DNA of 64,000 bases from Anatilimnocola floriformis (GTDB lineage Bacteria > Planctomycetota > Planctomycetia > Pirellulales > Pirellulaceae). The position numbers were made by a program, and so were the translations under genes. Where the stretch lies: NCBI RefSeq assembly GCF_024256385.1, contig NZ_JAMLFW010000001.1, positions 4,216,001-4,280,000 on the forward strand, read 5' to 3'. Positions within the stretch are counted from its first letter, which is position 1; every line of letters starts with the position of its first letter. Below the pieces are notes generated by a model. That model did not search any database, was not told the origin of the DNA, and worked only from the letters and a program-made list of their open reading frames with translations. Shown here in pieces: positions 1 through 64,000 of the stretch.

Positions 1-1
1 A

Positions 2-238
<237 letters not shown>

Positions 239-282
239 GTCGTCGATCGCTCCAGCGATCGATGAATGCGGGTGATAACTTG

Positions 283-314
283 GCGGGGCTCGTGAAAACG
301 TCGCCCCGCTTTTT
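283..314 (+). terminator. Rho-independent terminator after the superoxide dismutase gene
   Basis: Seven-base-pair perfect GC stem (GCGGGGC / GCCCCGC) with a 13-base loop, followed by five T residues. It sits between the superoxide dismutase stop codon and the next plus-strand gene at 392. Confidence 0.8.
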
Positions 315-391
315 CATGCGCACGCGTCACGGCTACAATAGTCAACCTTGTCGCTTCTCCGCCGAATCTGCCTCTCTGAATTGGTTTCGCC

Positions 392-2821
392 ATGCAAGAC
401 TTCGAAAAGCTGGGCGTCTTCTATCTCGGTAAGCAATACGATCTGGATCAGCGAAAAACTCGCGAGGATTTGCTCCTCTACGATTCCAAAGATCTCACGA
501 CCCACGGCGTGATCGTCGGCATGACCGGCAGCGGCAAAACAGGCCTCGGCGTCGCCCTGCTCGAAGAAGCCGCCATCGACGGCATTCCAGCGATCGTGAT
601 CGACCCCAAGGGCGACCTCGGCAACTTGCTGCTGACGTTTCCACAGCTGAAGGGAAGTGATTTTTCGCCGTGGATCGAACAATCGGAAGCCGTTCGTGCG
701 GGCATGAAGCTCGATGAGCTCGCGGCGAAAACGGCGGAACGCTGGAAGAGCGGCCTCGCCGAATGGGGACAAACGCCCGATCGCATTCAGCGTTTTCGTG
801 ATGCAGTGGATATCGCGGTTTACACTCCCGGCAGCAGCGCTGGCATTCCGCTAACCGTGCTCCGTTCGCTCGATGCACCGCCGCAATCGACCATTCAAAA
901 CGCCGAAGCCTTTCGTGATGCGATCTCCGCCGCAGCCGCGAGTTTGCTTGGTTTGATGGGGCTCGAAGGAGATCCGCTCCGCAGCCGGGAGCACATTTTG
1001 CTGGCCAACATTCTCGATCGCGCCTGGCGCGAGGGCCAGAACATCGACATGCCGACGCTGATGCGGCACATTCAGCAACCGGCCTTCGACAAAGTCGGCG
1101 TGATGGACCTCGAAAGCTTCTTCCCGGCGAAGGAGCGGTTTGAGCTCTCGATGCAACTCAACAACCTGCTCGCCTCGCCCGGCTTCAGCGCGTGGATGAC
1201 CGGCGAACCGCTCGATATTCAACGCCTGCTCTACACGCCCGAAGGGAAGCCGCGGCTGTCGATTCTCTCGATCTCGCATCTCTCCGACGCCGAGCGGATG
1301 TTCTTCGTCACGATCCTGCTCAGCGAAACAATCGCTTGGATGCGTAATCAGTCGGGCACATCGAGCCTTCGCGCGCTCCTCTACATGGACGAAGTTTTCG
1401 GCTACTTCCCGCCGAGCCGCAATCCGCCGTCGAAGACGCCGATGCTCACGCTGCTGAAACAAGCCCGCGCATTCGGCCTCGGTGTGGTGCTCGCAACGCA
1501 GAATCCCGTCGACCTCGATTACAAAGGCCTCGCCAACTGCGGCACTTGGTTCCTCGGCCGTTTGCAGACCGAGCGCGACAAGCTCCGCGTGCTCGACGGC
1601 CTGGAAGGAGCGTCGGCAACTGCAGGTCAAGCGTTCGATCGCGGCGAGATGGAAAAGATTCTCTCGGGCCTTGGCAACCGCGTGTTCCTGATGAACAACG
1701 TGCACGATGATGGACCGGTGGTCTTTCAAACACGTTGGGCACTCTCGTACTTGCGCGGGCCGCTGACGCGCGAACAAACGTCGCAGCTGATGGCCGAGAA
1801 AAAAGCTGCTGCCGCCGGAGACATTAACGCTTCGGCCGCGCGAGCGACCGCGCTGCTGGGGCTCGCCAATCAACAGCGAGCCGTTTTGCCGCCGGAAGTC
1901 ATAGAGCGTTTTCAGCCTCGGCGAAAGAGTCGCGGGCCGAATGTCGGACTCAGTTATCGCCCACTCCTCGTCGGCACTGCCAAGATTCATTTCACGCAAA
2001 CAGCAACTGCCATCGATCATACGCAATCGCTCACGTTCGCAGTGCCGCTCGATGATTCCTTGCCGGATGAGCCTTGGAGTGAAGTCGAGCCGCTTGAGGA
2101 TGAAACTCTCGAACTCGAAAGTACGCCTGAGGACAACGCGCAGTATGCGTCGCTCCCCGCCGAACTTACCCGGCCGAAGCAATACACCACGCTGGCGAAT
2201 GGATTGAAGGATTTCCTCTACCGCAACCGTCGGCTGCAGTGCTGGAAGTGTGCCGCTCTCAAGCAAACCTCGCAAGCCGGCGAAACCGAAGCCGATTTCC
2301 GTGTGCGACTGTCGCAAGGCGCCCGCGAGCAGCGCGATCTGCTCGTGGAGAAGTTGCGAGCCAAGTACGCCCCGAAAATCGCCTCGATTCAGGAGCAAAT
2401 CCGCAAAGCCCAACAGCGAGTGGAAAAGGAAAAGTCGCAAGCCTCAGCGACGCAGTTGAACGCCGCACTCTCCATCGGCACTTCGCTCCTCGGCGCACTC
2501 TTCGGCCGCAAGCTGGCGAGTTCCGCCAACATCACTCGGGCCGCCAGCGGCATGCGAGCGGCTTCCAAGATCGCCAAGGAACGCCAGGACATCGGCCAAG
2601 CCAATGAAACGGTCGAATCCTACAACGAGCGCCTCGCGCAACTCGAAGAAGAGTTTAAAACCGAGTCGGAAAAAGTCGCCTCGCAAATGGACGGCGACGC
2701 GCTCGAGCTCGCCGAAATTCAAATCGCGCCGAAGAAGACCGATATCGTCATCGGTCAGGTGATGCTTGTTTGGCAGCCATTTCTCGTCAAAGCCGACGGC
2801 ACGACCGAACTGGCGACTTAG
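392..2821 (+). CDS. HerA-like / DUF87-type ATPase with C-terminal coiled coil
   Basis: An 809-residue cytoplasmic P-loop ATPase of the HerA/FtsK-like class. Walker A is GMTGSGKTGLG near residues 42-52 and Walker B is LLYMDEVFG near residue 330. A sensor-like segment (ATQNPVDLDYKGL) follows, as in other HerA-like proteins. The last ~220 residues are charged and predicted coiled coil (IQEQIRKAQQRVEKEKSQ), interrupted by an Ala/Gly-rich stretch. Family members are DNA-pumping or DNA-remodelling motors. No NurA-like nuclease gene is adjacent, so a housekeeping HerA-NurA role is not supported by context. ATG at 392 is the natural start. Substrate unknown. Confidence 0.85.
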   Translation: MQDFEKLGVFYLGKQYDLDQRKTREDLLLYDSKDLTTHGVIVGMTGSGKTGLGVALLEEAAIDGIPAIVIDPKGDLGNLLLTFPQLKGSDFSPWIEQSEAVRAGMKLDELAAKTAERWKSGLAEWGQTPDRIQRFRDAVDIAVYTPGSSAGIPLTVLRSLDAPPQSTIQNAEAFRDAISAAAASLLGLMGLEGDPLRSREHILLANILDRAWREGQNIDMPTLMRHIQQPAFDKVGVMDLESFFPAKERFELSMQLNNLLASPGFSAWMTGEPLDIQRLLYTPEGKPRLSILSISHLSDAERMFFVTILLSETIAWMRNQSGTSSLRALLYMDEVFGYFPPSRNPPSKTPMLTLLKQARAFGLGVVLATQNPVDLDYKGLANCGTWFLGRLQTERDKLRVLDGLEGASATAGQAFDRGEMEKILSGLGNRVFLMNNVHDDGPVVFQTRWALSYLRGPLTREQTSQLMAEKKAAAAGDINASAARATALLGLANQQRAVLPPEVIERFQPRRKSRGPNVGLSYRPLLVGTAKIHFTQTATAIDHTQSLTFAVPLDDSLPDEPWSEVEPLEDETLELESTPEDNAQYASLPAELTRPKQYTTLANGLKDFLYRNRRLQCWKCAALKQTSQAGETEADFRVRLSQGAREQRDLLVEKLRAKYAPKIASIQEQIRKAQQRVEKEKSQASATQLNAALSIGTSLLGALFGRKLASSANITRAASGMRAASKIAKERQDIGQANETVESYNERLAQLEEEFKTESEKVASQMDGDALELAEIQIAPKKTDIVIGQVMLVWQPFLVKADGTTELAT

Positions 2822-2871
2822 AAAAAGCGGATAGCATCGATTGCTGCGCAAGCGGGGCTATCCGTTTTTTT
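2822..2871. terminator. Bidirectional terminator between convergent genes
   Basis: The inverted repeat CGGATAGC / GCTATCCG is flanked by AAAAA on the left and TTTTTTT on the right, so it can terminate both the ATPase transcript (plus) and the acyltransferase transcript (minus). The acyltransferase stop codon lies inside the hairpin. Confidence 0.75.
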
Positions 2872-4117
2872 CTACCGGCGGGAAAATCGCTGCCGCCGTT
2901 TGTTCATCCACCAGCGGCGATTCAAGCGAGAGCTTGTCCATCATTCCTTGCAAACTCTGTTGAATTTGCAACATCAGCGGGTCAATCGGCGCTTTGCGGT
3001 CGCGCTCGGGCGAAACTTCGATCGCCGGCGCAACTTGCATGATCACCTTGAGCTTGCCGTGCACTCGGCAGCGATCGGTCAGATCTTCTTCGAACTTTTC
3101 GATGGTCTCGAGCACGCGATCGACGCTCAGACGCGTCGTTAGATACTCCGGCGGATAGCTCGACAGCTGCTGCGCCAGATACAAATCGGCCAGGTCTCGC
3201 CAACGGCGTTGTTTCTCGGCGGCGTCGATTTTTCCGGCGACCATGTCCGGCAGAATCTTTGTCCGGAGCGTGCGCACGCGCGGCACGGTCGTTCCTTCTT
3301 GGGCCGCGCCGAGCCAGCGTTCTTCCAGCGGTTTCAGCAGGCGGTCGATGAGTTTCTGCAACCGTTCTGCGAGTGTGCCGGTCTGCGTTTGGCCGAAGTA
3401 TTCGATTTCTTTCAGGCTCAGCAGCCCCATGCCAACCTTGGCAACGCGCGACAACAAATCAAGTTGCCGCTGCGGCTGCCAAGAGAGGCGATGTTCGATG
3501 CTGGTCAGCACTTCATCGGCAGTTTTCGCCAAGTTGCCGCGATAGAGATACTTCATGCCGATGGGATGGACGACGACTTTGCCCGCTGGCTCGGTTTTAC
3601 TTCGCTTCTTGGCCGCCGCCCGCGCAATGAAGGCCACGCCATCGAGCAGCGCATGCAAATAGTCAGCCGTGCGGCTCGTGGCCCCTTCGGGAAAAATCAC
3701 CAGCGGTCGTTTGCCCGCGGCGAGTAGATCGACGGCAACGTTGATGGCCTGGCGATCGACTCCCTCGCGATTGACGCTGAAGGCACCCATTAAGCGAATG
3801 ATTTGCGTCTTGACCCAGCCATGCTGGAATAGGTGCCAGCTGGCCATCGCATACAAGTGGCAACCGGCCGCTCGCGAAAGCAGCCCCAGAGCCACCGGAT
3901 CTGCCGTGCGCGGATGATTGGGCGTTAGCAGCACCGCGTGGCCGGTGGCCATCGATTCCTTCAGCAGTTCGACGCCGCGAACTTCAGAATCGTCAACGCC
4001 TTCGGTCCACCGCAGCAGCATGTCGGGCCAGCGAATCGCCTGTAGCAGCGAGGGGAACAGCGGGTTGTGATAGGCCGGAACAAACTGGTACGGCCTTTCG
4101 ACGATGATCTTCTGCAT
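2858..4117 (-). CDS. PlsC-type 1-acyl-sn-glycerol-3-phosphate acyltransferase family protein
   Basis: A 419-residue acyltransferase-domain protein. The catalytic HX4D motif is present in TPNHPRTADPVALG (about residue 63) and the phosphate-binding FPEGATS motif near residue 142. These place it with PlsC/LPLAT enzymes that transfer acyl groups to glycerol phosphates at the membrane. It is longer than a minimal PlsC (~240 residues): the C-terminal ~200 residues form an extra, mostly helical region of unknown role. No strong transmembrane segment is obvious. It is transcribed in the same direction as galE, with a 34-base gap, so the two may share a transcript. The substrate is inferred from family only. 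Confidence 0.85.
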   Translation of the reverse strand: MQKIIVERPYQFVPAYHNPLFPSLLQAIRWPDMLLRWTEGVDDSEVRGVELLKESMATGHAVLLTPNHPRTADPVALGLLSRAAGCHLYAMASWHLFQHGWVKTQIIRLMGAFSVNREGVDRQAINVAVDLLAAGKRPLVIFPEGATSRTADYLHALLDGVAFIARAAAKKRSKTEPAGKVVVHPIGMKYLYRGNLAKTADEVLTSIEHRLSWQPQRQLDLLSRVAKVGMGLLSLKEIEYFGQTQTGTLAERLQKLIDRLLKPLEERWLGAAQEGTTVPRVRTLRTKILPDMVAGKIDAAEKQRRWRDLADLYLAQQLSSYPPEYLTTRLSVDRVLETIEKFEEDLTDRCRVHGKLKVIMQVAPAIEVSPERDRKAPIDPLMLQIQQSLQGMMDKLSLESPLVDEQTAAAIFPPVEKNG

Positions 4118-4151
4118 GGTGGCGGATTGCGGCGAAGTAGAACCGCCTCGA

Positions 4152-5135
4152 TCAGCCGCCGTATCCCTGCGGATGCGCGCGATGCCAGTTCCAGGCGGAA
4201 GTCACAATGGTGCGCAGATCAGAATAACAACATTGCCAGCCGAGTGTGCGCTGGGCCAGCGAGGAATCGGCGACGAGCGCCGGCGGATCACCAGGCCGGC
4301 GCGGACCGATTGCGGCAGGAATCGCATGGCCCGTGACTTCGCGGCACATATCGATCACCTCGCGCACGCTATAGCCCACGCCGCTGCCAAGGTTCAGCTT
4401 CAAGCCTTTTCCTGGTTGCAACTGATTCAAAGCCTTCAGATGTGCACTGCCGAGATCATCGACATGAATGTAATCGCGAATGCATGTGCCATCGAGCGTG
4501 GGATAGTCATCACCAAAGATACTGATCTTTTCCCGCTGACCGAGGGCCACCTGTAGCACGATGGGGATCAGATGCGACTCGGGCCGGTGGTCTTCGCCGA
4601 TCACGCCATCGGCAGAAGCACCAGAGGCATTGAAATAACGCAATGCGGCAAAGCCAATTCCATACGCAGCGGCGAAATCCGTGAGCAGATGTTCGACAGC
4701 GAGTTTGCTGTAGCCATACGGATTGATCGGATGCTGCGGCGTGGTTTCGGCAATCGGCGATTTCTCCGGCTCGCCATAAGTGGCCGTCGTGCTCGAAAAC
4801 ACAATCTTCGTCACGCCCGCATCGCGCATGGCTTGCAGCAACCGCAAGCTGCCGACGACATTGTTCTCATAATACAAATTGGGATCGGTCACCGATTCGC
4901 CGACGAGGGCAAACGCGGCGAAGTGCATCACGGCGTCGATTTGCTTCTCGCGCATCGTCCGCGCGAGTAACTCGCGATCGCTCAAGTGCCCCTGCACCAG
5001 CGGCAGATCGAGCACCGCTGCCGCATGGCCCCGTTCCAGGTTGTCGTACACCACGACGCGATGCCCCTCGCGCGTGAGAAGCCGCGCCGCATGCGAACCG
5101 ACATAACCAGCGCCACCGGTAACCAGAATATTCAC
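4152..5135 (-). CDS. galE: UDP-glucose 4-epimerase
   Basis: A 327-residue short-chain dehydrogenase/reductase-fold sugar epimerase interconverting UDP-glucose and UDP-galactose with bound NAD. The N-terminal Rossmann motif TGGAGYVGSH is at residues 6-15, the catalytic Ser/Thr region is VFSSTTATYG and the catalytic YxxxK is in NPYGYSKLAVEH near residue 144. The hallmark RYFNASGAS and HLIPIVLQVALG segments are also present, which separates GalE from other extended SDR enzymes. Length matches the family. Its start codon overlaps the stop of the upstream nuclease gene by 4 bases, indicating co-transcription. Confidence 0.95.
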   Translation of the reverse strand: MNILVTGGAGYVGSHAARLLTREGHRVVVYDNLERGHAAAVLDLPLVQGHLSDRELLARTMREKQIDAVMHFAAFALVGESVTDPNLYYENNVVGSLRLLQAMRDAGVTKIVFSSTTATYGEPEKSPIAETTPQHPINPYGYSKLAVEHLLTDFAAAYGIGFAALRYFNASGASADGVIGEDHRPESHLIPIVLQVALGQREKISIFGDDYPTLDGTCIRDYIHVDDLGSAHLKALNQLQPGKGLKLNLGSGVGYSVREVIDMCREVTGHAIPAAIGPRRPGDPPALVADSSLAQRTLGWQCCYSDLRTIVTSAWNWHRAHPQGYGG

Positions 5136-6367
5136 TTACTACCTCTTTTGAGTTCGATTCTTCGTCTTGTTTGTTCGACTGTCGCGACCAATGCTGCTTC
5201 GTCGGGAAGCGTCGTGCGATACTCGGCGGCAACGATTTTGTTCGGCAGGCCTTCGAGCGCGTATTTCACCAAGGTCTCACCCTTGGAAGCGCAAAGAATG
5301 ATTCCTACGGGCGCGTTCTCGCCTTCAACGACCCAATGCTCGCGCGCGTAATTCAAATACAAATGCATTTGCCCGGCATCGGCGTGCGTGAATTTGCCAA
5401 GCTTCAGATCAATGATCACCAAACTGCGAAGTCGGCGATGAAAAAATAGCAGATCAATGCGATACCACTCGTCGTCGATTCGCAACCGCCGTTGCCGCCC
5501 CACAAACGTGAAATCACCGCCGAGTTCCATCAGGAACGCTTCGATGTTCTGAATGAGCGCGGCTTCCAAATCGCTTTCGGAGTATTCGTCCTTCAGGTCG
5601 AGGAACTCCAGCAGATATGGATCCTTGATCGCTTCATCGGCAGTGAACACGTCTTTAGGAAGGGGCTGCTGCCCTTTCGTCAGCATCGCAGACTTGTTTC
5701 GAGAAAGTAGCGTCCTCTCGTAGAACTGCGAATCGATTTGTCGCTCCAGTTGTCGGACCGACCAACCGCCGCGAATTGCTTCGGCTTCATAAAAGCGGCG
5801 GCCCTCGGCATTTTGAACTGACAGGAGGCGAACGTAGTGGGACCACGGAAGAGGAAAACTTGCGGCGATTTTTCGCAGGTTTGAGGGCTGCACAAAAATT
5901 GCAGACGGTGTCCGCAATTTCTTGCTGGAGATTTCCGATTTGCCAGCGTTGGTTGGCGCAGTGAATTCGACAGACACTGTCTGTTGAATTTCGCAGTTGC
6001 CTTCTGATGGAGTTATGGATTCAACAGACAGTGTCTGTTGAATCGGCCAAGCCAGAAAAAAACGCCGCATATTTCTTAAATTGATGCGAGAATAACCGCG
6101 GCCGAAATGCGAGGTGAGATCGACAGCAAGATGGTCGATCAATTGTTCTCCGTAGTCGGCCCGCCGCTCTCCTGCCTGCTCGCATTCCACAATTCGTCGG
6201 CCGATCTCCCAATACGTCGCCGTCATCAATGCATTGACGGTTCGAGCCGTAGCGCGACGCGAGTTCTCTAAAAGCTGTACGAGATCCGAAAGCACGGCAT
6301 CGTAGCTAACCGCGCTAAGGTCTTTTTGTGCGGACAGTTTATTTCGAATTGCTCGCTTCTTTGCCAT
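5132..6367 (-). CDS. DUF1016 / PDDEXK nuclease family protein (YhcG-like)
   Basis: A 411-residue protein with the two-part YhcG architecture: an N-terminal DUF1016 helical domain (YWEIGRRIVE...GYGEQLIDHL region, about residues 50-110) and a C-terminal PDDEXK nuclease domain with the core IDLLFFHRRLRSLVIIDLKL (about residues 305-325), where Asp and the D-x-K pair are the catalytic residues. Members occur next to restriction or mobile-element genes and may cut DNA or act in recombination; here it overlaps galE. Between the domains (about residues 108-165) lies a repetitive insert containing QQTLSVE, QQTVSVE and RTPSAIF units encoded by DNA palindromes (see repeat at 5897-6044). No strong ribosome binding site is visible before the ATG. 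Confidence 0.88.
   Translation of the reverse strand: MAKKRAIRNKLSAQKDLSAVSYDAVLSDLVQLLENSRRATARTVNALMTATYWEIGRRIVECEQAGERRADYGEQLIDHLAVDLTSHFGRGYSRINLRNMRRFFLAWPIQQTLSVESITPSEGNCEIQQTVSVEFTAPTNAGKSEISSKKLRTPSAIFVQPSNLRKIAASFPLPWSHYVRLLSVQNAEGRRFYEAEAIRGGWSVRQLERQIDSQFYERTLLSRNKSAMLTKGQQPLPKDVFTADEAIKDPYLLEFLDLKDEYSESDLEAALIQNIEAFLMELGGDFTFVGRQRRLRIDDEWYRIDLLFFHRRLRSLVIIDLKLGKFTHADAGQMHLYLNYAREHWVVEGENAPVGIILCASKGETLVKYALEGLPNKIVAAEYRTTLPDEAALVATVEQTRRRIELKRGSK
5897..6044. repeat. Three in-frame palindromic units inside the PDDEXK gene
   Basis: Three odd-length palindromes lie in a row: 5897-5921 (arms AAATTGCAGAC / GTCCGCAATTT, one mismatch), 5964-5990 (arms AATTCGACAGACA / TGTCTGTTGAATT, one mismatch) and 6018-6044 (arms GATTCAACAGACA / TGTCTGTTGAATC, perfect). 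The last two share the core ACAGACA-N-TGTCTGT and are 54 bases (18 codons) apart, so the insertions keep the reading frame. They encode repeated QQTxSVE-type peptides in the linker between two domains. Confidence 0.8.
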
Positions 6368-6579
6368 TTCATTCTGCGGATTAAAAGCGATTCGCCGTCT
6401 ATCCTGTTCGTGCGTTCCAGCTTACCCGAACTGTGCCGATTCTGTTTCGATCGCCGACAACAAGAATACACCGCGATGCCTCGGCGTGCTTGGGCGGAAA
6501 ACCCGCATCAAACGCAAGCTTTGCGCCGACAAAGTCTGCGCAATTCGATACCGCGATATTCACTTTTACCCGCACATTC

Positions 6580-7521
6580 ATGCCCCCCCGCAAGCCACTT
6601 AAGGTTGTTCACGCCGCGCCGGCCGCGGGTGGGCAGACGGCCCGCTGGGTCGCGCTGTGCCTGGATTATCTCCGTACCGAATGTCATCTCGCGCCCAACA
6701 GCCTGGCGGCTTACACGCGAGATTTGAAGCGGTTGCAAACCTGGCTGGGCGAGCGGGCACTCACAAGTTTGACGGTGCGCGACCTGAGCAATTACATCGC
6801 TTGGTTGCAGCAACAGAAGCTTGCGCCGGCGAGCGTCGGGCGGCACATGGCGGCGCTGAAGGTCTTCTTTCGCTTTCTGCAGGTCGAAGGAGTCCTCAAA
6901 GAGAACCCCGCCGAACTGCTGGCCACGCAAAAGAAATGGCAGCACATTCCCGATGTGTTGTCTACGAATGTCGTGAAAGAACTCGTCGCCGCGCCGCAGC
7001 CCTACGATCCCTACTATCGGCGCGATCGGGCGTTACTTGAGTTGTTGTATGCCACCGGCTGCCGCGTGTCGGAAGTTTCGGCGTTGCCGATGCGCGACTT
7101 GCATCTGGACGAGCGTCATTGCCTGGTGCAGGGCAAAGGTAGCAAACAGCGACTCGTGCCGCTGGGCGATGCGGCGATCGCCGCTCTCAAGGATTATCTG
7201 CAGCTCGAACGGCCTGAGTTGGCCGCGGCTGCCAAGTCGCCGCCGCCGTGGGTTTTGCTTTCGCGCCGCGGCAAACGATTGCGGCGCGAGGCAATTTGGG
7301 AACTGGTGAAGCGTTACGTCGCTCGCGTCGGCGGGCCCGGCTCTGCAAGTCCGCACACGATGCGGCATTCATTCGCCACGCACTTGCTCTCTGGCGGCGC
7401 CGATCTCAGGCAAGTGCAGGAATTGCTAGGCCATGCGAGCATTGCGACCACTCAGATCTATACACATGTCGATCAAACGCGGTTGAAGAAAGTCCATCAG
7501 CAGTACCACCCGCGCGCATGA
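6580..7521 (+). CDS. Tyrosine recombinase of the XerC/XerD type
   Basis: A 313-residue site-specific recombinase. The N-terminal SAM-like core-binding domain (LRTECHLAPNSLAAYTRDL) is followed by the catalytic domain with Arg in TGCRVSEVSAL, Lys in GKGSKQRLVPLG, HxxR in HTMRHSFATHLL, and His and the nucleophilic Tyr in LGHASIATTQIYTHVD. Length and motifs match chromosomal XerC/XerD that resolve chromosome dimers at dif; which paralogue it is cannot be told. The ATG at 6580 (MPPRKPLKVV) is chosen over a longer frame from 6433 because the upstream residues do not resemble the family. It is unlike the prophage integrase at 12-13.8 kb. Confidence 0.9.
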   Translation: MPPRKPLKVVHAAPAAGGQTARWVALCLDYLRTECHLAPNSLAAYTRDLKRLQTWLGERALTSLTVRDLSNYIAWLQQQKLAPASVGRHMAALKVFFRFLQVEGVLKENPAELLATQKKWQHIPDVLSTNVVKELVAAPQPYDPYYRRDRALLELLYATGCRVSEVSALPMRDLHLDERHCLVQGKGSKQRLVPLGDAAIAALKDYLQLERPELAAAAKSPPPWVLLSRRGKRLRREAIWELVKRYVARVGGPGSASPHTMRHSFATHLLSGGADLRQVQELLGHASIATTQIYTHVDQTRLKKVHQQYHPRA

Positions 7522-7651
7522 GTTTTACGCCGCATTCGCCGCGGCGAACGCCAATAAACTCGCCACTTTTGGCAAATACGTCCTTCCTCAATTTCCCCAC
7601 AGGGTAGAATAGACATCGGCACGCAGGGGTTACGGAAGGAGAACGATCCGC

Positions 7652-10090
7652 ATGCCACGCCAGATGTCCGGAAAAACTGTTCTGACGGCAGTCCTTGTCG
7701 TCATCGTTGCGCTACTGCCGCGCACGAGCAACGCCCAACCCGGCATGGAGCTGCACAAGGAAGTCACCGCCGAAACAGTCAACAACGCCATTCGCTACGG
7801 CGTGGGTTATTTGCATAGCAAGCAAAAGCCCGATGGCAGTTGGGCAGATTTTGAAAGCCCTTTCGCGCAGCCTGGCGCGATCACCGCGCTCATCACCCTG
7901 GCTCTGCTCAATTGCGGCGAAAAAATCGACGAGCCGCACGTCAAGGCAGCGCTTGAGTATCTCGAAAAGTCCAAGCCGCCTGGCTCGACCTACGCCACGT
8001 CGCTACACATCATGGCGATGTGCCAAGCCGATCCGCAGCGCTACAAACTGAAAATTGCCAGCCTCGCACTGTGGCTCGAAGCGCACCAGGTGAAGGGGGA
8101 GGGCCCGCAGCGCGGCGGTTGGTCTTATACGCCGACGACCGGTCTTTCGGATAACTCGAACACGCAGTTTGCCATGCTCGCCATGCATGAAGCCGAGCGT
8201 GTGGGAGTGAAAATCTCCGATCAAACCTGGCAACTCGCCAAGGAATATTGGCTGAAAAACGCGGTCTACGATAAGGGTCGCGGCGCCTGGGGCTATCACA
8301 ATGGCGTGTCGGGCAGCATGACTTGTGCAGCCGTCGCATCGTTGATAATCGCCGAAGATCGTCTCGCGAATATGGAGGCTCGCGTCGTTGGCGAGCAGGT
8401 TCAATGCTGTGGCATCGAACCGGGCGACGACGAAATCAGTCGCGGCATCGATTGGCTCGGCCGCAATTTCACCGTCCGAACCAATCCTGGCGACGATGGC
8501 CAATCTCATAACTGGCAGCTGTATTATTTGTATGCGATGGAGCGCGTCGGACGCATGTCAGGCCGGCGGTTCTTTTTCGGCAAGCCGCAACTGAATCCCA
8601 ACACCGGCGCCTTCACCACGCCGCGCTACGACTGGTATCGCGAAGGCTGCGAAATTCTCCTCGGCCAGCAAGATGCCTTCACGCGATTCTGGTCGGGACT
8701 GCAACTCGAACGCGATCCTCTCATTGCCACGCCGCTGGCCCTGTTGTTTCTGGCGAAGGGGCGTCGTCCGGTCGTCATCGCGCGGCTGCAAACACCGAAT
8801 TCAAATAGCGATTGGAACCATCATCGCCGCAGCATGCAGAATCTGGTCGGCCGCGTCGAACGCCAATGGAAGGTCGATTTGTCTTGGCAAACCTACGAGC
8901 TGAAAGATGCCACCGTGGCTGATCTGCTTGAGGCGCCGGTCCTTTTTCTGAGCGGCACGCAGGCGGTGAATTTCACCGACGCGCAGAAAAAAGTTCTCAA
9001 GGACTATGTCAATCAGGGCGGTTTCCTCTTCATCGAAGCCTGCGACGGCAATGGCTGCAATGGATCAGCCTTCGATCAATCGATCCGGCAGATGCTGAAG
9101 GAGATGTTTCCTGAAAGCCCGCTCCGAAAGCTCCCTCCAGATCACGCGGTCTGGCATGCTCAGCAGCCTGTGATGCCGCAAAACTTGCCGCAGGATTCCG
9201 AATTCTGGCTGTGGGGCCTCGATTCGTGTTGCCGCACCGGCGTGGTCTATTGCCCGAAGAGTCTGTCTTGTTATTGGGAGCTCGCGCATCCGTATCGCGA
9301 GTCGAATTATCCGCAGAAGGTCAAGGATCAGATCGAGCAGGTCTCGCGCATCGGTGGCAATGTGCTGGCCTATGCGACCAACCGACAGCTGAAGCAAAAG
9401 CTCGACAAACCTCAAATCGCCCTCGGCAACCTCAACGCGAAAACGCCTCGCGGCGCACTGACGCTGCCGAAGCTGAGCCACAACGGCGGCGCCGATGACG
9501 CGCCGAATGCGCTGCAAAACCTGCTGACCTTCCTGGATAAGCGGATGGAAATGAAGGTCGATTACGAACGCCGACCGCCGATTGCGGCCAACGAGCCGAA
9601 GCTGCTCGATTACCCGCTATTGTTTGCGCACGGCCGGCAGGCATTTCAATGGACTCAGACCGAGCGTCGGGCCTTGAAAACGTATCTCGATCGAGGCGGC
9701 TTTCTGTTCGCCGATGCCATTTGTGCGAGCGAAGAGTTTTCCTATGCGTTCAAGGCCGAAATTCTCGCGATGTATCCCAACGGCAAGTTCTATCGCTTGC
9801 CGCCAAATCATTCGATTTTCACCGAGGAATTTCACGGCTTCAATCTGAACGCCGTGCAACTGCGCGATCCCAAGACCCGCAATCCAAATGATCCGCTGCA
9901 AACCGATATGCGAACCACCACGCCTTATCTCGAGGCGTTTGAAGTCGACGAGCGGATCGCCGTCATTCTTTCACCCTACGACCTGAGCTGTGCGCTGGAG
10001 AAAGGCGCCTCGCTCGAATGCAAGGGTTACGTGACCGCCGACGCGGCGCGGATTGGCGCGAACATCATTCTGTACGCTCTGCAGCAGTAA
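7652..10090 (+). CDS. Exported DUF4159 protein with prenyltransferase/squalene-cyclase-like repeats
   Basis: An 812-residue protein with a cleavable signal peptide (TVLTAVLVVIVALLPRTSNA). Residues ~35-370 resemble the alpha-alpha barrel repeats of squalene-hopene cyclases and prenyltransferases (GVGYLHSKQKPDGSWADFE). The remainder contains two DUF4159-type Rossmann-like halves, each with a matching signature: VNQGGFLFIEACDGNG near residue 455 and LDRGGFLFADAICASE near residue 690. This family is widespread in Planctomycetota; no biochemical role is established. A ribosome binding site (GGAAGGAGAA) precedes the ATG at 7652. It heads a plus-strand run with the HEAT-repeat and small membrane genes. 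Confidence 0.85.
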   Translation: MPRQMSGKTVLTAVLVVIVALLPRTSNAQPGMELHKEVTAETVNNAIRYGVGYLHSKQKPDGSWADFESPFAQPGAITALITLALLNCGEKIDEPHVKAALEYLEKSKPPGSTYATSLHIMAMCQADPQRYKLKIASLALWLEAHQVKGEGPQRGGWSYTPTTGLSDNSNTQFAMLAMHEAERVGVKISDQTWQLAKEYWLKNAVYDKGRGAWGYHNGVSGSMTCAAVASLIIAEDRLANMEARVVGEQVQCCGIEPGDDEISRGIDWLGRNFTVRTNPGDDGQSHNWQLYYLYAMERVGRMSGRRFFFGKPQLNPNTGAFTTPRYDWYREGCEILLGQQDAFTRFWSGLQLERDPLIATPLALLFLAKGRRPVVIARLQTPNSNSDWNHHRRSMQNLVGRVERQWKVDLSWQTYELKDATVADLLEAPVLFLSGTQAVNFTDAQKKVLKDYVNQGGFLFIEACDGNGCNGSAFDQSIRQMLKEMFPESPLRKLPPDHAVWHAQQPVMPQNLPQDSEFWLWGLDSCCRTGVVYCPKSLSCYWELAHPYRESNYPQKVKDQIEQVSRIGGNVLAYATNRQLKQKLDKPQIALGNLNAKTPRGALTLPKLSHNGGADDAPNALQNLLTFLDKRMEMKVDYERRPPIAANEPKLLDYPLLFAHGRQAFQWTQTERRALKTYLDRGGFLFADAICASEEFSYAFKAEILAMYPNGKFYRLPPNHSIFTEEFHGFNLNAVQLRDPKTRNPNDPLQTDMRTTTPYLEAFEVDERIAVILSPYDLSCALEKGASLECKGYVTADAARIGANIILYALQQ

Positions 10091-10184
10091 CGATTGTGCC
10101 GGTTGTGCCGGGCGAGCGGGAAGCCGCTTTCTGCGACTGTCCGCGAATGCGCGACGTATCTTTCCAGCAGAAAGAGGTCTTTGC

Positions 10185-11825
10185 ATGGCGGGCATTGCGG
10201 ACACATTGCAGCTCTTGGCGGAAACCGCAAACGAAGCGGCCGTTCCGGTGCTCGTTGCTGCGCTGAAGACGCCTGACCGTCGCCGGCCTAAACAAGCTCT
10301 ACAGGCCCTGTTGCATCGTGCCGATCCTGCAGCCGAGATGGAAGTGCTCGCTCGCTGGCATCAATGGCCCGAACCCATGCGGCGACTCGTCGCGGACAAG
10401 CCCGGCTGGCTTTCAGGAGTGATTCACACGGCCCTCGCCGGCCGTCTGGATTCTGCTGCCGCCGAAGAACTATTCCGCAACGCCTGCGCAGCCGCTCTGG
10501 CCACGCGCGACTACGATCAAATTCCTGCGCTGGCGACGGCTGCCGCGGATGTGAAGAATAAGATCCGCGCGCAACCTGCCGAAACGACACTGTTGCTGGC
10601 CGAAATGCTGTTCGAGGAATTGCACGCGCCCCGCGATTATCGGGTCCGACGTGATCCCCAATTGCAGCGGGCCAATCTCCTTCCCAGCCTCGAACGGATG
10701 GCTGACACCGTTGATCAACATCAGCGATTGGAACTGATCGAAGCGCTGCTGCTGCTCGCGGAGCGCGATACGGCGACGATCAAACGCATTCTGCAAAGCC
10801 CACGCGATCCAAGCTTTCCGGCGCTGACACAAGTCCTGCGGCAGAGTTCCCGTCCCGGCGTCATCCGGTTGCTGCTCAGCTATCTCGATGATCCGCATGC
10901 GCCGCGGGCAGCGCTCGAAACACTGGCCAAACGCCGCGATCTGCAATTCATCCGCCAACTGCTCCGTAAGGTCGGCAATCAGCCGCCGAATGTCGTGCGC
11001 AGCAATCTGCATCGCATCGAAGAAGTGAATTGGCTCAGCGACGCGAGTGCCGTTTTCGGCTCGCTCGCCGAAGGAGAACAGGCCGCAGCGATTCAGTTGG
11101 TCATCGAAGCCAACTTGGTTCCCTCGCAGGCACTGCAGATTCTCTCGCTCGGTTTGCAGGATGGCAGCCCCGAAGGTCGCCGCGCTGCCGCCACCGGCCT
11201 CGTCCGCTTTGCCGGCGCCGAAGCCGATGAAATCGCCTGGCAAGCGCTCGATGACGAAGACCCTATCGTCCGCGCACAAGCCGTCACGCGCATGGGCAAG
11301 CACGCCACACCGACCGTCATCCCTCGGCTGCTTGGCATGCTCGACAGCTCCCATCAACTCGAGCGCGAAGCCGCCCAGGCTTGTCTCGACGAATACAACT
11401 TCGAACGCTACTTGCTGGCCTACGACACGATGGCGCCGGAAACGCGGCACGCGACTGGCCTGCTCGTGAAAAAGGTCGATGCCACGTTGATCTCGCAGCT
11501 AACTACCGAACTGCAAGCGCCAGTTCGCGCTCGCCGCGCGCGAGCCATCGAAATCGCGATCATGCTCGAGTTGATTCCCGATTTGTTCGACGCCCTGTCG
11601 CCGCTGCTCGGTGACGAAGATCAATACACACGACTCGACGCCGTCCGCGCACTCGCCACCTGCGAGCTTCCCGAATCGCAACAAGCACTCCGCCGGGCCA
11701 TGCTCGATCATTCGCCGCTGGTCAGCCAAGCCGCCGAGGCAGGTCTCGCGCGGTTTCAAGCCAGCCACGAAGAACCGCCGATCAAGCCAGCCGAGCCACT
11801 GGTGGATATCGAGAAGGAAGGTTAA
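10185..11825 (+). CDS. HEAT-repeat protein
   Basis: A 546-residue protein built of helical HEAT/ARM-type repeats; clear units include LGLQDGSPEGRRAAATGLVR, ALDDEDPIVRAQAVTRMGK and LLGDEDQYTRLDAVRALATC. Such solenoids are protein-binding scaffolds; no catalytic motif is visible. The ATG at 10185 is chosen because an AGAAAGAGG ribosome-binding stretch precedes it and the longer upstream frame encodes unlikely Cys-rich sequence. It lies 95 bases after the DUF4159 gene and 3 bases before the next small gene, suggesting one operon. No signal peptide, so probably cytoplasmic. Confidence 0.8.
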   Translation: MAGIADTLQLLAETANEAAVPVLVAALKTPDRRRPKQALQALLHRADPAAEMEVLARWHQWPEPMRRLVADKPGWLSGVIHTALAGRLDSAAAEELFRNACAAALATRDYDQIPALATAAADVKNKIRAQPAETTLLLAEMLFEELHAPRDYRVRRDPQLQRANLLPSLERMADTVDQHQRLELIEALLLLAERDTATIKRILQSPRDPSFPALTQVLRQSSRPGVIRLLLSYLDDPHAPRAALETLAKRRDLQFIRQLLRKVGNQPPNVVRSNLHRIEEVNWLSDASAVFGSLAEGEQAAAIQLVIEANLVPSQALQILSLGLQDGSPEGRRAAATGLVRFAGAEADEIAWQALDDEDPIVRAQAVTRMGKHATPTVIPRLLGMLDSSHQLEREAAQACLDEYNFERYLLAYDTMAPETRHATGLLVKKVDATLISQLTTELQAPVRARRARAIEIAIMLELIPDLFDALSPLLGDEDQYTRLDAVRALATCELPESQQALRRAMLDHSPLVSQAAEAGLARFQASHEEPPIKPAEPLVDIEKEG

Positions 11826-11828
11826 GCC

Positions 11829-12206
11829 ATGGAACTTCTCGCCGGCGCCGTCAGCCAAAAGACTTCGTCCGTTTCGCTCTACTACATGCACCTGCCGCTG
11901 CACTGGGTCGGCCTGGGCATGCTCGTCGCCATCGTCGGTGCCTGGCTAGTTTTTCGTTGGCGCAGCGCGCGGCTCAAGCGTTTGAACTCACCGCGACAAC
12001 TGCTGCGATCGCTGTTTCGCTTGCACGAAATGGGTTGGTCCGAGCGACAACTGCTCCTCACCTCGGCCCGCCGTCAAAAGGTGAAAGACCCGGCGCGGTA
12101 CTTCTTGGAATCAGAGCTCTGGCGGCAAGCCATCGAAGCCGAACGCTCGGCGTCGAACCGCCAACGCCTGGCGCAACTGCAGCTAAAAGTGCTGGGTAGT
12201 TGCTAA
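11829..12206 (+). CDS. Small single-pass membrane protein, unknown function
   Basis: A 125-residue protein with one transmembrane segment near residues 25-45 (WVGLGMLVAIVGAWLVFRW) followed by a basic, helical cytoplasmic part. I do not recognise a family. It starts 3 bases after the HEAT-repeat stop codon and is probably translated with it. Its 3' end is read antisense by the extended, host-fused integrase frame of the neighbouring prophage, which says nothing about its own function. Confidence 0.7.
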   Translation: MELLAGAVSQKTSSVSLYYMHLPLHWVGLGMLVAIVGAWLVFRWRSARLKRLNSPRQLLRSLFRLHEMGWSERQLLLTSARRQKVKDPARYFLESELWRQAIEAERSASNRQRLAQLQLKVLGSC

Positions 12207-13770
12207 CCTGCGGCCATTTGCTTTGGCTGTCGGTATCGCGAGTGGGTTGACAATTCGCCATCGCCATCGCAAGATAATGGTCTGTCCTGACGGCGGTACG
12301 CCCGCCTATTTTCACTGCACGCCCCCATCGTCTAGTGGCCCAGGACCCCGGGTTCTCAGTCCGGTAACAGGGGTTCGAATCCCCTTGGGGGTACTCTGCA
12401 ACACGGTGCAACTCAGCATCGTGTTTTGCTTTATCTGACAACGACTTACGGCCAGCGGGTTCACCGCTGGCCGTTTGCGTTGAGTTGCACGGTAAGTCGC
12501 CATTATGTGCCGTTTCGACTGCCAAGCACTGGCGTTTTCGCTGGCGTTTTTCGGGGTCGCTTTCGACGACTTTCGTCGCCGATTCATAGGTCGGCAAAGC
12601 ACTTACAGCCGCGCGAAGGTCGGCAATCCGCGTGTGACCGTAGCGACCAATCGTCAGCGTGGGCGTCGAATGGCGGGCCAGTTCCTGAGCGACTTTCACC
12701 GAAGCGCCTGAGTCAATGACGTTGGTGATGTAGGTATGGCGGTAGGCGTGGAAGTCGATCACTTCCCCCTCAGCGTTTTTGTACTTGAGGAAGTCGCTTG
12801 CCTGCCGCCGCTTGTGCTCCGCCTTGTCGTCTTCGGCTGCCTTGAGCCATTCCGCCCGTGCTGCTTTCAGATCGGCTTTCAGCATCCGGCAGAGCTTTTT
12901 GGGCAAGCCTTGGAAGACAAACTTCCCTTTCGCCTTGCCGACAAGCCACGCCTTTAGCGTTTCGGCTAGTGCGCGGCTGATTGGCTGAACTGCCAACTTG
13001 CGGTTTTTTACACAGCCAGCTTTGGCCGTGACCGTGGCGTTATCCAAATCCGTCAACTGGAAACTGGCTGGCGTCAGTTCCCGCAATTCGCTTCCGCGAT
13101 ACCCAGTGCCGTTGGCCAGTTGGTAAACGACGGCCCGCGTCTCGCCATCCAAGGCGTGAGACTGGTCGGTTCGCTTGCGCGTGCTGACGAGCAGCGTCGT
13201 CATTTCATCGGCAGTGAAGACGCGCCGAATATGGCGACGGTCGGTTTCGGCGTTGAACTTTTTCAGGCACTCAAGCTGGTCCTCGCGGATTACCTTTGCC
13301 TCTCGCGTCAGCCACCGCGTCAGTCCCTTGATTGCCGTCAGGTAGTGATTGCAGGTTGTCAGCCCGCGCGACTCACCACCCACATTGTCGCGAATCGCGG
13401 CAATCGCCTTTTGGACCGCTGGTGCGGTCAAGTCGCTGATGTACTTCGCCTTGGCATGGGCAATGACAGCTTCGCACTTGTACCGCGTCTCGCTGACGTG
13501 TTGTGCTGAGTTGTCACGCGCGGCCAAATCGGTCAGGAAGTTTTCCAGATGCTCTTTGATCGGTCGCCGCGCTTCGTGGGAATACCGATCTTCGCGCGGA
13601 TCAATCACACCGTCGCGCCGCAGGGCAGCAGCGGCTTCCCATTTTGCCGCGATGCGTTCTGCGGCTGCCTTGTCGCTGGTCTTGGTACTCTTGGTGCAGC
13701 GTTTACCTTCATGGTCGGTCCAATCTGCGATGTAGTTGCTGCCGCGCGAACGCTTGTAAATAGATGCCAT
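12058..13770 (-). CDS. int: Prophage tyrosine integrase; C-terminus currently fused to host antisense sequence
   Basis: A tyrosine recombinase that would integrate the phage at tRNA-Glu. Catalytic residues are visible: Arg in GTGYRGSELREL, HxxR in HAYRHTYITNV, His in ARHSTPTL and the nucleophile Tyr in GRYGHTRIADL, followed by ~200 residues. ATG at 13770 (MASIYKRSRG) is the likely start. The frame does not stop before attL: it crosses the 48-bp core, read as EYPQGDSNPCYRTENP, and ends at 12058 in host DNA antisense to the tRNA and the upstream gene (570 residues). In the excised circle the same frame would continue into 46604-46446 instead (526 residues), so the last ~96 residues here are probably meaningless host read-through. 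Confidence 0.9.
   Translation of the reverse strand: MASIYKRSRGSNYIADWTDHEGKRCTKSTKTSDKAAAERIAAKWEAAAALRRDGVIDPREDRYSHEARRPIKEHLENFLTDLAARDNSAQHVSETRYKCEAVIAHAKAKYISDLTAPAVQKAIAAIRDNVGGESRGLTTCNHYLTAIKGLTRWLTREAKVIREDQLECLKKFNAETDRRHIRRVFTADEMTTLLVSTRKRTDQSHALDGETRAVVYQLANGTGYRGSELRELTPASFQLTDLDNATVTAKAGCVKNRKLAVQPISRALAETLKAWLVGKAKGKFVFQGLPKKLCRMLKADLKAARAEWLKAAEDDKAEHKRRQASDFLKYKNAEGEVIDFHAYRHTYITNVIDSGASVKVAQELARHSTPTLTIGRYGHTRIADLRAAVSALPTYESATKVVESDPEKRQRKRQCLAVETAHNGDLPCNSTQTASGEPAGRKSLSDKAKHDAELHRVAEYPQGDSNPCYRTENPGSWATRRWGRAVKIGGRTAVRTDHYLAMAMANCQPTRDTDSQSKWPQVSNYPALLAAVAPGVGGSTPSVRLRWLAARALIPRSTAPGLSPFDGGPR
12247..12280 (+). promoter_or_regulatory. Probable sigma-70-type promoter of tRNA-Glu
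   Basis: A perfect TTGACA at 12247-12252 is followed after an 18-base spacer by AAGATAAT. Transcription would start about 40 bases upstream of the mature tRNA, leaving a short leader for 5' processing. Confidence 0.5.
12321..12393 (+). tRNA. tRNA-Glu (anticodon CTC)
   Basis: A 73-base cloverleaf: acceptor stem GCCCCCA / TGGGGGT with one G-T pair and discriminator A; D-stem GTC / GAC; anticodon stem CCGGG / TCCGG with loop TTCTCAG, giving anticodon CTC (reads GAG); T-arm AGGGG-TTCGAAT-CCCCT. CCA is not encoded. Its 3' 45 bases belong to the prophage attachment core, so the present gene is a 5' half from the host joined to a 3' half brought by the phage. Confidence 0.95.
12349..12396 (+). repeat. 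attL core (48-bp direct repeat with attR)
   Basis: Forty-eight bases, from the anticodon stem through the tRNA 3' end plus CTC, are identical to 46605-46652. The bases immediately outside differ (C versus G on the left, T versus A on the right). The integrase gene lies directly inside this end, as is usual for tRNA-integrating phages. Confidence 0.95.
12446..12476 (+). terminator. Hairpin copy downstream of tRNA-Glu, also duplicated at attR
   Basis: The stem CGGCCAGCGG / CCGCTGGCCG with a GTTCA loop is followed by a short TTTGCGTT run. Thirty-one bases including the hairpin are identical to 46701-46731, where the T run is longer. It probably terminates the tRNA transcript; on the minus strand it lies inside the integrase coding frame. 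Confidence 0.65.
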
Positions 13771-13836
13771 TTTTGTTGTTCCAAAAGAGGAAAGTGCCGA
13801 GCGGAGTCTAACTCCGTTCGGCACCGGAGTGGAGCG

Positions 13837-14010
13837 TCATTTGCCTCGATTTTCCGAGATAAATTGCCGTAAATCGTCTACTGAGTAACGGACTGCCCTG
13901 CCCAACCTCACGCACGGAATAACCCCACTGGCCGTGAGCGACCAGAGAAGGCGCTGAGAAATTGAAAGCATCACCGATGCTTCCTTTCGAGAAATCAAAA
14001 GTCGTTCCAT
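13837..14010 (-). CDS. Excisionase/AlpA-like helix-turn-helix protein
   Basis: A 57-residue protein on the minus strand starting MERLLISRKEASVMLSIS. It has the compact MerR-like winged-helix layout of excisionases: a helix-turn-helix (SRKEASVMLSISQRLLWSL) followed by the typical IPCVRLGRAVRYSVDDL wing. It likely bends DNA near attL/attR to direct excision, or acts as a small regulator. It starts 3 bases after the stop of the HNH-AP2 gene (translation coupling) and precedes the integrase by 66 bases, so the order is HNH, xis, int. It is easily missed because of its size. Confidence 0.8.
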   Translation of the reverse strand: MERLLISRKEASVMLSISQRLLWSLTASGVIPCVRLGRAVRYSVDDLRQFISENRGK

Positions 14011-14012
14011 TG

Positions 14013-14507
14013 TTATGCCGCCATTCCAAGGGTTTCAGATTCGGGGAAGTTCAGTACGGCGAAGTCTGGCCACACCGCTCGCGCCGCAGCGTCATACGCT
14101 CTTGCGGCCGCAATCTTGTCGTCGAAGCGACCAAGGCGAATTGGCACGTAGTTGACTTTGATCTTCGCGAGCCACTTCCCAGATTCCCAACAGACGCCAC
14201 GGAAGCCTGATTTGTTGTTTGCTCTCAATTTTGAGTTCACCGCGTTTTGCGATGCTGTGGCGGCCCGAAGATTTTCGAGCCGATTGTCTAAGCGATCTTT
14301 GTTGATGTGGTCAGTGCGAAAGCCTGGCTCGCGTCCCGCAAGTTCCATCACATAGCGGTGAAGCAGAATTGTCCGCCGCTCACCATCAATGTCGGCTTGG
14401 CGGTATGCGTAGCCTTTCGAGTGAAGGCTCCATTTGTATTGGTTCACTGCTTCGGCGAACTCATCGTCGATCTCGCTGAATGCGTCTTTGCTTAGTTCGA
14501 TTTTCAT
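14013..14507 (-). CDS. HNH endonuclease with AP2 DNA-binding domain
   Basis: A 164-residue protein. The HNH part (residues ~30-90) has LHRYVMELAG, the catalytic-type TDHINKDRLDNRLENLR with His-Asn, and is followed by an AP2 domain (NKSGFRGVCWESGKWLAKIK and LGRFDDKIAAARAYDAAA, residues ~97-150). This combination is typical of phage-borne homing endonucleases and free-standing HNH genes. Its ATG overlaps the upstream sigma-like gene stop (ATGA), and the excisionase start follows its stop by 3 bases. No sign that it sits inside an intron. Confidence 0.88.
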   Translation of the reverse strand: MKIELSKDAFSEIDDEFAEAVNQYKWSLHSKGYAYRQADIDGERRTILLHRYVMELAGREPGFRTDHINKDRLDNRLENLRAATASQNAVNSKLRANNKSGFRGVCWESGKWLAKIKVNYVPIRLGRFDDKIAAARAYDAAARAVWPDFAVLNFPESETLGMAA

Positions 14508-15022
14508 AGGGCTGTCTGATACTCCTGATAGATGGCGTTGCGACGGTTCCTCACTGTCGCGGGGGTAAGGTTCAGTTGCTTGGCGGTTTGGGCCACGGTG
14601 AATCGCTGCGAGAGAAGCTCGACGATTCGGTGGTCTGTCTCATCGCCGCAAGCGTCGTGGATGTCGGAGAGCATTTCCGCTGACCGATCCTCAGGCGCGG
14701 CGATGGCATCGCCTTCGATGGGCTCGAAGGTAGGCGGCTGGTAGGTGCCGTCTGCGATTCGCCGTTGCTTTGTGCTTGGCGATGGTCCCGGCTGGTCTGC
14801 CAGAATTGCTTTCTCAATTGCGTGGTCGATGCTAGTGGTCAGATAACCGTCGGTCGCGTCGGGCAGTGCATCCAGAGTCTCGATGAGCGCCACCAGCGCC
14901 ACGCTTTCCAAATCGTCGCGTAGGTAGCTGAGTGATGGGGTGCGTTTGACGCGGGCTGCAACACGACGTTTGCTCAGTGGCTGCAGTTCCAGAATGCGAT
15001 TGTCTCGCGGGGATAGGTCCAT
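14504..15022 (-). CDS. Sigma-70-region-like / HTH transcription factor of the prophage
   Basis: A 172-residue protein beginning MDLSPRDNRILELQPLS; the ATG at 15022 has an ideal AGGAG ribosome binding site 6 bases upstream. Residues ~35-75 (YLRDDLESVALVALIETLDA) resemble sigma-70 region 2.1-2.2, and the C-terminal RFTVAQTAKQLNLTPATVRN is a region-4-like helix-turn-helix. A clear -10-recognition helix (region 2.4) is not evident, so it could be an anti-terminator or sigma-like activator rather than a true sigma factor. It is the first gene of the minus-strand operon and faces the control region with tandem repeats at 15095-15335, the obvious candidate for its binding sites. Confidence 0.65.
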   Translation of the reverse strand: MDLSPRDNRILELQPLSKRRVAARVKRTPSLSYLRDDLESVALVALIETLDALPDATDGYLTTSIDHAIEKAILADQPGPSPSTKQRRIADGTYQPPTFEPIEGDAIAAPEDRSAEMLSDIHDACGDETDHRIVELLSQRFTVAQTAKQLNLTPATVRNRRNAIYQEYQTAL

Positions 15023-15094
15023 CGTGGACTCCTGGGGATATGCCACGGCCAGAGCGGCTACGCGGCGGTAAAGAATGGTGCGAGACTTTCTCGC

Positions 15095-15335
15095 TACCAA
15101 TACAGGATGGCAAAAACGCAGTTCGTTCTCAGAAATCCGGCAAGATTGCCGAGATTTCTCCTGTCCCTGCCTGCTACCAATACAGTAGGAAGAAATCGGT
15201 CATTTGTCCGGTGTGTTCGTGACTTCTTTCCCTAAGAATATAGGATGGCAAAAACGCGTTTTTTTCGCACACAAACCGGAAATTTTCCGGCTTTGTCGCC
15301 TTCCTACATATCAATATAAGAGGGCGAAAATGCGT
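15095..15335. repeat. Four spaced copies of a promoter/operator-like motif
   Basis: Similar blocks are anchored at 15099, 15179, 15237 and 15313, consensus AATAYAGGATGGCAAAAACG on the plus strand. Read on the minus strand, three share GAAC/GCGAA, then about 17 bases including CGTTTTTGCCATCC, then TRTATT, which looks like a tandem promoter or operator set firing towards the sigma-like gene at 15022. Spacings are 80, 58 and 76 bases. The fourth block (15179) keeps the CTACCAATACAG half but diverges afterwards. No gene is evident here. Confidence 0.6.
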
Positions 15336-16004
15336 TTTGTTCTCACGAAATCCAAACATTTTCGAGAATACTTTCTCCCGAATCGACGCGGCGATTCGCA
15401 TGGCACAGCAGAGTCAGGAGAGGGGCGTGGCTAAACTTCGCACGTCGATGCGTGGGCGCTTTTCTGGCCAACGCAGAGACCGCCGTGCGCGTTCTGATTG
15501 GGGTGCTATTTGCACGCTGCAGAACGCTGCCTATTGCGTTTAACGCGATGAGCATCTGGCGACGGCTTCACCGGTGCAGGATTGCTGACGCGGGGTAGTA
15601 ACTAGGGCAGTAAACAGTAACGAATTGGGGGTCGCCAGATTACCCCTTATAGAGTGTATGTTTATCTATATGTTTGTTGAACTTAATTCTAACTTACTAC
15701 ATTACTAGATTACTAAAAAGGGCTTTGGTGCGGCAAAAAGCGATGTGGAACGCTTAGTAATGAAGCGCGCGGCAAGTTACCACGTTACTGCTTTCCGCCG
15801 CGTGAGCAAACTATTTTCCGGATTCTGGCCAACTCTTTCATTTTCCATTTTCGTTTTCGGACTGCTTGACACTTGTATATCTATAGAGGGACGTTATGTC
15901 CCGACCGGTCGAGCCCATTGGCTCCCGCATCCAATCATTCCTAGCCCCGCGTGGGCCTGCGCTGCGGCAGTTGCTGACGAGCACGCCGCAGCCTCTTAAA
16001 CACC
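15336..16004. other. AT-richer non-coding control region with clustered AGTAAC / GTTACT words
   Basis: No convincing gene is seen in about 670 bases between the divergent phage operons. From 15597 to 15789 there are nine copies of AGTAA(C/A) or its complement (15597, 15609, 15616, 15694, 15702, 15710, 15754, 15776, 15784), set in sequence clearly richer in A+T than the surroundings. At 15866 TTGACA is followed by TATATCTATAGAGG, possibly part of a rightward promoter for the late genes. The region could be a phage origin or regulatory switch; the short open frames here lack ribosome binding sites and coding character. Confidence 0.45.
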
Positions 16005-16172
16005 ATGAGCCATGCCAACCAGTGCCCCTGCGGCGAGCCGATCAAGTACGCCGCCGAAACCCGCTGCGAAGATTGCTACGCAGACGCGGCACAGCGATTC
16101 CACGGCAACAGCCAAACCGTCAACACGCTTATCACCGCTGAACCTGACGCCAGGGTCGATACTCGGCTTTAG
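16005..16172 (+). CDS. Small zinc-ribbon protein
   Basis: A 55-residue protein (MSHANQCPCGEPIKY...). It contains a CxC and CxxC pair (CPCGEPIKYAAETRCEDC) that can hold one zinc ion, then an acidic tail. Function unknown. It is the first gene of the rightward operon. Its whole length overlaps, in another frame, the apparent N-terminus of the next gene; the protein sequence in this frame looks real, while the other frame is low-complexity Ser/Thr/Pro/Ala, so this frame is favoured. Confidence 0.55.
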   Translation: MSHANQCPCGEPIKYAAETRCEDCYADAAQRFHGNSQTVNTLITAEPDARVDTRL

Positions 16173-16701
16173 TGGCAATCACTGGGCAAGCGTTGGTATC
16201 AACCTTGTCACCTACGGCATCCCGTTCTGGAACCTGTCGCACGTCGGGATTGTCGGTGAACACGATGGCGACTTGGTCGTTTTTGAAAGCTGTGTTTCGG
16301 CCCCTGAACCCTGCCTGATTCGCGGTGAGCACTTCAGCGGCACCCAAGCTCACACGCTCGATTCCTTACTGACCTACAACGGCACTGTCTGGCACTACCC
16401 GCTCTGCCGCCCGCTGTACGAAGACGAACGCGAACGGCTCAACGACTTCCTTCATTCAACAATCGGCACGCCCTACGACGCAATCGGCGCGTTTCGTTCT
16501 GGTGGCCTTGGCTTCTCACTCATCGAGTCACTGCTTCGCAACCAAGACCTGAGCAGTCTCTTCTGCTCTGAGTGGTGCGCCGCTGCACTCTGCCACATTG
16601 GACTCTTCGCGACTGACAACGTGTCGCGATGGTCACCGAACAAATTCGTGCGTGCCGCGCGTCGGCAAGCGATTCTCTGTCGCCCGCAACGAATCAAATA
16701 A
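16012..16701 (+). CDS. Permuted papain-like (NlpC/P60 superfamily, YiiX-type) hydrolase
   Basis: The reliable part begins at about 16140 (LTPGSILGFSGNHWASVGIN) and shows the layout of circularly permuted NlpC/P60 amidases/peptidases: catalytic His in LSHVGIVGEH and catalytic Cys in LFCSEWCAAAL, the Cys coming after the His. Such proteins hydrolyse peptide or amide bonds; next to a holin-like gene it may be the lysis enzyme. The only in-frame ATG is 16012, giving 229 residues, but its first ~45 residues look like the out-of-frame translation of the zinc-ribbon gene. The true start may be a non-standard codon (for example CTG at 16138). A ribosome binding site for the next gene overlaps its end. 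Confidence 0.65.
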   Translation: MPTSAPAASRSSTPPKPAAKIATQTRHSDSTATAKPSTRLSPLNLTPGSILGFSGNHWASVGINLVTYGIPFWNLSHVGIVGEHDGDLVVFESCVSAPEPCLIRGEHFSGTQAHTLDSLLTYNGTVWHYPLCRPLYEDERERLNDFLHSTIGTPYDAIGAFRSGGLGFSLIESLLRNQDLSSLFCSEWCAAALCHIGLFATDNVSRWSPNKFVRAARRQAILCRPQRIK

Positions 16702-16711
16702 GGAGCGAACT

Positions 16712-17281
16712 GTGAAGCAACTACTGCTGATTCTGATTCTGCTCTTCGCGACCGCAGGTTGCGACATCAATCTCGACGTAAGCGGACCCGCAATTCACGG
16801 TCGCTCGTATATCACTGAGCCCGTGTGCAATCTGCCGGTCACCCTTCGACAAACAAACTGGCTCTCGCCATCACGCGAGGGAAGCTGTACTCACGCGACA
16901 GTCACCACCGCGCTTCGCTGGCAGAACCGACCGCACACGGCGAACGAATACGCCGCAACTCACAGCGGTGGTGAAACGCCGCAGAGCCTTGCCGCTCAAC
17001 TCAATGCCGCAGGCATTCGATACGTCGATAGCGTAGGTCAAAACGATGTTGCCTTCCTCGAATGGGCAATCGCCACGCGACGCGGCTGCCTTGTCACGGT
17101 GATGGGTGGACGCCACGCGGTGTTCTTAGCTGACCTAACACCGACGCACGCTTGTTTGATCGACAACAACGCACCGCAAGTGCCGCAATGGATCGAACGC
17201 GATGCCTTCCTTTCCGAATGGCAGCAGTCCCACAGTTGGGCTCTGGCCGTCCTTTATTCGCCAGTCCCGGAGTTGCCCTAG
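16712..17281 (+). CDS. Papain/C39-like cysteine peptidase lipoprotein
   Basis: A 189-residue protein with GTG start at 16712, AGGAG 6 bases upstream, and a lipoprotein signal (LLLILILLFATAGC, lipobox ATAGC). The exported part has a papain-fold catalytic set: Cys in REGSCTHATV, His in GGRHAVFLADL and Asn in LIDNNAP, close to C39/peptidase_C39-like enzymes. It would be anchored in an envelope membrane. Phage-coded lipoprotein peptidases can act in lysis, in envelope modification or in exclusion of other phages; context beside a holin-like gene slightly favours lysis. Its TAG stop overlaps the next GTG start (TAGTG). Confidence 0.75.
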   Translation: MKQLLLILILLFATAGCDINLDVSGPAIHGRSYITEPVCNLPVTLRQTNWLSPSREGSCTHATVTTALRWQNRPHTANEYAATHSGGETPQSLAAQLNAAGIRYVDSVGQNDVAFLEWAIATRRGCLVTVMGGRHAVFLADLTPTHACLIDNNAPQVPQWIERDAFLSEWQQSHSWALAVLYSPVPELP

Positions 17282-17511
17282 TGGAATTTGCCGACGCCAT
17301 CCAACTTGTCAAACAGTTTGGCCCGTTCTTCATCGCCGTGCTGTTCTTTCTCTGGCGTGATTGGCAACGCGAAGACCGACTCAGCAAGCGAATCGACCAC
17401 CTGGAAGATGAGCAGCGCCAAGTCATCATGCCGCTCGTGCGCGACTGCTCAGCGGTCATCACCAAAAACACAACAGTCATGGAACGAATCGAGAAATACC
17501 TTGAACGCTAG
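17281..17511 (+). CDS. Holin-like small membrane protein
   Basis: A 76-residue protein with GTG start overlapping the previous stop. One transmembrane segment near residues 13-27 (QFGPFFIAVLFFLWRDW) is followed by a charged coiled coil (RLSKRIDHLEDEQRQV) and a conserved-looking polar tail. This one-span plus coiled-coil layout is common among small phage holins and holin-associated proteins. No sequence family is recognised with certainty. It overlaps the next gene by 11 bases. Confidence 0.6.
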   Translation: MEFADAIQLVKQFGPFFIAVLFFLWRDWQREDRLSKRIDHLEDEQRQVIMPLVRDCSAVITKNTTVMERIEKYLER

Positions 17512-18082
17512 AATCTTCGCCCTGTTGGTGCTGCTCTTCGCCAGCACTGCAAACGCCGAACTGGTCACTGACCGTGCCTACGGCGTGAAACACAACCCCG
17601 CCGAGCTTCGCCTGACATACCGACCGCAAGATGGCGACAAGCAATACGTCACGGTCTTCGGCACCGGCGCACGACTGACTGAAGCTAAAGGCTGGTTTGA
17701 GACAAACCCCGAACTGAAACGACTGAAAGAGTCGAGCCACTTCAACTGCATCGACACCACGTCGGTCATGTTCCGCGATCGATACGCCAGCAATACGCCT
17801 GCCACGACCCTGATTCGCATTCAGGATCAGCGAGGCAAGACCATCCATGAGTTCAGCAATCTGCCGATGAGCGCGGAAGCATTCATTCGCAAGATGAACC
17901 ACGAATGCCCGCGACGTGAACAAGACGACCCGCCGCAACCACTGCCGCCACCGAACACACCAGCGCCCGCGCCGAAGCCGTCTATGCCTCTCTGGCCCAT
18001 CGCTCTCATCCTGGCCACCATCGCCGCAACTGTTGGCGGCATCCTTGGCATCAAGGCCAAGTGGACTGAAACACACTTCTAA
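17501..18082 (+). CDS. Exported protein with C-terminal membrane anchor, unknown
   Basis: Starts at TTG 17501, giving the signal peptide (L)NARIFALLVLLFASTANA. The mature part (~100 residues) faintly resembles a thioredoxin fold (SNTPATTLIRIQDQRGKTI) but lacks a CxxC motif. It continues into a Pro-rich linker (PPQPLPPPNTPAPAPKP) and ends in a transmembrane anchor (LWPIALILATIAATVGGILG). The result is 193 residues tethered at the C-terminus. With a signal peptide, a Pro-rich rod and an anchor it could span the periplasm like a spanin, but that is speculation. Confidence 0.6.
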   Translation: MNARIFALLVLLFASTANAELVTDRAYGVKHNPAELRLTYRPQDGDKQYVTVFGTGARLTEAKGWFETNPELKRLKESSHFNCIDTTSVMFRDRYASNTPATTLIRIQDQRGKTIHEFSNLPMSAEAFIRKMNHECPRREQDDPPQPLPPPNTPAPAPKPSMPLWPIALILATIAATVGGILGIKAKWTETHF

Positions 18083-18094
18083 GAGAACAAACAA

Positions 18095-18478
18095 ATGATC
18101 CTGACCGGAACAAGTATCGCTATTAGTCTTCTCAGCGTGGGCTGCGCTGGCCTGGGCGCATACACGCTGGGCAAGTGGCTCTTCACGAAAGACACCGAGA
18201 TTGAAGCTCGTCGTCGCGCTGCGATGCAGATCACCGGCAAGCTGGAAGGCTTCGGCCTGAAACGACTGCCACGAATCACCGGTGCCTATGCAATCGGTGA
18301 CTACAGTCTGCTTGCCCACGAACTGAAAGCCTTCGCTGACATCCTCATCGGTGACGCCACCGCGCTGATGAAGGAATTCGACGAAGTCTTCACCAACGTG
18401 CTGCGGATCAAACTGCAGACGCCCGAAGGCAAAGCACTCGTCGCCGCCAAACTTGCTGACGCGAGCGTGGCCGCTTGA
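18095..18478 (+). CDS. Small membrane protein, unknown
   Basis: A 127-residue protein with one N-terminal transmembrane segment (SIAISLLSVGCAGLGAYTLG) and a soluble helical remainder (ADILIGDATALMKEFDEVF). Not recognised. It sits in the tightly packed envelope cassette 13 bases after its upstream neighbour and overlaps the following lipoprotein gene by 4 bases. Confidence 0.6.
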   Translation: MILTGTSIAISLLSVGCAGLGAYTLGKWLFTKDTEIEARRRAAMQITGKLEGFGLKRLPRITGAYAIGDYSLLAHELKAFADILIGDATALMKEFDEVFTNVLRIKLQTPEGKALVAAKLADASVAA

Positions 18479-18726
18479 GACCATTGCTGCTTCTGCTCTT
18501 AGCTTTCTGCCTTGGTTGTGAAGCCAGTGAAACGCACGTTGTCGCGTACACCGCGCCGTGGTGCCGTCAGTGCGTAATCGACAAGCCGCTGCTGCAATCG
18601 CTGCCCGTGCCCTTCACAGAAGTTGAACCGACACCCGGCATGACTATTCCGCAATACGAAGTGCATCGTGATGGCAACGTCACCACGACGCATGACATCC
18701 ATCGAGTAATTGATCTGTGCCGATAG
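18475..18726 (+). CDS. Thioredoxin-fold lipoprotein
   Basis: An 83-residue protein from TTG 18475. The lipoprotein signal is LLLLLLAFCLGC. The mature part has a redox-active CxxC in YTAPWCRQCVIDK and the cis-proline loop in MTIPQYEVHRDG, both hallmarks of glutaredoxin/thioredoxin folds; at ~68 residues it is a minimal version. It could reduce or form disulfides in envelope proteins, possibly those of the neighbouring Cys peptidases (inference). It overlaps both neighbours, so it is a true operon member. Confidence 0.7.
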   Translation: MRPLLLLLLAFCLGCEASETHVVAYTAPWCRQCVIDKPLLQSLPVPFTEVEPTPGMTIPQYEVHRDGNVTTTHDIHRVIDLCR

Positions 18727-18998
18727 CCGCCAAGCCCTTGAGAACTCAGCCGCGCCACGAGTCGCGACTCAGTTCTTATCGGCGCGGATACGATCACCAC
18801 TGGCGCGCTGCCCGCATCCAATTCCTTCGGCAGCATCCGCTCTGCGTCGAGTGCCAATCAGTCGGCATCGCAACCGCAGCAACCGTCGTCGATCACGTCA
18901 CACCGCACCGTGGCTGCTACGCACTGTTTTGGAATCAATCGAATTGGCAATCGTTGTGCGAGCGATGCCACAACGTGAAGACCGCGCACGGTGGGTAG
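18717..18998 (+). CDS. HNH endonuclease
   Basis: A 93-residue HNH nuclease: CVECQ, then VVDHVTPHRG, then NWQSLCERCHNVKTAHGG, i.e. the zinc-binding Cys pairs around the D-H and N/H catalytic motif. GTG start at 18717 overlaps the upstream gene by 10 bases. In HK97-type phages a small HNH protein works with the terminase for cos cleavage; here it lies about 4.6 kb before the terminase genes, so that role is plausible but not certain. Confidence 0.85.
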   Translation: MPIAAKPLRTQPRHESRLSSYRRGYDHHWRAARIQFLRQHPLCVECQSVGIATAATVVDHVTPHRGCYALFWNQSNWQSLCERCHNVKTAHGG

Positions 18999-19080
18999 GG
19001 TGATCAAAATTTGACCATGCCTAAAGCCGCTAGACCGTGCCCATCGGAAGCGTATTTTTTGTCAAAAATCTGAGGGTCCG

Positions 19081-19722
19081 ATGGACTGGAAGTCACGCGG
19101 CATCGAGCTACACCACGGCGACTGCCGGGACTGGCTCGATTCCGTCACCGCCGATGCGGTCATCACTGACCCGCCCTACGGCATTGCCCACAACACAAAC
19201 TACACCCGCTTCACTGGCGGACTTTCCGACCACCGCAACTTCGAGACGCCAATCGCTGGCGACGATGAGCCCTTCGACCCTTCGCCGTTCATGCGATTCA
19301 AGAAGGTGATTCTCTGGGGCGCAAACTGTTTCAGCGACCGGCTGCCAATGGGCACCTGGCTCGTATGGTGCAAGCGCCGCGACAACCAGATTGGAACCTT
19401 TATGTCTGACTGCGAAGTCGCGTGGCAGAAAGGTGGCCACGGTGTCTATCTGCATCGCCACATCTGGAATGGTTTCGACCGCGAGTCAGAACGTGGCAAG
19501 ACAATCCACCCGACTCAGAAACCCGTCGCACTGATGCGATGGTGCATTGAGCGGCTAAAGCTAAAACCCGGCTCGACGATCTTCGACCCCTACATGGGTT
19601 CCGCGCCAGTGGCGCAAGCGGCCATCGAACTTGGTCACCGCTACATCGGCATCGAGAAAGATGCCAAGCACTTCGCCACCGCCGTCAAACGAATCGAATC
19701 ACTGAACATGCTGGCGGCATAA
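19081..19722 (+). CDS. Orphan DNA methyltransferase (N4/N6 amino type)
   Basis: A 213-residue type II-like DNA methyltransferase. Catalytic motif IV is DPPYG (near residue 33) and the SAM-binding motif I at the C-terminal end is IFDPYMGSAPVAQAA, so the order is motif IV before motif I as in the beta class. Phages use such orphan enzymes to protect their DNA from host restriction or to time gene expression. No cognate restriction gene is seen. The target sequence cannot be inferred. Confidence 0.9.
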   Translation: MDWKSRGIELHHGDCRDWLDSVTADAVITDPPYGIAHNTNYTRFTGGLSDHRNFETPIAGDDEPFDPSPFMRFKKVILWGANCFSDRLPMGTWLVWCKRRDNQIGTFMSDCEVAWQKGGHGVYLHRHIWNGFDRESERGKTIHPTQKPVALMRWCIERLKLKPGSTIFDPYMGSAPVAQAAIELGHRYIGIEKDAKHFATAVKRIESLNMLAA

Positions 19723-19931
19723 GACGCCGCAGCGGTGCCGATCTTGAATCGTTCCCTGTTCCCTCAAGCGACTTGTCGTCGGCACCGCGTGGCGCTGGCC
19801 TGGGCCAGTGACTCCGCAAAGCGCTGTCAGCGAGAGCATCGTGCAGTATCGCTTGGGCCTTCACGAACGCGAATCACTTCAGCCTTTCTAACCTAAGCGC
19901 GGGCGAGTACAAGCCCCACCTTTGAGGTCAC
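19723..19931. other. Intergenic region, 209 bases
   Basis: No gene, promoter consensus or T-rich terminator stands out. It separates the methyltransferase from the next operon of structural genes, so a late promoter may lie here. Confidence 0.3.
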
Positions 19932-20249
19932 ATGACGAATTACCAACGCGCCAAAGAGCTTGCCTCTTTCGGCGCTGAACTTTGCACCGAAGCGAAGTCA
20001 CTGCTCAACGGCATCAACAGCTTCCTAGCGACGAACACCACGTTCTCCATCGACTGGGCTGCTGAGACCTTGCCCGACAATCTTCAAGAGTCGAACGACG
20101 GCAACCTCGATGGCCTGCACTTCTCGCGCACCGACTTGGCGAATGCCATCTACAGCCTGAATCAAATCAAGGCGCTTCTGCTTGGCGAATCCGTCTCGCA
20201 AGGCAACTACTTCGGCAACGTTCTGAAACTCGCACAGGTGGAAGCATAG
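19932..20249 (+). CDS. Hypothetical phage protein
   Basis: A 105-residue soluble, mostly helical protein (MTNYQRAKELASFGAELCTEA). Not recognised. First gene of the appendage cluster; its TAG stop overlaps the next GTG start, indicating coupled translation. A GAGGT precedes the ATG. Confidence 0.65.
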   Translation: MTNYQRAKELASFGAELCTEAKSLLNGINSFLATNTTFSIDWAAETLPDNLQESNDGNLDGLHFSRTDLANAIYSLNQIKALLLGESVSQGNYFGNVLKLAQVEA

Positions 20250-20614
20250 TGGCAACCAGACTCGCGGGCCTGTTAGTCGAGGCAGTCGCCGGGACTAACC
20301 TTAGCGGCCATCGAGCGGTGGCCCTCATCAATAACCTGGCAGTCTATGCGTCCAACGGGAACCCCGCTCACCTTGGCTGCGTTCGTGGCATTTCCGTCGC
20401 CGCTACTGTTGCCGACGCGACCGCACTCATTCGAGTGTATGGACCGATGCTCGAACCTTCTTTCAGCTTCGTGCCCGGCCCCATCTTCGTCGGGCTCAAT
20501 GGCTCGCTGACGCAGACACCACCAACAACCGGATGGCTACAGCAGATTGCCGTGGCTGATTCACCAACGCAAATCTTCGTAGACCCGCAACCGCCGATTG
20601 ACCTCGGCAACTAA
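20249..20614 (+). CDS. Hypothetical virion-associated protein
   Basis: A 121-residue protein (GTG start). Beta-rich with an N-terminal Ala/Val/Leu-rich part. It contains SFSFVPGPIFVGL, a short word (FVPG) that recurs in the protein at 22951-23229, suggesting related small structural modules. Family unknown. Confidence 0.55.
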   Translation: MATRLAGLLVEAVAGTNLSGHRAVALINNLAVYASNGNPAHLGCVRGISVAATVADATALIRVYGPMLEPSFSFVPGPIFVGLNGSLTQTPPTTGWLQQIAVADSPTQIFVDPQPPIDLGN

Positions 20615-20622
20615 GGAACAAA

Positions 20623-21138
20623 ATGGCTGGTAACAAGTATCTCAAAAACGCTTCGGGAACCATCACCGAAGAAGCTGCAATTCAGTCTTCGGCTGGCGCT
20701 GGCGATGCGGGCAAGATTCCCGCTCTCGATTCGGCTGGCAAGCTCGACAATTCCATGATGCCCACGGGCATCGGCGGTGACACCAAGCAGATTGTCGCGA
20801 GCGAAGCTCTTTCGGCTGGCAATCTTATCAACGTCTACAACAACGCTGGCACGCTGAACATGCGCAAAGCGGATGCGACCACGGCTGGCAAAGAAGCAAA
20901 TGGCTTCGTGCTGTCGTCGGTGAGTTCGAGCGCGACGGGCACCGCCTACTTCGAGCAACTCATTACTGGACTTTCCGGCCTGACGGTTGGCGCGCAGTAC
21001 TATCTTTCGACCACGGCAGGCACACCATCCACCACGGTGCCTTCTACGAGCGGCAACATCGTTCAGAAGATTGGCCGCGCTCTCTCTGCCACCGAGCTTC
21101 TGTTCATGCCGCAGCCAGATCCAATCACTCTTGCCTAG
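20623..21138 (+). CDS. Putative capsid decoration or fibre-like protein
   Basis: A 171-residue protein, Ala/Gly/Ser/Thr-rich, with the pattern GAGDAGKIPALDSAGKLDNS seen in phage fibre and decoration proteins, followed by a compact beta domain (YFEQLITGLSGLTVGAQYYL). Likely a virion surface component. It has an AAGGAA ribosome binding site and lies 9 bases after the previous gene. Assignment is by composition and context only. Confidence 0.55.
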   Translation: MAGNKYLKNASGTITEEAAIQSSAGAGDAGKIPALDSAGKLDNSMMPTGIGGDTKQIVASEALSAGNLINVYNNAGTLNMRKADATTAGKEANGFVLSSVSSSATGTAYFEQLITGLSGLTVGAQYYLSTTAGTPSTTVPSTSGNIVQKIGRALSATELLFMPQPDPITLA

Positions 21139-21156
21139 TTCGCATAAGGTTGCCCA

Positions 21157-22281
21157 ATGACGAAACGACTGGTCGTTCACGAGAGCGGCAATCATCTTGA
21201 AGTGCCGGTCTTCACCGGTGCCACGAGTGGTCATACCTACGTTCAGATTGCGAATTCATCGAACGTCGGCACGGTGAAACTCGGTGGTGCATCGAACGGC
21301 AACGTGTCAATCTTCGACTCCAGCGCGAATCTGAGAATGTCGCTTTCGGCGGATGTCGCAGGCAACGCACAAATCAACGGCTACGATGCGTCGGGCACAA
21401 ACACCTTCACCATCAACTCGGCAGGGATCTTTTCCGGCCCGGCCAGTTGCCAGTATCTGACTTCGACTGTTGCGACAGGAACGCCGCCGCTCTTCGTTAC
21501 TTCGACGACCGTCGTGACGAATCTCAACGCTGACAAACTCGATGGCTATGATGCCACCGCGTTTGAAGCTGCGGGTACGACCAGCACCCATGCCGCGCTG
21601 ACCGCCGCTCACGGCGCAACGGGCGCGGTTGTTGGCACGACGAATAGTCAGACGCTGACGAACAAGACCATCGTCGTTGCGAACAACACAATCACCACGG
21701 CAGCGAGCGGCAACCTTGCCGCCACCGAACTCAACGCCGCGCTAGCAGAGTTGCAAGCTGACATCGACACACGTGCAACAACGCAAAAGGGACGAATTCG
21801 GTTCCTGAAATCGTTGCCTCCCGCCACGCTCTTCGCCACGGAAGACATTCGCCCTGGCGGTAGCTCACCGGCTGAGTCCGTCATCGTGTGGGACTTCGAC
21901 GCCGCTTCGATCGAATACATGGACTTCCTCTGCGTACTCGAACACTACGGTGGCGGTGGACTGACGTTCTCACTGCCCTGGTCAGCAACGTCCGCGACGA
22001 GCGGCGCTGTCCGCTGGGGCGTTGCGATTCGCCGCATGACCGATGACGCCGAAGATGTGGACGCTTCCAAAACATACGACTTCAACGAAGTCGATGACAC
22101 CGCAGCCAGTGCTTCGGGCGAACTCAGTTACGCGACGATCACGTTTACCAATGGTACCGACATGGACAACCTGGCTGACGGCGAGTTGGCGATTGTTCGC
22201 GTCCGGCGCAATGGGTCACATGCGAATGACACCATGAGCGGCGATGCCGAGTTGTGGTTGCCGAACGCAAGGGAGACCTAA
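21157..22281 (+). CDS. Putative tail fibre protein
   Basis: A 374-residue repetitive beta-rich protein. It has two halves: an N-terminal fibre region with the tail-fibre motif NADKLDGYDATAF near residue 125 and NSQTLTNKTI near residue 165, and a C-terminal globular domain from about residue 210 (QKGRIRFLKSLPP) that might bind the host. A Leu/Ala heptad (LNAALAELQADIDTR) sits between them and could trimerise the fibre. It is placed before the terminase genes, unlike the usual end-of-tail position. Confidence 0.65.
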   Translation: MTKRLVVHESGNHLEVPVFTGATSGHTYVQIANSSNVGTVKLGGASNGNVSIFDSSANLRMSLSADVAGNAQINGYDASGTNTFTINSAGIFSGPASCQYLTSTVATGTPPLFVTSTTVVTNLNADKLDGYDATAFEAAGTTSTHAALTAAHGATGAVVGTTNSQTLTNKTIVVANNTITTAASGNLAATELNAALAELQADIDTRATTQKGRIRFLKSLPPATLFATEDIRPGGSSPAESVIVWDFDAASIEYMDFLCVLEHYGGGGLTFSLPWSATSATSGAVRWGVAIRRMTDDAEDVDASKTYDFNEVDDTAASASGELSYATITFTNGTDMDNLADGELAIVRVRRNGSHANDTMSGDAELWLPNARET

Positions 22282-22282
22282 A

Positions 22283-22951
22283 ATGGCCCGCAATCTCGAT
22301 GGCGTGTCGGACTACATGCAAGGCAGCAATGTTCGCAACGTGCCGTTCACGATGGCAATTTGGTTCAACCCGAATGCCGTAACTGCCACGCTTACGCTGT
22401 GCTCGCTATGCACGGGTGGGGTATCGGACCAAAGCCGCTTCCTACTGAACTGTCACGGCGCGCTGGCTGGCGACCCGCTGCGTGCCTCGACGGTGAACTC
22501 TTCCGGCACTAGCTCTTTTGCTGCTACATCAACGGCTTCCGTGGCTGGCAGTTGGCAGCACGGTTGCGGTGTATTCGGCTCGGCAAGCAGCCGCGCTGTA
22601 TATCTCAACGGTGGTGGTAAGGGCACCGAGTCTACGTCCCGGGCAATCAGCAATTCAGCGGTCGTTATCGCGGGCGCACAGCAGACGACTTCTGGCGTGT
22701 ACACCAGCCAGTTTGACGGTTTGCTTGCGCACTTCACTATCTGGAACGTCGCTCTGACGGACGCCGAAGTCGCCTTGATTGCAAAGCCTGGCTTCGATTC
22801 CACGCGTATGCGACCGAATGCAATCATCGGACATTGGCCATTGATCGGCCGAGTGAGTCCTGAAATCGACATTCGCGGTGGTGCGAACCTGACGTTGAGT
22901 GGCTCTCCCGGCGCAGGCGACCATCCACGCTTCTGTCAGGAGTTGTGGTGA
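22283..22951 (+). CDS. LamG / concanavalin-A-like domain protein
   Basis: A 222-residue jelly-roll protein of the LamG/concanavalin A-like glucanase-lectin type: ARNLDGVSDYM, FTMAIWFNP, then AVYLNGG and FDGLLAHFTIWNVALTDAEV, the hallmark DxxxIWNxAL-type strand. Such domains bind sugars; with the fibre gene next to it, a role in adsorption to cell-surface glycans is likely. ATG at 22283 follows the previous stop by 1 base. Confidence 0.75.
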   Translation: MARNLDGVSDYMQGSNVRNVPFTMAIWFNPNAVTATLTLCSLCTGGVSDQSRFLLNCHGALAGDPLRASTVNSSGTSSFAATSTASVAGSWQHGCGVFGSASSRAVYLNGGGKGTESTSRAISNSAVVIAGAQQTTSGVYTSQFDGLLAHFTIWNVALTDAEVALIAKPGFDSTRMRPNAIIGHWPLIGRVSPEIDIRGGANLTLSGSPGAGDHPRFCQELW

Positions 22952-23229
22952 TGGAGCTAATCCTTGACCCTTTCGCCAGCGATCTGATTCTCGACCCGCT
23001 GGCCGATGATCTAATTCTGATTATCGGCGAAGCACTGCCGCACGTTGGTGGCTCGTTCAAGTGTGACGCTCACTGGCAGTTCGTTCCCGGCGCAGTAGCC
23101 ACCGAACTCTTCACGCTCACCACGCTGGCCTTCTCGTTTGTACCTGGCACTCGTGCCACGTATCTCTTCGCGTCTTCTGACGCAGCCGATTCTTTCGTTC
23201 CGGGACCGCCATGCAGATCATCGACTTAG
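22951..23229 (+). CDS. Small repetitive protein, unknown
   Basis: A 92-residue protein with AGGAG 7 bases before its ATG. Two kinds of internal repeat are visible: LILDPFASD / LILDPLADD at the N-terminus and three FVPG units (WQFVPGAVATELF, FSFVPGTRATYLF, DSFVPGPP). It overlaps the next gene by 19 bases. Probably a small structural protein; not recognised. Confidence 0.5.
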   Translation: MELILDPFASDLILDPLADDLILIIGEALPHVGGSFKCDAHWQFVPGAVATELFTLTTLAFSFVPGTRATYLFASSDAADSFVPGPPCRSST

Positions 23230-23582
23230 AACCCGTCGTTCCCACGACCGGCTTCTATATCCTCTCCCGTATAAAAAACCGGGCAGGCAATTGGGCAGTT
23301 CAGTCAGACATCACATCCATCAGCGTGCGCGTTGTGGACGAGGCAACGAACGAACTTGTCTCGACAAGCTCACCCGCTGTCGCTGACGTAGTCTCGAACA
23401 CGTTGCAGCTTGATGGCCGCTGGCCCAAAGACAAGCTCGGTTACAACGTCGCCTATCCCACCGCTGCCGCTGAGACGCCCGAGCCCAACGCCAGCTATCT
23501 CTTCAAAATCAAATTCACGCCCGTGACCGGCGCGCCGTTCTTTGAATACTACCGGGTTCGCACGCTGGCTCCCGCGTTCTAG
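23211..23582 (+). CDS. Hypothetical structural protein
   Basis: A 123-residue beta-rich protein (FYILSRIKNRAGNWAV; SYLFKIKFTPVTGAPFFEYY) resembling an immunoglobulin-like or head-fibre domain in composition. Family not recognised. Last gene of the appendage cluster, 9 bases before the terminase small subunit. Confidence 0.55.
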   Translation: MQIIDLEPVVPTTGFYILSRIKNRAGNWAVQSDITSISVRVVDEATNELVSTSSPAVADVVSNTLQLDGRWPKDKLGYNVAYPTAAAETPEPNASYLFKIKFTPVTGAPFFEYYRVRTLAPAF

Positions 23583-23591
23583 GAGCCGACT

Positions 23592-24041
23592 ATGACACGC
23601 GGACGACCCCGCAAACCCACCGCTGATCTGATTCTCGAAGACAAGTTTCGCCGTGACCGACACGGTGAACCATCGGAAGTCTGGATTCCAGCGGGCGCAC
23701 CGCAGATGCCGGATTGGCTGAGCCCTGACGCGAAGGCGCTCTGGCAATCCATCGTCCCCGCTCTCGCCAATCGCGGCGTGGCCACCAGCGTTGACGCTGC
23801 TGAACTTGGCGCGCTTTGCGATTGGTTCGCCCGCTACCGCGCTGCCAGCCGCGCGCTCGATGCCGTGACCGACATCAAGAGCACCGACTATTACCGCCTG
23901 CAAATCTTGGCAGGCGCTGCTTTCAAAAACTTCTCCACGACCGCCAGCAAGTTCGGGCTGAATCCGTCAGACCGCGCCCGCCTCCAGATCGAAGGCACCG
24001 ATCAATCGAAGGATGAGCTTCTCGCATTTGCCAAGGATTAA
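23592..24041 (+). CDS. Terminase small subunit, P27 family
   Basis: A 149-residue DNA-recognition subunit of the packaging motor. Start MTRGRPRKPTADLILE and the helical segments PDWLSPDAKALWQSIVPAL and AAFKNFSTTASKFGLNPSDR are typical of the P27/terminase_4 family (positively charged N-terminus, then central oligomerisation helices). Directly upstream of the large subunit (2-base gap), as usual. Confidence 0.9.
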   Translation: MTRGRPRKPTADLILEDKFRRDRHGEPSEVWIPAGAPQMPDWLSPDAKALWQSIVPALANRGVATSVDAAELGALCDWFARYRAASRALDAVTDIKSTDYYRLQILAGAAFKNFSTTASKFGLNPSDRARLQIEGTDQSKDELLAFAKD

Positions 24042-24043
24042 GC

Positions 24044-25681
24044 ATGGACACGCTGACGAAGCGTTGGATTCTCAACGCTGCGGACGAGCGTGCTGTCGCC
24101 AATGGCTGCCGGTTTGATGAGAAACGCGGACAGAAAGTAGTCTCGTTCTTCGAGCGATTTTTACATCTATACGAAGGAGAGTTCGCGGGTCAGCGGTTCG
24201 TTCCGCAAGACTGGCAAGCGGATCTCCTGATGCGCTGCTTTGGTTGGGTGCGCCCTTCCGATCACTGGCAGCGCGACGTGCGCCGATTCCGCAAAGCAAG
24301 CATCTTCGTCCCAAAGAAAAACGGTAAGTCGCCGCTTGGTGCTGGCGTCGGCTTGTACTTGCTGACCGGTGACGGTGAGCAAGGGCAGAAAGTCTTCTCG
24401 GCAGCGCGTGACGGCGTGCAAGCGCGAATCATGCACGAGCACGCCATGCGAATGGTTCAGCTTTCGCCATCGCTTAGCAAGCACTGCAAGATCAATAAGA
24501 GCACTGGCCGCATAGCATTCCTGCCAACGGCATCGACCTACTCGATTCTCGCAGGCGACAACATCAATTCCCAAGAGGGATTGAATGGCTCTGTTGTGAT
24601 CGACGAAATCCACGTCGTCAGTTCTCAGCTTGCCTCCGTGCTGGAACACATGGGCGCCTCTCGTGCTGAGTCACTGCAATTTGAAATCAGCACCGCCGGT
24701 AATAACCCCGAAGGATACGGTCGCAAGCAATACGAATACGGCAAATCGGTCGAGCGTGGTGACTTCCACGACGACCAGTTTCTCTTCGTCGCTTACGAAG
24801 CCCCACAAGACTGCACCGACGAAGACATTGAAACCAAGCCAGAAATCTGGCAAGCAGCTAACCCGTCGTGGGGCGTAACGATCAACGAAGAAGAGTTCCG
24901 CTCTTCACTCAACCGCGCCAAGCGGTCGCTCACCGACTGGTCGAACTTCTGCATGTACCGGCTCAACCGCTGGCAAGCGTCGGCGAACCCGTGGCTAAAG
25001 CAGGATGATTGGTCAAAGTGTGCCCGCAACTTCTCAGCCGATGACCTGCAAGGAATGCCTTGCTGGCTCGGACTGGACCTATCAAAAACACGTGACTTGA
25101 CTGCAGCCGTGCTGGTCTTTCCCGATGCCGATGGTGAGACGTTCTGGCAGTTGCCGTACTTCTTTCTTCCCGAAGAAGAAGCCAAGGCAAAGAACCATCT
25201 GGCTCCATTCCTCGAATGGGCGAACGATGGCTACCTGGAACTGACACCCGGCAATGTGCTCGACTATCGCCATGTTCTGCGGCGTATCGCTGAACTCAGC
25301 AAGCAGTTCGACATTCAAGGTGTGGCCTACGACAAGACCTATGCCGAAGAACTGACTCAAACGCTCGAAGAAGAACACGGCATTGAACGCTTTGTCTTTG
25401 AGCAATCGTGGCGCAACTTCGCTAGTGGCACCGCCGATTACGAGCGGCTCGTCATCGGTGGCAAGTTCTTCCACCCGAATCATCCGCTGCTGTCCTGGCA
25501 AGCCAATCACTGCGAAGTGAAGACCGACAGCAATCTAAACAAGCGCCCGGTCAAACCGCCCCACAACTCGATTAAGAAAATCGACGGCGTGGTGGCTGGC
25601 ATCATGGCGCTTTCCGCCGCAATCGCGCGGCCAGCAACTCATTCCGTTTACGATCAGAAGGGAGCGGTCCTTGCTCTTTGA
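24044..25681 (+). CDS. Terminase large subunit (HK97-type)
   Basis: A 545-residue packaging ATPase/nuclease. Walker A-like loop is VPKKNGKSPLGAG (~residue 90), Walker B is GSVVIDEIH (~residue 185), and the RNase-H-like nuclease begins with GLDLSKTRDLTAAVLVF (~residue 345), supplying the metal-binding Asp. Length and order match the YmfN/HK97 group. It overlaps the portal gene by 11 bases. Confidence 0.95.
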   Translation: MDTLTKRWILNAADERAVANGCRFDEKRGQKVVSFFERFLHLYEGEFAGQRFVPQDWQADLLMRCFGWVRPSDHWQRDVRRFRKASIFVPKKNGKSPLGAGVGLYLLTGDGEQGQKVFSAARDGVQARIMHEHAMRMVQLSPSLSKHCKINKSTGRIAFLPTASTYSILAGDNINSQEGLNGSVVIDEIHVVSSQLASVLEHMGASRAESLQFEISTAGNNPEGYGRKQYEYGKSVERGDFHDDQFLFVAYEAPQDCTDEDIETKPEIWQAANPSWGVTINEEEFRSSLNRAKRSLTDWSNFCMYRLNRWQASANPWLKQDDWSKCARNFSADDLQGMPCWLGLDLSKTRDLTAAVLVFPDADGETFWQLPYFFLPEEEAKAKNHLAPFLEWANDGYLELTPGNVLDYRHVLRRIAELSKQFDIQGVAYDKTYAEELTQTLEEEHGIERFVFEQSWRNFASGTADYERLVIGGKFFHPNHPLLSWQANHCEVKTDSNLNKRPVKPPHNSIKKIDGVVAGIMALSAAIARPATHSVYDQKGAVLAL

Positions 25682-27215
25682 TTGGTTCTTTCCGAAAGAA
25701 ACCCGCTCACTTGAAAACCCCGCCACGCCGCTCTCCGTTTCATTGACAAGCGGCTTCACTGACACCGGCCTCGCCATTACGCCGCACACCGCGCTCAACA
25801 TCGCCGCCGTCTGGCAAGCAGTGAACGTGCTGGCAAACGATGTGGCGAAACTACCGCTGCACATCTATCGCCGCACCCCTGACGGTGGGCGCGAACGCGA
25901 TACGATGCACCCGGCCAGCTATCTACTGCGGCGCAAATCGAATGCCAACCTGACATCGTTTGCGCTCATCAAGACGATGATGCTGCACACGCTGCTTTGG
26001 GGAAACGCCTACGCTTTCATTTTGCGCGACAACGCAGCCAAGCCGCTCGAACTGATTCTGCTGTTGCCCGAACGCACCAAGGTGATTCGCATCAACAACG
26101 AAGTTCGCTATCAAACGAAGATCGGCAACGAGACTCGCGTGCTGCGTCCCGAGGATGTGTTGCACATTCGCGGCCTGTCTCACGATGGCATCACTGGCTT
26201 GTCGATGATTGACCTGGCTCGCGAAAGCCTAGCGCTTGGGTTGGCTGCTGAGAAGTTTGGCACCAAGTTCTTCGGTAATGGCTCTGTCTCATCGGGTGTG
26301 ATTACCTACCCCGGACGATTGAAAGAGCAAGCTGCCAACAATCTGCAAAGTGAATTTGAAGAGAAACACCAAGGCCTGACCAACGCCCACCGCACAATTC
26401 TTTTGCAGGAAGGCGCGAAGTTCACGCCGCTGACCATTCCGCCTGAGACCGCTCAGTTCCTTGGCACCCGCGAATTTCAGAAGTCCGAAGTTGCCAGTTG
26501 GTTCAATCTACCGCCGCACAAAGTCGGCACCGGTGACCACACTTCCTACGCCAGCCTCGAAGTTGAGAATCAGTCGTATCTCGACAACTCTCTTGACCCT
26601 TGGCTGCTGACATTCGAGTTCGAGTGCTTCGACAAGTTGCTGACTGAACAAGAGAAGCAAACCGAATCGCACTTTGTCGAGTTCGTTCGCGAAGCGTTGC
26701 TTCGTGCCGATCTGCCGACGCGCTACGCCGCATATACATCGGCCATCACGAATGGCTTTATGTCGCGCAACGAAGTGCGCCGCCGCGAGAACCTGCCACC
26801 CATCGAAGGTGGTGACGCATTCCTGACACCGCTGAACATGACCGCTGAGCCAACTCAGCCACCCGCGCCAACGACCGACGTGCAGCGCAGCCTGCTGGTT
26901 GATGTGCTCGGTCGGATGTCGCGACGAATCGCAGCCACCGCGCGACAAGCTGCCAAGCAACCTGCCGACTTCGAGCAACGAATGCAGCGTGAGCTTGACG
27001 ACTACGAGCCCCTATTCATGCAGGCCATTGCGCCCGCCATCGGTGCGATTCGCTGCTTGTCGAACGACAACACGCTCGCACCCGGCCCCATCGCACGCCG
27101 CCACGTCGCTTCGCTTCGCGACGAACTCAAGACCAATGACATTGAAGCAACCGTCTCGCGCTGGGAATCCAGTGCGACCGAACAAGCCAATAACATCCTG
27201 GGGATTGCCCTTTGA
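25671..27215 (+). CDS. Portal protein, HK97 family
   Basis: A 514-residue portal ring subunit through which DNA enters the capsid. It has family segments AVWQAVNVLANDVAKLPLHI, LLWGNAYAFILRD and LGLAAEKFGTKFFGNG. TTG start at 25671 has GGGAG 6 bases upstream and lies inside the end of the terminase gene. The Pro/Thr-rich stretch at ~390 precedes a longer-than-usual helical C-terminus. Confidence 0.94.
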   Translation: MLFDWFFPKETRSLENPATPLSVSLTSGFTDTGLAITPHTALNIAAVWQAVNVLANDVAKLPLHIYRRTPDGGRERDTMHPASYLLRRKSNANLTSFALIKTMMLHTLLWGNAYAFILRDNAAKPLELILLLPERTKVIRINNEVRYQTKIGNETRVLRPEDVLHIRGLSHDGITGLSMIDLARESLALGLAAEKFGTKFFGNGSVSSGVITYPGRLKEQAANNLQSEFEEKHQGLTNAHRTILLQEGAKFTPLTIPPETAQFLGTREFQKSEVASWFNLPPHKVGTGDHTSYASLEVENQSYLDNSLDPWLLTFEFECFDKLLTEQEKQTESHFVEFVREALLRADLPTRYAAYTSAITNGFMSRNEVRRRENLPPIEGGDAFLTPLNMTAEPTQPPAPTTDVQRSLLVDVLGRMSRRIAATARQAAKQPADFEQRMQRELDDYEPLFMQAIAPAIGAIRCLSNDNTLAPGPIARRHVASLRDELKTNDIEATVSRWESSATEQANNILGIAL

Positions 27216-27778
27216 AAACCGAAGTCCGTTACCTTGCCACACCTAACTTGGAAGTCCGCAGCGAAGACGGCGCACCGACGCGCATCACTGGCTATGCCGT
27301 TGTGTACAACGCACTGAGCCATGACCTCGGCGGATTCCGCGAAGTCATTCGGCCTGGCACCTTCACCCGTTCTCTGATTGACAATCCTGATGTGCGGGCG
27401 CTTGTTGAGCACAATGACTTGATGCTTGTCGGTCGCACAGCGGCTGGCACGCTCAAAATCACCGAAGACGAACGTGGTCTCGCCATTGAATTGACTACAC
27501 CGAACACGTCGGTCGGTCGTGATCTGGTTGAGAACGTGCGGCTCAAAAACTACTCGGGAATGTCGTTTCGGTTCAACACTGTGAAAGACAGTTGGAATCG
27601 CAGTGCCGATGGCGTGGTTCGCGAACTGACCGACGTCGATCTGATTGAAGTGTCGGTCGTATCGAGTCCGGCCTACCCAGACACCAGCGTTGCCGTGCGC
27701 TCGATGAAAGCATGGTCTGACTTCGACCCGTCGATGCTCAAGACGCTTGAATACAAACTGAAACTCGCTTGCTTGTAG
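27212..27778 (+). CDS. Prohead protease, HK97 family
   Basis: A 188-residue serine protease that matures the capsid by removing the scaffold-like delta domain of the major capsid protein. Landmarks: ITGYAVVYNALSHDLGGFRE, catalytic His in VRALVEHND, catalytic Ser in NYSGMSFRF, and EVSVVSSPAYPDTSV. TTG start overlaps the portal stop by 4 bases. Confidence 0.93.
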   Translation: MKTEVRYLATPNLEVRSEDGAPTRITGYAVVYNALSHDLGGFREVIRPGTFTRSLIDNPDVRALVEHNDLMLVGRTAAGTLKITEDERGLAIELTTPNTSVGRDLVENVRLKNYSGMSFRFNTVKDSWNRSADGVVRELTDVDLIEVSVVSSPAYPDTSVAVRSMKAWSDFDPSMLKTLEYKLKLACL

Positions 27779-27912
27779 CGAACGTGGGCGACCTCACGCC
27801 CGCTATTCCAAGCACTCTCTAGCGCGATGCCCGGTGGCCAAAGCCGCCTTTCTTCCGCGCTCCATTCTGCGGCCATCCGCCGCACTCTCTTTCTCCCTCT
27901 CTGGAGTACCCG
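27779..27912 (+). other. Pyrimidine-rich hairpin spacer before the capsid gene
   Basis: Contains GGGCG / CGCCC and GCCGC / GCGGC inverted repeats and the words TTCTTCCGCGC and CCGCACTCTC. Similar words recur in the spacers at 31194-31253 and 34105-34155. No gene. Possible RNA-processing or expression-control element. Confidence 0.4.
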
Positions 27913-29247
27913 ATGCAAGATTGCATCAACGATTCGTTCGCTTCGTTTGCCTTGGTCGCCTGTTACGACGGTGGCAATAGTCCGAAGCCCCTGCGCGAAA
28001 AGCGAGCCCATCTCGCCAAGCAAGCCGAAGCCATTCTAAACAAGGCCACCGATGAAGCTCGCGCCCTGACTGCTGAAGAGCAGACTCAGTTCGACAAGAT
28101 TCACGCCGATGTGGATGCCCTCAAGGCAACCATCGACGCCATCGAGCGACAAGACGCCACGAGCGCCGATCTCGAAGACGTGGAACGCGAAGCCCCACCG
28201 GGCGAGCCGACCGGTGAGCAACGCAGCCAAGCCCTCAAGACCTGGCTGATGAGCGGCGTGCAAAGCGCCACTGCTGAGCAACGCAACATTGCCAGCCGTT
28301 GTGGCGTTGACGTGAACCGTAGCGAACTAAATCTCCGGTTCGCCCGCACGGCCCCGCGAACCCGCGAGGAAGCTCGCGCCCTTTCCACTACGACCACGGC
28401 TGGTGGTTACACCGTGCCGCAAGGTTTTCAGCGCACGCTCGAAGAGGCATTGCTCGCCTATGGTGCGATGCGCGAAGTCGCCACCGTGATGCGGACGGAT
28501 GGCTTCGGCGATTTGCCGATGCCGACGGTGAATGATACCGCTCAGAAGGGCGCGCTTCTCGCTGAGAACACGGCTGCTTCAGAGCAAGACATTGCCTTCG
28601 GTCAACTCATCCTGCAAGCCTACAAGTACAGCAGCAAGATGATTCGTGTCAGTGTCGAGCTTCTGCAAGACAGCGCGTTCAATCTGGAAGAGTATCTCGG
28701 CCGCGCTCTCGGCGAACGAATTGGTCGCATCACGAACGATCACTTTACAACCGCTGACGGCAGCAGCAAGCCGAACGGCATCGTGACTGCCGCGACTCTT
28801 GGCAAGACCGGCGCGAACGGCCAAACGACCAGCGTCACTTACGCTGACTTGGTCGATTTGCAGCACAGCGTTGACCCGGCCTACCGTAGCAACGCGGTAT
28901 TCATGTTCAACGATTCGACTTTGAAGGCCATCAAGAAGCTTGTCGATTCACAGAATCGTCCGCTGTGGTCCGCTGGTATGGCAAGCGGTGATCCTGACAC
29001 CATCCTTGGTTGCCGTTACGTCATCAACCAGTCGATGCCAACGATGGCCACCAGCGCCAAGTCGATTCTTTACGGCGACTGCTCGAAGTACATCATCCGC
29101 GATGCAAGCGACATTCAGCTTGTCCGGCTGAACGAACGCTACGGCGAGTATCACCAAGTCGGCTTCCTGGCCTTCGCCCGCTGCGATGGTGACTTGCTCG
29201 ATGCCGGTACTAACCCGGTGAAGTACTACGCCAACAGCGCTTCTTAA
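27913..29247 (+). CDS. Major capsid protein, HK97 family
   Basis: A 444-residue capsid precursor. The N-terminal ~125 residues form the helical delta scaffold domain (REKRAHLAKQAEAILNKATD...FDKIHADVDALKATI), which the neighbouring protease should remove. The mature HK97-fold part begins near residue 150 and includes TTTTAGGYTVPQGFQ, the E-loop region VMRTDGFGDLPMPTV, SVELLQDSAFNLEEYL and VFMFNDSTLKAIKKL. GGAG precedes the ATG. A strong terminator follows, likely setting capsid protein output. Confidence 0.95.
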   Translation: MQDCINDSFASFALVACYDGGNSPKPLREKRAHLAKQAEAILNKATDEARALTAEEQTQFDKIHADVDALKATIDAIERQDATSADLEDVEREAPPGEPTGEQRSQALKTWLMSGVQSATAEQRNIASRCGVDVNRSELNLRFARTAPRTREEARALSTTTTAGGYTVPQGFQRTLEEALLAYGAMREVATVMRTDGFGDLPMPTVNDTAQKGALLAENTAASEQDIAFGQLILQAYKYSSKMIRVSVELLQDSAFNLEEYLGRALGERIGRITNDHFTTADGSSKPNGIVTAATLGKTGANGQTTSVTYADLVDLQHSVDPAYRSNAVFMFNDSTLKAIKKLVDSQNRPLWSAGMASGDPDTILGCRYVINQSMPTMATSAKSILYGDCSKYIIRDASDIQLVRLNERYGEYHQVGFLAFARCDGDLLDAGTNPVKYYANSAS

Positions 29248-29265
29248 TGCGTGCTGGTTTGAGTT

Positions 29266-29296
29266 CCCCGCGCCTTCGGGCGCGGGGGACGTTTTT
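29266..29296 (+). terminator. Strong hairpin terminator after the capsid gene
   Basis: Nine-base-pair perfect stem CCCCGCGCC / GGCGCGGGG closed by a TTCG tetraloop, followed by TTTTT. Because essential tail genes lie downstream in the same direction, it is expected to be leaky or to favour a short, abundant capsid mRNA. Confidence 0.85.
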
Positions 29297-29320
29297 CTAA
29301 CTCGTGAGACTTTGAGACTC

Positions 29321-29530
29321 ATGCAAATTCGCATCGAGACCAGCATCGCTTCGGCTGACTGGTCCTTCGCTCCCGGCCAACTCATCGACGTTGGCACTCA
29401 CATTCCCGCCGAAATGGCTGCCGCTTGGTTGGACTCGGGGATTGCCACACGCACCACCGAGACCGCCTCTCTGAAACGAAAGAAGCATGACACGCTACGG
29501 CCTGGAACTGGTGACGCCCCCGGTCAGTGA
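29321..29530 (+). CDS. Small head-associated protein
   Basis: A 69-residue protein (MQIRIETSIASADWSFAPGQ). The first 45 residues look like the small conserved phage proteins found between capsid and connector genes (QLIDVGTHIPAEMAAAWLDSG, which sets a variable describing an edge value). The C-terminal part overlaps the connector gene by 44 bases. Function unknown. Confidence 0.6.
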   Translation: MQIRIETSIASADWSFAPGQLIDVGTHIPAEMAAAWLDSGIATRTTETASLKRKKHDTLRPGTGDAPGQ

Positions 29531-30047
29531 ACCGGTGAGCCTTGCCGACATGAAACAACACGCGCGCATCTCGCGCGAAGATGAAGACACAACAATCTCT
29601 GCATTCGTGACCGCTGCCCGGCAGTACAGCGAAACCTTTCTGCGTCGGCAACTGATGCCCGCCACTTGGCGGATGTCGCTCGATTGCTTCCCGGCTGAGA
29701 TGAGACTGCCGCTGCCGCCGCTGCAATCCGTCACCAGCATCACGTTCGTCGATGGCAACGGCACGACTCAGACAGTCGCATCCGACACCTATTACGTCGA
29801 TTCGACTACCGAGCCCGGTCGCATCGTGCCGGTCGGATGTTGGCCCACGGCCCGCAACCAACCCGGTGCGGTGAAGGTCACCTTCGTCGCCGGTTACGAC
29901 ACGGTGCCCGCCACCGTTACGACTGCCATCAAGATGCTTGCGGCTCACTACTACGAGCATCGCGAAGCCGTCAACGAAGGTGGTCTGACCGAAGTGCCGA
30001 TGGCCGTCGAATCGCTGCTGATGTCCGAGCAATGGGGGACGCTATGA
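29487..30047 (+). CDS. Head-tail connector protein (gp6-like)
   Basis: A 186-residue helical connector joining portal to tail. Family features: ELVTPPVSEPVSLADMKQHA, DTTISAFVTAARQYSETFL and AIKMLAAHYYEHREAV. Located just after the capsid gene as in HK97-like phages. Confidence 0.88.
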   Translation: MTRYGLELVTPPVSEPVSLADMKQHARISREDEDTTISAFVTAARQYSETFLRRQLMPATWRMSLDCFPAEMRLPLPPLQSVTSITFVDGNGTTQTVASDTYYVDSTTEPGRIVPVGCWPTARNQPGAVKVTFVAGYDTVPATVTTAIKMLAAHYYEHREAVNEGGLTEVPMAVESLLMSEQWGTL

Positions 30048-30361
30048 AAGCGGGTTCCCTGCGGCATTTAGTTGAAATCCAAAAGCCGCTCGAACGACAA
30101 ACCGAATACGGCGAAACGGAAACAACCTGGCATCGCGTGGCAACGTGCGATGCGTCAATCACGCCACTGTCAGCGCGCGAGTTCTTCGCCGCTCAGCAAG
30201 TTCAAGCCGATGTCTCACATCGCATCGTGGTTCGCTACGTCCCATGCATCGGCCCGCTGATGCGTGTGGTGTGGTGCCATCGCATCTTCCACATCGAGTC
30301 CGTCATCAATACCGATGAACGCGGCGTGATGCTGGAACTGCTCTGCAAGGAGACCGTGTGA
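30044..30361 (+). CDS. Head closure / head-tail adaptor protein (SPP1 gp16-like)
   Basis: A 105-residue beta-barrel stopper protein: AGSLRHLVEIQKPLERQTEY, then WHRVATCDASITPLSAREFF and HRIVVRYVP. ATG at 30044 overlaps the previous gene by 4 bases; the longer upstream frame is not used. Confidence 0.87.
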   Translation: MKAGSLRHLVEIQKPLERQTEYGETETTWHRVATCDASITPLSAREFFAAQQVQADVSHRIVVRYVPCIGPLMRVVWCHRIFHIESVINTDERGVMLELLCKETV

Positions 30362-30786
30362 AAGGTCGTGTCACTTTAGAAGGTGGCGCGGAACTCAACC
30401 GGAAACTGAAAGCACTCGATGACAAGGTGTCGAAGAAAATCGTCACCAAAGCGCTTCGCGCTGGCGCGAAGATCATTCTCACGGCAGCCAAAGCCGCAGC
30501 GCCCAAACAATCCGGGGTGCTGAAAAAGAGCCTCAAGGTTCGCGCGGGCAAACGCAAAAAAGGCACCGTTCGCTTCGTCGTGCAAACGGCATCGGGCGAC
30601 TTCAAGGGCGAATCGTACTACGCCGCCTTCCTCGAATACGGTCACAAGGCTGGCTCTCGCAAGCTCGAAAACCGCAAAGACATCCCCGCTAAACCCTACC
30701 TTGGCCCCGCTTTCGACTCGAAGAAAGAGGCAGCCGCCAAGGCCATCGCCGATTCTATGCGGCAGGGCATCAAAGACGCTGCATGA
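30358..30786 (+). CDS. HK97 gp10-like tail completion protein
   Basis: A 142-residue protein of the HK97 gp10 family: GAELNRKLKALDDKVSKKIV, AAAPKQSGVLKKSLKVRAG, then YYAAFLEYGHK and ARPYLGPAF-like KPYLGPAFDSKK. GTG start overlaps upstream gene by 4 bases. Confidence 0.9.
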   Translation: MKGRVTLEGGAELNRKLKALDDKVSKKIVTKALRAGAKIILTAAKAAAPKQSGVLKKSLKVRAGKRKKGTVRFVVQTASGDFKGESYYAAFLEYGHKAGSRKLENRKDIPAKPYLGPAFDSKKEAAAKAIADSMRQGIKDAA

Positions 30787-31193
30787 TCCGATCTAGTCTG
30801 CGCCAGTATCTGGCCACCAATCTTGCGAACCTAGTTGGTTCGCGCATCTTCCCGCTTGTTCTGCCTCAGTCCGCTGCCCGTCCCGCCATCACGTATGCGC
30901 GCACTACGGGTGGCCACGACCACAACTTGAAACAAGCAACCGGCTCTGCAATTCCAGTCTTTGAACTTGACTGCTGGGCCGACAGCTACGAAGCCGCTGA
31001 CCAACTTGCCGAAGCCGTGCGTCAAAAGATGCAAGGCTTTAGCGGCACGATGGGCAGCGTCAGCGTTCGCGCTGTGATTCTCGATGACGAAGTAGACGCT
31101 TTTGAAGTGCCGTCTGACGGCAGCGACAACGGCATCTATCGCATCTCACTCAAGTACCGCATTCGGTACGACGAGTCGATTCCGACTTTCTAA
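30783..31193 (+). CDS. DUF3168 tail completion/terminator protein (gp17-like)
   Basis: A 136-residue protein with the DUF3168 pattern: SLRQYLATNLANLVGSRIFP, AARPAITYARTTG, then ELDCWADSYEAADQLAEAVR. It caps the tail tube at the head-proximal end. Overlaps upstream gene by 4 bases. Confidence 0.88.
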   Translation: MIRSSLRQYLATNLANLVGSRIFPLVLPQSAARPAITYARTTGGHDHNLKQATGSAIPVFELDCWADSYEAADQLAEAVRQKMQGFSGTMGSVSVRAVILDDEVDAFEVPSDGSDNGIYRISLKYRIRYDESIPTF

Positions 31194-31253
31194 CCGGCGC
31201 TCAGCGCCTTCTTCCGCGCGACTCTCGCGCACAGCCCCAAGGAACTCTGGCCA
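31194..31253 (+). other. Double-hairpin spacer before the tail tube gene
   Basis: GGCGCT / AGCGCC is followed by TTCTTCC and then GCGCGA / TCGCGC. Shares CTTCTTCCGCGC with the spacers before the capsid gene and at 34105. AAGGA precedes the tail tube ATG. Confidence 0.4.
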
Positions 31254-31664
31254 ATGGCGTATACCGCTGGCAAAGGGACGAAGTTGCAATTGTCAATTTC
31301 GTCCACGCTCACCGACATCGCGCAAGTCGTGAGCATGACTCCCCCGTCGATGGAAATGGGTACGGTCGAAACGACCCACCTGCTTTCGACGTGGCGCGAA
31401 TACATCTCGACCATCCCTGACGGTGGCTCGATTGATTTCACCCTTGAGTGGGATGCGTCCCACGCCACGCACGCTGCGCTTTGGACTGCCTTTCAAGGTG
31501 GTGCCGTTGAGACGTGGAAGGTGCTTTTCACCGACACGGGCGCGGCCACAGTCGGCTTCAGCGGCATCGTCACCGGATATGCGTTTGACGAGATCGCGGT
31601 TGACGGAGTCGTCACCGCCAGTCTTTCGGTGAAGCTTACCGGCCCCGTGGTCATCACCCCCTGA
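31254..31664 (+). CDS. Major tail tube protein
   Basis: A 136-residue beta-sandwich tube subunit: AYTAGKGTKLQLSISSTLTD, METTHL-type MGTVETTHLLSTWREYIS, IPDGGSIDFTLEWD and VTGYAFDEIAVDGVVTASLS. These are typical of siphophage tail tube proteins. AAGGA lies 10 bases before ATG. Confidence 0.9.
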   Translation: MAYTAGKGTKLQLSISSTLTDIAQVVSMTPPSMEMGTVETTHLLSTWREYISTIPDGGSIDFTLEWDASHATHAALWTAFQGGAVETWKVLFTDTGAATVGFSGIVTGYAFDEIAVDGVVTASLSVKLTGPVVITP

Positions 31665-31682
31665 TTCTAGGAACAAACCAGC

Positions 31683-32051
31683 ATGTTGACGAAAGAACAA
31701 ATTCGCGGTGCGCAAGATCGCCCGCGTGAATGGGTGCCCACGGAGAGTTGGACACCCGAAGGCGAGACATTCGACAAGACGAAACACGGCGTTTGGGTTT
31801 GCACCATGAGCGGCAGAGACCGCGATTCATGGGAGCAGGATTGCCTCAATCGGAAGGGTAACCATGTGAACCTACGGGCAACGCTCGCCGTTCGCGTAGT
31901 TCACGATGCTGATGGCAAACGCATCTTCACTGATGCCGATGCCGAATGGCTCGGTGAGAAATCGCCGGGACCATTGTCAGACATCTTCGCTGTTGCGTCT
32001 CGACTCAATAAGTTGAGCAAAGACGATCAGGACGAACTCGTAAAAAACTAA
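31683..32051 (+). CDS. Tail assembly chaperone, G-like part
   Basis: A 122-residue chaperone (MLTKEQIRGAQDRPREWV). The zero-frame product ends at TAA right after a slippery heptamer. It keeps tape measure protein soluble during tail assembly. A fraction of ribosomes should shift -1 and make the longer G-T product (about 227 residues) with the following frame. Confidence 0.85.
   Translation: MLTKEQIRGAQDRPREWVPTESWTPEGETFDKTKHGVWVCTMSGRDRDSWEQDCLNRKGNHVNLRATLAVRVVHDADGKRIFTDADAEWLGEKSPGPLSDIFAVASRLNKLSKDDQDELVKN
32042..32048 (+). promoter_or_regulatory. Programmed -1 ribosomal frameshift site (A AAA AAC)
   Basis: The heptamer A AAA AAC is in the exact X XXY YYZ register of the upstream frame (GTA AAA AAC TAA) and the stop codon follows at once. 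Slipping back one base gives CTA ACC GAC ..., encoding LTDRPERRFYFLLAGHLGMT, which joins the downstream frame without a break. Confidence 0.88.
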
Positions 32052-32365
32052 CCGACCGGCCTGAGCGTCGATTCTACTTTCTGCTTGCCGGCCATCTGGG
32101 CATGACGGTCGAGGAACTTCTCGACCGTATCTCATCCGCCGAACTATCCGAATGGATGGCGGATTACCAGTTTGAGCCATTTGGCAACGACTGGCTTCAA
32201 ACCGCGTCCATCTGCACGTTGGTCGGCAACATAGTCGGAAAGAAGAACGGCGGAACCTTCAAGCCGCAGGATTTCCTGCCGGTCAAACCACCGCCGAAAC
32301 CACGTCCAAAGCGGCAAACGGCTGAGCAAATGCTCGCCATCTTTCGCACTCTTGCGAGCAACTAA
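32048..32365 (+). CDS. Tail assembly chaperone, T-like extension (read by -1 frameshift)
   Basis: A 105-codon extension (RRFYFLLAGHLGMTVEELLD, SSAELSEWMADYQFEPFG) matching the T domain of G-T chaperones, which recruits the tape measure protein. It has no good start and ribosome binding site of its own: the first ATG is at 32102 in the middle of the conserved segment. Its TAA stop overlaps the tape measure ATG region. Confidence 0.85.
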   Translation, partial: LTDRPERRFYFLLAGHLGMTVEELLDRISSAELSEWMADYQFEPFGNDWLQTASICTLVGNIVGKKNGGTFKPQDFLPVKPPPKPRPKRQTAEQMLAIFRTLASN

Positions 32366-34104
32366 TGGCAACAATCGGAAGCCTGAACGTCAATTTGGGC
32401 ATGAGCACCGCCGCATTCTCGGCAGGTGCAAAGAAAGCAACAGAGACCGTCAAGAGCCTGGCTTCTGGCGTCTCGTCTGCGGCCAGCGCCATTCCCGGTC
32501 TCGGCGTTGCAATTGCTGGCATCGGCGCGGCGCTTGGCGCTGGCGCGTTGCTGGCTGGCTTTCAGTCGATGGTGAAGGGCTCGATGGAAACCATCGACGC
32601 CACCGGAGACCTGGCTGGGCGCATTGGTGTCACAACCGAAGCGCTTTCGCGTCTGCAATACGCTGCGCAACTGACCGGCTCCGAAGCGGAATCGGTCGCA
32701 CCCGCGCTGGGCAAGCTCAACGCCAACTTGGGCAAAGCCAAAGAAGGTGGCGAGTTCGCCGACACGCTGGCTGAAATCGGTCTCAGCGCCACAGCGTTGA
32801 AAGAACTCGACCCCGCCGAGGCATTCGTGCAAATTGCCGATGGCATCGGCAAGCTCGAATCGCCGTCTGACAAAGCATCTGCCGCGCTGGCCATCTTCGG
32901 CAAGCAAGGTGAAGGGCTCATCAATACCTTCAACAGCGGTGGTGATGCCATCCGCGTGCTGATGGAAGAGTCCGACAAGCTCGGCAACACTATCACCGAT
33001 GTCGATGCTGCGAAGGTTGGCGCTGCCAATGACGCGCTCGATAAGATGTGGAAGGTGCTCGGCGGCATCGCGAATCGCGTGGCTGTCGAAGTCGCGCCGT
33101 TCATCGAGCAAGCTGCCACCGCGCTGGTGAACTTCGGTCTCGAAGGTAACCGCGTCGGGATGGTCGTGAGCGTTGGCTTCGAGGTCTTGGCGAAATCCAT
33201 TGCTTTCGTCGCCGATATGTGGGACGTGCTTGTCCTTGGCTTCAAGGGCGCACAGTATCTCATCACGAAGGGGCTGGCTTACATCGCCAGTCTGTGGATT
33301 CAAGTCGGCAAAGGTATTGCTTGGGTTGTTCAGCAAATGGGGTACGAGGTCGATACGACCTTCCTCGATTCGCTAGACAACGAACTGCACGCCGCTGCCG
33401 ATGCCATCGGCACCGACTTTCAAGAGCGGCTCATCGGCAAATCGTCCGGCGAGAAGGTCACCGCGTTCTTCGACAACATCCGCAACGGTGCTCAGAAGGC
33501 AGCGGAAGCAACGGCGCAGATAACGAAGCAGAACAAAGGTCTCGCAGAGTCGTTCGACGAATCAGCGGACAGCGTTAGCAAGCTCGTTGCCAAGTACAAA
33601 GAGCAACTTGATTTGTTCGGTTTGGAAGGTCGCGCCGCTGAAATCGAGAAATTGCGTCGCGAGGATGCAGATCCGAAAAAGCTGGCGCAAGCGCAAGCAT
33701 TGTCGGATGAACTGACTCGCCGCGAAGGCGATAAGAAACGTCTTGGTGACGCGCAGCAAATGCGCGACGCACTGCAATCGCCGCTGCAAAAGTTCCAAGC
33801 GGAAATGAAACGCATTGCCGATCTGACCGCGAAGAACCCGCAAGACCTGGCTAACGGTCTGCTCAGTGGCGATGAAGCGCTGCTTGCCAAGCTGCAAGCG
33901 CAGCGCGACTTGCTCGCCACGGATCAGCCGCAAGCCGACCCCGGCTCAAACCGTCCGGCTGCTCTCGAACGTGGCACCGCTGCCGCGTTCACTGCCTCTT
34001 TCGGCCCGGTAGCCAAGCCTATCGACCGAGTTGCCAAGCTCACCAACGAGTTGCTCATCGTGCAGAAACGCATCGAAGAGAAGCTCGGCGAAGCCAAAAT
34101 CTAA
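32365..34104 (+). CDS. Tape measure protein
   Basis: A 579-residue protein that fixes tail length. N-terminal GSLNVNLGMSTAAFSAGAKK and the TGDLAGRIGVTTEALSRLQY segment are standard for this family; hydrophobic stretches near residues 30-65 and 270-320 could be the DNA-ejection membrane segments; the last 200 residues are coiled coil. At about 1.5 angstrom per residue the tail would be near 85-90 nm, short for a siphovirus (calculation from family rule). Confidence 0.92.
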   Translation: MATIGSLNVNLGMSTAAFSAGAKKATETVKSLASGVSSAASAIPGLGVAIAGIGAALGAGALLAGFQSMVKGSMETIDATGDLAGRIGVTTEALSRLQYAAQLTGSEAESVAPALGKLNANLGKAKEGGEFADTLAEIGLSATALKELDPAEAFVQIADGIGKLESPSDKASAALAIFGKQGEGLINTFNSGGDAIRVLMEESDKLGNTITDVDAAKVGAANDALDKMWKVLGGIANRVAVEVAPFIEQAATALVNFGLEGNRVGMVVSVGFEVLAKSIAFVADMWDVLVLGFKGAQYLITKGLAYIASLWIQVGKGIAWVVQQMGYEVDTTFLDSLDNELHAAADAIGTDFQERLIGKSSGEKVTAFFDNIRNGAQKAAEATAQITKQNKGLAESFDESADSVSKLVAKYKEQLDLFGLEGRAAEIEKLRREDADPKKLAQAQALSDELTRREGDKKRLGDAQQMRDALQSPLQKFQAEMKRIADLTAKNPQDLANGLLSGDEALLAKLQAQRDLLATDQPQADPGSNRPAALERGTAAAFTASFGPVAKPIDRVAKLTNELLIVQKRIEEKLGEAKI

Positions 34105-34155
34105 TCTTGCCGCACTCTGCGGCCATCTTCTTCCGCGCACTCTCTGCGCCACTCC
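34105..34155 (+). other. Double-hairpin spacer before the distal tail gene
   Basis: GCCGC / GCGGC, then ATCTTCTTCC, then GCGC / GCGC, resembling the spacers at 27779-27912 and 31194-31253. Confidence 0.4.
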
Positions 34156-35016
34156 ATGTCTATTGTTTCCGTCCGCGAAGTTGGCGGTGGCCGTGAAGGC
34201 AGCGTCAACGAGAAGGGCGAGCGTCGATACACGCGCGTCTTCCAAGTAATCACCGACAGCGCGCTTGATGGCCCGCTGCTGGTTCGCACCGCACCGGGCA
34301 TCCCTGGTCGTGGCAATATCTACGCCACCGCGACCGAGTTTGATCCGGGCGCGAAGGTGAAAACAATCACACCGTCGCAATCCGACAATCCCAAAATCTG
34401 GGAAGTGCGGGTTGAGTACGACAGCGTGACCGAGGATGAGCCTGAGAATCCTCTCGAACGACCGCCCGAAGTGTCGTGGTCAGCGGCTCCCTATTCGCGC
34501 GTCGCATGGAAGGACAACGACGGGAAGGCAATTGTCAATTCGGCTGGTCATTATTTCGACCCACCGCTAGAGGTTGACGATTCGCGCCCAGTGTTGAGCG
34601 TCACGCGCAATGAAGCGGCGTTCAATCCGTCCCTGGCCATCGACTATCAGGACGCGGTGAACAGTGACGGCTTCCTCGGTTTCTCACCGGGACAGGCGAA
34701 GGTCGCCAAGATCGACGCAAGCTCAGCAACTGAGAATGACATCTTCTATTGGAAGGTGTCTTACGAGTTCCACTTCCGGCGCGAAGGTTGGGAACTCTCT
34801 GTCCTCGACCAAGGCCGCTACGAAAAGATCGGCGGCAAGCCGGTGCCGATCCCGGAATTTGACGTCGCGGGCAATGAGATTCCCGGCTCGCAGGTTACCG
34901 ACCCGGTGCCACTCAACGGCGCGGGCGCACGGCTGAACAATCCCGGCCCGGACACCGTGCAATTTCTTTCGTTCAAAGTCTACAAGGAGCGTCCGTTCTC
35001 GGCGTTCAGTTTCTAA
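34156..35016 (+). CDS. Distal tail / baseplate-region protein, unknown family
   Basis: A 286-residue beta-rich protein directly after the tape measure gene, where the distal tail protein normally lies. Seen: YTRVFQVITDSALDGPLL, EVRVEYDS, and YWKVSYEFHFRREGWELSVL. No signature of known Dit or Tal families is recognised, so function is by position only. Confidence 0.6.
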   Translation: MSIVSVREVGGGREGSVNEKGERRYTRVFQVITDSALDGPLLVRTAPGIPGRGNIYATATEFDPGAKVKTITPSQSDNPKIWEVRVEYDSVTEDEPENPLERPPEVSWSAAPYSRVAWKDNDGKAIVNSAGHYFDPPLEVDDSRPVLSVTRNEAAFNPSLAIDYQDAVNSDGFLGFSPGQAKVAKIDASSATENDIFYWKVSYEFHFRREGWELSVLDQGRYEKIGGKPVPIPEFDVAGNEIPGSQVTDPVPLNGAGARLNNPGPDTVQFLSFKVYKERPFSAFSF

Positions 35017-35048
35017 TAGCACAAGACCTCATCAACAATGATCTGCAT

Positions 35049-35528
35049 GTGGCAGGTCACTTGTCATGCAAGACATTCACGCTCCCCGCTGCCAGCGTTG
35101 GCAACGCCACGATTGCGGGCGCGGCCGGAATCGAAGCCACCAAGGTGGTTCACCAATTCCCGCTGCACGTTCAGCAAGTACCTGGCAGCGCAGTCGTCAG
35201 CGCCACGACGCTGATTCACATTTCCCGCGCGGTCGGGACAGTTGTCTCTATCGAGGCAATCACGACTACGCCCGCGACGGGTGGTGACCGCACCGTCAGC
35301 ATCGACCTGCAAAAGAGCACCGGCGCTGGCGCGTTCGCTTCCATCCTCAGCGCGCCATTCACGCTGACGAATGCCACCGTGGCTCGCACGGTTGCACTGG
35401 GCATGATTCCCAGCCCTTCGCTGATTGACGGGGACGTGCTGCAAGTCGTCGTGACAGTTGCCGGTGCCGCTGGCAGCCAAGCGCAGGGACTGCTCATCAC
35501 CGTCACCCTTCGAGAAGAGCCCCAGTAA
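35049..35528 (+). CDS. Tail-tip associated beta protein, unknown
   Basis: A 159-residue Thr/Ala/Val-rich protein (KTFTLPAASVGNATIAGAAG; TVSIDLQKSTGAGAFASIL), probably all-beta. Start uncertain: ATG 35049 is the first in-frame start after the upstream stop. One-base overlap with the next gene. Unknown function; position suggests virion. Confidence 0.55.
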   Translation: MAGHLSCKTFTLPAASVGNATIAGAAGIEATKVVHQFPLHVQQVPGSAVVSATTLIHISRAVGTVVSIEAITTTPATGGDRTVSIDLQKSTGAGAFASILSAPFTLTNATVARTVALGMIPSPSLIDGDVLQVVVTVAGAAGSQAQGLLITVTLREEPQ

Positions 35529-36187
35529 TGTTTGGATTCTCTGCGGCTGACGTGGCCCGTATCTCAGAGGCAGTGAACTTCGTCGAACGTCTGCCGCGTA
35601 ACAAGCCCACCAACCGTCGCCGCCACGTTACGTTTCGACCGAGCACCGCCCCAGATACCGTGCAAGTCTTTCACGATGATGCCAATGCTGGGGAAGTCGT
35701 CGAAGCGAACGAAGCCAACCTTCACCCTGGCCGCATCCGACGCTTCGATGAGACGATGCAAGTCTTCGACGACGTGTGGATTGGCTTTACTGATCGCTTC
35801 GACGAATGGGAAGGCGACGTTCTCGCTGTGCAGGAAGAGTTCTATGGCCCCGGCAAACAGAACGGCACGTTTACCGTTGGTGACGACACCCGCCCGCTGT
35901 ATCTCGTAACGCACGGCGCGCGATCGTGGGATGCCTTCGCCTACGATGAGATTGTGGCTGGCGAAGCCAATCTCGTTGAGTTCATGGAATGGGACGAAGA
36001 CGAAGAGAAGTTCATGCCCACCGGTCTTCGCTACGACGCCCATGACTTCTTTCTCAATGCGGATGAAACGCAGGAGAAGGGAACGAAGCTCACTGTCGAG
36101 TGGCGCGGTCCGCGCTTAGTCATCACCAGCATGTATTGCTCAAAGAGCGATGACGCGAACATTGTCGCGATTGTGGGAGACGACTAA
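35528..36187 (+). CDS. Tail-tip region protein, unknown
   Basis: A 219-residue acidic protein (FGFSAADVARISEAVNFVER; FVEFMEWDEDEEKF-like VEFMEWDEDEEKFMPTGLRY). Not recognised. It overlaps both neighbours by one base, indicating coupled translation with the propeller-like protein that follows. Confidence 0.55.
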   Translation: MFGFSAADVARISEAVNFVERLPRNKPTNRRRHVTFRPSTAPDTVQVFHDDANAGEVVEANEANLHPGRIRRFDETMQVFDDVWIGFTDRFDEWEGDVLAVQEEFYGPGKQNGTFTVGDDTRPLYLVTHGARSWDAFAYDEIVAGEANLVEFMEWDEDEEKFMPTGLRYDAHDFFLNADETQEKGTKLTVEWRGPRLVITSMYCSKSDDANIVAIVGDD

Positions 36188-37218
36188 TGGCAGCCGCAGG
36201 AATGCGAATGGGGAAGAAGTGTTGCTGCTGCAACGACATCTACAAAGCTAACTTCTTGGAATTGGCCAGAGTGACCGGCGACACGGCGAAATCAATTCAC
36301 GAACTCACGGCTGCTGTCGGTGAAGAACCGGATGTTGCCACGAAGTTCGCCTTCGACCATGTCCACGAGAACGTCTACTACATCGTCGGAATTGGTTTAC
36401 AGAATCAGATTCGTCGGCGGAATAAGAACTTGAACAATCCGCAGGTGATTCTGACTTGCCCGAGCGGCAGATCTATCTCAGGGATTGCCGGACTGGCGGT
36501 GCATCCAGGCAGCCAACGTATCTACTATGGCTGCAACGAATCCCCAAGTGGAGAGCGGTTCATGCGCCGCTGCGATTACGACGGCACGAACGACGTTGAG
36601 ATTCTGCATCACCCCGACAATTCAGCTGCCGGTGGCGCGCAGTCTCGCATCATCGCCGTGAGCCGCGACGATGCTTACGTCTTCTACTACATGGCCTATG
36701 GGCCACCGTCAACGAAGAAGCCTGAGATTCGCCGTTGCGACAGTGACGGCAGCAACGACATGCAGATTTGGGAAGCCGCCACGGCCAACGACACGCTGCA
36801 CCAATCGCTCGACATCGACAACACGAACCAGAAAGTCATCTTTGCCCACGACTACCGCAGCGGTGGAAGCAACCGTGGCAGCAAGTTGATGCGGTGCGAC
36901 TTCGACGGCAGCAACGTGCAGGAGCTTCTTGATGCACCACCGGGCAGCACGACAGGTGGGCACTGGTGGATCAGCGGCGCGAACTGGTCGCACAAGCTGG
37001 AACGAATCATTTACTGGCACGGGCAATACTTCGGTAGTGTCGGCGTGGACGAAGACGATGACACCGGTGGCCTGTATTCGATGGCTGCCGATGGCACGGA
37101 CATTCAGCCGCTAGTCGTGCCCGCGAATGAGAAGTGGCATCCCTACGTTGACGAAGACGTGAACCAGCTAGAGCTTGGTTGCGGATTCGAGACGACCGGG
37201 CCAGAGACGTTAGCTTAG
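36187..37218 (+). CDS. YWTD-like beta-propeller protein, candidate receptor-binding protein
   Basis: A 343-residue protein, last gene of the late operon. From residue ~60 on it has repeats like those of low-density-lipoprotein-receptor class B propellers: QRIYYGCNES, RRCDYDGTNDVEIL, IRRCDSDGSNDMQIW, KLMRCDFDGSNVQEL and GLYSMAADGTDIQPL. The recurring C/S-D-x-DGSN-xxxL unit marks each blade. The N-terminus has an unusual CCCC cluster. The final position in a siphovirus tail operon and the fold suggest host recognition (inference). Confidence 0.65.
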   Translation: MAAAGMRMGKKCCCCNDIYKANFLELARVTGDTAKSIHELTAAVGEEPDVATKFAFDHVHENVYYIVGIGLQNQIRRRNKNLNNPQVILTCPSGRSISGIAGLAVHPGSQRIYYGCNESPSGERFMRRCDYDGTNDVEILHHPDNSAAGGAQSRIIAVSRDDAYVFYYMAYGPPSTKKPEIRRCDSDGSNDMQIWEAATANDTLHQSLDIDNTNQKVIFAHDYRSGGSNRGSKLMRCDFDGSNVQELLDAPPGSTTGGHWWISGANWSHKLERIIYWHGQYFGSVGVDEDDDTGGLYSMAADGTDIQPLVVPANEKWHPYVDEDVNQLELGCGFETTGPETLA

Positions 37219-37224
37219 AACTTT

Positions 37225-37250
37225 GCCGCACCTTCGGGTGCGGCTTTTTT
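37225..37250 (+). terminator. Terminator at the end of the late operon
   Basis: Perfect stem GCCGCACC / GGTGCGGC with TTCG tetraloop followed by TTTTTT, seven bases after the last tail gene stop. Confidence 0.92.
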
Positions 37251-37259
37251 CGTGCGCCC

Positions 37260-37625
37260 CTAGGGCACCACTTTTGTACCCCAGTCTGTATACCGTAGCA
37301 CCAGCACACCGTCACCGGCGTCGTTCCATACAGCCACCCCGAGATTCCAGTAATAGTGATAGGTCGTATTGTTGGCGTTGAGAGGGGAAGTGTAATCCAC
37401 GCCAATTCCCGTATGGAGCACTACGCGGTCGCCCGTCGTAATCATTTGCTTAGGGAACAAATAGCAGTGTCGCAATTTGTTTGAAACACTTCTATCAGGG
37501 TTGTATGTGCAGTCTGCAACTACATGAAACCCAATATCGCAATCTCCAGTCGCTTCTAGAACGACACGTTCGTTGGCGGCATTTCCGCGATTCTGCACTT
37601 CCACAATTGACACTAGCAACGGCAT
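37260..37625 (-). CDS. Hypothetical beta-sandwich protein
   Basis: A 121-residue protein starting MPLLVSIVEVQNRG (ATG at 37625). Sequence is beta-rich: NERVVLEATGDCDIGF, MITTGDRVVLHTGIGV, WNLGVAVWNDAGDGVLVLR. It resembles lamin-tail-like or similar small all-beta domains, but I cannot name a family. Opposite strand to the late operon, so it is a separately expressed cargo gene. Confidence 0.6.
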   Translation of the reverse strand: MPLLVSIVEVQNRGNAANERVVLEATGDCDIGFHVVADCTYNPDRSVSNKLRHCYLFPKQMITTGDRVVLHTGIGVDYTSPLNANNTTYHYYWNLGVAVWNDAGDGVLVLRYTDWGTKVVP

Positions 37626-37707
37626 GGTAGTAAGTCCTTTGGGCACAATGCTACAGGCTCATCTTCCGTTGGTCAATTCTGTGCAATTGCCGAAAGCGAT
37701 GACATTC

Positions 37708-37929
37708 TTAATGTCCCAAGTGCTTTTCGAGATGGTGATTCCCTACAGCCAGCAACACCGCCTCTCGCGCAACGGACTCGATCGCTTTCGGCTCCGACCT
37801 ACCCATTTGATCGCAGATCGGACATTGCCACTCTCCCCAATAGCCGGGTCGGCCTAGCATGAAACGGACGGAGTAGATAACGTTCGCAAACGTCACCCCG
37901 TACTGATCGCGCTGGACTTGGTGTGCCAT
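37708..37929 (-). CDS. Small possible zinc-binding protein
   Basis: A 73-residue protein with CPICDQ and a C-terminal HHLEKHLGH, a possible Cys2-His2 zinc site. The start ATG lacks a clear ribosome binding site, so the gene is uncertain. Confidence 0.45.
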   Translation of the reverse strand: MAHQVQRDQYGVTFANVIYSVRFMLGRPGYWGEWQCPICDQMGRSEPKAIESVAREAVLLAVGNHHLEKHLGH

Positions 37930-38020
37930 GGGCGGCAGACTAGCACCGCCACAAGTGCATCACCATTGTGACGCCTTTTATCCTAATCCGTCTGCCGGGG
38001 GGCAGTGATAGCCGTTCACC

Positions 38021-38287
38021 TTAGACGTGATACCAAGATTCAGCGAGCCTACCGAACGGCATTTGCTGGTAGCCCAGTCTCACCCCGAACGCTGATCGCA
38101 GTAGCAGAATAGCACCGTTGATTGTAAGCCAAAGGGCTGCGAGCACCTGAAAAAAGACGAGAAACACTATCAGCTTGAGGCAGAAGTTTAGAATCGGATT
38201 CACCGCATTAAGGATTTTTATGAGCGCAAATCCAAGAACGAGGCTTAAACCGAACATGAAAATTGGCGGAACTTCGATGACTACCAT
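38021..38287 (-). CDS. Two-span small membrane protein
   Basis: An 88-residue protein; GGGAGG lies 4 bases before the ATG. Two hydrophobic segments: PPIFMFGLSLVLGFALIKIL and LNFCLKLIVFLVFFQVLAAL. Unknown; prophage cargo gene that may alter the envelope of the lysogen. Confidence 0.65.
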   Translation of the reverse strand: MVVIEVPPIFMFGLSLVLGFALIKILNAVNPILNFCLKLIVFLVFFQVLAALWLTINGAILLLRSAFGVRLGYQQMPFGRLAESWYHV

Positions 38288-38396
38288 AGCGCCTCCCTAC
38301 GCTTTGCGAAAAATATACTAACTCCTGTTCAGATATCGCCCCTCCGCTCAAGGGGCTTGAGTAAAATGTCAGAGACGTCTGTACACTGCGAAGTTT

Positions 38397-38717
38397 CTAT
38401 CCAAGGATTTGGGCTAACGCTTCGAGCGCCGATTTCGCTGCATCGATTCCACCTAGTTTGTCCACCAGTTTCTTGGCTTCCACCAGATGCTCAATTCCGC
38501 CCGAGGCAGCCACCTTGGGTTTCGGCCCTCGCTTGCCGACTTTGCCGCCCTTTTTCTTCGCATTCGAGAGGACAGTGCTGACAAACTGAGCAGAGACTTC
38601 AACACCGGATTTGACTAGTGCCTCGGCGATCTCTTTCGGCTGTGCTGTTGGATTAGCTTCTTTGTATTCGCGAATCGCTGAGGACTTGTTCGGACCCGAC
38701 TTGGCTTTTTTGGCCAT
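38397..38717 (-). CDS. Basic helical DNA-binding-like protein
   Basis: A 106-residue protein (MAKKAKSGPNKSSAIREYKE). It has a Lys-rich N-terminus, a helix-turn-helix-like segment (PTAQPKEIAEALVKSGVEVS) and a GKRGPKPK linker reminiscent of AT-hooks. Similar small basic proteins are common in Planctomycetota. Possibly nucleoid-associated or regulatory; no partner is evident. Confidence 0.65.
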   Translation of the reverse strand: MAKKAKSGPNKSSAIREYKEANPTAQPKEIAEALVKSGVEVSAQFVSTVLSNAKKKGGKVGKRGPKPKVAASGGIEHLVEAKKLVDKLGGIDAAKSALEALAQILG

Positions 38718-38783
38718 TCCTAGCTCTTTCTAAAACAGATGCAAGAATTATCCTGTGGAATTTTAGCCTAGTTGGGGTGACGG

Positions 38784-38933
38784 AATACGTCAACGTATTG
38801 CTAAAAGTGAACGGGCAATTTGACAATTTGGGGATTGTGACCAAACTTTACTCAGACTGGCGATTCCCTCCAAGAATGCAGCGCGTCGGTCAACGAGCCT
38901 GATGGCATAGGAATGTGCCATCAGGTTTTTTTT
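38784..38933 (+). ncRNA. Candidate small RNA with operator and terminator
   Basis: A palindrome AATACG-TCAA-CGTATT at 38784-38799 is followed by TTGACA at 38820 (no good -10 is visible) and ends with a perfect ten-pair hairpin CCTGATGGCA / TGCCATCAGG at 38898-38925 and eight T residues. No plus-strand gene lies upstream for this terminator to serve. The terminator is convincing; the RNA itself is inferred. Confidence 0.4.
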
Positions 38934-39081
38934 CGCGCATTAGCGAATCGGTTCGGTCGGCACCCGACAGTGACCGCTATGGACTTTGCGGCTTTCTTTA
39001 CATTTGGGAGCGTTACATTTGGATTCGCAGGTGTATCGCGATGCTGGGCACCTGAAACAAGGCACAAATCCTTAGGCAAGT

Positions 39082-39252
39082 TCAGTTCGAGGTCTGAATT
39101 GACTTGCACATCCAGATTATCACGACCAGCAAAATCAACGCTGTCACGGTTAAGCCGATAGCGAGAAAAGTCCGCACGATAACAGCTACTTTGCCTGAAT
39201 TAGTTGTTTCGAGTCTCGCGGCCAGAGTAGGCTCAGTGATAGCTTGTGTCAA
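39082..39252 (-). CDS. Small single-span membrane protein
   Basis: A 56-residue frame from TTG 39252 (LTQAITEPTLAARLETTN) with a clear hydrophobic helix FLAIGLTVTALILLVVIIWM and a short polar tail. Weak ribosome binding site (GGATGG). Unknown function. Confidence 0.4.
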   Translation of the reverse strand: MTQAITEPTLAARLETTNSGKVAVIVRTFLAIGLTVTALILLVVIIWMCKSIQTSN

Positions 39253-39354
39253 CAATTAACGCCATCCAGCGACGCGCCTGCCCCGCAGCGTCACTGAATG
39301 GCGTTGCAACTTCTATCGACCGGCGCAAGGATTTTTTGCTGTTAATTTCTCGCA

Positions 39355-39390
39355 CAAAAAAGCCTCGGCACGGGGCAGCGTACCGAGGCT
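39355..39390 (-). terminator. Terminator of the 39.4-kb zinc-ribbon gene
   Basis: On the minus strand AGCCTCGG / CCGAGGCT with a 14-base loop is followed by TTTTTT; it lies ~57 bases after the zinc-ribbon stop codon. Confidence 0.8.
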
Positions 39391-39446
39391 AGGCGCATCC
39401 GCCATTCGACGGAGTAACGCCCAGTGCCAACTATCGACACCGGTTC

Positions 39447-39662
39447 TCATTTTCTGAAATTGGGGATGTCGGCTATGCGCGTGAATGTGTAACCGGGTAC
39501 CGCTGGTCGGTTATCGTCAACCGACATAACGCCTTCCGCGTTGATGCGGTCGCTGGACCACCACCAAACGCCCGATCTTAGCGCGCTGCCTTGCCCGCCC
39601 CTGACAACCTCTGGCTCCGCCACTGTTGCGTGACCACATTTCGGGCACACGATTGGTTGCAT
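39447..39662 (-). CDS. Zinc-ribbon protein, paralogue A
   Basis: A 71-residue protein with GGGAGGG just before its ATG. N-terminal CPKCGH gives two zinc ligands; the remainder has a distinctive RSGVWWWSSDR and GYTFTRIADIP. It is a clear paralogue of the protein at 42755-43000 (LRAGVWWWTSD, GYTFTRIADL). Only one CxxC is present, so zinc binding may need a dimer or partner. Function unknown. Confidence 0.7.
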   Translation of the reverse strand: MQPIVCPKCGHATVAEPEVVRGGQGSALRSGVWWWSSDRINAEGVMSVDDNRPAVPGYTFTRIADIPNFRK

Positions 39663-39787
39663 ACGCCCTCCCGACAGTAGTAATGTTGGCTCTACAAATC
39701 GGCGGTCAGTCTACGGAACGAACGCTCGCGAAATCCACGCGAAAATTATTCATTGCACTAAGATGTAATCAAGGCTGACGTAGTTCG

Positions 39788-40084
39788 TCAGCCGCTTTGC
39801 CAAACGGCCACCGGCGTAAGATCGCCGACCACGCTACAGATGCGATGCTGCAAAAGGTCATCTGGCCCATCGGTGTCTGAGGTGTCGTCCCAGACCTCGA
39901 CGAAGTCGCCCCACAGCTTCGCGTGGCGCTGATTGACGGAACTTGATTTCCAGGTGCAGAGTCTGTCTGCCTCATGGATCAGAGAGGAACGCCACCCGCC
40001 GAAGTTGCGGTCGAGAAACTGCTTGAAGCGTTCGATTTGGGTGGCGTTGGCAGTTGGAATCGCCGCCGGATTCAATTCGATCAT
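39788..40084 (-). CDS. Hypothetical protein
   Basis: A 98-residue soluble protein (MIELNPAAIPTANATQIERF). The first half is helical and gene-like; the start lacks a ribosome binding site. Downstream of the 47-residue gene at 40197 but separated from it by a terminator-like hairpin. Confidence 0.45.
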   Translation of the reverse strand: MIELNPAAIPTANATQIERFKQFLDRNFGGWRSSLIHEADRLCTWKSSSVNQRHAKLWGDFVEVWDDTSDTDGPDDLLQHRICSVVGDLTPVAVWQSG

Positions 40085-40107
40085 TGGGGTGCAAGTTCAA
40101 AAGTGCG

Positions 40108-40142
40108 CAAAAACCAGCCCCAGCGCGGATGCGCCGGGGCCA
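40108..40142 (-). terminator. Probable terminator after the 47-residue gene
   Basis: On the minus strand GCCCCGGCGC / GCGCTGGGGC (one mismatch) with loop ATCC is followed by TGGTTTTT. Confidence 0.65.
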
Positions 40143-40196
40143 TCATGGTGTGACAGATTCTGTCACGCGCGAGCGCCGATCGAAAGTGGTGGATTT

Positions 40197-40340
40197 CTAA
40201 TCGATCATCGCTTGGATGCGCAGTTCGACATCAATTGCGCATTCCTCAAGTAACTCTCGATAGTCGTCGAGCGAAAGGTCGGATTCCCCAATTGCCAGAG
40301 CCTGTCGCACGATTTCAAACAGCTCGGCTTTGCGGTCCAT
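40197..40340 (-). CDS. Small acidic protein
   Basis: A 47-residue protein (MDRKAELFEIVRQALAIGES) with GGAGA 7 bases upstream of its ATG. Predicted helical, acidic (DDYRELLEECAIDVEL). A terminator follows its stop, so it looks like an independent small gene. Unknown; anti-repressor or regulator would be a guess. Confidence 0.55.
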   Translation of the reverse strand: MDRKAELFEIVRQALAIGESDLSLDDYRELLEECAIDVELRIQAMID

Positions 40341-40452
40341 TAGCGACTCTCCTGCTACCGGGTTGTGACAATTGTCGCCAGCAGGTGTTAGGTATCGTCA
40401 CAGGATTACGTTTTCTATAGTTGCCAAGTCCGCAAAAACCCACTCCGTCAGG

Positions 40453-41346
40453 CTACTTACTCTGCTTAGCCAGCCAGTCTTGGTCTGCTTGCGACAAATT
40501 GGCGGCATCGAGTTCGACCGTCTTGCCATCCAGCTTCTTGAGCTTCACCTTGCCGCCGATCTGGCCAGCGAACGTGGCATCGACTGAGAACTTGCCATCG
40601 GCGCTGGTCCAAGTGCGGCTGGCTGGCGTTGAGGCAGTCGTCTCTGTGGGCGCTGGTGCCTTCGTGTGCATCTTCGCCCATAGTTCCTTCGCGGGAGCCA
40701 GGTCGAACGGTTCCAGCACGAACACCGTGTTGCGCCCGTCTTCGGTGTCATAGGTCTTCGTGCCGGTGACGCGGAAGACCTTCGTCGTCAGATCGACGCG
40801 GCCATCGGTGACCATACCCGCCGTGTCGATGCCTTTCACCCACACGACTTCATCAGGCAATCGGCGTGGCGCTGCCGTGCCCAGCGCGTTACCTCTCGCG
40901 ATGGTCGTGGCTGCGGTGTACCGCGCCACCGCGACGATGACTTGCTTGGCATCGACCACATCGACAGCCTTGCCGTCTTTGTACCTGCCGACTGCGCCGA
41001 CTTCGAGCTTGGTGAGTTCCGGCAGGCAGAGTTGCAGCGCGGCTTCGTCGCCAGCTTCCAAGGCAGCAAGCTGCTGGGTGATCTCTTCGACGGCCTTGGT
41101 GGCGTCGGCGATTGCCTCAGTCTTGGCTTCGGCAGTGGGAAACGAGATTGCCGTGTCGCTGATGTGCGTGCCCATCTGGCCGCGTTTCACCGCGCCGCGC
41201 TTCGACAGCGCCAGCCGCTTCTGGCGTGTGGCCAGTTCGGTCTTCGTGTAGGCAATTCGTTCGGTGCGGTTGGCTTCGCTGGTTTTCACCAGCGACTCAA
41301 TTGACGGCTCAGCGGCAACGACGGACAGCAAAACAAGCAGAAACAT
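40453..41346 (-). CDS. Exported SHD1-domain protein
   Basis: A 297-residue protein from ATG 41346 with GGGAAGAG upstream and a signal peptide (MFLLVLLSVVAAEP). The C-terminal ~52 residues (RTWTSADGKFSVDATFAG; KLKKLDGKTVELDAANLSQA) are an SHD1 (SLA1 homology 1) domain, frequent in exported planctomycete proteins, where it may bind protein ligands. The middle has a helical region (ADATKAVEEITQQLAALEAG) and a beta part. Probably cargo acquired from a host of the same phylum. Confidence 0.75.
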   Translation of the reverse strand: MFLLVLLSVVAAEPSIESLVKTSEANRTERIAYTKTELATRQKRLALSKRGAVKRGQMGTHISDTAISFPTAEAKTEAIADATKAVEEITQQLAALEAGDEAALQLCLPELTKLEVGAVGRYKDGKAVDVVDAKQVIVAVARYTAATTIARGNALGTAAPRRLPDEVVWVKGIDTAGMVTDGRVDLTTKVFRVTGTKTYDTEDGRNTVFVLEPFDLAPAKELWAKMHTKAPAPTETTASTPASRTWTSADGKFSVDATFAGQIGGKVKLKKLDGKTVELDAANLSQADQDWLAKQSK

Positions 41347-41550
41347 GACTCTTCCCCAGTTCGCGAATGGAAATGACGCGAGCCGAGTATCGCTCGATTG
41401 AGGGGGAGGAGTCAAGTTTGTCTACGTAGCGTTTTAGCCGACAGACAGCATAGCAGCGAATACGTCATACTACGTCTTAATAACCTATTCGCTGCGGGCC
41501 GCTAACCGCCATTGGCCCCTCGCCCCGAATTTCTTTGCGGGAGACGAGTC

Positions 41551-41775
41551 ATGCAGCAACCGAAAGTGAAAGCCGCTGTTTGCCCAAAATGCGGTTCTGA
41601 AGAAGTCGCAGTCTATGAACGCGACAAACAATTGGCTCAAGAGGGGGGCATCAAGCCCGTGCGACTGCCACAGAACGTGGGGCAGTGCGTTCCCTGCGGT
41701 ACCATGTTCACGTTTTGGGCTGACGAACCAGAGAAGCGGGCAGAGTTTGGAACCTGCAATGACGGATCGAATTAA
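41551..41775 (+). CDS. Zinc-ribbon protein
   Basis: A 74-residue protein (MQQPKVKAAVCPKCGSEEV) with CPKCG and CVPCG pairs, a complete four-Cys zinc ribbon; GGGAGA precedes ATG. Overlaps the next gene by 17 bases. Unknown role. Confidence 0.65.
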   Translation: MQQPKVKAAVCPKCGSEEVAVYERDKQLAQEGGIKPVRLPQNVGQCVPCGTMFTFWADEPEKRAEFGTCNDGSN

Positions 41776-42067
41776 CTTTGTCGTGAGTTTCGTCGGCGGA
41801 CCGCTGGACGCAACACAACTCTTCGCCACACAGGAAATTGAGTTTCCCATCTTCATTGGGCGACTGGTTGGCGGCAGTCCGACCCAGATGGCCATCTACG
41901 AATACGACGGCAATCAAGAAGGTGATCGCTGCGTGCAGCGAATCTATCTGTATGTCGAAACGCTGGGAATGGACGAGGGCGCAGAGTTCATCGCCGAACA
42001 CGGCAGGATTGGTGGCGAAGGACGAGCCAACCTGCGACGTCAGGTTTCTGCACCTGCCCAACCGTAA
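41759..42067 (+). CDS. Hypothetical protein
   Basis: A 102-residue protein (MTDRINFVVSFVGGPLDATQ) with beta-rich N-terminus and a short acidic helix (MDEGAEFIAEHG). The FVGGPLDA and YEYDG pattern is like small planctomycete hypothetical proteins. Co-translated with the zinc-ribbon gene upstream. Confidence 0.6.
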   Translation: MTDRINFVVSFVGGPLDATQLFATQEIEFPIFIGRLVGGSPTQMAIYEYDGNQEGDRCVQRIYLYVETLGMDEGAEFIAEHGRIGGEGRANLRRQVSAPAQP

Positions 42068-42231
42068 TTGCGTTCCTGCAGGCAACCTCTGTCCTGTGTA
42101 AAGTTAAGCGCTGCGGCACAGCGGCGCAGCAACTGCACGAGGGGAAAGCAATATGGATGACTTGCACGTATTACTTTAAGGTAGCTTCCAGCCAGTCTCG
42201 GCCCAAGAGCAGCCAGCGGATCGGAACACGA

Positions 42232-42771
42232 ATGTCTGTCGAAGGCAACGATGTACTCGTCATCGACGATAACTCGGACTCTGCGCACGTGCTTGCGCTG
42301 TTACTTCGGAGCTGGGGCTATAGGGCGAGAATCGCTTACTCGGCACTAGAGGGCTTAGACGCAGCGAAATCGAGCAAGCCCAAGTGCATCGTGTCCGATA
42401 TTGGAATGCCGGGAATGACCGGCTACGATCTAGCGAGATTGATCCGCCAAGACGATCAATTGCGTGACGTACCGTTGATTGCATTCACGGCCTACTCAGA
42501 ACCGCACGAAGCCCTCAAGGCGGGGTTCGATAGCCATCTCGTTAAAACAACGGACCCTCTACTTATTAAAGACTTACTTGCGAAAATAGTAACAATGGAC
42601 AAGCGACTTGACCAATCGGAAGATCTGATAAAGAAACAAGGGGAAGTAATCGCGGAAGCGAGGGACGTCATGAGAGAGGTCCATAAGGACGTCAAGGAAA
42701 TCAAGGAAGAGTTGAAAGAAGTCAAGGAAGATGTTGGCCAAATTAAGAAAGAGATCAAGGAGAAGAGCTAG
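42232..42771 (+). CDS. Orphan response regulator: receiver plus coiled coil
   Basis: A 179-residue protein (ATG 42232; an in-frame ATG at 42157 would add 25 residues). The receiver domain is complete: acidic pocket VLVIDDNSD, phospho-Asp in CIVSDIGMPGMTG, switch Thr in IAFTAYSEP and Lys in SHLVKTTDP. Instead of a DNA-binding output it has a ~50-residue charged coiled coil (VKEIKEELKEVKEDVGQIKK). It may oligomerise or bind a partner when phosphorylated. No histidine kinase gene is nearby, so it would have to tap a host kinase. Confidence 0.88.
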   Translation: MSVEGNDVLVIDDNSDSAHVLALLLRSWGYRARIAYSALEGLDAAKSSKPKCIVSDIGMPGMTGYDLARLIRQDDQLRDVPLIAFTAYSEPHEALKAGFDSHLVKTTDPLLIKDLLAKIVTMDKRLDQSEDLIKKQGEVIAEARDVMREVHKDVKEIKEELKEVKEDVGQIKKEIKEKS

Positions 42772-43000
42772 TTGCTCCCACGCTCTTGGCGGTCTGTAGA
42801 TCAGCGATTCGCGTGAAGGTGTAGCCTTCAATCGCAGACCGACCGTCTTCAACTCCCATCACGCCCGAAGAGCCAGCGAGGTCACTGGTCCACCACCATA
42901 CCCCAGCGCGAAGCGTTCGGCCCTTCGCCCCCTTGACGACTTCCTGAGGAGGGTGGATGACGCTGCCACATTTCGAGCATAAGCATGAATCAGGTGTCAC
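42755..43000 (-). CDS. Zinc-ribbon protein, paralogue B
   Basis: An 81-residue protein, GTG start with AGGAAG 6 bases upstream. CLCSKCG zinc-binding turn, then EVVKGAKGRTLRAGVWWWTS and GYTFTRIADLQ, closely matching the protein at 39447-39662. Tail-to-tail with the response regulator, 17 bases overlapping. Confidence 0.7.
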   Translation of the reverse strand: MTPDSCLCSKCGSVIHPPQEVVKGAKGRTLRAGVWWWTSDLAGSSGVMGVEDGRSAIEGYTFTRIADLQTAKSVGATSSSP

Positions 43001-43218
43001 GGCTGACTTCCTTGGCTTTGGGGAGCATGGCTGGGGAAAGCGTGTTCCGGCAATTCTATTTTTGACGCCCAGCTGCGAGCAAGTCCCGGCAAGCGGCTGA
43101 TTTTTTCAGCGACGGTTTCATGGCGTGATTGTTGCTATCGAACGCCAGTACCCTCCATTCCGGCAGGCTTTGGGGTGATTCTGCTTGCCTGCCGAGCACG
43201 TTGATTATTCCTTAACCA

Positions 43219-43596
43219 ATGGCTCACATTCTCCTGGTCGAAGACTCTGAAGAGTTTCGTACACCCCTGGCAAAGCTGCTTTCGAAAGCCGGTCACCGAG
43301 TCACCGAGGCTCCCGACGGTCGCGCAGCACTTGCCCACGTTCTTGCAGAAACCCCTGACCTAATCATCACCGACGTGCAGATGCCAGAAATGGACGGGCC
43401 ATCGCTTTTGGAAGTGATCCGGTCATATCTACGGCTCTTCTCAATTCCAGTCGTAGTGTTGACCGGCATCGAGGAAGGCGCTCTGATTGAGCGGGCAAGA
43501 GCGCAGAAGGTGAACTCGTTCATGGTCAAAGGCAGGGCGACGATAGATGACATCTTAGAAGCCGTGAAGCAAGCGCTGATAACGCTTCCAAATTAG
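43219..43596 (+). CDS. Orphan single-domain response regulator
   Basis: A 125-residue stand-alone receiver: HILLVEDSEEFR (acidic pocket), LIITDVQMPEMDG (phospho-Asp), VVLTGIEEG (Thr) and SFMVKGRAT (Lys). All functional residues are present. Like CheY-type or Spo0F-type proteins it must act by protein contact. Sequence differs enough from the receiver at 42232 to be an older paralogue or independent gain. Confidence 0.9.
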   Translation: MAHILLVEDSEEFRTPLAKLLSKAGHRVTEAPDGRAALAHVLAETPDLIITDVQMPEMDGPSLLEVIRSYLRLFSIPVVVLTGIEEGALIERARAQKVNSFMVKGRATIDDILEAVKQALITLPN

Positions 43597-43645
43597 CAAC
43601 CTTCCTCAACGCACGATGGTCAGCGAGAGGGGATGGGAAAGAGCG

Positions 43646-43885
43646 ATGAGCGGATCGGAAAGTACCTGGCGCTTCGTTTGGCGTACCTTGTACTGCGAAA
43701 TTGCGCAGTTGGAATTGTTCGACACCAGTTCGAATCGGCAAGTCGCCTTCATAACGCGCGAAGAACATTGTTACCGTTGGACTCGAACGACGAGCGTAAT
43801 TGTTCACGGTGCGCCGCCAGCGGCAGGGGAAGAATCTACTCTGCTGCGAGCGAAAATTGCCATTTTAAACGGAATACCTGACTAG
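43646..43885 (+). CDS. Hypothetical protein
   Basis: A 79-residue protein (MSGSESTWRFVWRTLYCEIA) with mixed composition; 50 bases after the single-domain receiver, same strand. Unknown. Confidence 0.45.
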   Translation: MSGSESTWRFVWRTLYCEIAQLELFDTSSNRQVAFITREEHCYRWTRTTSVIVHGAPPAAGEESTLLRAKIAILNGIPD

Positions 43886-44032
43886 CCACGACGACCTGTC
43901 CACGCCGCGCATGAAAAAGCCTAGCGCGAGGAATGCCTGATGGAACAGCGGAACTTGCCGCCATCTGGACACGAACGACAGTTAGTCAGAGGCAGAGTGC
44001 GTACGATGTAGGTAGACGAAAGTGAGGTCTAT

Positions 44033-44218
44033 ATGCCCCGACCTGAACGCGAGCGGGAATTGCAGCTATCTCTGGTTTATGATCGCTATTTACTGATTCA
44101 TGAGTATCGCGCCGCGATGCACCTATACGGTGATCCCGCTGATTCGGAAAACGAATCGGAAGAAGCGATGATTCAAGCAATCGCAAATCGGAAGAAACCA
44201 AAGATGCCGCCGAAGTAA
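44033..44218 (+). CDS. Hypothetical small protein
   Basis: A 61-residue protein (MPRPERERELQLSLVYDRYL), charged, with GAGGT upstream. Unknown. Confidence 0.5.
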   Translation: MPRPERERELQLSLVYDRYLLIHEYRAAMHLYGDPADSENESEEAMIQAIANRKKPKMPPK

Positions 44219-44298
44219 AAAACCGTGCCCACTGACACCTATCGTCAGTGTGGCGCGGATTCTGTTGCCCTGCGGCTGGCGTGCAATACAATCAAACC

Positions 44299-44655
44299 AT
44301 GAAACGCGAATCCCGCGCGCCGCTGATCGTCGCTATCATCGCGCTGGCTCTGCCGGTGCTGTACGTGGCGAGTTATTGCGCAATGGTCACGCCAGCGTCC
44401 GTGACGGTCAGCAGCGCAGGAACCTATGTAGTTAACAACTACAGGTTCGGCGAAGATCGGGCACAGCGATTCTTCTGGCCTTTAGAACAGATCGACAGAA
44501 CGCTGAGACCCCGCGCGTGGCTGCAAGATGATTCGTGGAACACTGAACACTTCCGCGCTGCCGGGCGCGTCGGGCGAGGATCGACAGAAGCGGTAACAGG
44601 TGTCATAACTTCGTCCACGGTGGCCAAGAGTTTTTTGCTTGGGACATATGTATAG
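44299..44655 (+). CDS. Small membrane-anchored protein, host-type family
   Basis: A 118-residue protein (MKRESRAPLIVAIIALALPV) with one N-terminal transmembrane helix; the outer part has FGEDRAQRFFWPLEQIDRTL, a pattern I associate with a small planctomycete hypothetical family. Probably cargo derived from a related host genome. Its 3' end overlaps the opposite-strand fragment at 44603. Confidence 0.6.
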   Translation: MKRESRAPLIVAIIALALPVLYVASYCAMVTPASVTVSSAGTYVVNNYRFGEDRAQRFFWPLEQIDRTLRPRAWLQDDSWNTEHFRAAGRVGRGSTEAVTGVITSSTVAKSFLLGTYV

Positions 44656-44821
44656 TTAGCTGCTTGGCAACGCCTGCGAACATAGTGGGTGGAAGCGGAG
44701 CGTGAGCGTAGATGTTATGGAAGATGTCGAGCTGTGATTTTCCAACCTTGACGCGTGACCAAGCCATACCGTTGGAATCGCAAAACTGCTCAAAGAGTTT
44801 TTCGGACGTTGTCTGGCTCAT
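44603..44821 (-). pseudogene. Possible gene fragment
   Basis: A 72-residue frame (MSQTTSEKLFEQFCDSNGMA). The first ~25 residues look like the N-terminus of longer planctomycete mobile-element proteins that begin SEKLFEQF(C)..G, but the expected continuation is missing. Likely truncated or degraded; could also be a short real gene. Confidence 0.35.
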
Positions 44822-44918
44822 TGGCGAATTGTAGCCGCTCGAATGCTTCTGCGCACGAATAAGCCCAGCGCGGGGCAAACTCGCTGGGCTGGTACATTAG
44901 CTGACTAAGACCTGAACG

Positions 44919-45224
44919 CTACTTAGATTCCTTTGCGGCTTCCGCCGCGCCGACAGCGAAAGCGACAACATAGCCGTCGTCTAGCCGGTCAAGCGAAATG
45001 CCCTGGTCGTTCCAGAAGCTTTGCCAGCCGAGCATGTCGCCGCGCACCAGCGTGAGAAGCCGCTGACCAGCCAGGACGTCGCTTACCGGATGCGTCAGTT
45101 TCTCCTTGAGGTCAGGTTCCAGGTCGAGTCCGCTAACATTCCCTGCGAAGCGAGTGCGCTCTTCTGGGGTGGCGGTATTGGTGAACCATGCTTTGCCGTC
45201 TCTGTGGCCTTGTTCGTTGCTCAT
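44919..45224 (-). CDS. Hypothetical protein
   Basis: A 101-residue soluble, acidic protein (MSNEQGHRDGKAWFTNTATP) with GGAG 13 bases before its ATG. Segments LKEKLTHPVSDVLAGQRLLT and GWQSFWNDQGISLDRLDDGY. Unknown. Confidence 0.55.
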   Translation of the reverse strand: MSNEQGHRDGKAWFTNTATPEERTRFAGNVSGLDLEPDLKEKLTHPVSDVLAGQRLLTLVRGDMLGWQSFWNDQGISLDRLDDGYVVAFAVGAAEAAKESK

Positions 45225-45279
45225 TCGCTTTTTCTCCAGCAACTTCTGAAAAGCTAGTATCGTCCGCGATCGCGCCAAA

Positions 45280-45627
45280 TCAGGAACCTCGCTCAACACC
45301 GGCAACTTCGTTCATTACCGTTCTGAGTTCACCGACCGTAGACAATAGACTTCGACGATTTCGCTCGTTGGCCGTCACGAGACGGCTGAAAATTTCTCGG
45401 CGAACAACAGCCGTGAGCTTACCGCACATCGAGTTCCACAATACGAAAAAGAAGCAGCCCCACAAGCCGCCAGCTTCACGAACCGCGACTGATTCGTTTG
45501 CTGGAAGCGTGTAAAGGTATTCTAAGTATTCGTGCTCAGTTACCGCCGATGGCTCACTGAACTTTCGTGCGAGTCGGTCGCGATAAGCAGTTTTTCTGAG
45601 TTGCGCGTTGCGGCGATTCTTAATCAC
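45280..45627 (-). CDS. Hypothetical protein
   Basis: A 115-residue protein from GTG 45627 (VIKNRRNAQLRKTAYRDRLA): basic N-terminus, a hydrophobic patch (GGLWGCFFFVLWNSMCG) and helical C-terminus. Unknown; downstream of DUF2958 gene, same strand. Confidence 0.45.
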   Translation of the reverse strand: MIKNRRNAQLRKTAYRDRLARKFSEPSAVTEHEYLEYLYTLPANESVAVREAGGLWGCFFFVLWNSMCGKLTAVVRREIFSRLVTANERNRRSLLSTVGELRTVMNEVAGVERGS

Positions 45628-45664
45628 TTGCTGACTCCGTTCGTAGGATGTTTGCGAAAATGGA

Positions 45665-46033
45665 CTAGCTGGCCTTACTGCGTTTGATGCACTGAGTCAG
45701 CGGTCTAGCGCTGAAAGAAGTACTTCGCTCGAACCCTAGCGACCCGTCGAAGTCTGTGAACTTCAGCAGTTCGTCAATCGGGACTGGGCCGTATTCGACT
45801 TCGATATGGTCCACCACGCCAAACAGCAGTCGAGACTTCGGATCGTATGATGTGACCCACATCGTCCATGAGCCGATGGCCAGGAACAATTTCGCGAATA
45901 CCATCGGGTCATTTGGGTTGGCGACAGCGTCGGGAAGTGGCAAGACCTTGAGAAGTTCGGTGGTGAGAAGTTCCATCCCCTTTCCATTCCGTGCGCGGAA
46001 CTGCGATGACTTTGGCGTTTGCTTTTTAGGCAT
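45665..46033 (-). CDS. DUF2958 protein
   Basis: A 122-residue protein (MPKKQTPKSSQFRARNGKGM) with GGAG 8 bases upstream. It shows the DUF2958 pattern: ELLKVLPLPDAVANPNDPMV, SWTMWVTSYDPKSRLLFGVV, VEYGPVPIDELLKF and SFSARPLTQCI. DUF2958 genes are typical cargo of plasmids, conjugative elements and phages; biochemical role unknown. Confidence 0.75.
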   Translation of the reverse strand: MPKKQTPKSSQFRARNGKGMELLTTELLKVLPLPDAVANPNDPMVFAKLFLAIGSWTMWVTSYDPKSRLLFGVVDHIEVEYGPVPIDELLKFTDFDGSLGFERSTSFSARPLTQCIKRSKAS

Positions 46034-46385
46034 AGTGAGCACTCCGTTGAAGTAGTTTGTGGCTGCTGAAATGAAGGTCGGCTCGCCAAATCGCAGAACT
46101 TTTCGATCACGGCAGCCGCATTCAAAATCCCGAGGCCCGCAACGACAATGCAAATGCGACAGACAATTCTCTCCTGGCGCTGATATTTGGCCTAAAGTCG
46201 GTCCCTGGCACCCCAAGGAATGAGGGCTAAAATCGCATGTTAGCGAGAAGCGAGATGCCATCTATCTTGCGTGGAATACCCCCTAAGCTATTTTCTGTAA
46301 CCCCACCGCTATTGCCCGAATCGTTCATAACTGAACGATCTCAAATAGCAGTCAACAGATGAGAGCGGGATTCAACCCGCGCACG

Positions 46386-46413
46386 AAAAAGCCCCGCCAG
46401 TGACTGACGGGGC
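46386..46413 (-). terminator. Terminator expected to end the episomal integrase transcript
   Basis: On the minus strand GCCCCG / CGGGGC arms with further pairing (GTCAG-TCA-CTGGC, one mismatch) are followed by TTTTT. It lies 32 bases past the TGA at 46446, just where the integrase mRNA would end in the excised phage circle. Confidence 0.75.
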
Positions 46414-46445
46414 ATGGTGATTCTCGATGGACTGGTGACGCGGCA

Positions 46446-46652
46446 TCAGTCGTCCAATTGTTCGAGCAATTTCTTCATCAGCGCCTTCTTTTCTTTCCGG
46501 CTGAGTCCGGCCACCAGAGACTCAACTTCCATTTTCGGCACTGGCGTTTTCACTGTCATGTCTTGAAAATCTGCGTTTTTTACGGCATTTTCGGCACTAG
46601 GCTGCGGGTTCTCAGTCCGGTAACAGGGGTTCGAATCCCCTTGGGGGTACTC
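46446..46652 (-). pseudogene. Displaced 3' end of the integrase gene
   Basis: Reading leftwards from the attR core, EYPQGDSNPCYRTENP continues in the same frame as the integrase at attL and goes on QPSAENAVKNADFQDMTV and KMEVESLVAGLSRKEKKALM to a TGA at 46446 (53 codons outside the core). It has no ribosome binding site of its own at the core. After excision it would be rejoined to the integrase body at 12349-13770. Confidence 0.8.
46605..46652 (+). repeat. attR core (48-bp direct repeat with attL)
   Basis: Perfect copy of 12349-12396, i.e. the anticodon-stem-to-3' end of tRNA-Glu plus CTC. The 5' half of the tRNA is missing here, so it is not a functional tRNA gene. Confidence 0.95.
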
Positions 46653-46700
46653 AGTTGCACAGCGTCGCATCTCGACGGTAAGCGTTGCAGCAACAAGCCA

Positions 46701-46735
46701 TTACGGCCAGCGGGTTCACCGCTGGCCGTTTTTGT
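46701..46735 (+). terminator. Original tRNA-Glu terminator, displaced to attR
   Basis: Hairpin CGGCCAGCGG / CCGCTGGCCG, loop GTTCA, then TTTTTGTTT. Identical over 31 bases to 12446-12476 but with a better T run, as expected for the host's original copy. Confidence 0.8.
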
Positions 46736-46767
46736 TTCATGGCATTCCGCAACCGCGGGTGGACCAG

Positions 46768-47997
46768 TCAAAACACTGGGGAATCATCCTTTTCCCGCTT
46801 CAACCACATTTCGTACTCGGGCGATTTGACGAACTCGGCATAGTCGGGGTTAGTCTCAATGTCGACAATCTGCAATTGAAACCGCTCCTCGTATTCCGCT
46901 AAGTAGTCACACACCGCAACAAAGTCCTGTTGCTTCAAAAGGATTGAAATCACTTGCCAATAGGCCTGCCTAGCTACCGCTGGAGCTTGGATGGCCAGTT
47001 TCGCGACCGCGAGCGCTTCGTCGGCTTTCCCTTCCTCTAGCAGCACGACGCTACGAATTGCGTTGAGATACGGGTCGCCACCGACAAACTCATCGAGGTC
47101 GTCAATGCTCTTGTAAACGGCCGCGTAGTTCTTCTCTTTCAGCAGCAACGGCTGGCTCGCAATATCGAGAGTGATATCGCTCGGATAGGTCGCCTTCAGC
47201 GTATCGAGCGCTTTCCGCGATTCCGCCAACTCACCGGCCTGCGCAGCCGCAATCATCCGTAGCAGCAAGTAGTACCGCTCTTTTTGCTTGAAAGCCGGGA
47301 CGGTCGCGATGACGTCCAACACGGCACGATGATTACCGCTGCGAAGGTGCTCCTCGATAATAGCGCCGGTCGCTAACTCATCGAAGGCGTCCAGTTTTAC
47401 GGTCCAGTTCGGCCCGTGCCTCCGGTGCCAATCGGCAATTCTCTCTTTCGCGGCCCGGCGAATCGTGGCGGACAACGTTTCGCTAAGGATCCAGTGAAAA
47501 ACCTCATCAACGGCGATGGTTCCGCTGGCGTCCTTTCGGAAACGCAGTTCGAGATAGTCCAGGTCTTCTGCCCGCTGGACGCGATACATCGCGAAGCAGA
47601 CATTCTGTCGGCGATTCACCCGTAGCAGTTGGAAGAAGCCACCCCGTTCGATGTTGGGCACTACAGTTTTACCTAGGCAGAAGAAGCCATTCGGTACCGA
47701 ATCCAGGTCATTCTCGAGTTCTGTTTCAGCATCCAACTCGCCGGTCTTCAGGTTTTTGTGCGCCCTCTTGATGATGGCTGGATAGTCAACCCATTTGTCC
47801 ATCAAATCCGCATCTTTAGCAGCCGCGGCAGACTCAATTTCAACGGCCACATCGTAAAACTCTCCGGCGGTGATCGGCTCGCCGAGTTCGCGTTTTTGTT
47901 TCGCTGCGGGGATGCCGGCGGGACTCGGCGCGCTGCAGCCGATGATGGCAAGTAGCAATAAGAGATAAATCATGCGCGACAGCATGAGTCCTGACAT
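46768..47997 (-). CDS. Lipoprotein with helical (TPR-like) repeats
   Basis: A 409-residue host protein. ATG 47997 has AGGA 8 bases upstream. Lipoprotein signal MIYLLLLLAIIGCSA. The first half (FYDVAVEIESAAAAKDADLM; FLGK-type FFCLGKTVVPNIERG) is unrecognised; the second half has paired helices like tetratricopeptide repeats (IAAAQAGELAESRKALDTLK; VLLEEGKADEALAVAKLAI). Envelope scaffold function is likely; specific role unknown. Confidence 0.75.
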   Translation of the reverse strand: MSGLMLSRMIYLLLLLAIIGCSAPSPAGIPAAKQKRELGEPITAGEFYDVAVEIESAAAAKDADLMDKWVDYPAIIKRAHKNLKTGELDAETELENDLDSVPNGFFCLGKTVVPNIERGGFFQLLRVNRRQNVCFAMYRVQRAEDLDYLELRFRKDASGTIAVDEVFHWILSETLSATIRRAAKERIADWHRRHGPNWTVKLDAFDELATGAIIEEHLRSGNHRAVLDVIATVPAFKQKERYYLLLRMIAAAQAGELAESRKALDTLKATYPSDITLDIASQPLLLKEKNYAAVYKSIDDLDEFVGGDPYLNAIRSVVLLEEGKADEALAVAKLAIQAPAVARQAYWQVISILLKQQDFVAVCDYLAEYEERFQLQIVDIETNPDYAEFVKSPEYEMWLKREKDDSPVF

Positions 47998-48125
47998 GAA
48001 CAAATTCCTATGCGAGAATGCCGACGCCTACTCTTCGAGCAAAGTCATCTTAGTAAGGGTGGCTGTTGATTGCAGCCGGAACAAAGACACGGGCGCGAAT
48101 TAGTCCGACGCGAAGGTCAATTACC

Positions 48126-48608
48126 ATGTCAGAGAGCGAGCTTTCCACAACCATCGCCGCCGGTTTCGGCCATTACTTTCACGACTTTGCGCGTCGTGTG
48201 CGCACGATGGCCAGCAACCTTACGGACGATCAGTTCTGGGCAAAACCGTATCCGTATGGGAACAGTTTTGGCAACATAGTTTTGCACTTGATCGGAAATT
48301 TGAGTTACTACATAGGTACGCAGATCGAACACACCGGCTATGTGCGCGACCGCGATAGCGAGTTTGCCATTGTCCAGCAGGGGCGGAAGAAAGACGAGAT
48401 ACTGGCGGAACTCGACGAAACCGTTGCGATGGTCATTCGCTCGCTCGGCAATCAGGCCGATAACGACTGGTCACGCCAGTACGTTGCACAAGGTGTAGAC
48501 GATGTGCCCGACCGCTTCAGCATCTACCTACGCTGCTGCGTTCACTTTCATCATCACATTGGGCAGATGACGTATTTGATGAAGGAATGGGCTCACCGGG
48601 CGACGTAG
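48126..48608 (+). CDS. DinB / DUF664-like family protein
   Basis: A 160-residue four-helix-bundle protein (MSESELSTTIAAGFGHYFHD). Metal-binding His residues are visible in IVLHLIGNLSYY and in VHFHHHIGQMTYLM, the classic DinB spacing. Members are metal-dependent thiol transferases or of unknown function. Stands alone. Confidence 0.85.
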   Translation: MSESELSTTIAAGFGHYFHDFARRVRTMASNLTDDQFWAKPYPYGNSFGNIVLHLIGNLSYYIGTQIEHTGYVRDRDSEFAIVQQGRKKDEILAELDETVAMVIRSLGNQADNDWSRQYVAQGVDDVPDRFSIYLRCCVHFHHHIGQMTYLMKEWAHRAT

Positions 48609-48785
48609 CCGAGGCTGGTCAGGTCGGTACTCCGCCCTGACGATTGGATACTAATGAAGCTGTCGAATTGCTCACCGTTTTCGTTTCGCCGTACTGGGTT
48701 ACACCAGTTCTAGCATTGGCTGGGTGGCATGGGTTTTACCCATGTCCTGCTGGTAATTCTCGGAGGACATGCCATGACAGTGCCA
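48606..48785. repeat. Interspersed repeat, copy 1
   Basis: About 180 bases closely matching 49441-49616, from TAGCCGAGGCTGGTCAGGTC to CCATGACAGTGCC. It directly follows the DinB stop codon and contains a CATGGGT-TTT-ACCCATG hairpin. Confidence 0.85.
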
Positions 48786-48908
48786 GGTGGAAGTTCTGAG
48801 GTAACGCAGCGCCTCAACTGCTGGCGAAATCGAAATGAGCTCCCCTGGGTTAGTGAGTGTTACCTCAGAAGTCAAAGGAGACATGGGTAGTACCCATGCC
48901 ACCCAGCC
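48718..48908. repeat. MITE/REP-like palindromic element
   Basis: Perfect 17-base terminal inverted repeats GGCTGGGTGGCATGGGT (48718-48734) and its complement (48892-48908), extended to about 28 of 30 matches, with a second nested pair TTCTGAGGTAAC / GTTACCTCAGAA (48794-48805 and 48859-48870). Each end is itself a small hairpin (CATGGGT / ACCCATG). No transposase is encoded. Confidence 0.8.
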
Positions 48909-49013
48909 GCTACCTACGACATCCTCAGCGACAACAATCACCCATCCTCCCTTTCCTCAAACCAATCCCAACGACTTGACAAAGTAGCTCAGATGCCTGA
49001 CGACGTAGCATCA

Positions 49014-49409
49014 TTAATCGCGAGCGGAGACTTTAACTGCATCAGCCTGAATTGTCACAATGGCCTTTGCGCCAAAGGTCACTTCGATCTGATCTGACAA
49101 CCTATCGCCTACTGTCCGGGAATCTAGCTCTATAACACTTTCCGGGTAGATGCCATATTTGGCAAAACCTTTCCAGTCTATTTCAATTGGAATTTCGTGG
49201 ATATTGCAAAAGTGCGTTACAACATTCCTAGCACTTGTCTTAAGATAGCCCAAGCCCCTGTCGCGTGACTCCAGATAGCGGACTTGAAACCTCAATCTCT
49301 CGAGTTCGGCTTCACATTGCCGCTGACGCGTCAGAGACACGGCAAGCCCCATTGCAAGAGACAACAAGCACACAAACCAGCCAAAACTGCGGATGGAAAA
49401 TCGCATCAC
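49014..49409 (-). CDS. Small membrane protein with periplasmic STN-like part
   Basis: A 131-residue protein: transmembrane segment FGWFVCLLSLAMGLAVSLT, a coiled-coil stretch (CEAELERLRFQVRYLESRD) and a C-terminal alpha-beta part (IPIEIDWKGFAKYGIYPESV; SDQIEVTFGAKAIVTIQADA) that recalls the secretin/TonB short N-terminal fold. Role unknown. It lies between the two repeat copies. Confidence 0.6.
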   Translation of the reverse strand: MMRFSIRSFGWFVCLLSLAMGLAVSLTRQRQCEAELERLRFQVRYLESRDRGLGYLKTSARNVVTHFCNIHEIPIEIDWKGFAKYGIYPESVIELDSRTVGDRLSDQIEVTFGAKAIVTIQADAVKVSARD

Positions 49410-49440
49410 TTACCACCTTGTAGTCGTGTTAATCGATTTA

Positions 49441-49616
49441 TAGCCAAGGCTGGTCAGGTCGGTACTCCGCCATGACGATTGGATACTAGTAAGCTGGCGA
49501 ATTGCTCGCCGTTTCGTTCCGTTGTATTGGGTTACACCAGTTCTAACATCGGCGGTGTGGCATGGGTTCTACCCATATCTGCTGGCAATTCTCGGAGGAC
49601 GGCCATGACAGTGCCC
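49441..49616. repeat. Interspersed repeat, copy 2
   Basis: Near copy of 48606-48785, same orientation, about 835 bases away. It has the hairpin CATGGGTTCTACCCAT but not the second inverted half found at 48859-48908, so it is a truncated version of the element. Confidence 0.85.
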
Positions 49617-49640
49617 AGCCGCAACCAATTTCAGGCCGCT

Positions 49641-50690
49641 CTACTTCGCCGTCGCTTGGCCTGCGAATTTTTCAGTGTTCCAGACCAAGAGAAGCTCCTC
49701 CTTGTCGTCCCAAGCGACCAGGCGACGCCCATTTCCGCTTAAGGCAAATTCCCTCGGAGGTTGTCCGAACATGTCGGGCGAGGGGCCAACGAGACTGCCA
49801 ACCTGCTTGTCGGTTGCAATATCCACCAGCAGCACAAAGCGCCCTAATCCCGGAAGCAGCGCAACCGTCTTTGCGTCCGGGAAAATTTCCATGGTAGGGC
49901 GAAAACTTGACCAGTTAAGTGTTTTGACTTTCTTTCCAGTTTGCACGTCGGAGACAACACGAGGCTGTGAGTAGAGGCTGGAAATGAGGATTTGGCCATC
50001 CGCTGAAACAGCCAGCCCTTCCATATCCAGATTCTTTTTATCCTCAATGAACACGCGCCGCTGTTGCTGGGCGCCGGAAGTCTTGACGACGATCACGTCA
50101 GCACCCTTGGTGCCAAGTGCCACCGTTTGACCGTCGGAAAAAATGCAGGCGGAGTAAACGTCAGGCTCATCGACGGTGCGAGCGAAGGCTTGCGCACCAT
50201 CTTCCATTTTCCAAGCAGCCAATGAGCTGGGACCTTCATATTTTGCAGTACCAAACGCGACCAGCCCCCGCCCCTCAGCAACAAAACGGAGGGCCTTCAA
50301 GCTGGCAAGCTTTGTAAGCTCGTAGCGCTGCTTGCCATCGCTGGTCCCTTGCACCACTAACTTGCCTGACTCTGCAAGGCAGGCAACCCACTGACCGTCG
50401 GGTGAAATGGCAACCTGTCGCGAGGCGACTTTCTGTTCGCGAACCTTCTTTTCTTTCTCGATGTCCCAGACTTGCAGCAGTCCATCCGAGCCGAAGTCAT
50501 TCGCACTGCTAACAATGACGAGCAGGTTGCCTTGCTCGTTGAGTTCCATTTGCCGCACTACTTGTTTTTCAAATGCGAACTTCTTTTCCGTCGCCAGTTC
50601 CGGTGGCTGGGCCACGGCGCTCGTCAAGTGGTAGCCGGCGATGACGGCAACACTCAAGAACTTTAGCGCGAAAGAAGAAGTAGTGTGCAT
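49641..50690 (-). CDS. Exported WD40-like beta-propeller protein
   Basis: A 349-residue protein with signal peptide (SVAVIAGYHLTSAVA). Propeller blades: GLLQVWDIEKEKKVREQKVA, VAISPDGQWVACL, LAVSADGQILISSLY and FALSGNGRRLVAWDDKEELL. Typical exported planctomycete WD40 scaffold; partner unknown. Its 3' end overlaps the edge of the repeat copy 2 region without being interrupted. Confidence 0.8.
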   Translation of the reverse strand: MHTTSSFALKFLSVAVIAGYHLTSAVAQPPELATEKKFAFEKQVVRQMELNEQGNLLVIVSSANDFGSDGLLQVWDIEKEKKVREQKVASRQVAISPDGQWVACLAESGKLVVQGTSDGKQRYELTKLASLKALRFVAEGRGLVAFGTAKYEGPSSLAAWKMEDGAQAFARTVDEPDVYSACIFSDGQTVALGTKGADVIVVKTSGAQQQRRVFIEDKKNLDMEGLAVSADGQILISSLYSQPRVVSDVQTGKKVKTLNWSSFRPTMEIFPDAKTVALLPGLGRFVLLVDIATDKQVGSLVGPSPDMFGQPPREFALSGNGRRLVAWDDKEELLLVWNTEKFAGQATAK

Positions 50691-50773
50691 TGCAGGCTCG
50701 AGTTGTGGTGGTAGGTTCGCAGAGATGCGGCGAGTATATCACGCCCCGTTACCACCCGCTTTATGTAGGCACT

Positions 50774-50845
50774 GATCGACCTCCGTATGCCATTCTGAGC
50801 GAGGGAGGCCGATTGTGCAAAGCTACCGTTCGCGGTAGCTTTTTT
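50774..50845 (+). ncRNA. Structured RNA / attenuator candidate upstream of fumC
   Basis: Two hairpins in tandem: 50774-50814 (arms GATCGACCTCC / GGGAGGCCGATT, one mismatch) and 50821-50840 (AGCTACCG-TTCG-CGGTAGCT) followed by TTTTT. The second is a clear terminator pointing at fumC, whose ATG is 58 bases further. It could be a small RNA or a leader attenuator. Confidence 0.5.
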
Positions 50846-50903
50846 CGTTTAGCACGGCGATTCCGCAACAATATCTCCACAACGATCTTTCAGCAGGTCC
50901 GCA

Positions 50904-52328
50904 ATGACTCAATTCCGCGTTGAACGCGATTCGATGGGCGAGGTTCAGGTTCCGGCGCAGGCGTATTACGCCTCGCAAACGCAGCGGGCCGTCGAGAATT
51001 TTCCGGTCTCCGGTTGGCCGTTGCCGCCGGCGCTCGTGCATGCCCTCGGCCTAGTGAAGTATGCCTGCGGCGTGGCCAATCGCGACCTCGGGAAGCTCAC
51101 AAAGACCGGCAAAAATAAGCTGAACGACGAACAGGTCGCGGCGATGCTCAGCGCTTGCCGCGAAGTGGCGGCGGGGAAATTCGACAAGGAATTTCCGATC
51201 GACGTCTTTCAGACGGGCTCGGGAACGTCGAGCAATATGAACACCAACGAGGTGATCGCCAACCGCGCGATCGAAATCCTCGGCGGCGATCGCTTTGCCA
51301 AGGACAAGCCGGTCCATCCCAACGATCACGTTAACATGGGGCAGAGCACCAACGATATTTTCCCCACGGCGATTCACGTGTCGGTGGCGATGCAGATCAA
51401 GAACGATCTCATCCCCGCGCTGCAGCGTTTTCATGATGAGCTGAAGAAAAAAGCGGTCGAGTGGGACAAGATCATCAAGATCGGCCGGACGCACTTAGCC
51501 GACGCGACTCCGTTGCGATTGGGGCAGGAGATTGGCGGTTTTGCGCGGCAGCTCGAGCTGTCGCTTGAGCGCGCTCAAGCAGCGATCAAAGCAGTGCTGG
51601 AGCTTCCCGCCGGTGGCACCGCAGTCGGCACGGGCATCAACACGCATCCGGAATTCGGCCATCGCGTGGCTGCGGAACTCGCCAAGGAAACGGGCATTCC
51701 TTTCATCGAAGCGGTGAACCACTTCGAAGGGAACGCGCAGCGCGATGGCTTGGTGGAATGCCACGGCCAACTGCGCACGATCGCGATGACGCTGTTCAAC
51801 GTCAGCAACAATATTCGGTGGCTGGGCTCGGGCCCGCGCTGCGGTTTCTATGAAATCAAGCTGCCCGATCGCCAGCCCGGCAGCTCGATCATGCCGGGTA
51901 AGGTAAACCCGGTGATGTGCGAAAGCATGATGCAAGTCGCCGCCCGCGTAATGGGGAACGATCAAACGATCACCTTCAGCGGTGCAACCGGTGGCCAGTT
52001 CCAGTTGAACATAATGATGCCCGTGATGGGGCAAACGACGCTCGAGAGCATCGCCCTGCTCGCCGGCGCCACGCGGGCCTTTGTCGATTTCTGCGCAATC
52101 GAAATGGAAGCGAACCCCGAAGCCTGCGAGGCCTCGGTGGAGAAGAGCCTGTCGATGGTGACGAGCCTGAACCCACACATCGGCTACGAGAAGGCAGCGG
52201 CCATTGCCAAGCAAGCCTTCAAGAGCAACAAGACGGTGCGCGAACTCTGCCGCGAAGAAGGGATCCTGCCCGAAACGACGCTGAAGGAAGCGCTCGATCC
52301 TTGGAGCATGACCGAACCGCAGGCATAA
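50904..52328 (+). CDS. fumC: Fumarate hydratase class II
   Basis: A 474-residue TCA-cycle enzyme converting fumarate to malate. Family landmarks: QTGSGTSSNMNTNEVIANRA, the MGQSTNDIFPTAIH segment, GRTHLADATPLRLGQEIGG and the signature GSSIMPGKVNPV. The NPV signature and length ~470 fit FumC rather than aspartase; the KVNPVMCE context fits fumarase. Catalytic His of THLxDA-type loop present. Standalone gene behind a terminator-like leader. Confidence 0.95.
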   Translation: MTQFRVERDSMGEVQVPAQAYYASQTQRAVENFPVSGWPLPPALVHALGLVKYACGVANRDLGKLTKTGKNKLNDEQVAAMLSACREVAAGKFDKEFPIDVFQTGSGTSSNMNTNEVIANRAIEILGGDRFAKDKPVHPNDHVNMGQSTNDIFPTAIHVSVAMQIKNDLIPALQRFHDELKKKAVEWDKIIKIGRTHLADATPLRLGQEIGGFARQLELSLERAQAAIKAVLELPAGGTAVGTGINTHPEFGHRVAAELAKETGIPFIEAVNHFEGNAQRDGLVECHGQLRTIAMTLFNVSNNIRWLGSGPRCGFYEIKLPDRQPGSSIMPGKVNPVMCESMMQVAARVMGNDQTITFSGATGGQFQLNIMMPVMGQTTLESIALLAGATRAFVDFCAIEMEANPEACEASVEKSLSMVTSLNPHIGYEKAAAIAKQAFKSNKTVRELCREEGILPETTLKEALDPWSMTEPQA

Positions 52329-52487
52329 GGTGCTAGCAGCAACCCACCCTTCTGTGCAATTTTTGTCCAAATTGGGTTTGCTGCTTTCGTCGCTATCTTC
52401 GACAATCCGCCATTGGTTGCCAAAGGGATTGGCAGCCATCGATCAATGACCGGCGCTCCGTGCGCGAGGTCTGCGGAGGGATCTGCC

Positions 52488-53663
52488 ATGAGTTGCACAC
52501 GCTTGCTCATTTCGTTCGCGGTCTGCGCTGCGCTAACTACATTCGTCAGCGCGCAGCAGCCCAACTCGCTGCGACCCGCGCGCACCGCTCCCACCGAAGC
52601 CAAGCCGCAGGGCACGCCGGTGGAGATCAGCCCGGCCAAAGCGATTGCCCGGCAAATGGCCGATGCCTATGCTCTGTCGAAGACGGCGAAGACCGTCGAT
52701 GAGTACAGCAGCATCATCGAAAACTGCGAGCGAGTACTCGCCGAGCAAACTAGCGAAGAGACAATCAAGTACGCCAAGCAACTCGCTTCGTGGGGCTACA
52801 ACCGCCGCGGCGAAGCGTTTGCCCAGCAAGCAACAGAGCTGATCGAAAAGGGTGAGGAACGCAAAGCCAACGACCTCGATGCGTTGGCCCTCGAAGACTT
52901 TCAGCAAGCGATTACGCTCGACAGCACCAAGTGGAAGGCTTATCACAATCGCGGCGTGAGCCTCGGTTTGCATGGCAAGGTGGAAGAGGCGCTCGCCGAT
53001 TTCGATCAGGCGCTGAAACTCAAGCCCGATCATGTGAACGGCTGGTTCAATCGGGCCGAGATCAAGTCGCAGCTCGGCCGCTATGCTGAGGCCATCAGCG
53101 ACTACTCGCAAGTGCTGAAGCTCAAGCCCGATGATCACGGCAGCCTGGTGGGTCGTGCTGCAGCACGGCGACATGTGGGCAAACTCGATGACGCACTGAA
53201 AGACATCTCGCACGCGCTGCAGATTCAAGCTGACTATGCTCCTGCCTATTACGAACGGGCCGAAATCGAAATGGGGCTCGGCCAATGGCAGTCTGCGGCG
53301 GAAGACTATCGCACGGCGGCTCGCACCGACAACCGCATGGGTCGAGCCTTTCGCGGAGTCGCCTGGCTGATGGCGACTTGCCCTGAGCTGAAGTTCCGCA
53401 ATTCGAAGCTGGCTCTCGAAGCAGCAGAGAAAGCCATCGATCTCGATGGCGACGACGATTACCGCACTCTCGATGTGTATGCCGCGGCGCAGGCCAACAT
53501 GGGGCAGTTTGAACAAGCCCAAGCCACGCTACAAAAGGCCATTCAACTCGCGCCGCAAGAGGCACAGGCCGCGCTGCAGGCTCGCCTGCGATTGTATGCA
53601 AACAAGCAAGCCTATCGCGAACCGGTCCGGCAGGCTGCTGCACCGGCGAACCTGCCGCGATAG
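52488..53663 (+). CDS. Exported TPR protein
   Basis: A 391-residue protein, ATG 52488 after GGAGGG. Signal peptide RLLISFAVCAALTTFVSAQQ. At least five tetratricopeptide repeats from residue ~125: KAYHNRGVSLGLHGKVEEAL, NGWFNRAEIKSQLGRYAEAI, SLVGRAAARRHVGKLDDALK and APAYYERAEIEMGLGQWQSA. Protein-interaction scaffold in the periplasm-like space. Convergent with the ATP-grasp gene; stops abut. Confidence 0.85.
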   Translation: MSCTRLLISFAVCAALTTFVSAQQPNSLRPARTAPTEAKPQGTPVEISPAKAIARQMADAYALSKTAKTVDEYSSIIENCERVLAEQTSEETIKYAKQLASWGYNRRGEAFAQQATELIEKGEERKANDLDALALEDFQQAITLDSTKWKAYHNRGVSLGLHGKVEEALADFDQALKLKPDHVNGWFNRAEIKSQLGRYAEAISDYSQVLKLKPDDHGSLVGRAAARRHVGKLDDALKDISHALQIQADYAPAYYERAEIEMGLGQWQSAAEDYRTAARTDNRMGRAFRGVAWLMATCPELKFRNSKLALEAAEKAIDLDGDDDYRTLDVYAAAQANMGQFEQAQATLQKAIQLAPQEAQAALQARLRLYANKQAYREPVRQAAAPANLPR

Positions 53664-55229
53664 TTAGAGTTGCTCCCAACCGCCGGCGCGCTTGTTGGGT
53701 GCCGGCCCTTGAAGCGGTCGCGCCGGACGGCCTGTGAAGACCACGCACATGCCGCCTCGCTGAGCGACGTTGACGACTTGCTTTTGTGAAGCTCGAACGG
53801 TGATCGCCACGCCGTACTGCGTGGGTGCAAAGCCCATCACCACATGAAACGGCTCGCTGTGAATTGCTCCATCGGGGCCAATCACGGGGAACTCACTGAC
53901 CGGCAAACTCGCGATTTGCTGCACGACCCAGCGATTGGGATCGGCTAGCGCTAGCTCAATCGCGGCGTCCCACTCGCCCGGAGAAGTGGCCGGGCCGATG
54001 AGCACTCCTTCGCCGCCGCAGGCTCGGTTTGGTTTGAGGACCAGAGTTTCCCGCTCGCGGCGCACATAGGCGAGCAAGTCTCCTTCGCTCCCATCGGGGA
54101 AGCTCGTGTTTCGCGGCCGGATTAAGCGAGTCCACAGCACGTGGCGGCGAAAGATCTGCCGCTCGTCGGCGCTGAAGTGCCGTTCGGCGATTTTCGGATC
54201 GGTCAGCACTTCCCAGCAACTCTTCTGATCGAGCTCGGCCGTGATCGACGACACCATGCGGTTCTGCTGAAACAGCAGCCGCATGGCCGACACATCCTTG
54301 CCCTGATTCTGCAGCGTCAACAAATCGCCGACCATGTAATCGCGGTAAGCGAGGTCGACGACATCGCCCGCGTAATAAACTTCGTTGCCGCGGACCTCGA
54401 GCTCGCACGGATCGGCGTGCATTACCTTGAGGCCGTACTGGTCGTGATAAAACCGCGCGAGATCCTCTTGCTCGTCGATGCCGGAGCCGGCGTACTTGGC
54501 TTCTACGAAGCAGATGTTCCGCGCCGGCCGGCCGATTGCTTCCAGGTGGTCGCGAATCATCTGCATGAGCATCTCACGAGTGTCCGGCAGCAGCGAGAGA
54601 CTGAGCTGCGCGTCGCGCCGCACAAGTTGCGGCAGCACGATCTCATGCACCAGTCGCTCCGCCGTGGGCACGAGGTGTAATCCACCAATGCCGCTCAGAT
54701 TCGGTTCCATGAACTTGAGTGAGTTCTTCCACATCGGGCTGGTGAAGTCGATCACTGCATCGAGCCGACCGAAAATCGGATTGTGATCGCGCTGACTCGG
54801 CCCCCAGCATTGCAACAGCCACTCTTCCTCGGCGGCTGGAATGCGGAGGACCTCGCGGACGAGAAAGTCCTGAAAATAAAGCTCCGGCAACCGCTTCAGC
54901 GCGTTCTGCAGCGTGAGCGAAACATAATGCAGATACGAAATCTGATCGGGCAGCGCTGCCAGCGGACAAGGAAACAGGCTGACGACTTCCTGCTGGCCAT
55001 CGCGCAGATAAATCAGGTGCCGCGCGAACGATTCGCTGCGCAACTTCGTGAGCAGTTCATTCACCTCGGCATCGCTGAACGCGGCAAACGCCTTCCGCAC
55101 CTGACTAGCCAGGTGAAAGCCACCAAGTCCCACTTCTTCCGCCAGCGTGAGCATGCCCGGCCATCCTTTCCGTTCGGTGAATGCCTGGATTATCGCGGCC
55201 TTCGTGCGGGCAGGACAGTCGGCAGTCAA
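53664..55229 (-). CDS. ATP-grasp-type protein
   Basis: A 521-residue protein resembling circularly permuted ATP-grasp ligases: the ADP-binding segment is TLVLKPNRACGGEGVLIG (~residue 395), followed by WVVQQIASLP, and a distal acidic metal site FMEPNLSGIGG (~residue 175). Such enzymes ligate an amino group to a carboxylate using ATP. Substrate unknown. It precedes a dolichol-phosphate-mannose-synthase-like gene by 19 bases downstream on the same strand, so both may act on one cell-surface or peptide product. Confidence 0.75.
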   Translation of the reverse strand: MTADCPARTKAAIIQAFTERKGWPGMLTLAEEVGLGGFHLASQVRKAFAAFSDAEVNELLTKLRSESFARHLIYLRDGQQEVVSLFPCPLAALPDQISYLHYVSLTLQNALKRLPELYFQDFLVREVLRIPAAEEEWLLQCWGPSQRDHNPIFGRLDAVIDFTSPMWKNSLKFMEPNLSGIGGLHLVPTAERLVHEIVLPQLVRRDAQLSLSLLPDTREMLMQMIRDHLEAIGRPARNICFVEAKYAGSGIDEQEDLARFYHDQYGLKVMHADPCELEVRGNEVYYAGDVVDLAYRDYMVGDLLTLQNQGKDVSAMRLLFQQNRMVSSITAELDQKSCWEVLTDPKIAERHFSADERQIFRRHVLWTRLIRPRNTSFPDGSEGDLLAYVRRERETLVLKPNRACGGEGVLIGPATSPGEWDAAIELALADPNRWVVQQIASLPVSEFPVIGPDGAIHSEPFHVVMGFAPTQYGVAITVRASQKQVVNVAQRGGMCVVFTGRPARPLQGPAPNKRAGGWEQL

Positions 55230-55248
55230 ATACTGCCCGGTGGTTCGC

Positions 55249-55995
55249 TCAAACTCCGACCCAATTCTTCACGCCCATGCGGAAGATGATCCAAAGTGCG
55301 GCGAGCGCTTCTTTGCTGTTGATCTTCGACTGGCCTCGTTCACGATCGGCGAAAATAATCGGCGTTTCGTCGAAGCGAGCACCGACCCTTTTCAGGTGCC
55401 AAAGAATCTCTTCTTGAAACGAATAGCCGCGGCTGCGGATGCGGCTGAAGTCGAGTTTGGCGAGCGTCGAAACGCGAAAGCACCGATACGCGCCGCTGCA
55501 ATCCTTGGGCGAGAGTCCCAGCGAGGTGCGAGCGTAGAAGTTGACGCACTGGCTCATTAGCCGGCGTTTGAGTGGCCAATCTTTCACACCGCCGCCGGGG
55601 CAATAGCGCGAGCCGATCATCACGTCGGCGTTGTCCATGCCGGCGAGCATGGCGGGAATGTAGCGAGGGTGATGGCTAAAATCGGCGTCGAGATTTAGCA
55701 GATAGTCGTACTCGTGGTCGATGGCATATTGCATCGCGGCGATGGTCGCCGTGCCGAGGCCCAACTTGCCGGCCCGATGCAGCACATGCACCCGCTCATC
55801 GCCATGCGACTTTTCGTCGGCCCACTTACCCGTGCCATCGGGAGAGTTGTCGTCGATAACCAGAATGTCGACCTGCGGCGCGACGGCGAAAATTTCGTCG
55901 ACCAGCAACGGCAGATTTTCGAGCTCGTTGTAGGTCGCCACGCTGACCAGCGTGCGCGGCGAACGGCTGGCGACGGAGTTTTCGGTGTCGGACAT
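55249..55995 (-). CDS. Polyprenyl-phosphate mannose synthase-like glycosyltransferase (GT2)
   Basis: A 248-residue GT-A glycosyltransferase like DPM1: VSVATYNELENLPLLVDEIF, the nucleotide-sugar DxD-type metal motif LLNLDADFSHHP and the acceptor-region GSRYCPGGGVKDW and SGAYRCFR. It transfers a sugar from a nucleotide donor to polyprenyl phosphate at the membrane face. ATG 55995 (MSDTENS) is favoured over 56013. No C-terminal membrane helices, so it is the soluble single-domain type. Confidence 0.9.
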   Translation of the reverse strand: MSDTENSVASRSPRTLVSVATYNELENLPLLVDEIFAVAPQVDILVIDDNSPDGTGKWADEKSHGDERVHVLHRAGKLGLGTATIAAMQYAIDHEYDYLLNLDADFSHHPRYIPAMLAGMDNADVMIGSRYCPGGGVKDWPLKRRLMSQCVNFYARTSLGLSPKDCSGAYRCFRVSTLAKLDFSRIRSRGYSFQEEILWHLKRVGARFDETPIIFADRERGQSKINSKEALAALWIIFRMGVKNWVGV

Positions 55996-56125
55996 CGCGG
56001 CAGTGAGAGGCATGGAAATCGGCCCATGAGGATTCGCCGGCGAAAACCGCGCAGCGACATCTCTACTTTACCCCATGGTGGAAATCACGCATTCGCGCGA
56101 TCGGCCGGCAACTTCGTTGCAATCG

Positions 56126-56293
56126 TTAAGCGCGGAGTTTGGTTGCTTCGGCTTCGAGGGCAGCGATCTCTTTTTCCAGCTTCTTCACTTCTTCCACGTC
56201 GTCCATCTGCTTTTTGGCGCCGGCCAGTTGCTGCTTGAGCATCGGCAGCTTTTGGCGGATGACTTCGAGGCGTTTCTTGGCTTTGCCGTCCAT
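56126..56293 (-). CDS. Small coiled-coil protein
   Basis: A 55-residue protein (MDGKAKKRLEVIRQKLPMLK) forming one long charged coiled coil (VEEVKKLEKEIAALEAEATK). Short proteins of this type are common in Planctomycetota. Function unknown. ATG at 56293 rather than 56365, because upstream residues are not coiled-coil-like. Confidence 0.65.
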   Translation of the reverse strand: MDGKAKKRLEVIRQKLPMLKQQLAGAKKQMDDVEEVKKLEKEIAALEAEATKLRA

Positions 56294-56526
56294 CAATGAA
56301 CTCACGATCGGAAGAGAGGAACAGGGTGCGTTGGTTGTAACGTAATCCAAGTGCTGGCAAGGCAACAGAGCTAATCGTTCGTCTGCTGTGGCGCGGGGCG
56401 TTTTCCAATATCGGGGATGCTTATTTTCCGTAACTCCCTTAAAATCCGGACATTAGTTCGGTTGCCAGCCGCGGCGAGGGTTCGCGGCGGCTTGGCAGCG
56501 ATTGGATGGATGGGTTAGGTGCTGTG

Positions 56527-59526
56527 ATGGCAGTTCGCTCGCGTTTGGCGTGGCTGGTTTTGGGCATGATGCTGGCTGGCGGACTGACTGGCTGCGGCGG
56601 CGATGGCCAACCCGTAACGGCCGAAAAATCGAAGTTTCGCCCGGCCGAAGAAACCGTCGGGTTGCCGCCAACGGATGTGCCGCGAGGATTGCCCACCGGC
56701 AATAGCGGCGAGAATCAGCCTGCCGATCAAAAGCTGATTATCGAAAAAAGTGCGGGCACGACGCCTCCCGCCGTAGCCGAAAACGGCGGCAAGCAACCGC
56801 CGGCCACTCCGAACGAAAAGGGAACTCCCGAAACGCCAGCCGCTCCGGCCGGCGGCAAGGAAGTTACCGTCTCGCAAGAAGTGAAGCAGATGGTGGTGAT
56901 GATTCAGGAGATGGTCGAAACGCCTCCGCCCGGAAATAACGAAAACGAGCAACTGACTAATCTGGCCAAACGGCAAGCCATGATCGTCGAGCTGTCGCAA
57001 CGAATCCTGGCCGCCAATGCCCATCCGCAAGTCAACGACTTCGCGTTGGGCAGTGCCGCTCAAGCTCTCCGCATGCTGGGCGAGCTCGGCGATCCCTCGG
57101 CCCCCATGCGCATGGCTACCTTCGCCAAGGCAGTGGCCGCGAGCCCCAACGCCGACATCGCCCGCAAAGGCCGGCTGATGCTTTTCAACGGCAACGTCTC
57201 CGCCCAGTTGGCTGCGAAGAAGGTCGATGCTCCCGCCATTCTGAAAGAGCTCGAAAAGCTGCTGGCCGACGACGCTGGCGATCAAGATGTGCTGATGATC
57301 GCCAGTGAGGTTTGCCAAGTGCTGGGCGATCGCGGCTATCGCGACGAAGCGGTGAAGGGAATGCGGGCTATCGCCGCGGCTTACAAAGACCACAAAAGCG
57401 AACAGCTGGCCGCTGCCGGCAAGATGCATGAATACTCGGCTAACTTGATCGAGCTCAACGTGCGCGGCCTGCTCAAAGATGTGCTCGCCAAAAAGCCGGA
57501 TGCCAATGAAAAGCTCCTCACTGGCGTGCAAGGATTGTTAACGGAAACGAGCCCAAGCCCTGCTTATATCCAAGCCATCGTCGATATTATTTCGCAGCTC
57601 GAAAAGAGCGGCCATGAAGAGCTGGCCAAGCAGTTTCTCGGTATTTTCGAGACCGGCTATGCGAAGCACGAAAATGCGGAGATCACGAAGTTCATCGCTC
57701 GCTACGCCGAGATGACCCGCAAGCGATTTGCCATGGTCGGCCAACCGTTTGCGGCTTCGGCCGTCAGCATCGAAGGCAAAGACAAGCCCGGCGTGCCGCT
57801 CGATTTGCAGGCGATGAAGGGGAAAGTGCTGCTCGTTTGCTGCTGGCGGACCGACATCGAATCGGCCCGCAACGATCTGCCGGTGTTGCGGCAAACTACG
57901 GAGAAGCTGCAGCCGCAAGGACTCGAAGTGATCAGCCTCGTGCTCGATACGCAGCTTGCCGAATTGCAAACCGTGCTGCAATTCAATCGCTCGTTCATTC
58001 CTTGGACCGTGTATGTTTCGCCCGACGTCGCCAAGGGGGAGAAGTTTCAAGACTGGCACGAAAGCAGTCTAGCCAAGGAACTGAATCTGTTCGGCCTGCC
58101 GCTATACATTCTGGTCGACAAGGAAGGCAAAGTGGATTCGCTCCACTACAAGCTCGACTCGGAAAAGCTCGGTCTGCGGTTGAAGGAACTGTTGGGATTG
58201 CCCGAAGTGCCGAAGTTCGAATTCCAACCGCCGCCGCCATTGTCGATTGATAATCCCACGATTCCCAAGGCCGAACCGACGCCAAGTAACGCGCCGTCGG
58301 CTGGGCCACCGGCGCCGCAGCCGCCAACTCCACCGGCTCCTGCTGTTCCTGCGCCCGCTGCGTCTGAGCCAAAAATCACTGAACCAAAAGCTGCCGAGCC
58401 GAATAAGCAAGGGAGTTTGATTCCGGATCTGCGGCAGATCGATCGGCAGTTGGCCGGGCTCTTTTCGCCCTTTGGTTTGCTTTCGGTCCTCGCTGCCGAC
58501 GAACCCGCGCCGGCTGCCGAGGCGAATCCTTATCTCGCCAAGCCGGATCTGACTGCGAATCAGCTCAACGATTGGATCGAGCGGATGCTCGATAAGCCGA
58601 AGACCATTCAATCGCGGCCTGGATTTTCTGCCGCCATCGCCGAGGCCTGCGACCGCATCCTGGCCGACAAAACCGCCAAGGAAAATGCGCAACTGGTGGC
58701 CATCGAGAACAAGCTCGCGATTCTCCATCGCGCGGCCTGCGACGGCGACGAAAAAGCCGATCAGCAACTGGCTGCATTCGTGGCAACGCTCAAGGATGAC
58801 GCTCGGCCGCGGATCGCGCGCCAGACGTCGTTTTTTCAAGAAGAACGCAAAGTCCTCGACGCCAGCGACGCCAAGCCGGAAGAAATCACATCGCTGCTGA
58901 AAGAACTACAAGACTTCTACGGCAAGGAAAAGCTCGCCGCGAAGCATTTGCGGATGGCTTCCGGAACTGTCGATCTGATCAACAAGCTCGAAGATGGCGA
59001 CGCGCGCGAAAAGCACTTCAGCGAGTTCGGCGCCGTCTTTGCCAAGAGCAGCGACAAGGAACTGGCCCGCTACGGCAAGAAGCTCGCGAAGAAACCCGAG
59101 ACCAAAGAATCGGACCTCGTCGGCAAACCGCTCGAGCTCGGCGGCAACACTGCGGACGACAAAGCCTTTGTCTGGGAGAAGTACCGCGGCAAGGTCGTGA
59201 TCGTTGACTTCTGGGCTACCTGGTGCGGCCCCTGCCGCAAAGAAATGCCGAACGTCAAAGCATTCCGCGATCAGCACAAGGACCAAGGCTTCGAAATCGT
59301 CGGCGTGAGTGTCGACAAGGATCTGGAAGCGTTGGCCGCATACCTGCAAGAAAACCAAATCCCTTGGGAAACACTCGCCGGCGACGAAGCGGGCGAACTG
59401 GCGGAAAAGTACGGCGTGCGCGGCATTCCCACGATGATGCTCGTCGATCAAAAAGGCATCGTCGTCGCAGTGGCCCACAACATCGCCGCGCTCGCGCCGC
59501 AGGCCGAGAAGCTGCTCGCAAAGTAG
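56527..59526 (+). CDS. Lipoprotein with two TlpA-type redoxin domains
   Basis: A 999-residue lipoprotein (lipobox LTGC). After a long Pro/Gly/Lys-rich linker and a helical repeat part, domain 1 (about residues 405-560) has the thioredoxin fold of TlpA proteins but lacks the CxxC: the site reads VCCWRTDIESA. A second Pro/Ala-rich linker (PPAPQPPTPPAP) and another helical part lead to domain 2 (about residues 860-999), with FWATWCGPCRKEMPNV and the cis-Pro loop GIPTMMLVD intact. Domain 2 should be an active periplasmic thiol-disulfide reductase; domain 1 is probably a binding module. Confidence 0.88.
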   Translation: MAVRSRLAWLVLGMMLAGGLTGCGGDGQPVTAEKSKFRPAEETVGLPPTDVPRGLPTGNSGENQPADQKLIIEKSAGTTPPAVAENGGKQPPATPNEKGTPETPAAPAGGKEVTVSQEVKQMVVMIQEMVETPPPGNNENEQLTNLAKRQAMIVELSQRILAANAHPQVNDFALGSAAQALRMLGELGDPSAPMRMATFAKAVAASPNADIARKGRLMLFNGNVSAQLAAKKVDAPAILKELEKLLADDAGDQDVLMIASEVCQVLGDRGYRDEAVKGMRAIAAAYKDHKSEQLAAAGKMHEYSANLIELNVRGLLKDVLAKKPDANEKLLTGVQGLLTETSPSPAYIQAIVDIISQLEKSGHEELAKQFLGIFETGYAKHENAEITKFIARYAEMTRKRFAMVGQPFAASAVSIEGKDKPGVPLDLQAMKGKVLLVCCWRTDIESARNDLPVLRQTTEKLQPQGLEVISLVLDTQLAELQTVLQFNRSFIPWTVYVSPDVAKGEKFQDWHESSLAKELNLFGLPLYILVDKEGKVDSLHYKLDSEKLGLRLKELLGLPEVPKFEFQPPPPLSIDNPTIPKAEPTPSNAPSAGPPAPQPPTPPAPAVPAPAASEPKITEPKAAEPNKQGSLIPDLRQIDRQLAGLFSPFGLLSVLAADEPAPAAEANPYLAKPDLTANQLNDWIERMLDKPKTIQSRPGFSAAIAEACDRILADKTAKENAQLVAIENKLAILHRAACDGDEKADQQLAAFVATLKDDARPRIARQTSFFQEERKVLDASDAKPEEITSLLKELQDFYGKEKLAAKHLRMASGTVDLINKLEDGDAREKHFSEFGAVFAKSSDKELARYGKKLAKKPETKESDLVGKPLELGGNTADDKAFVWEKYRGKVVIVDFWATWCGPCRKEMPNVKAFRDQHKDQGFEIVGVSVDKDLEALAAYLQENQIPWETLAGDEAGELAEKYGVRGIPTMMLVDQKGIVVAVAHNIAALAPQAEKLLAK

Positions 59527-59532
59527 TCGCTC

Positions 59533-62500
59533 TTATAAGAACAGCACGCCGGCATAACCGACTACCCGCGACGAATCACCCGTTACATCTGCACTCGTCG
59601 CATAGCCAATCCGCTCTACGCGTTGAAGCTTATTCAGTTGGCGCAGTGTCTCGACGACGATCACGGCGGGGACCAACCCGCACATGCTGATTTCCTGATC
59701 GCGCACGGTTTCGAAAAGCGTGGCTGGATCGAGCGTTTCGAGCGATTGCAGCGCGATCTCATCCAGCCGACGGTTTTCGGCATCGGTGGCAAAGTGATTC
59801 ATGTCGCTCCAGACGATGAGGAGCGGCGGTTCTGGGAGTGAGCGGATGACTTCAGCAAGTCCGGTCGCGAAACGCAGGCACTGCGCGAGAGTAGCCTGAC
59901 CAAGCGCGATTCCGGTCACTTTGGAATTCGGCGCCAGTCGCGCGAGGAATGGCAGCTCTACTTCGACTGCATGTTCCTGTGCATGAGCAGCAGCATCGAG
60001 TTGCAGGCCAGGAATCTTCTGGCAAAGCAATTCCGCCAGTTCCCGGTCGGCGGCGAGCTGCGCACCGGGAACCGCCCACGCTGCTTGCGGGGCGACAGCC
60101 CAATCGACGCCATGTGGCGTGTGCTTGGGGCCGATCACAATCACGCGCTGCGGAATCTGCACTCGCCGCAGCACGTCGGCGGCGATCTTTCCCGAGTAGA
60201 TCAGGCCCGCATGGGGCACCATCACGGCGGGAACGGATTGCTTCTCAGCCGATTCGCCTGCCAGGCAACGATCGACCAGCGCGTTCAGCTCGCGGACATC
60301 TGCAGGATAAAACCGGCCCGCCTGTGCTGCTGGCCGAACATCGGGGCCGTTAGCGGGCTGAGGAAACTGTGCCCAGGTTGTGCTCTGCGCTGTCGAAGCG
60401 GCGGCGAGGCTGAAGATTGATGCTGGTTCTTCCGGATCGATGCGAGCCGCTTCGATGGCCCGCTGCAGCAATGACTCCGCCGTGGCCTGCGAATCAAAGG
60501 CCACGGCCGTTCGTTGCCGCTGAATCGCGATCAGCGCCCGCCGCGCGGGGTCGATGCCGCGCAGATCCGGGTCGTCGATCGTTCCATGCAAGGCAACGTC
60601 GGTGAGAACCGTCAGCTCAGCAACGCAATCGCGTAACAACGCTTCAGCCACTCGCTGATTGCCCAGTTGCTCGCCCAACTGCTGAGCAATTTGAAACAGC
60701 GACGATTGCAGCGGCAGCGAATCACGCAAATTCAACCGGCAAGACTGCCCGAGCGACTGGCCATCTTTCGTCGCGAGCTTCGCCACCAAACCAGAGATAT
60801 TGCCATCAGCGGCACCGTGCGCGAAATAGTTCGGTGTTGCTCCGGTTGCGGCAGCAATCACGTTGTCGCGAAAGAAGCTCGTCAAGATTCGCAAATCGGC
60901 TGTACTCAGCGCTGGCGACGCGGGAGCTGAAGCGTTCGATAACTGGGCGAGCGGTGCGTGGTAGCTCACGCCCTCGAATGTCCACAACTGCGTGTCGTGA
61001 TCCTTCCACGCCGTTGGCGGCAAACCGGCTTTGCGGCAGACCTGGCGGAGAAATTCTTCCGCGCTAAAACCTTGGTCGACGGCGACACCTGGTAGCAGCA
61101 AGCCGCGCGAATTGCCGCGGGCGATCTGTAAGCCGTGCTTGCCGATCACGACGACGCCTTCGCGCGCAACACCTTGAGATTCAACAGGCTGCATGTTCGA
61201 GAGAACCCACACTTCCAAATCCAGAAACGGCAACTCGCTCGGCGAGATTGGCGGAAAACGCGGGTCATCACTCGCGGTACGCTGCGCCGAATGGGCCAGC
61301 GATTGCTGCAGCGGCGTGAGTTGGCCGAGCGAACCGCAGCAACCTCGCAATTGGCCGCTGCGTTTCGCGCTGACGAAGGTGCCCAGGACTTGCTGCTGTG
61401 CTTGCTCGGCCGGCAGTCCAGCCGTTGATTCCAGCGGTTGCCGGAGAACGCAACTGCACAGCGCCTTCGCGGCAAACTGCAAGAGCTCTCGGCCTGGTTC
61501 ATTTGTGAGAGGATTCATCGTTGGTGTCCGCTTCGAGAGAGAGGATTCGATTTGCAGCAGCGGCGGCTCGGGGCTGTTTTTGGGTTCCGCTTCCGCCACC
61601 GCATACGAACTGATCCGGACGGGCTGTCTGCGACTTCCCCACGTGCCGGCCGCATCGTGAAAGCGGCCGGCGATCGCGGCGCCGCAGTGAGCACAACTCT
61701 GATTGCGTACGGCATACGAGCGAATCTCGTAGCCGACGCGGTCGATCACCGGCCGGCGACAGTTCGGACAATACGTGCTTTGCTGCGCTGGCGAATGAAT
61801 GTTGCCGACATAGGGATATCGCAGCCCAGCGGATTTCGCGAGGTCATAGGCAGCGAACAGCGTTTCGGGTCGCGTGTTGCCGCGGTCTCGCATTCGAAAA
61901 TCAGGATGAAACGCCGTGAAATGGATCGGCACATCCGCGCCCAACTCGCGTAGCAGCCAGTCGCACATCTGTTGCACTTCGTCGCGCGTGTCGTTGGCAT
62001 CGGGAATGATCAGATTCGTGACTTCCAGCCAAACATCGCTCTCGTGAACGAGCCACTTCAGCGTGTCGAGCACTGGTTGCAGATGCGAAAGGGTGACGTG
62101 CTTGTAAAAGTCTTCGCTGAATGCTTTCAGATCGACGTTGGCCGCGTCCATGTATTCAAAGAACGGCCCGCGCGCTTCCGGCGTGATGTAACCTGCCGTC
62201 ACCGCGACGGTTTTGATGCCCGCCGCGCGACAGGCCTTCGCGGTGTCGATCGCGTATTCGGCCCACACGACCGGATCGTTGTACGTGAACGCCACGCTAT
62301 CGCAGCCGAGTTCTTTGGCGGCGGCGGCGATCGTCGCGGGCGTGGCTTCCTCGCTCAGCCGTTCGACTTCGCGCGATTTCGAGATGTCCCAGTTCTGGCA
62401 GAACTTGCAGCCCAGGTTGCAGCCCGCCGTGCCGAAGGAAAGAACGCTGGTGCCGGGATAGAAATGATTCAGCGGCTTCTTTTCGATCGGGTCGATGCAA

Positions 62501-62715
62501 AAGCCAGTGCTGCGGCCATAGGTGGAGAGAATCATCTCGCCGGCGATGTTCTCGCGAACAAAGCAAAAGCCGCGATCGCCGGGCCGCAAGACACAAGCTC
62601 GCGGACACAGGTCACAGTGAATGCGGCTCGGTTCGTCGGTTTCATGCCACCAACCGCCCGGCTGATGAAAGCCGGCAGTCGGGTTGGGCGAAGGTGGCTG
62701 AATGACGCTGCGCAT
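59533..62715 (-). CDS. AmmeMemoRadiSam fusion: radical SAM + AMMECR1 + MEMO
   Basis: A 1,060-residue protein joining three families that are normally separate genes. Residues ~30-345: radical SAM enzyme with a CxxC/CxxxC-rich N-terminus (CDLCPRACVLRPGDRGFC), the cluster motif CNLGCKFCQNWD near residue 97, and a zinc ribbon (YCPNCRRPV ... CAHCGAA). Residues ~400-590: AMMECR1 (GQLRGCCGSLGQLTPLQQSL; EVWVLSNMQPVE; KAGLPPTAW). Residues ~620-780: possibly a second, degenerate AMMECR1-like unit. Residues ~795-1060: MEMO, with metal-ligand candidates in VPHAGLIYSG, GPKHTPHG and SMCGLVPAVI. The shared pathway is unknown; the fusion shows the three act on one substrate or complex. Confidence 0.92.
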   Translation of the reverse strand: MRSVIQPPSPNPTAGFHQPGGWWHETDEPSRIHCDLCPRACVLRPGDRGFCFVRENIAGEMILSTYGRSTGFCIDPIEKKPLNHFYPGTSVLSFGTAGCNLGCKFCQNWDISKSREVERLSEEATPATIAAAAKELGCDSVAFTYNDPVVWAEYAIDTAKACRAAGIKTVAVTAGYITPEARGPFFEYMDAANVDLKAFSEDFYKHVTLSHLQPVLDTLKWLVHESDVWLEVTNLIIPDANDTRDEVQQMCDWLLRELGADVPIHFTAFHPDFRMRDRGNTRPETLFAAYDLAKSAGLRYPYVGNIHSPAQQSTYCPNCRRPVIDRVGYEIRSYAVRNQSCAHCGAAIAGRFHDAAGTWGSRRQPVRISSYAVAEAEPKNSPEPPLLQIESSLSKRTPTMNPLTNEPGRELLQFAAKALCSCVLRQPLESTAGLPAEQAQQQVLGTFVSAKRSGQLRGCCGSLGQLTPLQQSLAHSAQRTASDDPRFPPISPSELPFLDLEVWVLSNMQPVESQGVAREGVVVIGKHGLQIARGNSRGLLLPGVAVDQGFSAEEFLRQVCRKAGLPPTAWKDHDTQLWTFEGVSYHAPLAQLSNASAPASPALSTADLRILTSFFRDNVIAAATGATPNYFAHGAADGNISGLVAKLATKDGQSLGQSCRLNLRDSLPLQSSLFQIAQQLGEQLGNQRVAEALLRDCVAELTVLTDVALHGTIDDPDLRGIDPARRALIAIQRQRTAVAFDSQATAESLLQRAIEAARIDPEEPASIFSLAAASTAQSTTWAQFPQPANGPDVRPAAQAGRFYPADVRELNALVDRCLAGESAEKQSVPAVMVPHAGLIYSGKIAADVLRRVQIPQRVIVIGPKHTPHGVDWAVAPQAAWAVPGAQLAADRELAELLCQKIPGLQLDAAAHAQEHAVEVELPFLARLAPNSKVTGIALGQATLAQCLRFATGLAEVIRSLPEPPLLIVWSDMNHFATDAENRRLDEIALQSLETLDPATLFETVRDQEISMCGLVPAVIVVETLRQLNKLQRVERIGYATSADVTGDSSRVVGYAGVLFL

Positions 62716-62772
62716 GTCGACCGCGAGAAGAACGACGGCGGAAAATCCAAGCCACTATTCTACTCGTCGCGG

Positions 62773-63999
62773 CTACAACTCAAACCGAAACGTCCGGCAG
62801 ATCATGCGCCAAGCGTGCTGAGCGAGCGTGAGCGAACCGGCGTGAATGCGGGCTTCGCCGGTCCCTTCGGCGACCCAGCGGTCGTCGGTTTCGCCGAGCG
62901 GCACGCTGGCTTGATAGGTTTCCGAAACCGGGTGCTCACCGCCGTCGCTGCCGGTATGTGTCGAAATCCGACCGCCCGATTTGGTCGACAGGCTCGGCGG
63001 CACGGCGTTCCACGGTTGTTCCGAGATGTGTTCGATCGAGCCGCGGAGTTTTTCACCCGGCCATTGATCGAGCACGATTTCGACCGGTTGACCCGCACGA
63101 ATGAACTCCATCGCATTTTGATCGAGTGCGAGAACGGCTTCGAATTGGCCCGTCGGCGAAACCTTGCCGAGGAGCGTTCCTTTGTCGAGAAACGCGCCGT
63201 GATTCTTTGCCGCGAGTGGCCGACCATTCCAACCGGCTAACGTAACTTTGTCGGCGTGGGAGTTCGTTCGCTCGGGCGGCGGCAAGAACTGCCCGGCGAA
63301 CGGCGCTACGATGGTGAGCTTTTGCAGCTCGGCTTCACGCTGTTGCAGTTGACCGACGATGGCGGCCAGGGCTTCTTCGGTTTGCGAGAGTTGCCGCAGG
63401 GCTTCGCTATCGGTGTGCGCTCGTTGTCGCAGGCCTTCGATCTTGGTTTCGAGTTCGTCACGGCGGGCCCGCAGTTTTTGCGCGGCGATCTTGGCGTCGA
63501 TGTTGGTCAGCCTGGCCAGCGGTTGTCCCGCAAGGACCGAACCGCGATCGAGCCAAACGGCTTCGATTTCGCCTGGCACTTCCACATAGATGGCTTCGGC
63601 GCCGCGCGGCTGCAGCAGCACTGGGGCCGAAATGTAATGCGGCAGCGGCACGCAACAGGCCGCGGCAACCGCCCCCACCGCCAGCGAGCTGCTGATGACG
63701 ACACGTAATGGTTTCATCCGCTGCCTCCTCCCTGGAACTCTCAAAGATTGCACGAGCCGCCACACCGGCATCACGATCATCAGCGCGAGCGAACCGACCG
63801 CCATCCCTTGGCCGATGATCGACAGACCGTATGGCTTGAAGACTTGCGTGAGAAACCACAGCACCGAAAAAGTCACGACCCAGCCGTAGAGCGTCGACGC
63901 GATGCAAAACGCCGCGAACCACAACCGGCCGCGCACCGGCAAAAAGGGATCGATGTTTTCCTTGACGCCGAGGAACCAGGTCGCCGCTTTGCTGCGTAC
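62773..63999 (-). CDS. Membrane-anchored HlyD-type protein, C-terminal part (5' end outside window)
   Basis: The frame runs past the window edge, so the N-terminus is missing. The visible ~408 residues start with transmembrane segments (FAAFCIASTLYGWVVTFSVL; GMAVGSLALMIVMPVWRLVQ; LRVVISSSLAVGAVAAACCV), followed by a membrane-fusion-protein part: a biotinyl-lipoyl-like half (VYVEVPGEIEAVWLDRGSVL-type), a coiled-coil hairpin (KLRARRDELETKIEGLRQRA) and a beta domain (IVAPFAGQFLPPPERT). In planctomycetes this tail is often fused to an M50-type peptidase-like membrane domain; whether that is so here cannot be seen. Confidence 0.75.
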   Translation of the reverse strand, partial: VRSKAATWFLGVKENIDPFLPVRGRLWFAAFCIASTLYGWVVTFSVLWFLTQVFKPYGLSIIGQGMAVGSLALMIVMPVWRLVQSLRVPGRRQRMKPLRVVISSSLAVGAVAAACCVPLPHYISAPVLLQPRGAEAIYVEVPGEIEAVWLDRGSVLAGQPLARLTNIDAKIAAQKLRARRDELETKIEGLRQRAHTDSEALRQLSQTEEALAAIVGQLQQREAELQKLTIVAPFAGQFLPPPERTNSHADKVTLAGWNGRPLAAKNHGAFLDKGTLLGKVSPTGQFEAVLALDQNAMEFIRAGQPVEIVLDQWPGEKLRGSIEHISEQPWNAVPPSLSTKSGGRISTHTGSDGGEHPVSETYQASVPLGETDDRWVAEGTGEARIHAGSLTLAQHAWRMICRTFRFEL

Positions 64000-64000
64000 G

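Follow-up and report, generated by a model that had tools for sequence, protein, structure and literature searches.

The integrase gene (int) of a prophage from Anatilimnocola floriformis runs across its own attachment site, with the catalytic part on one side of attP and a tail on the other; we are highly confident of this architecture, which was found in a window of 64,000 nucleotides (the whole stretch of DNA that was analysed). This read-through layout recurs in related elements of planctomycetes, which occupy many different tRNA genes, and a conserved two-helix module is usually found on the phage side. Our whole account is that int spans its own attP, that its tail is swapped on integration and that the behaviour of the integrase (Int) would be changed thereby, and we give it a probability of about 0.6. 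Taken separately, the activity switch of Int upon integration is a tentative proposal, with chances slightly below even. A first-pass annotation had proposed that integration exchanges the C-terminus of this integrase, and its interpretation is, overall, partly supported.

The prophage and its integrase gene

The element of the window is a tailed prophage bounded by two 48-bp att cores that are 100% identical (Table 1). Ten frames of the element were submitted to the annotation of prophage genes. The left core corresponds to the 3' part of a tRNA-Glu(CTC) gene. In a genome of the same genus (G001), the tRNA-Glu gene is unoccupied and identical across the core, and divergence begins directly after it. 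Since this identity stops right after the core, an attB located at the 3' end of the tRNA gene fits; the flanks of the G001 site show no synteny to the window, so it is no strict empty-site pair.

Table 1. Coordinates of the features of the prophage and of its integrase gene in the window
Feature	Position	Strand	Basis or remark
Prophage, core to core	12349..46652		identical 48-bp cores and phage structural genes inside
Terminase	24044-25681		inside prophage
Portal	25671-27215		inside prophage
Major head protein	27913-29247		inside prophage
Tape measure	32365-34104		inside prophage
tRNA-Glu(CTC), attachment target, regenerated at attL	12321..12394	+	ARAGORN
attL core, 48 bp	12349..12396		
attR core, 48 bp	46605..46652		
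int, lysogen form, 570 aa; last 96 (12060-12348) are host antisense	12058..13770	-	translation; PF00589
int, phage-encoded 458 codons ahead of the core, catalytic part included	12397..13770	-	
Phage-side int tail, 52 codons and stop, in register via the core (526-aa form)	46446..46604	-	
57-aa excisionase-like protein, directly upstream of int	13837..14010	-	PHROG 66, E 7.7e-6
Candidate arm-type repeats, attR side: CATTTTCGGCACT x2, GCACTGGCGTTTTC x1	46530..46598		within tail-coding DNA
Candidate arm-type repeats, attL side: GCACTGGCGTTTTC, CTGGCGTTTT	12526..12550		within int coding DNA
Terminator-like hairpin, phage-borne, beside the tRNA	12446..12481	+	36-nt repeat vs 46701-46736, 94% identical; L007 alignment

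On the minus strand, int starts at an ATG (13770) and enters the core at codon 459. The 48-nt core (12396-12349) is translated exactly in frame as EYPQGDSNPCYRTENP (16 codons, 459-474), and the lysogen frame remains open until a stop at 12058-12060, yielding 570 aa of which 96 are host-derived. In silico joining to the phage side of attR adds 52 residues up to a stop at 46446-46448 and gives a form of 526 aa. Translation thus bears out two claims of the first-pass annotation, namely that int has no stop before attL and reads through the 48-bp core into host antisense DNA, and that the same frame leaves attR in register (52 residues and a stop); the lengths that it gave for the joined (526 residues) and lysogen (570 residues, 96 of them from the host) forms are all correct. 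The int architecture observed at the window is confirmed to the base. The protein matches PF00589 at residues 184-380 (E 1.9e-12, 47.8 bits for a cut-off of 27.1). A GTG at 13824 is an alternative start, from which the protein would have 588 aa; the ATG start is retained in L007, an IMG/VR relative that is 86% identical.

The integrase of L007 lies in the same tRNA gene with the same read-through, and its contig ends 29 nt beyond the tRNA; this record, which does not include the far end of the element, contains no match to the window tail. By eye, a close counterpart of the 57-aa excisionase-like protein precedes int in L007 too. Either side of the core has candidate arm-type repeats within coding DNA, and this DNA may therefore have a dual use, as putative binding site and as code. 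The antisense of the terminator-like hairpin encodes part of the int linker.

As single query, the window integrase retrieved one locus from IMG/VR, no relative from GTDB contigs and no match among 50,697 phage records (tblastn, E 1e-5, Mx8 being in the collection). Alignment A3 retrieved 33 loci from GTDB contigs and 3 from IMG/VR, and alignment A4 retrieved 44 loci from IMG/VR.

Read-through in related integrases

Seen from the window locus alone, an open tail could well arise by chance, since 2652 of the 9384 52-codon windows of the prophage are open in any frame (a generous background, as real genes are included). That open stretches of this length are common would also suit a neutral read-through, in which everything after the catalytic domain is irrelevant: with few stops in antisense tRNA, the frame would continue harmlessly and the tail would be functionless.

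A survey of relatives covered 98 genomes from the genus, family and order of the window, and integrase matches were found in 69 of them. The survey pool drew on first-round loci, IMG/VR and GTDB contigs and comprised, after a tyrosine-pattern filter and deduplication, 84 distinct int frames, 44 of which have a convergent tRNA (window included). All but one of these 44 (43/44) extend beyond the 3' end of the tRNA, the single exception being L211, a frame of 136 aa. The median distance from the tyrosine to the tRNA is 95 codons. Of the 88 control frames obtained by reading the same DNA (also a median of 95 codons) in its two other frames, only 4 are open, which argues against neutral read-through. 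Four loci outside the tyrosine pattern (L017, L018, L025 and L032) were left uncounted; all of them extend beyond their tRNAs as well.

Among first-round loci, a convergent tRNA was found in 25 of 35 rows, and int stops beyond the tRNA 3' end in 25/25; these rows include two that are one gene (L004 and L005), one with an internal stop (L020) and the window itself. The remaining ten rows comprise five with a tmRNA (L002, L027, L033, L034 and L035) and five (L003, L021, L024, L028 and L036) with neither tRNA nor tmRNA found at the locus. The tRNA targets of the surveyed integrases include Glu, Cys, Ser, Arg, Met, Lys, Leu, Phe and Thr. Furthermore, a second integrase family (L112-like) reads past the tRNA in 9 cases out of 9, with control frames open in 5/18; 30 loci of this family were examined, 12 without a tyrosine-pattern frame and 9 without a convergent tRNA.

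Integrases at large need no tail, as 30 IMG/VR relatives, most of them distant, indicate: 20 of them lack a T-arm in or after int (a tally that includes L143, although its core is evident on inspection), and 13 have their end no more than 32 residues from the tyrosine pattern. Homologues ending before the core had been put forward in the first-pass annotation as the pattern that would contradict it; what we found is that the closest relatives read through and that natural contigs of relatives are uninterrupted.

Tails at the opposite ends of the elements

The far ends of elements were retrieved and then scanned for a second copy of the core. Joining int across the far core gives open tails, most of which end in the motif LxxIVxAWPxLPxxIRxAxLAxV (hereafter the AWP module). 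When pairs of int and module were defined by shared DNA, 12 of 13 were in frame. The thirteenth (L023) has two core copies inside the int frame and is in frame at the copy adjacent to the tRNA. One far pair (L027) was recovered only in the stricter shared-DNA test. In L002 and L111, int and tail are likewise in frame. A chance open frame was ruled out by the relatives, considering both the survey (43/44 versus 4/88) and these in-frame pairs (12/13). Moreover, the antisense T-arm, assigned by residue pattern in 21 elements, is read in three frames (10, 6 and 3 elements, with 2 assigned to none). Since it is read in at least three frames, the register of the tail follows each element and not the tRNA.

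Some tails depart from this rule. The tails of L025 and of the window are open but lack the AWP motif. L017 has two far core copies, the longer of which leads to a tail of 9 codons without a module. L191 has a candidate far core and a joined tail of 26 codons without a module, and may be a true exception to the in-register module. The integrase of L003, the second tmRNA prophage integrase in the genome that the window comes from, stops at the junction with a neighbouring element. Out of 19 candidate second cores, six (L160, L162, L176, L197, L199 and L204) were set aside because the copy lies inside or downstream of int, as was L191 for its tail without module. No second core was found in the retrieved stretches of L018, L019, L022, L030, L031, L024 and L034.

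Joined frames in natural DNA

Four contigs carry the catalytic domain, core-derived residues and the module in one frame. Three of them are IMG/VR records (L141, L143 and L168), none of which has a circular end class named. The fourth (L108) is a MAG contig (G067:C30) that begins inside int; on contig C68 of the same MAG, a stretch of int with 95% identity adjoins a tRNA-Lys and has the attL form. No tRNA was found at the inspected loci of the natural joined contigs. As the junction between tandem prophages would look identical, these contigs show that the joined frame exists, not that the DNA is circular. In the second family, L112 (a 242-codon frame) has by eye a recombinase-like C-terminus fused to the module; both its recombinase-like and its module parts can be aligned to a frame of 556 codons at G067:C21. 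The joined frame is thus observed in four relatives; for the window phage, known from prophage DNA alone, it was joined in silico.

These data also bear on whether the tail could be a separate small gene, i.e. an independent small protein such as a directionality factor that merely abuts attP. Some modules do occupy separate short frames at attR-like sites, and the attR frame of the window has 84 codons with an internal ATG; at attR, translation could start from the host side, an in-frame ATG giving MRRCATEYPQ...LDD in the window lysogen. We consider this explanation very unlikely in view of the register with int in the DNA-defined pairs, to which L023 can be added at its tRNA-adjacent core, and of the continuous single frame in the four natural contigs. 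A tail peptide may nevertheless act in trans within the lysogen.

The conserved two-helix module

Fetched loci contain 57 instances of the module defined by pattern, 40 of which have an antisense T-arm (at most 1 mismatch) within 330 nt upstream, for a random-window background of 1384/20000; instances from related elements are not independent. For the first, second and third codon positions, the pairwise mismatch over the 57 instances is 0.48, 0.33 and 0.64, a figure biased towards coding by this dependence and by the search pattern, which itself favours conserved residues. As judged from these substitutions, the module appears to evolve like protein-coding sequence.

A profile built from eight modules gives matches in 67 of the 98 genomes at E <=0.05, likely false ones included. 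It also matches the C-terminus of lipoyl dehydrogenase in PDB (E 5e-4), so that profile matches in frames of 440-490 aa may be lipoyl dehydrogenases. The sole match of this size that was inspected (L264) is kinase-like by eye. The module also terminates a LuxR-like frame (L248) as well as this kinase-like frame, again by eye. No known family was found for the tails below E 0.1 in Pfam and PHROGs (five tails each) or NCBIfam (four tails).

The AlphaFold2 model of a natural joined integrase (L141) has a confident recombinase core and a linker predicted to be disordered (423-534) that includes the core-encoded residues. The module is predicted to form a short helix (538-545) and a long one (552-570), with pLDDT of 84, 88 and 75 over ten-residue blocks. 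Foldseek groups the fold of this model with XerA, the Tn1549 integrase and lambda Int.

The disordered linker, like the lysogen ending made of arbitrary host DNA, would be expected if the tail had no function. The conserved module, which stays in register with int, and its codon-position mismatch pattern speak against such neutral read-through, which we regard as quite unlikely.

The tail of the window integrase

The tail of the window phage is a less typical member of the planctomycete group of attP-spanning integrases. The conserved module profile reported no match to it even at E 1000, which would again suit neutral read-through; the idea that it is a divergent AWP module was dropped on account of this result. 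For the window attR frame on its own (84 residues), a single-sequence prediction with a mean pLDDT of 61 places helices at 59-63 and 68-83. The window tail is thus predicted to be a helical hairpin, and its likeness to the module lies in predicted shape only.

The first-pass annotation had suggested a search for free phages with a window-like integrase tail. The exact kind was not found; among 84 integrase tails, the best match is the C-terminus of the IMG/VR integrase L165 (ending ...ALESIVANLSAGDKQTLLKMLRQTRVG), and this match is moderate; an equally high score was reached by 1 of 2000 shuffles, about 0.04 allowing for the 84 tails. Used as query in IMG/VR, the window tail found no relative. 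A two-sequence profile (window tail and L165) matched 5 of the 98 genomes, strongly just the window itself; the other four matches have E values of 0.01-0.04 and fall in long frames. The window-type tail was found in no other genome of the 98.

Possible mechanism and implications

In the account that we favour, a free circle (or a tandem array) would produce tailed Int. Through crossover at the core, the entire prophage would come to lie between tail and enzyme, so that lysogen Int would end in unselected antisense-tRNA and host residues. The make-up of Int would hence report the integration state. The tail would most likely aid integration or help to assemble an active synaptic complex; once it is lost, lysogen Int may be weaker or biased towards excision, following the logic of Mx8. 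On induction, lysogen Int would work with the Xis-like protein encoded upstream. We favour a role in integration or synapsis because the module of the relatives is folded (as predicted), tethered and conserved, and the lysogen has arbitrary host sequence in its place.

A role of the tail in stability is nearly as plausible as one in integration or synapsis. The tail, or the host-derived sequence that replaces it, would then set the half-life of Int and change its amount, not its chemistry. Such a tag would be consistent with the C-terminal position, with a small folded module on a disordered tether and with the presence of the module at the end of the LuxR-like and kinase-like frames, as expected for an exchangeable tag. 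Common C-terminal degrons are smaller than a folded two-helix module, which speaks against a stability tag. Taken as the full explanation, such a tag is in our view rather unlikely.

A broader reading would be that, in Planctomycetota, integrases of at least two families that target tRNA or tmRNA genes receive a C-terminal domain from the opposite end of the element, joined to them only by the attP junction. The domain make-up of the protein would thus sense DNA topology (a free or tandem state as opposed to a single integrated copy), and the domain would be selected even though a single-copy prophage cannot append it to its own enzyme. We see about even chances for this broader reading. A bacterial lineage in which attP sites are coding, across many tRNA genes and in tmRNA, would allow the reprogramming of an integrase by integration to be tested directly. 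It also provides a case in which the register between a domain and an enzyme is preserved across a short core of tRNA origin, whose reading frame varies from one element to the next. Moreover, integrases taken from planctomycete prophage genomes are lysogen forms that end in antisense-tRNA residues, and may therefore be the wrong constructs for integration tools.

Comparison with known systems

In mycobacteriophages with integration-dependent immunity, attP lies in the repressor gene and integration changes the 3' end of the repressor coding sequence. There the repressor is altered by integration, whereas in the window it is the integrase. A conventional arrangement is found in E. coli DLP12, the one such case checked: intD converges on the 3' end of argU but stops at 564815, outside argU (564723-564799), whereas the window int enters the tRNA gene.

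Archaeal integrases of the SSV type ('suicidal' integrases) have the recombination site in the integrase gene, and integration breaks this gene. According to the part of the source considered here, the break separates the N-terminal portion from the catalytic domain (PMC8371274). In the window, all catalytic residues precede the core, on one side, so the catalytic part stays whole and the C-terminal tail alone is exchanged. The precedent of archaeal split int named by the first-pass annotation holds (PMC8371274), but that annotation overlooked the nearest one, the Myxococcus phage Mx8 (PMC6070905, PMC4383910), which is closer than split archaeal integrases and than mycobacteriophages with attP in the repressor gene.

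In the portions of the Mx8 literature considered here, attP lies within int and integration creates a new int 3' end (PMC6070905, PMC4383910); this new end altered specificity without inactivating the enzyme (PMC6070905). In the Mx8 int gene (AF396866), we found an exact antisense tRNA T-arm at codon 416, followed by about 100 codons; the excisionase Uoi is annotated directly upstream of int and overlaps its start. As in Mx8, the window core lies inside the int frame (codons 459-474), which is open on both sides (as joined in silico for the window and as seen in natural DNA for relatives), and integration swaps the C-terminus (570 aa in the prophage versus 526 aa in the joined frame). Unlike the planctomycete module, the Mx8 tail falls below the profile threshold. 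Among the matches listed in a literature search, with most subscription journals outside its scope, no title concerned Planctomycetota integrases that cross attP or change their C-termini. Hence, the principle of a coding attP is already known from Mx8, as far as the portions of its literature considered here describe it, and what looks new is its lineage-wide occurrence in Planctomycetota, together with a conserved module that becomes part of the enzyme in the attP form alone.

Sequences flanking the prophage and related integrase loci

To the right of attR, the host side resembles the phage arm of L007 (an IMG/VR locus with an integrase related to that of the window prophage), about 32 nt adjoining the core, and this similarity is frameshifted relative to the integrase gene. 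Moreover, a terminator-like hairpin is common to this host flank and to the attL arms of both phages, i.e. the window prophage and L007. The flank similarity may correspond either to a captured host tRNA terminator or to the scar of an earlier prophage. Further along the window, outside the prophage, lie two neighbouring imperfect direct repeats.

Coordinates of the features described in this section
Feature	Location	Details
Host flank similar to phage arm	window 46653-46740	L007 7250-7380
Imperfect direct repeats	window 48606-48746 and 49441-49579	68 nt (85% identical) + 48 nt (96%); spacing about 834 nt
Tandem integrases	G000:C1 5892043-5924397	L002, L003, L071-L073
Double core	G077:C116, about 140900-143100	L023

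The A. floriformis genome itself (G000) also carries a tandem pair of integrases belonging to the group whose reading frame spans attP: the first is located at a tmRNA and the frame of the second stops at the junction with the tail of the first element. At L023, a related integrase locus, a single integrase frame traverses two copies of the att core, separated by a stretch similar to the phage-side tail, as if a joined form had undergone a second integration.

Linker motif and AWP module

A short motif, L[RQK]ATGT[DH], recurs in the linkers of many relatives, shortly past the catalytic tyrosine; it may be preserved at the protein level or as a site in the DNA. Furthermore, the two-helix AWP module, known here from phage-side integrase tails, also forms the C-terminal end of a LuxR-like frame (L248) and of a kinase-like frame (L264), and it may therefore be a general C-terminal module of planctomycetes.
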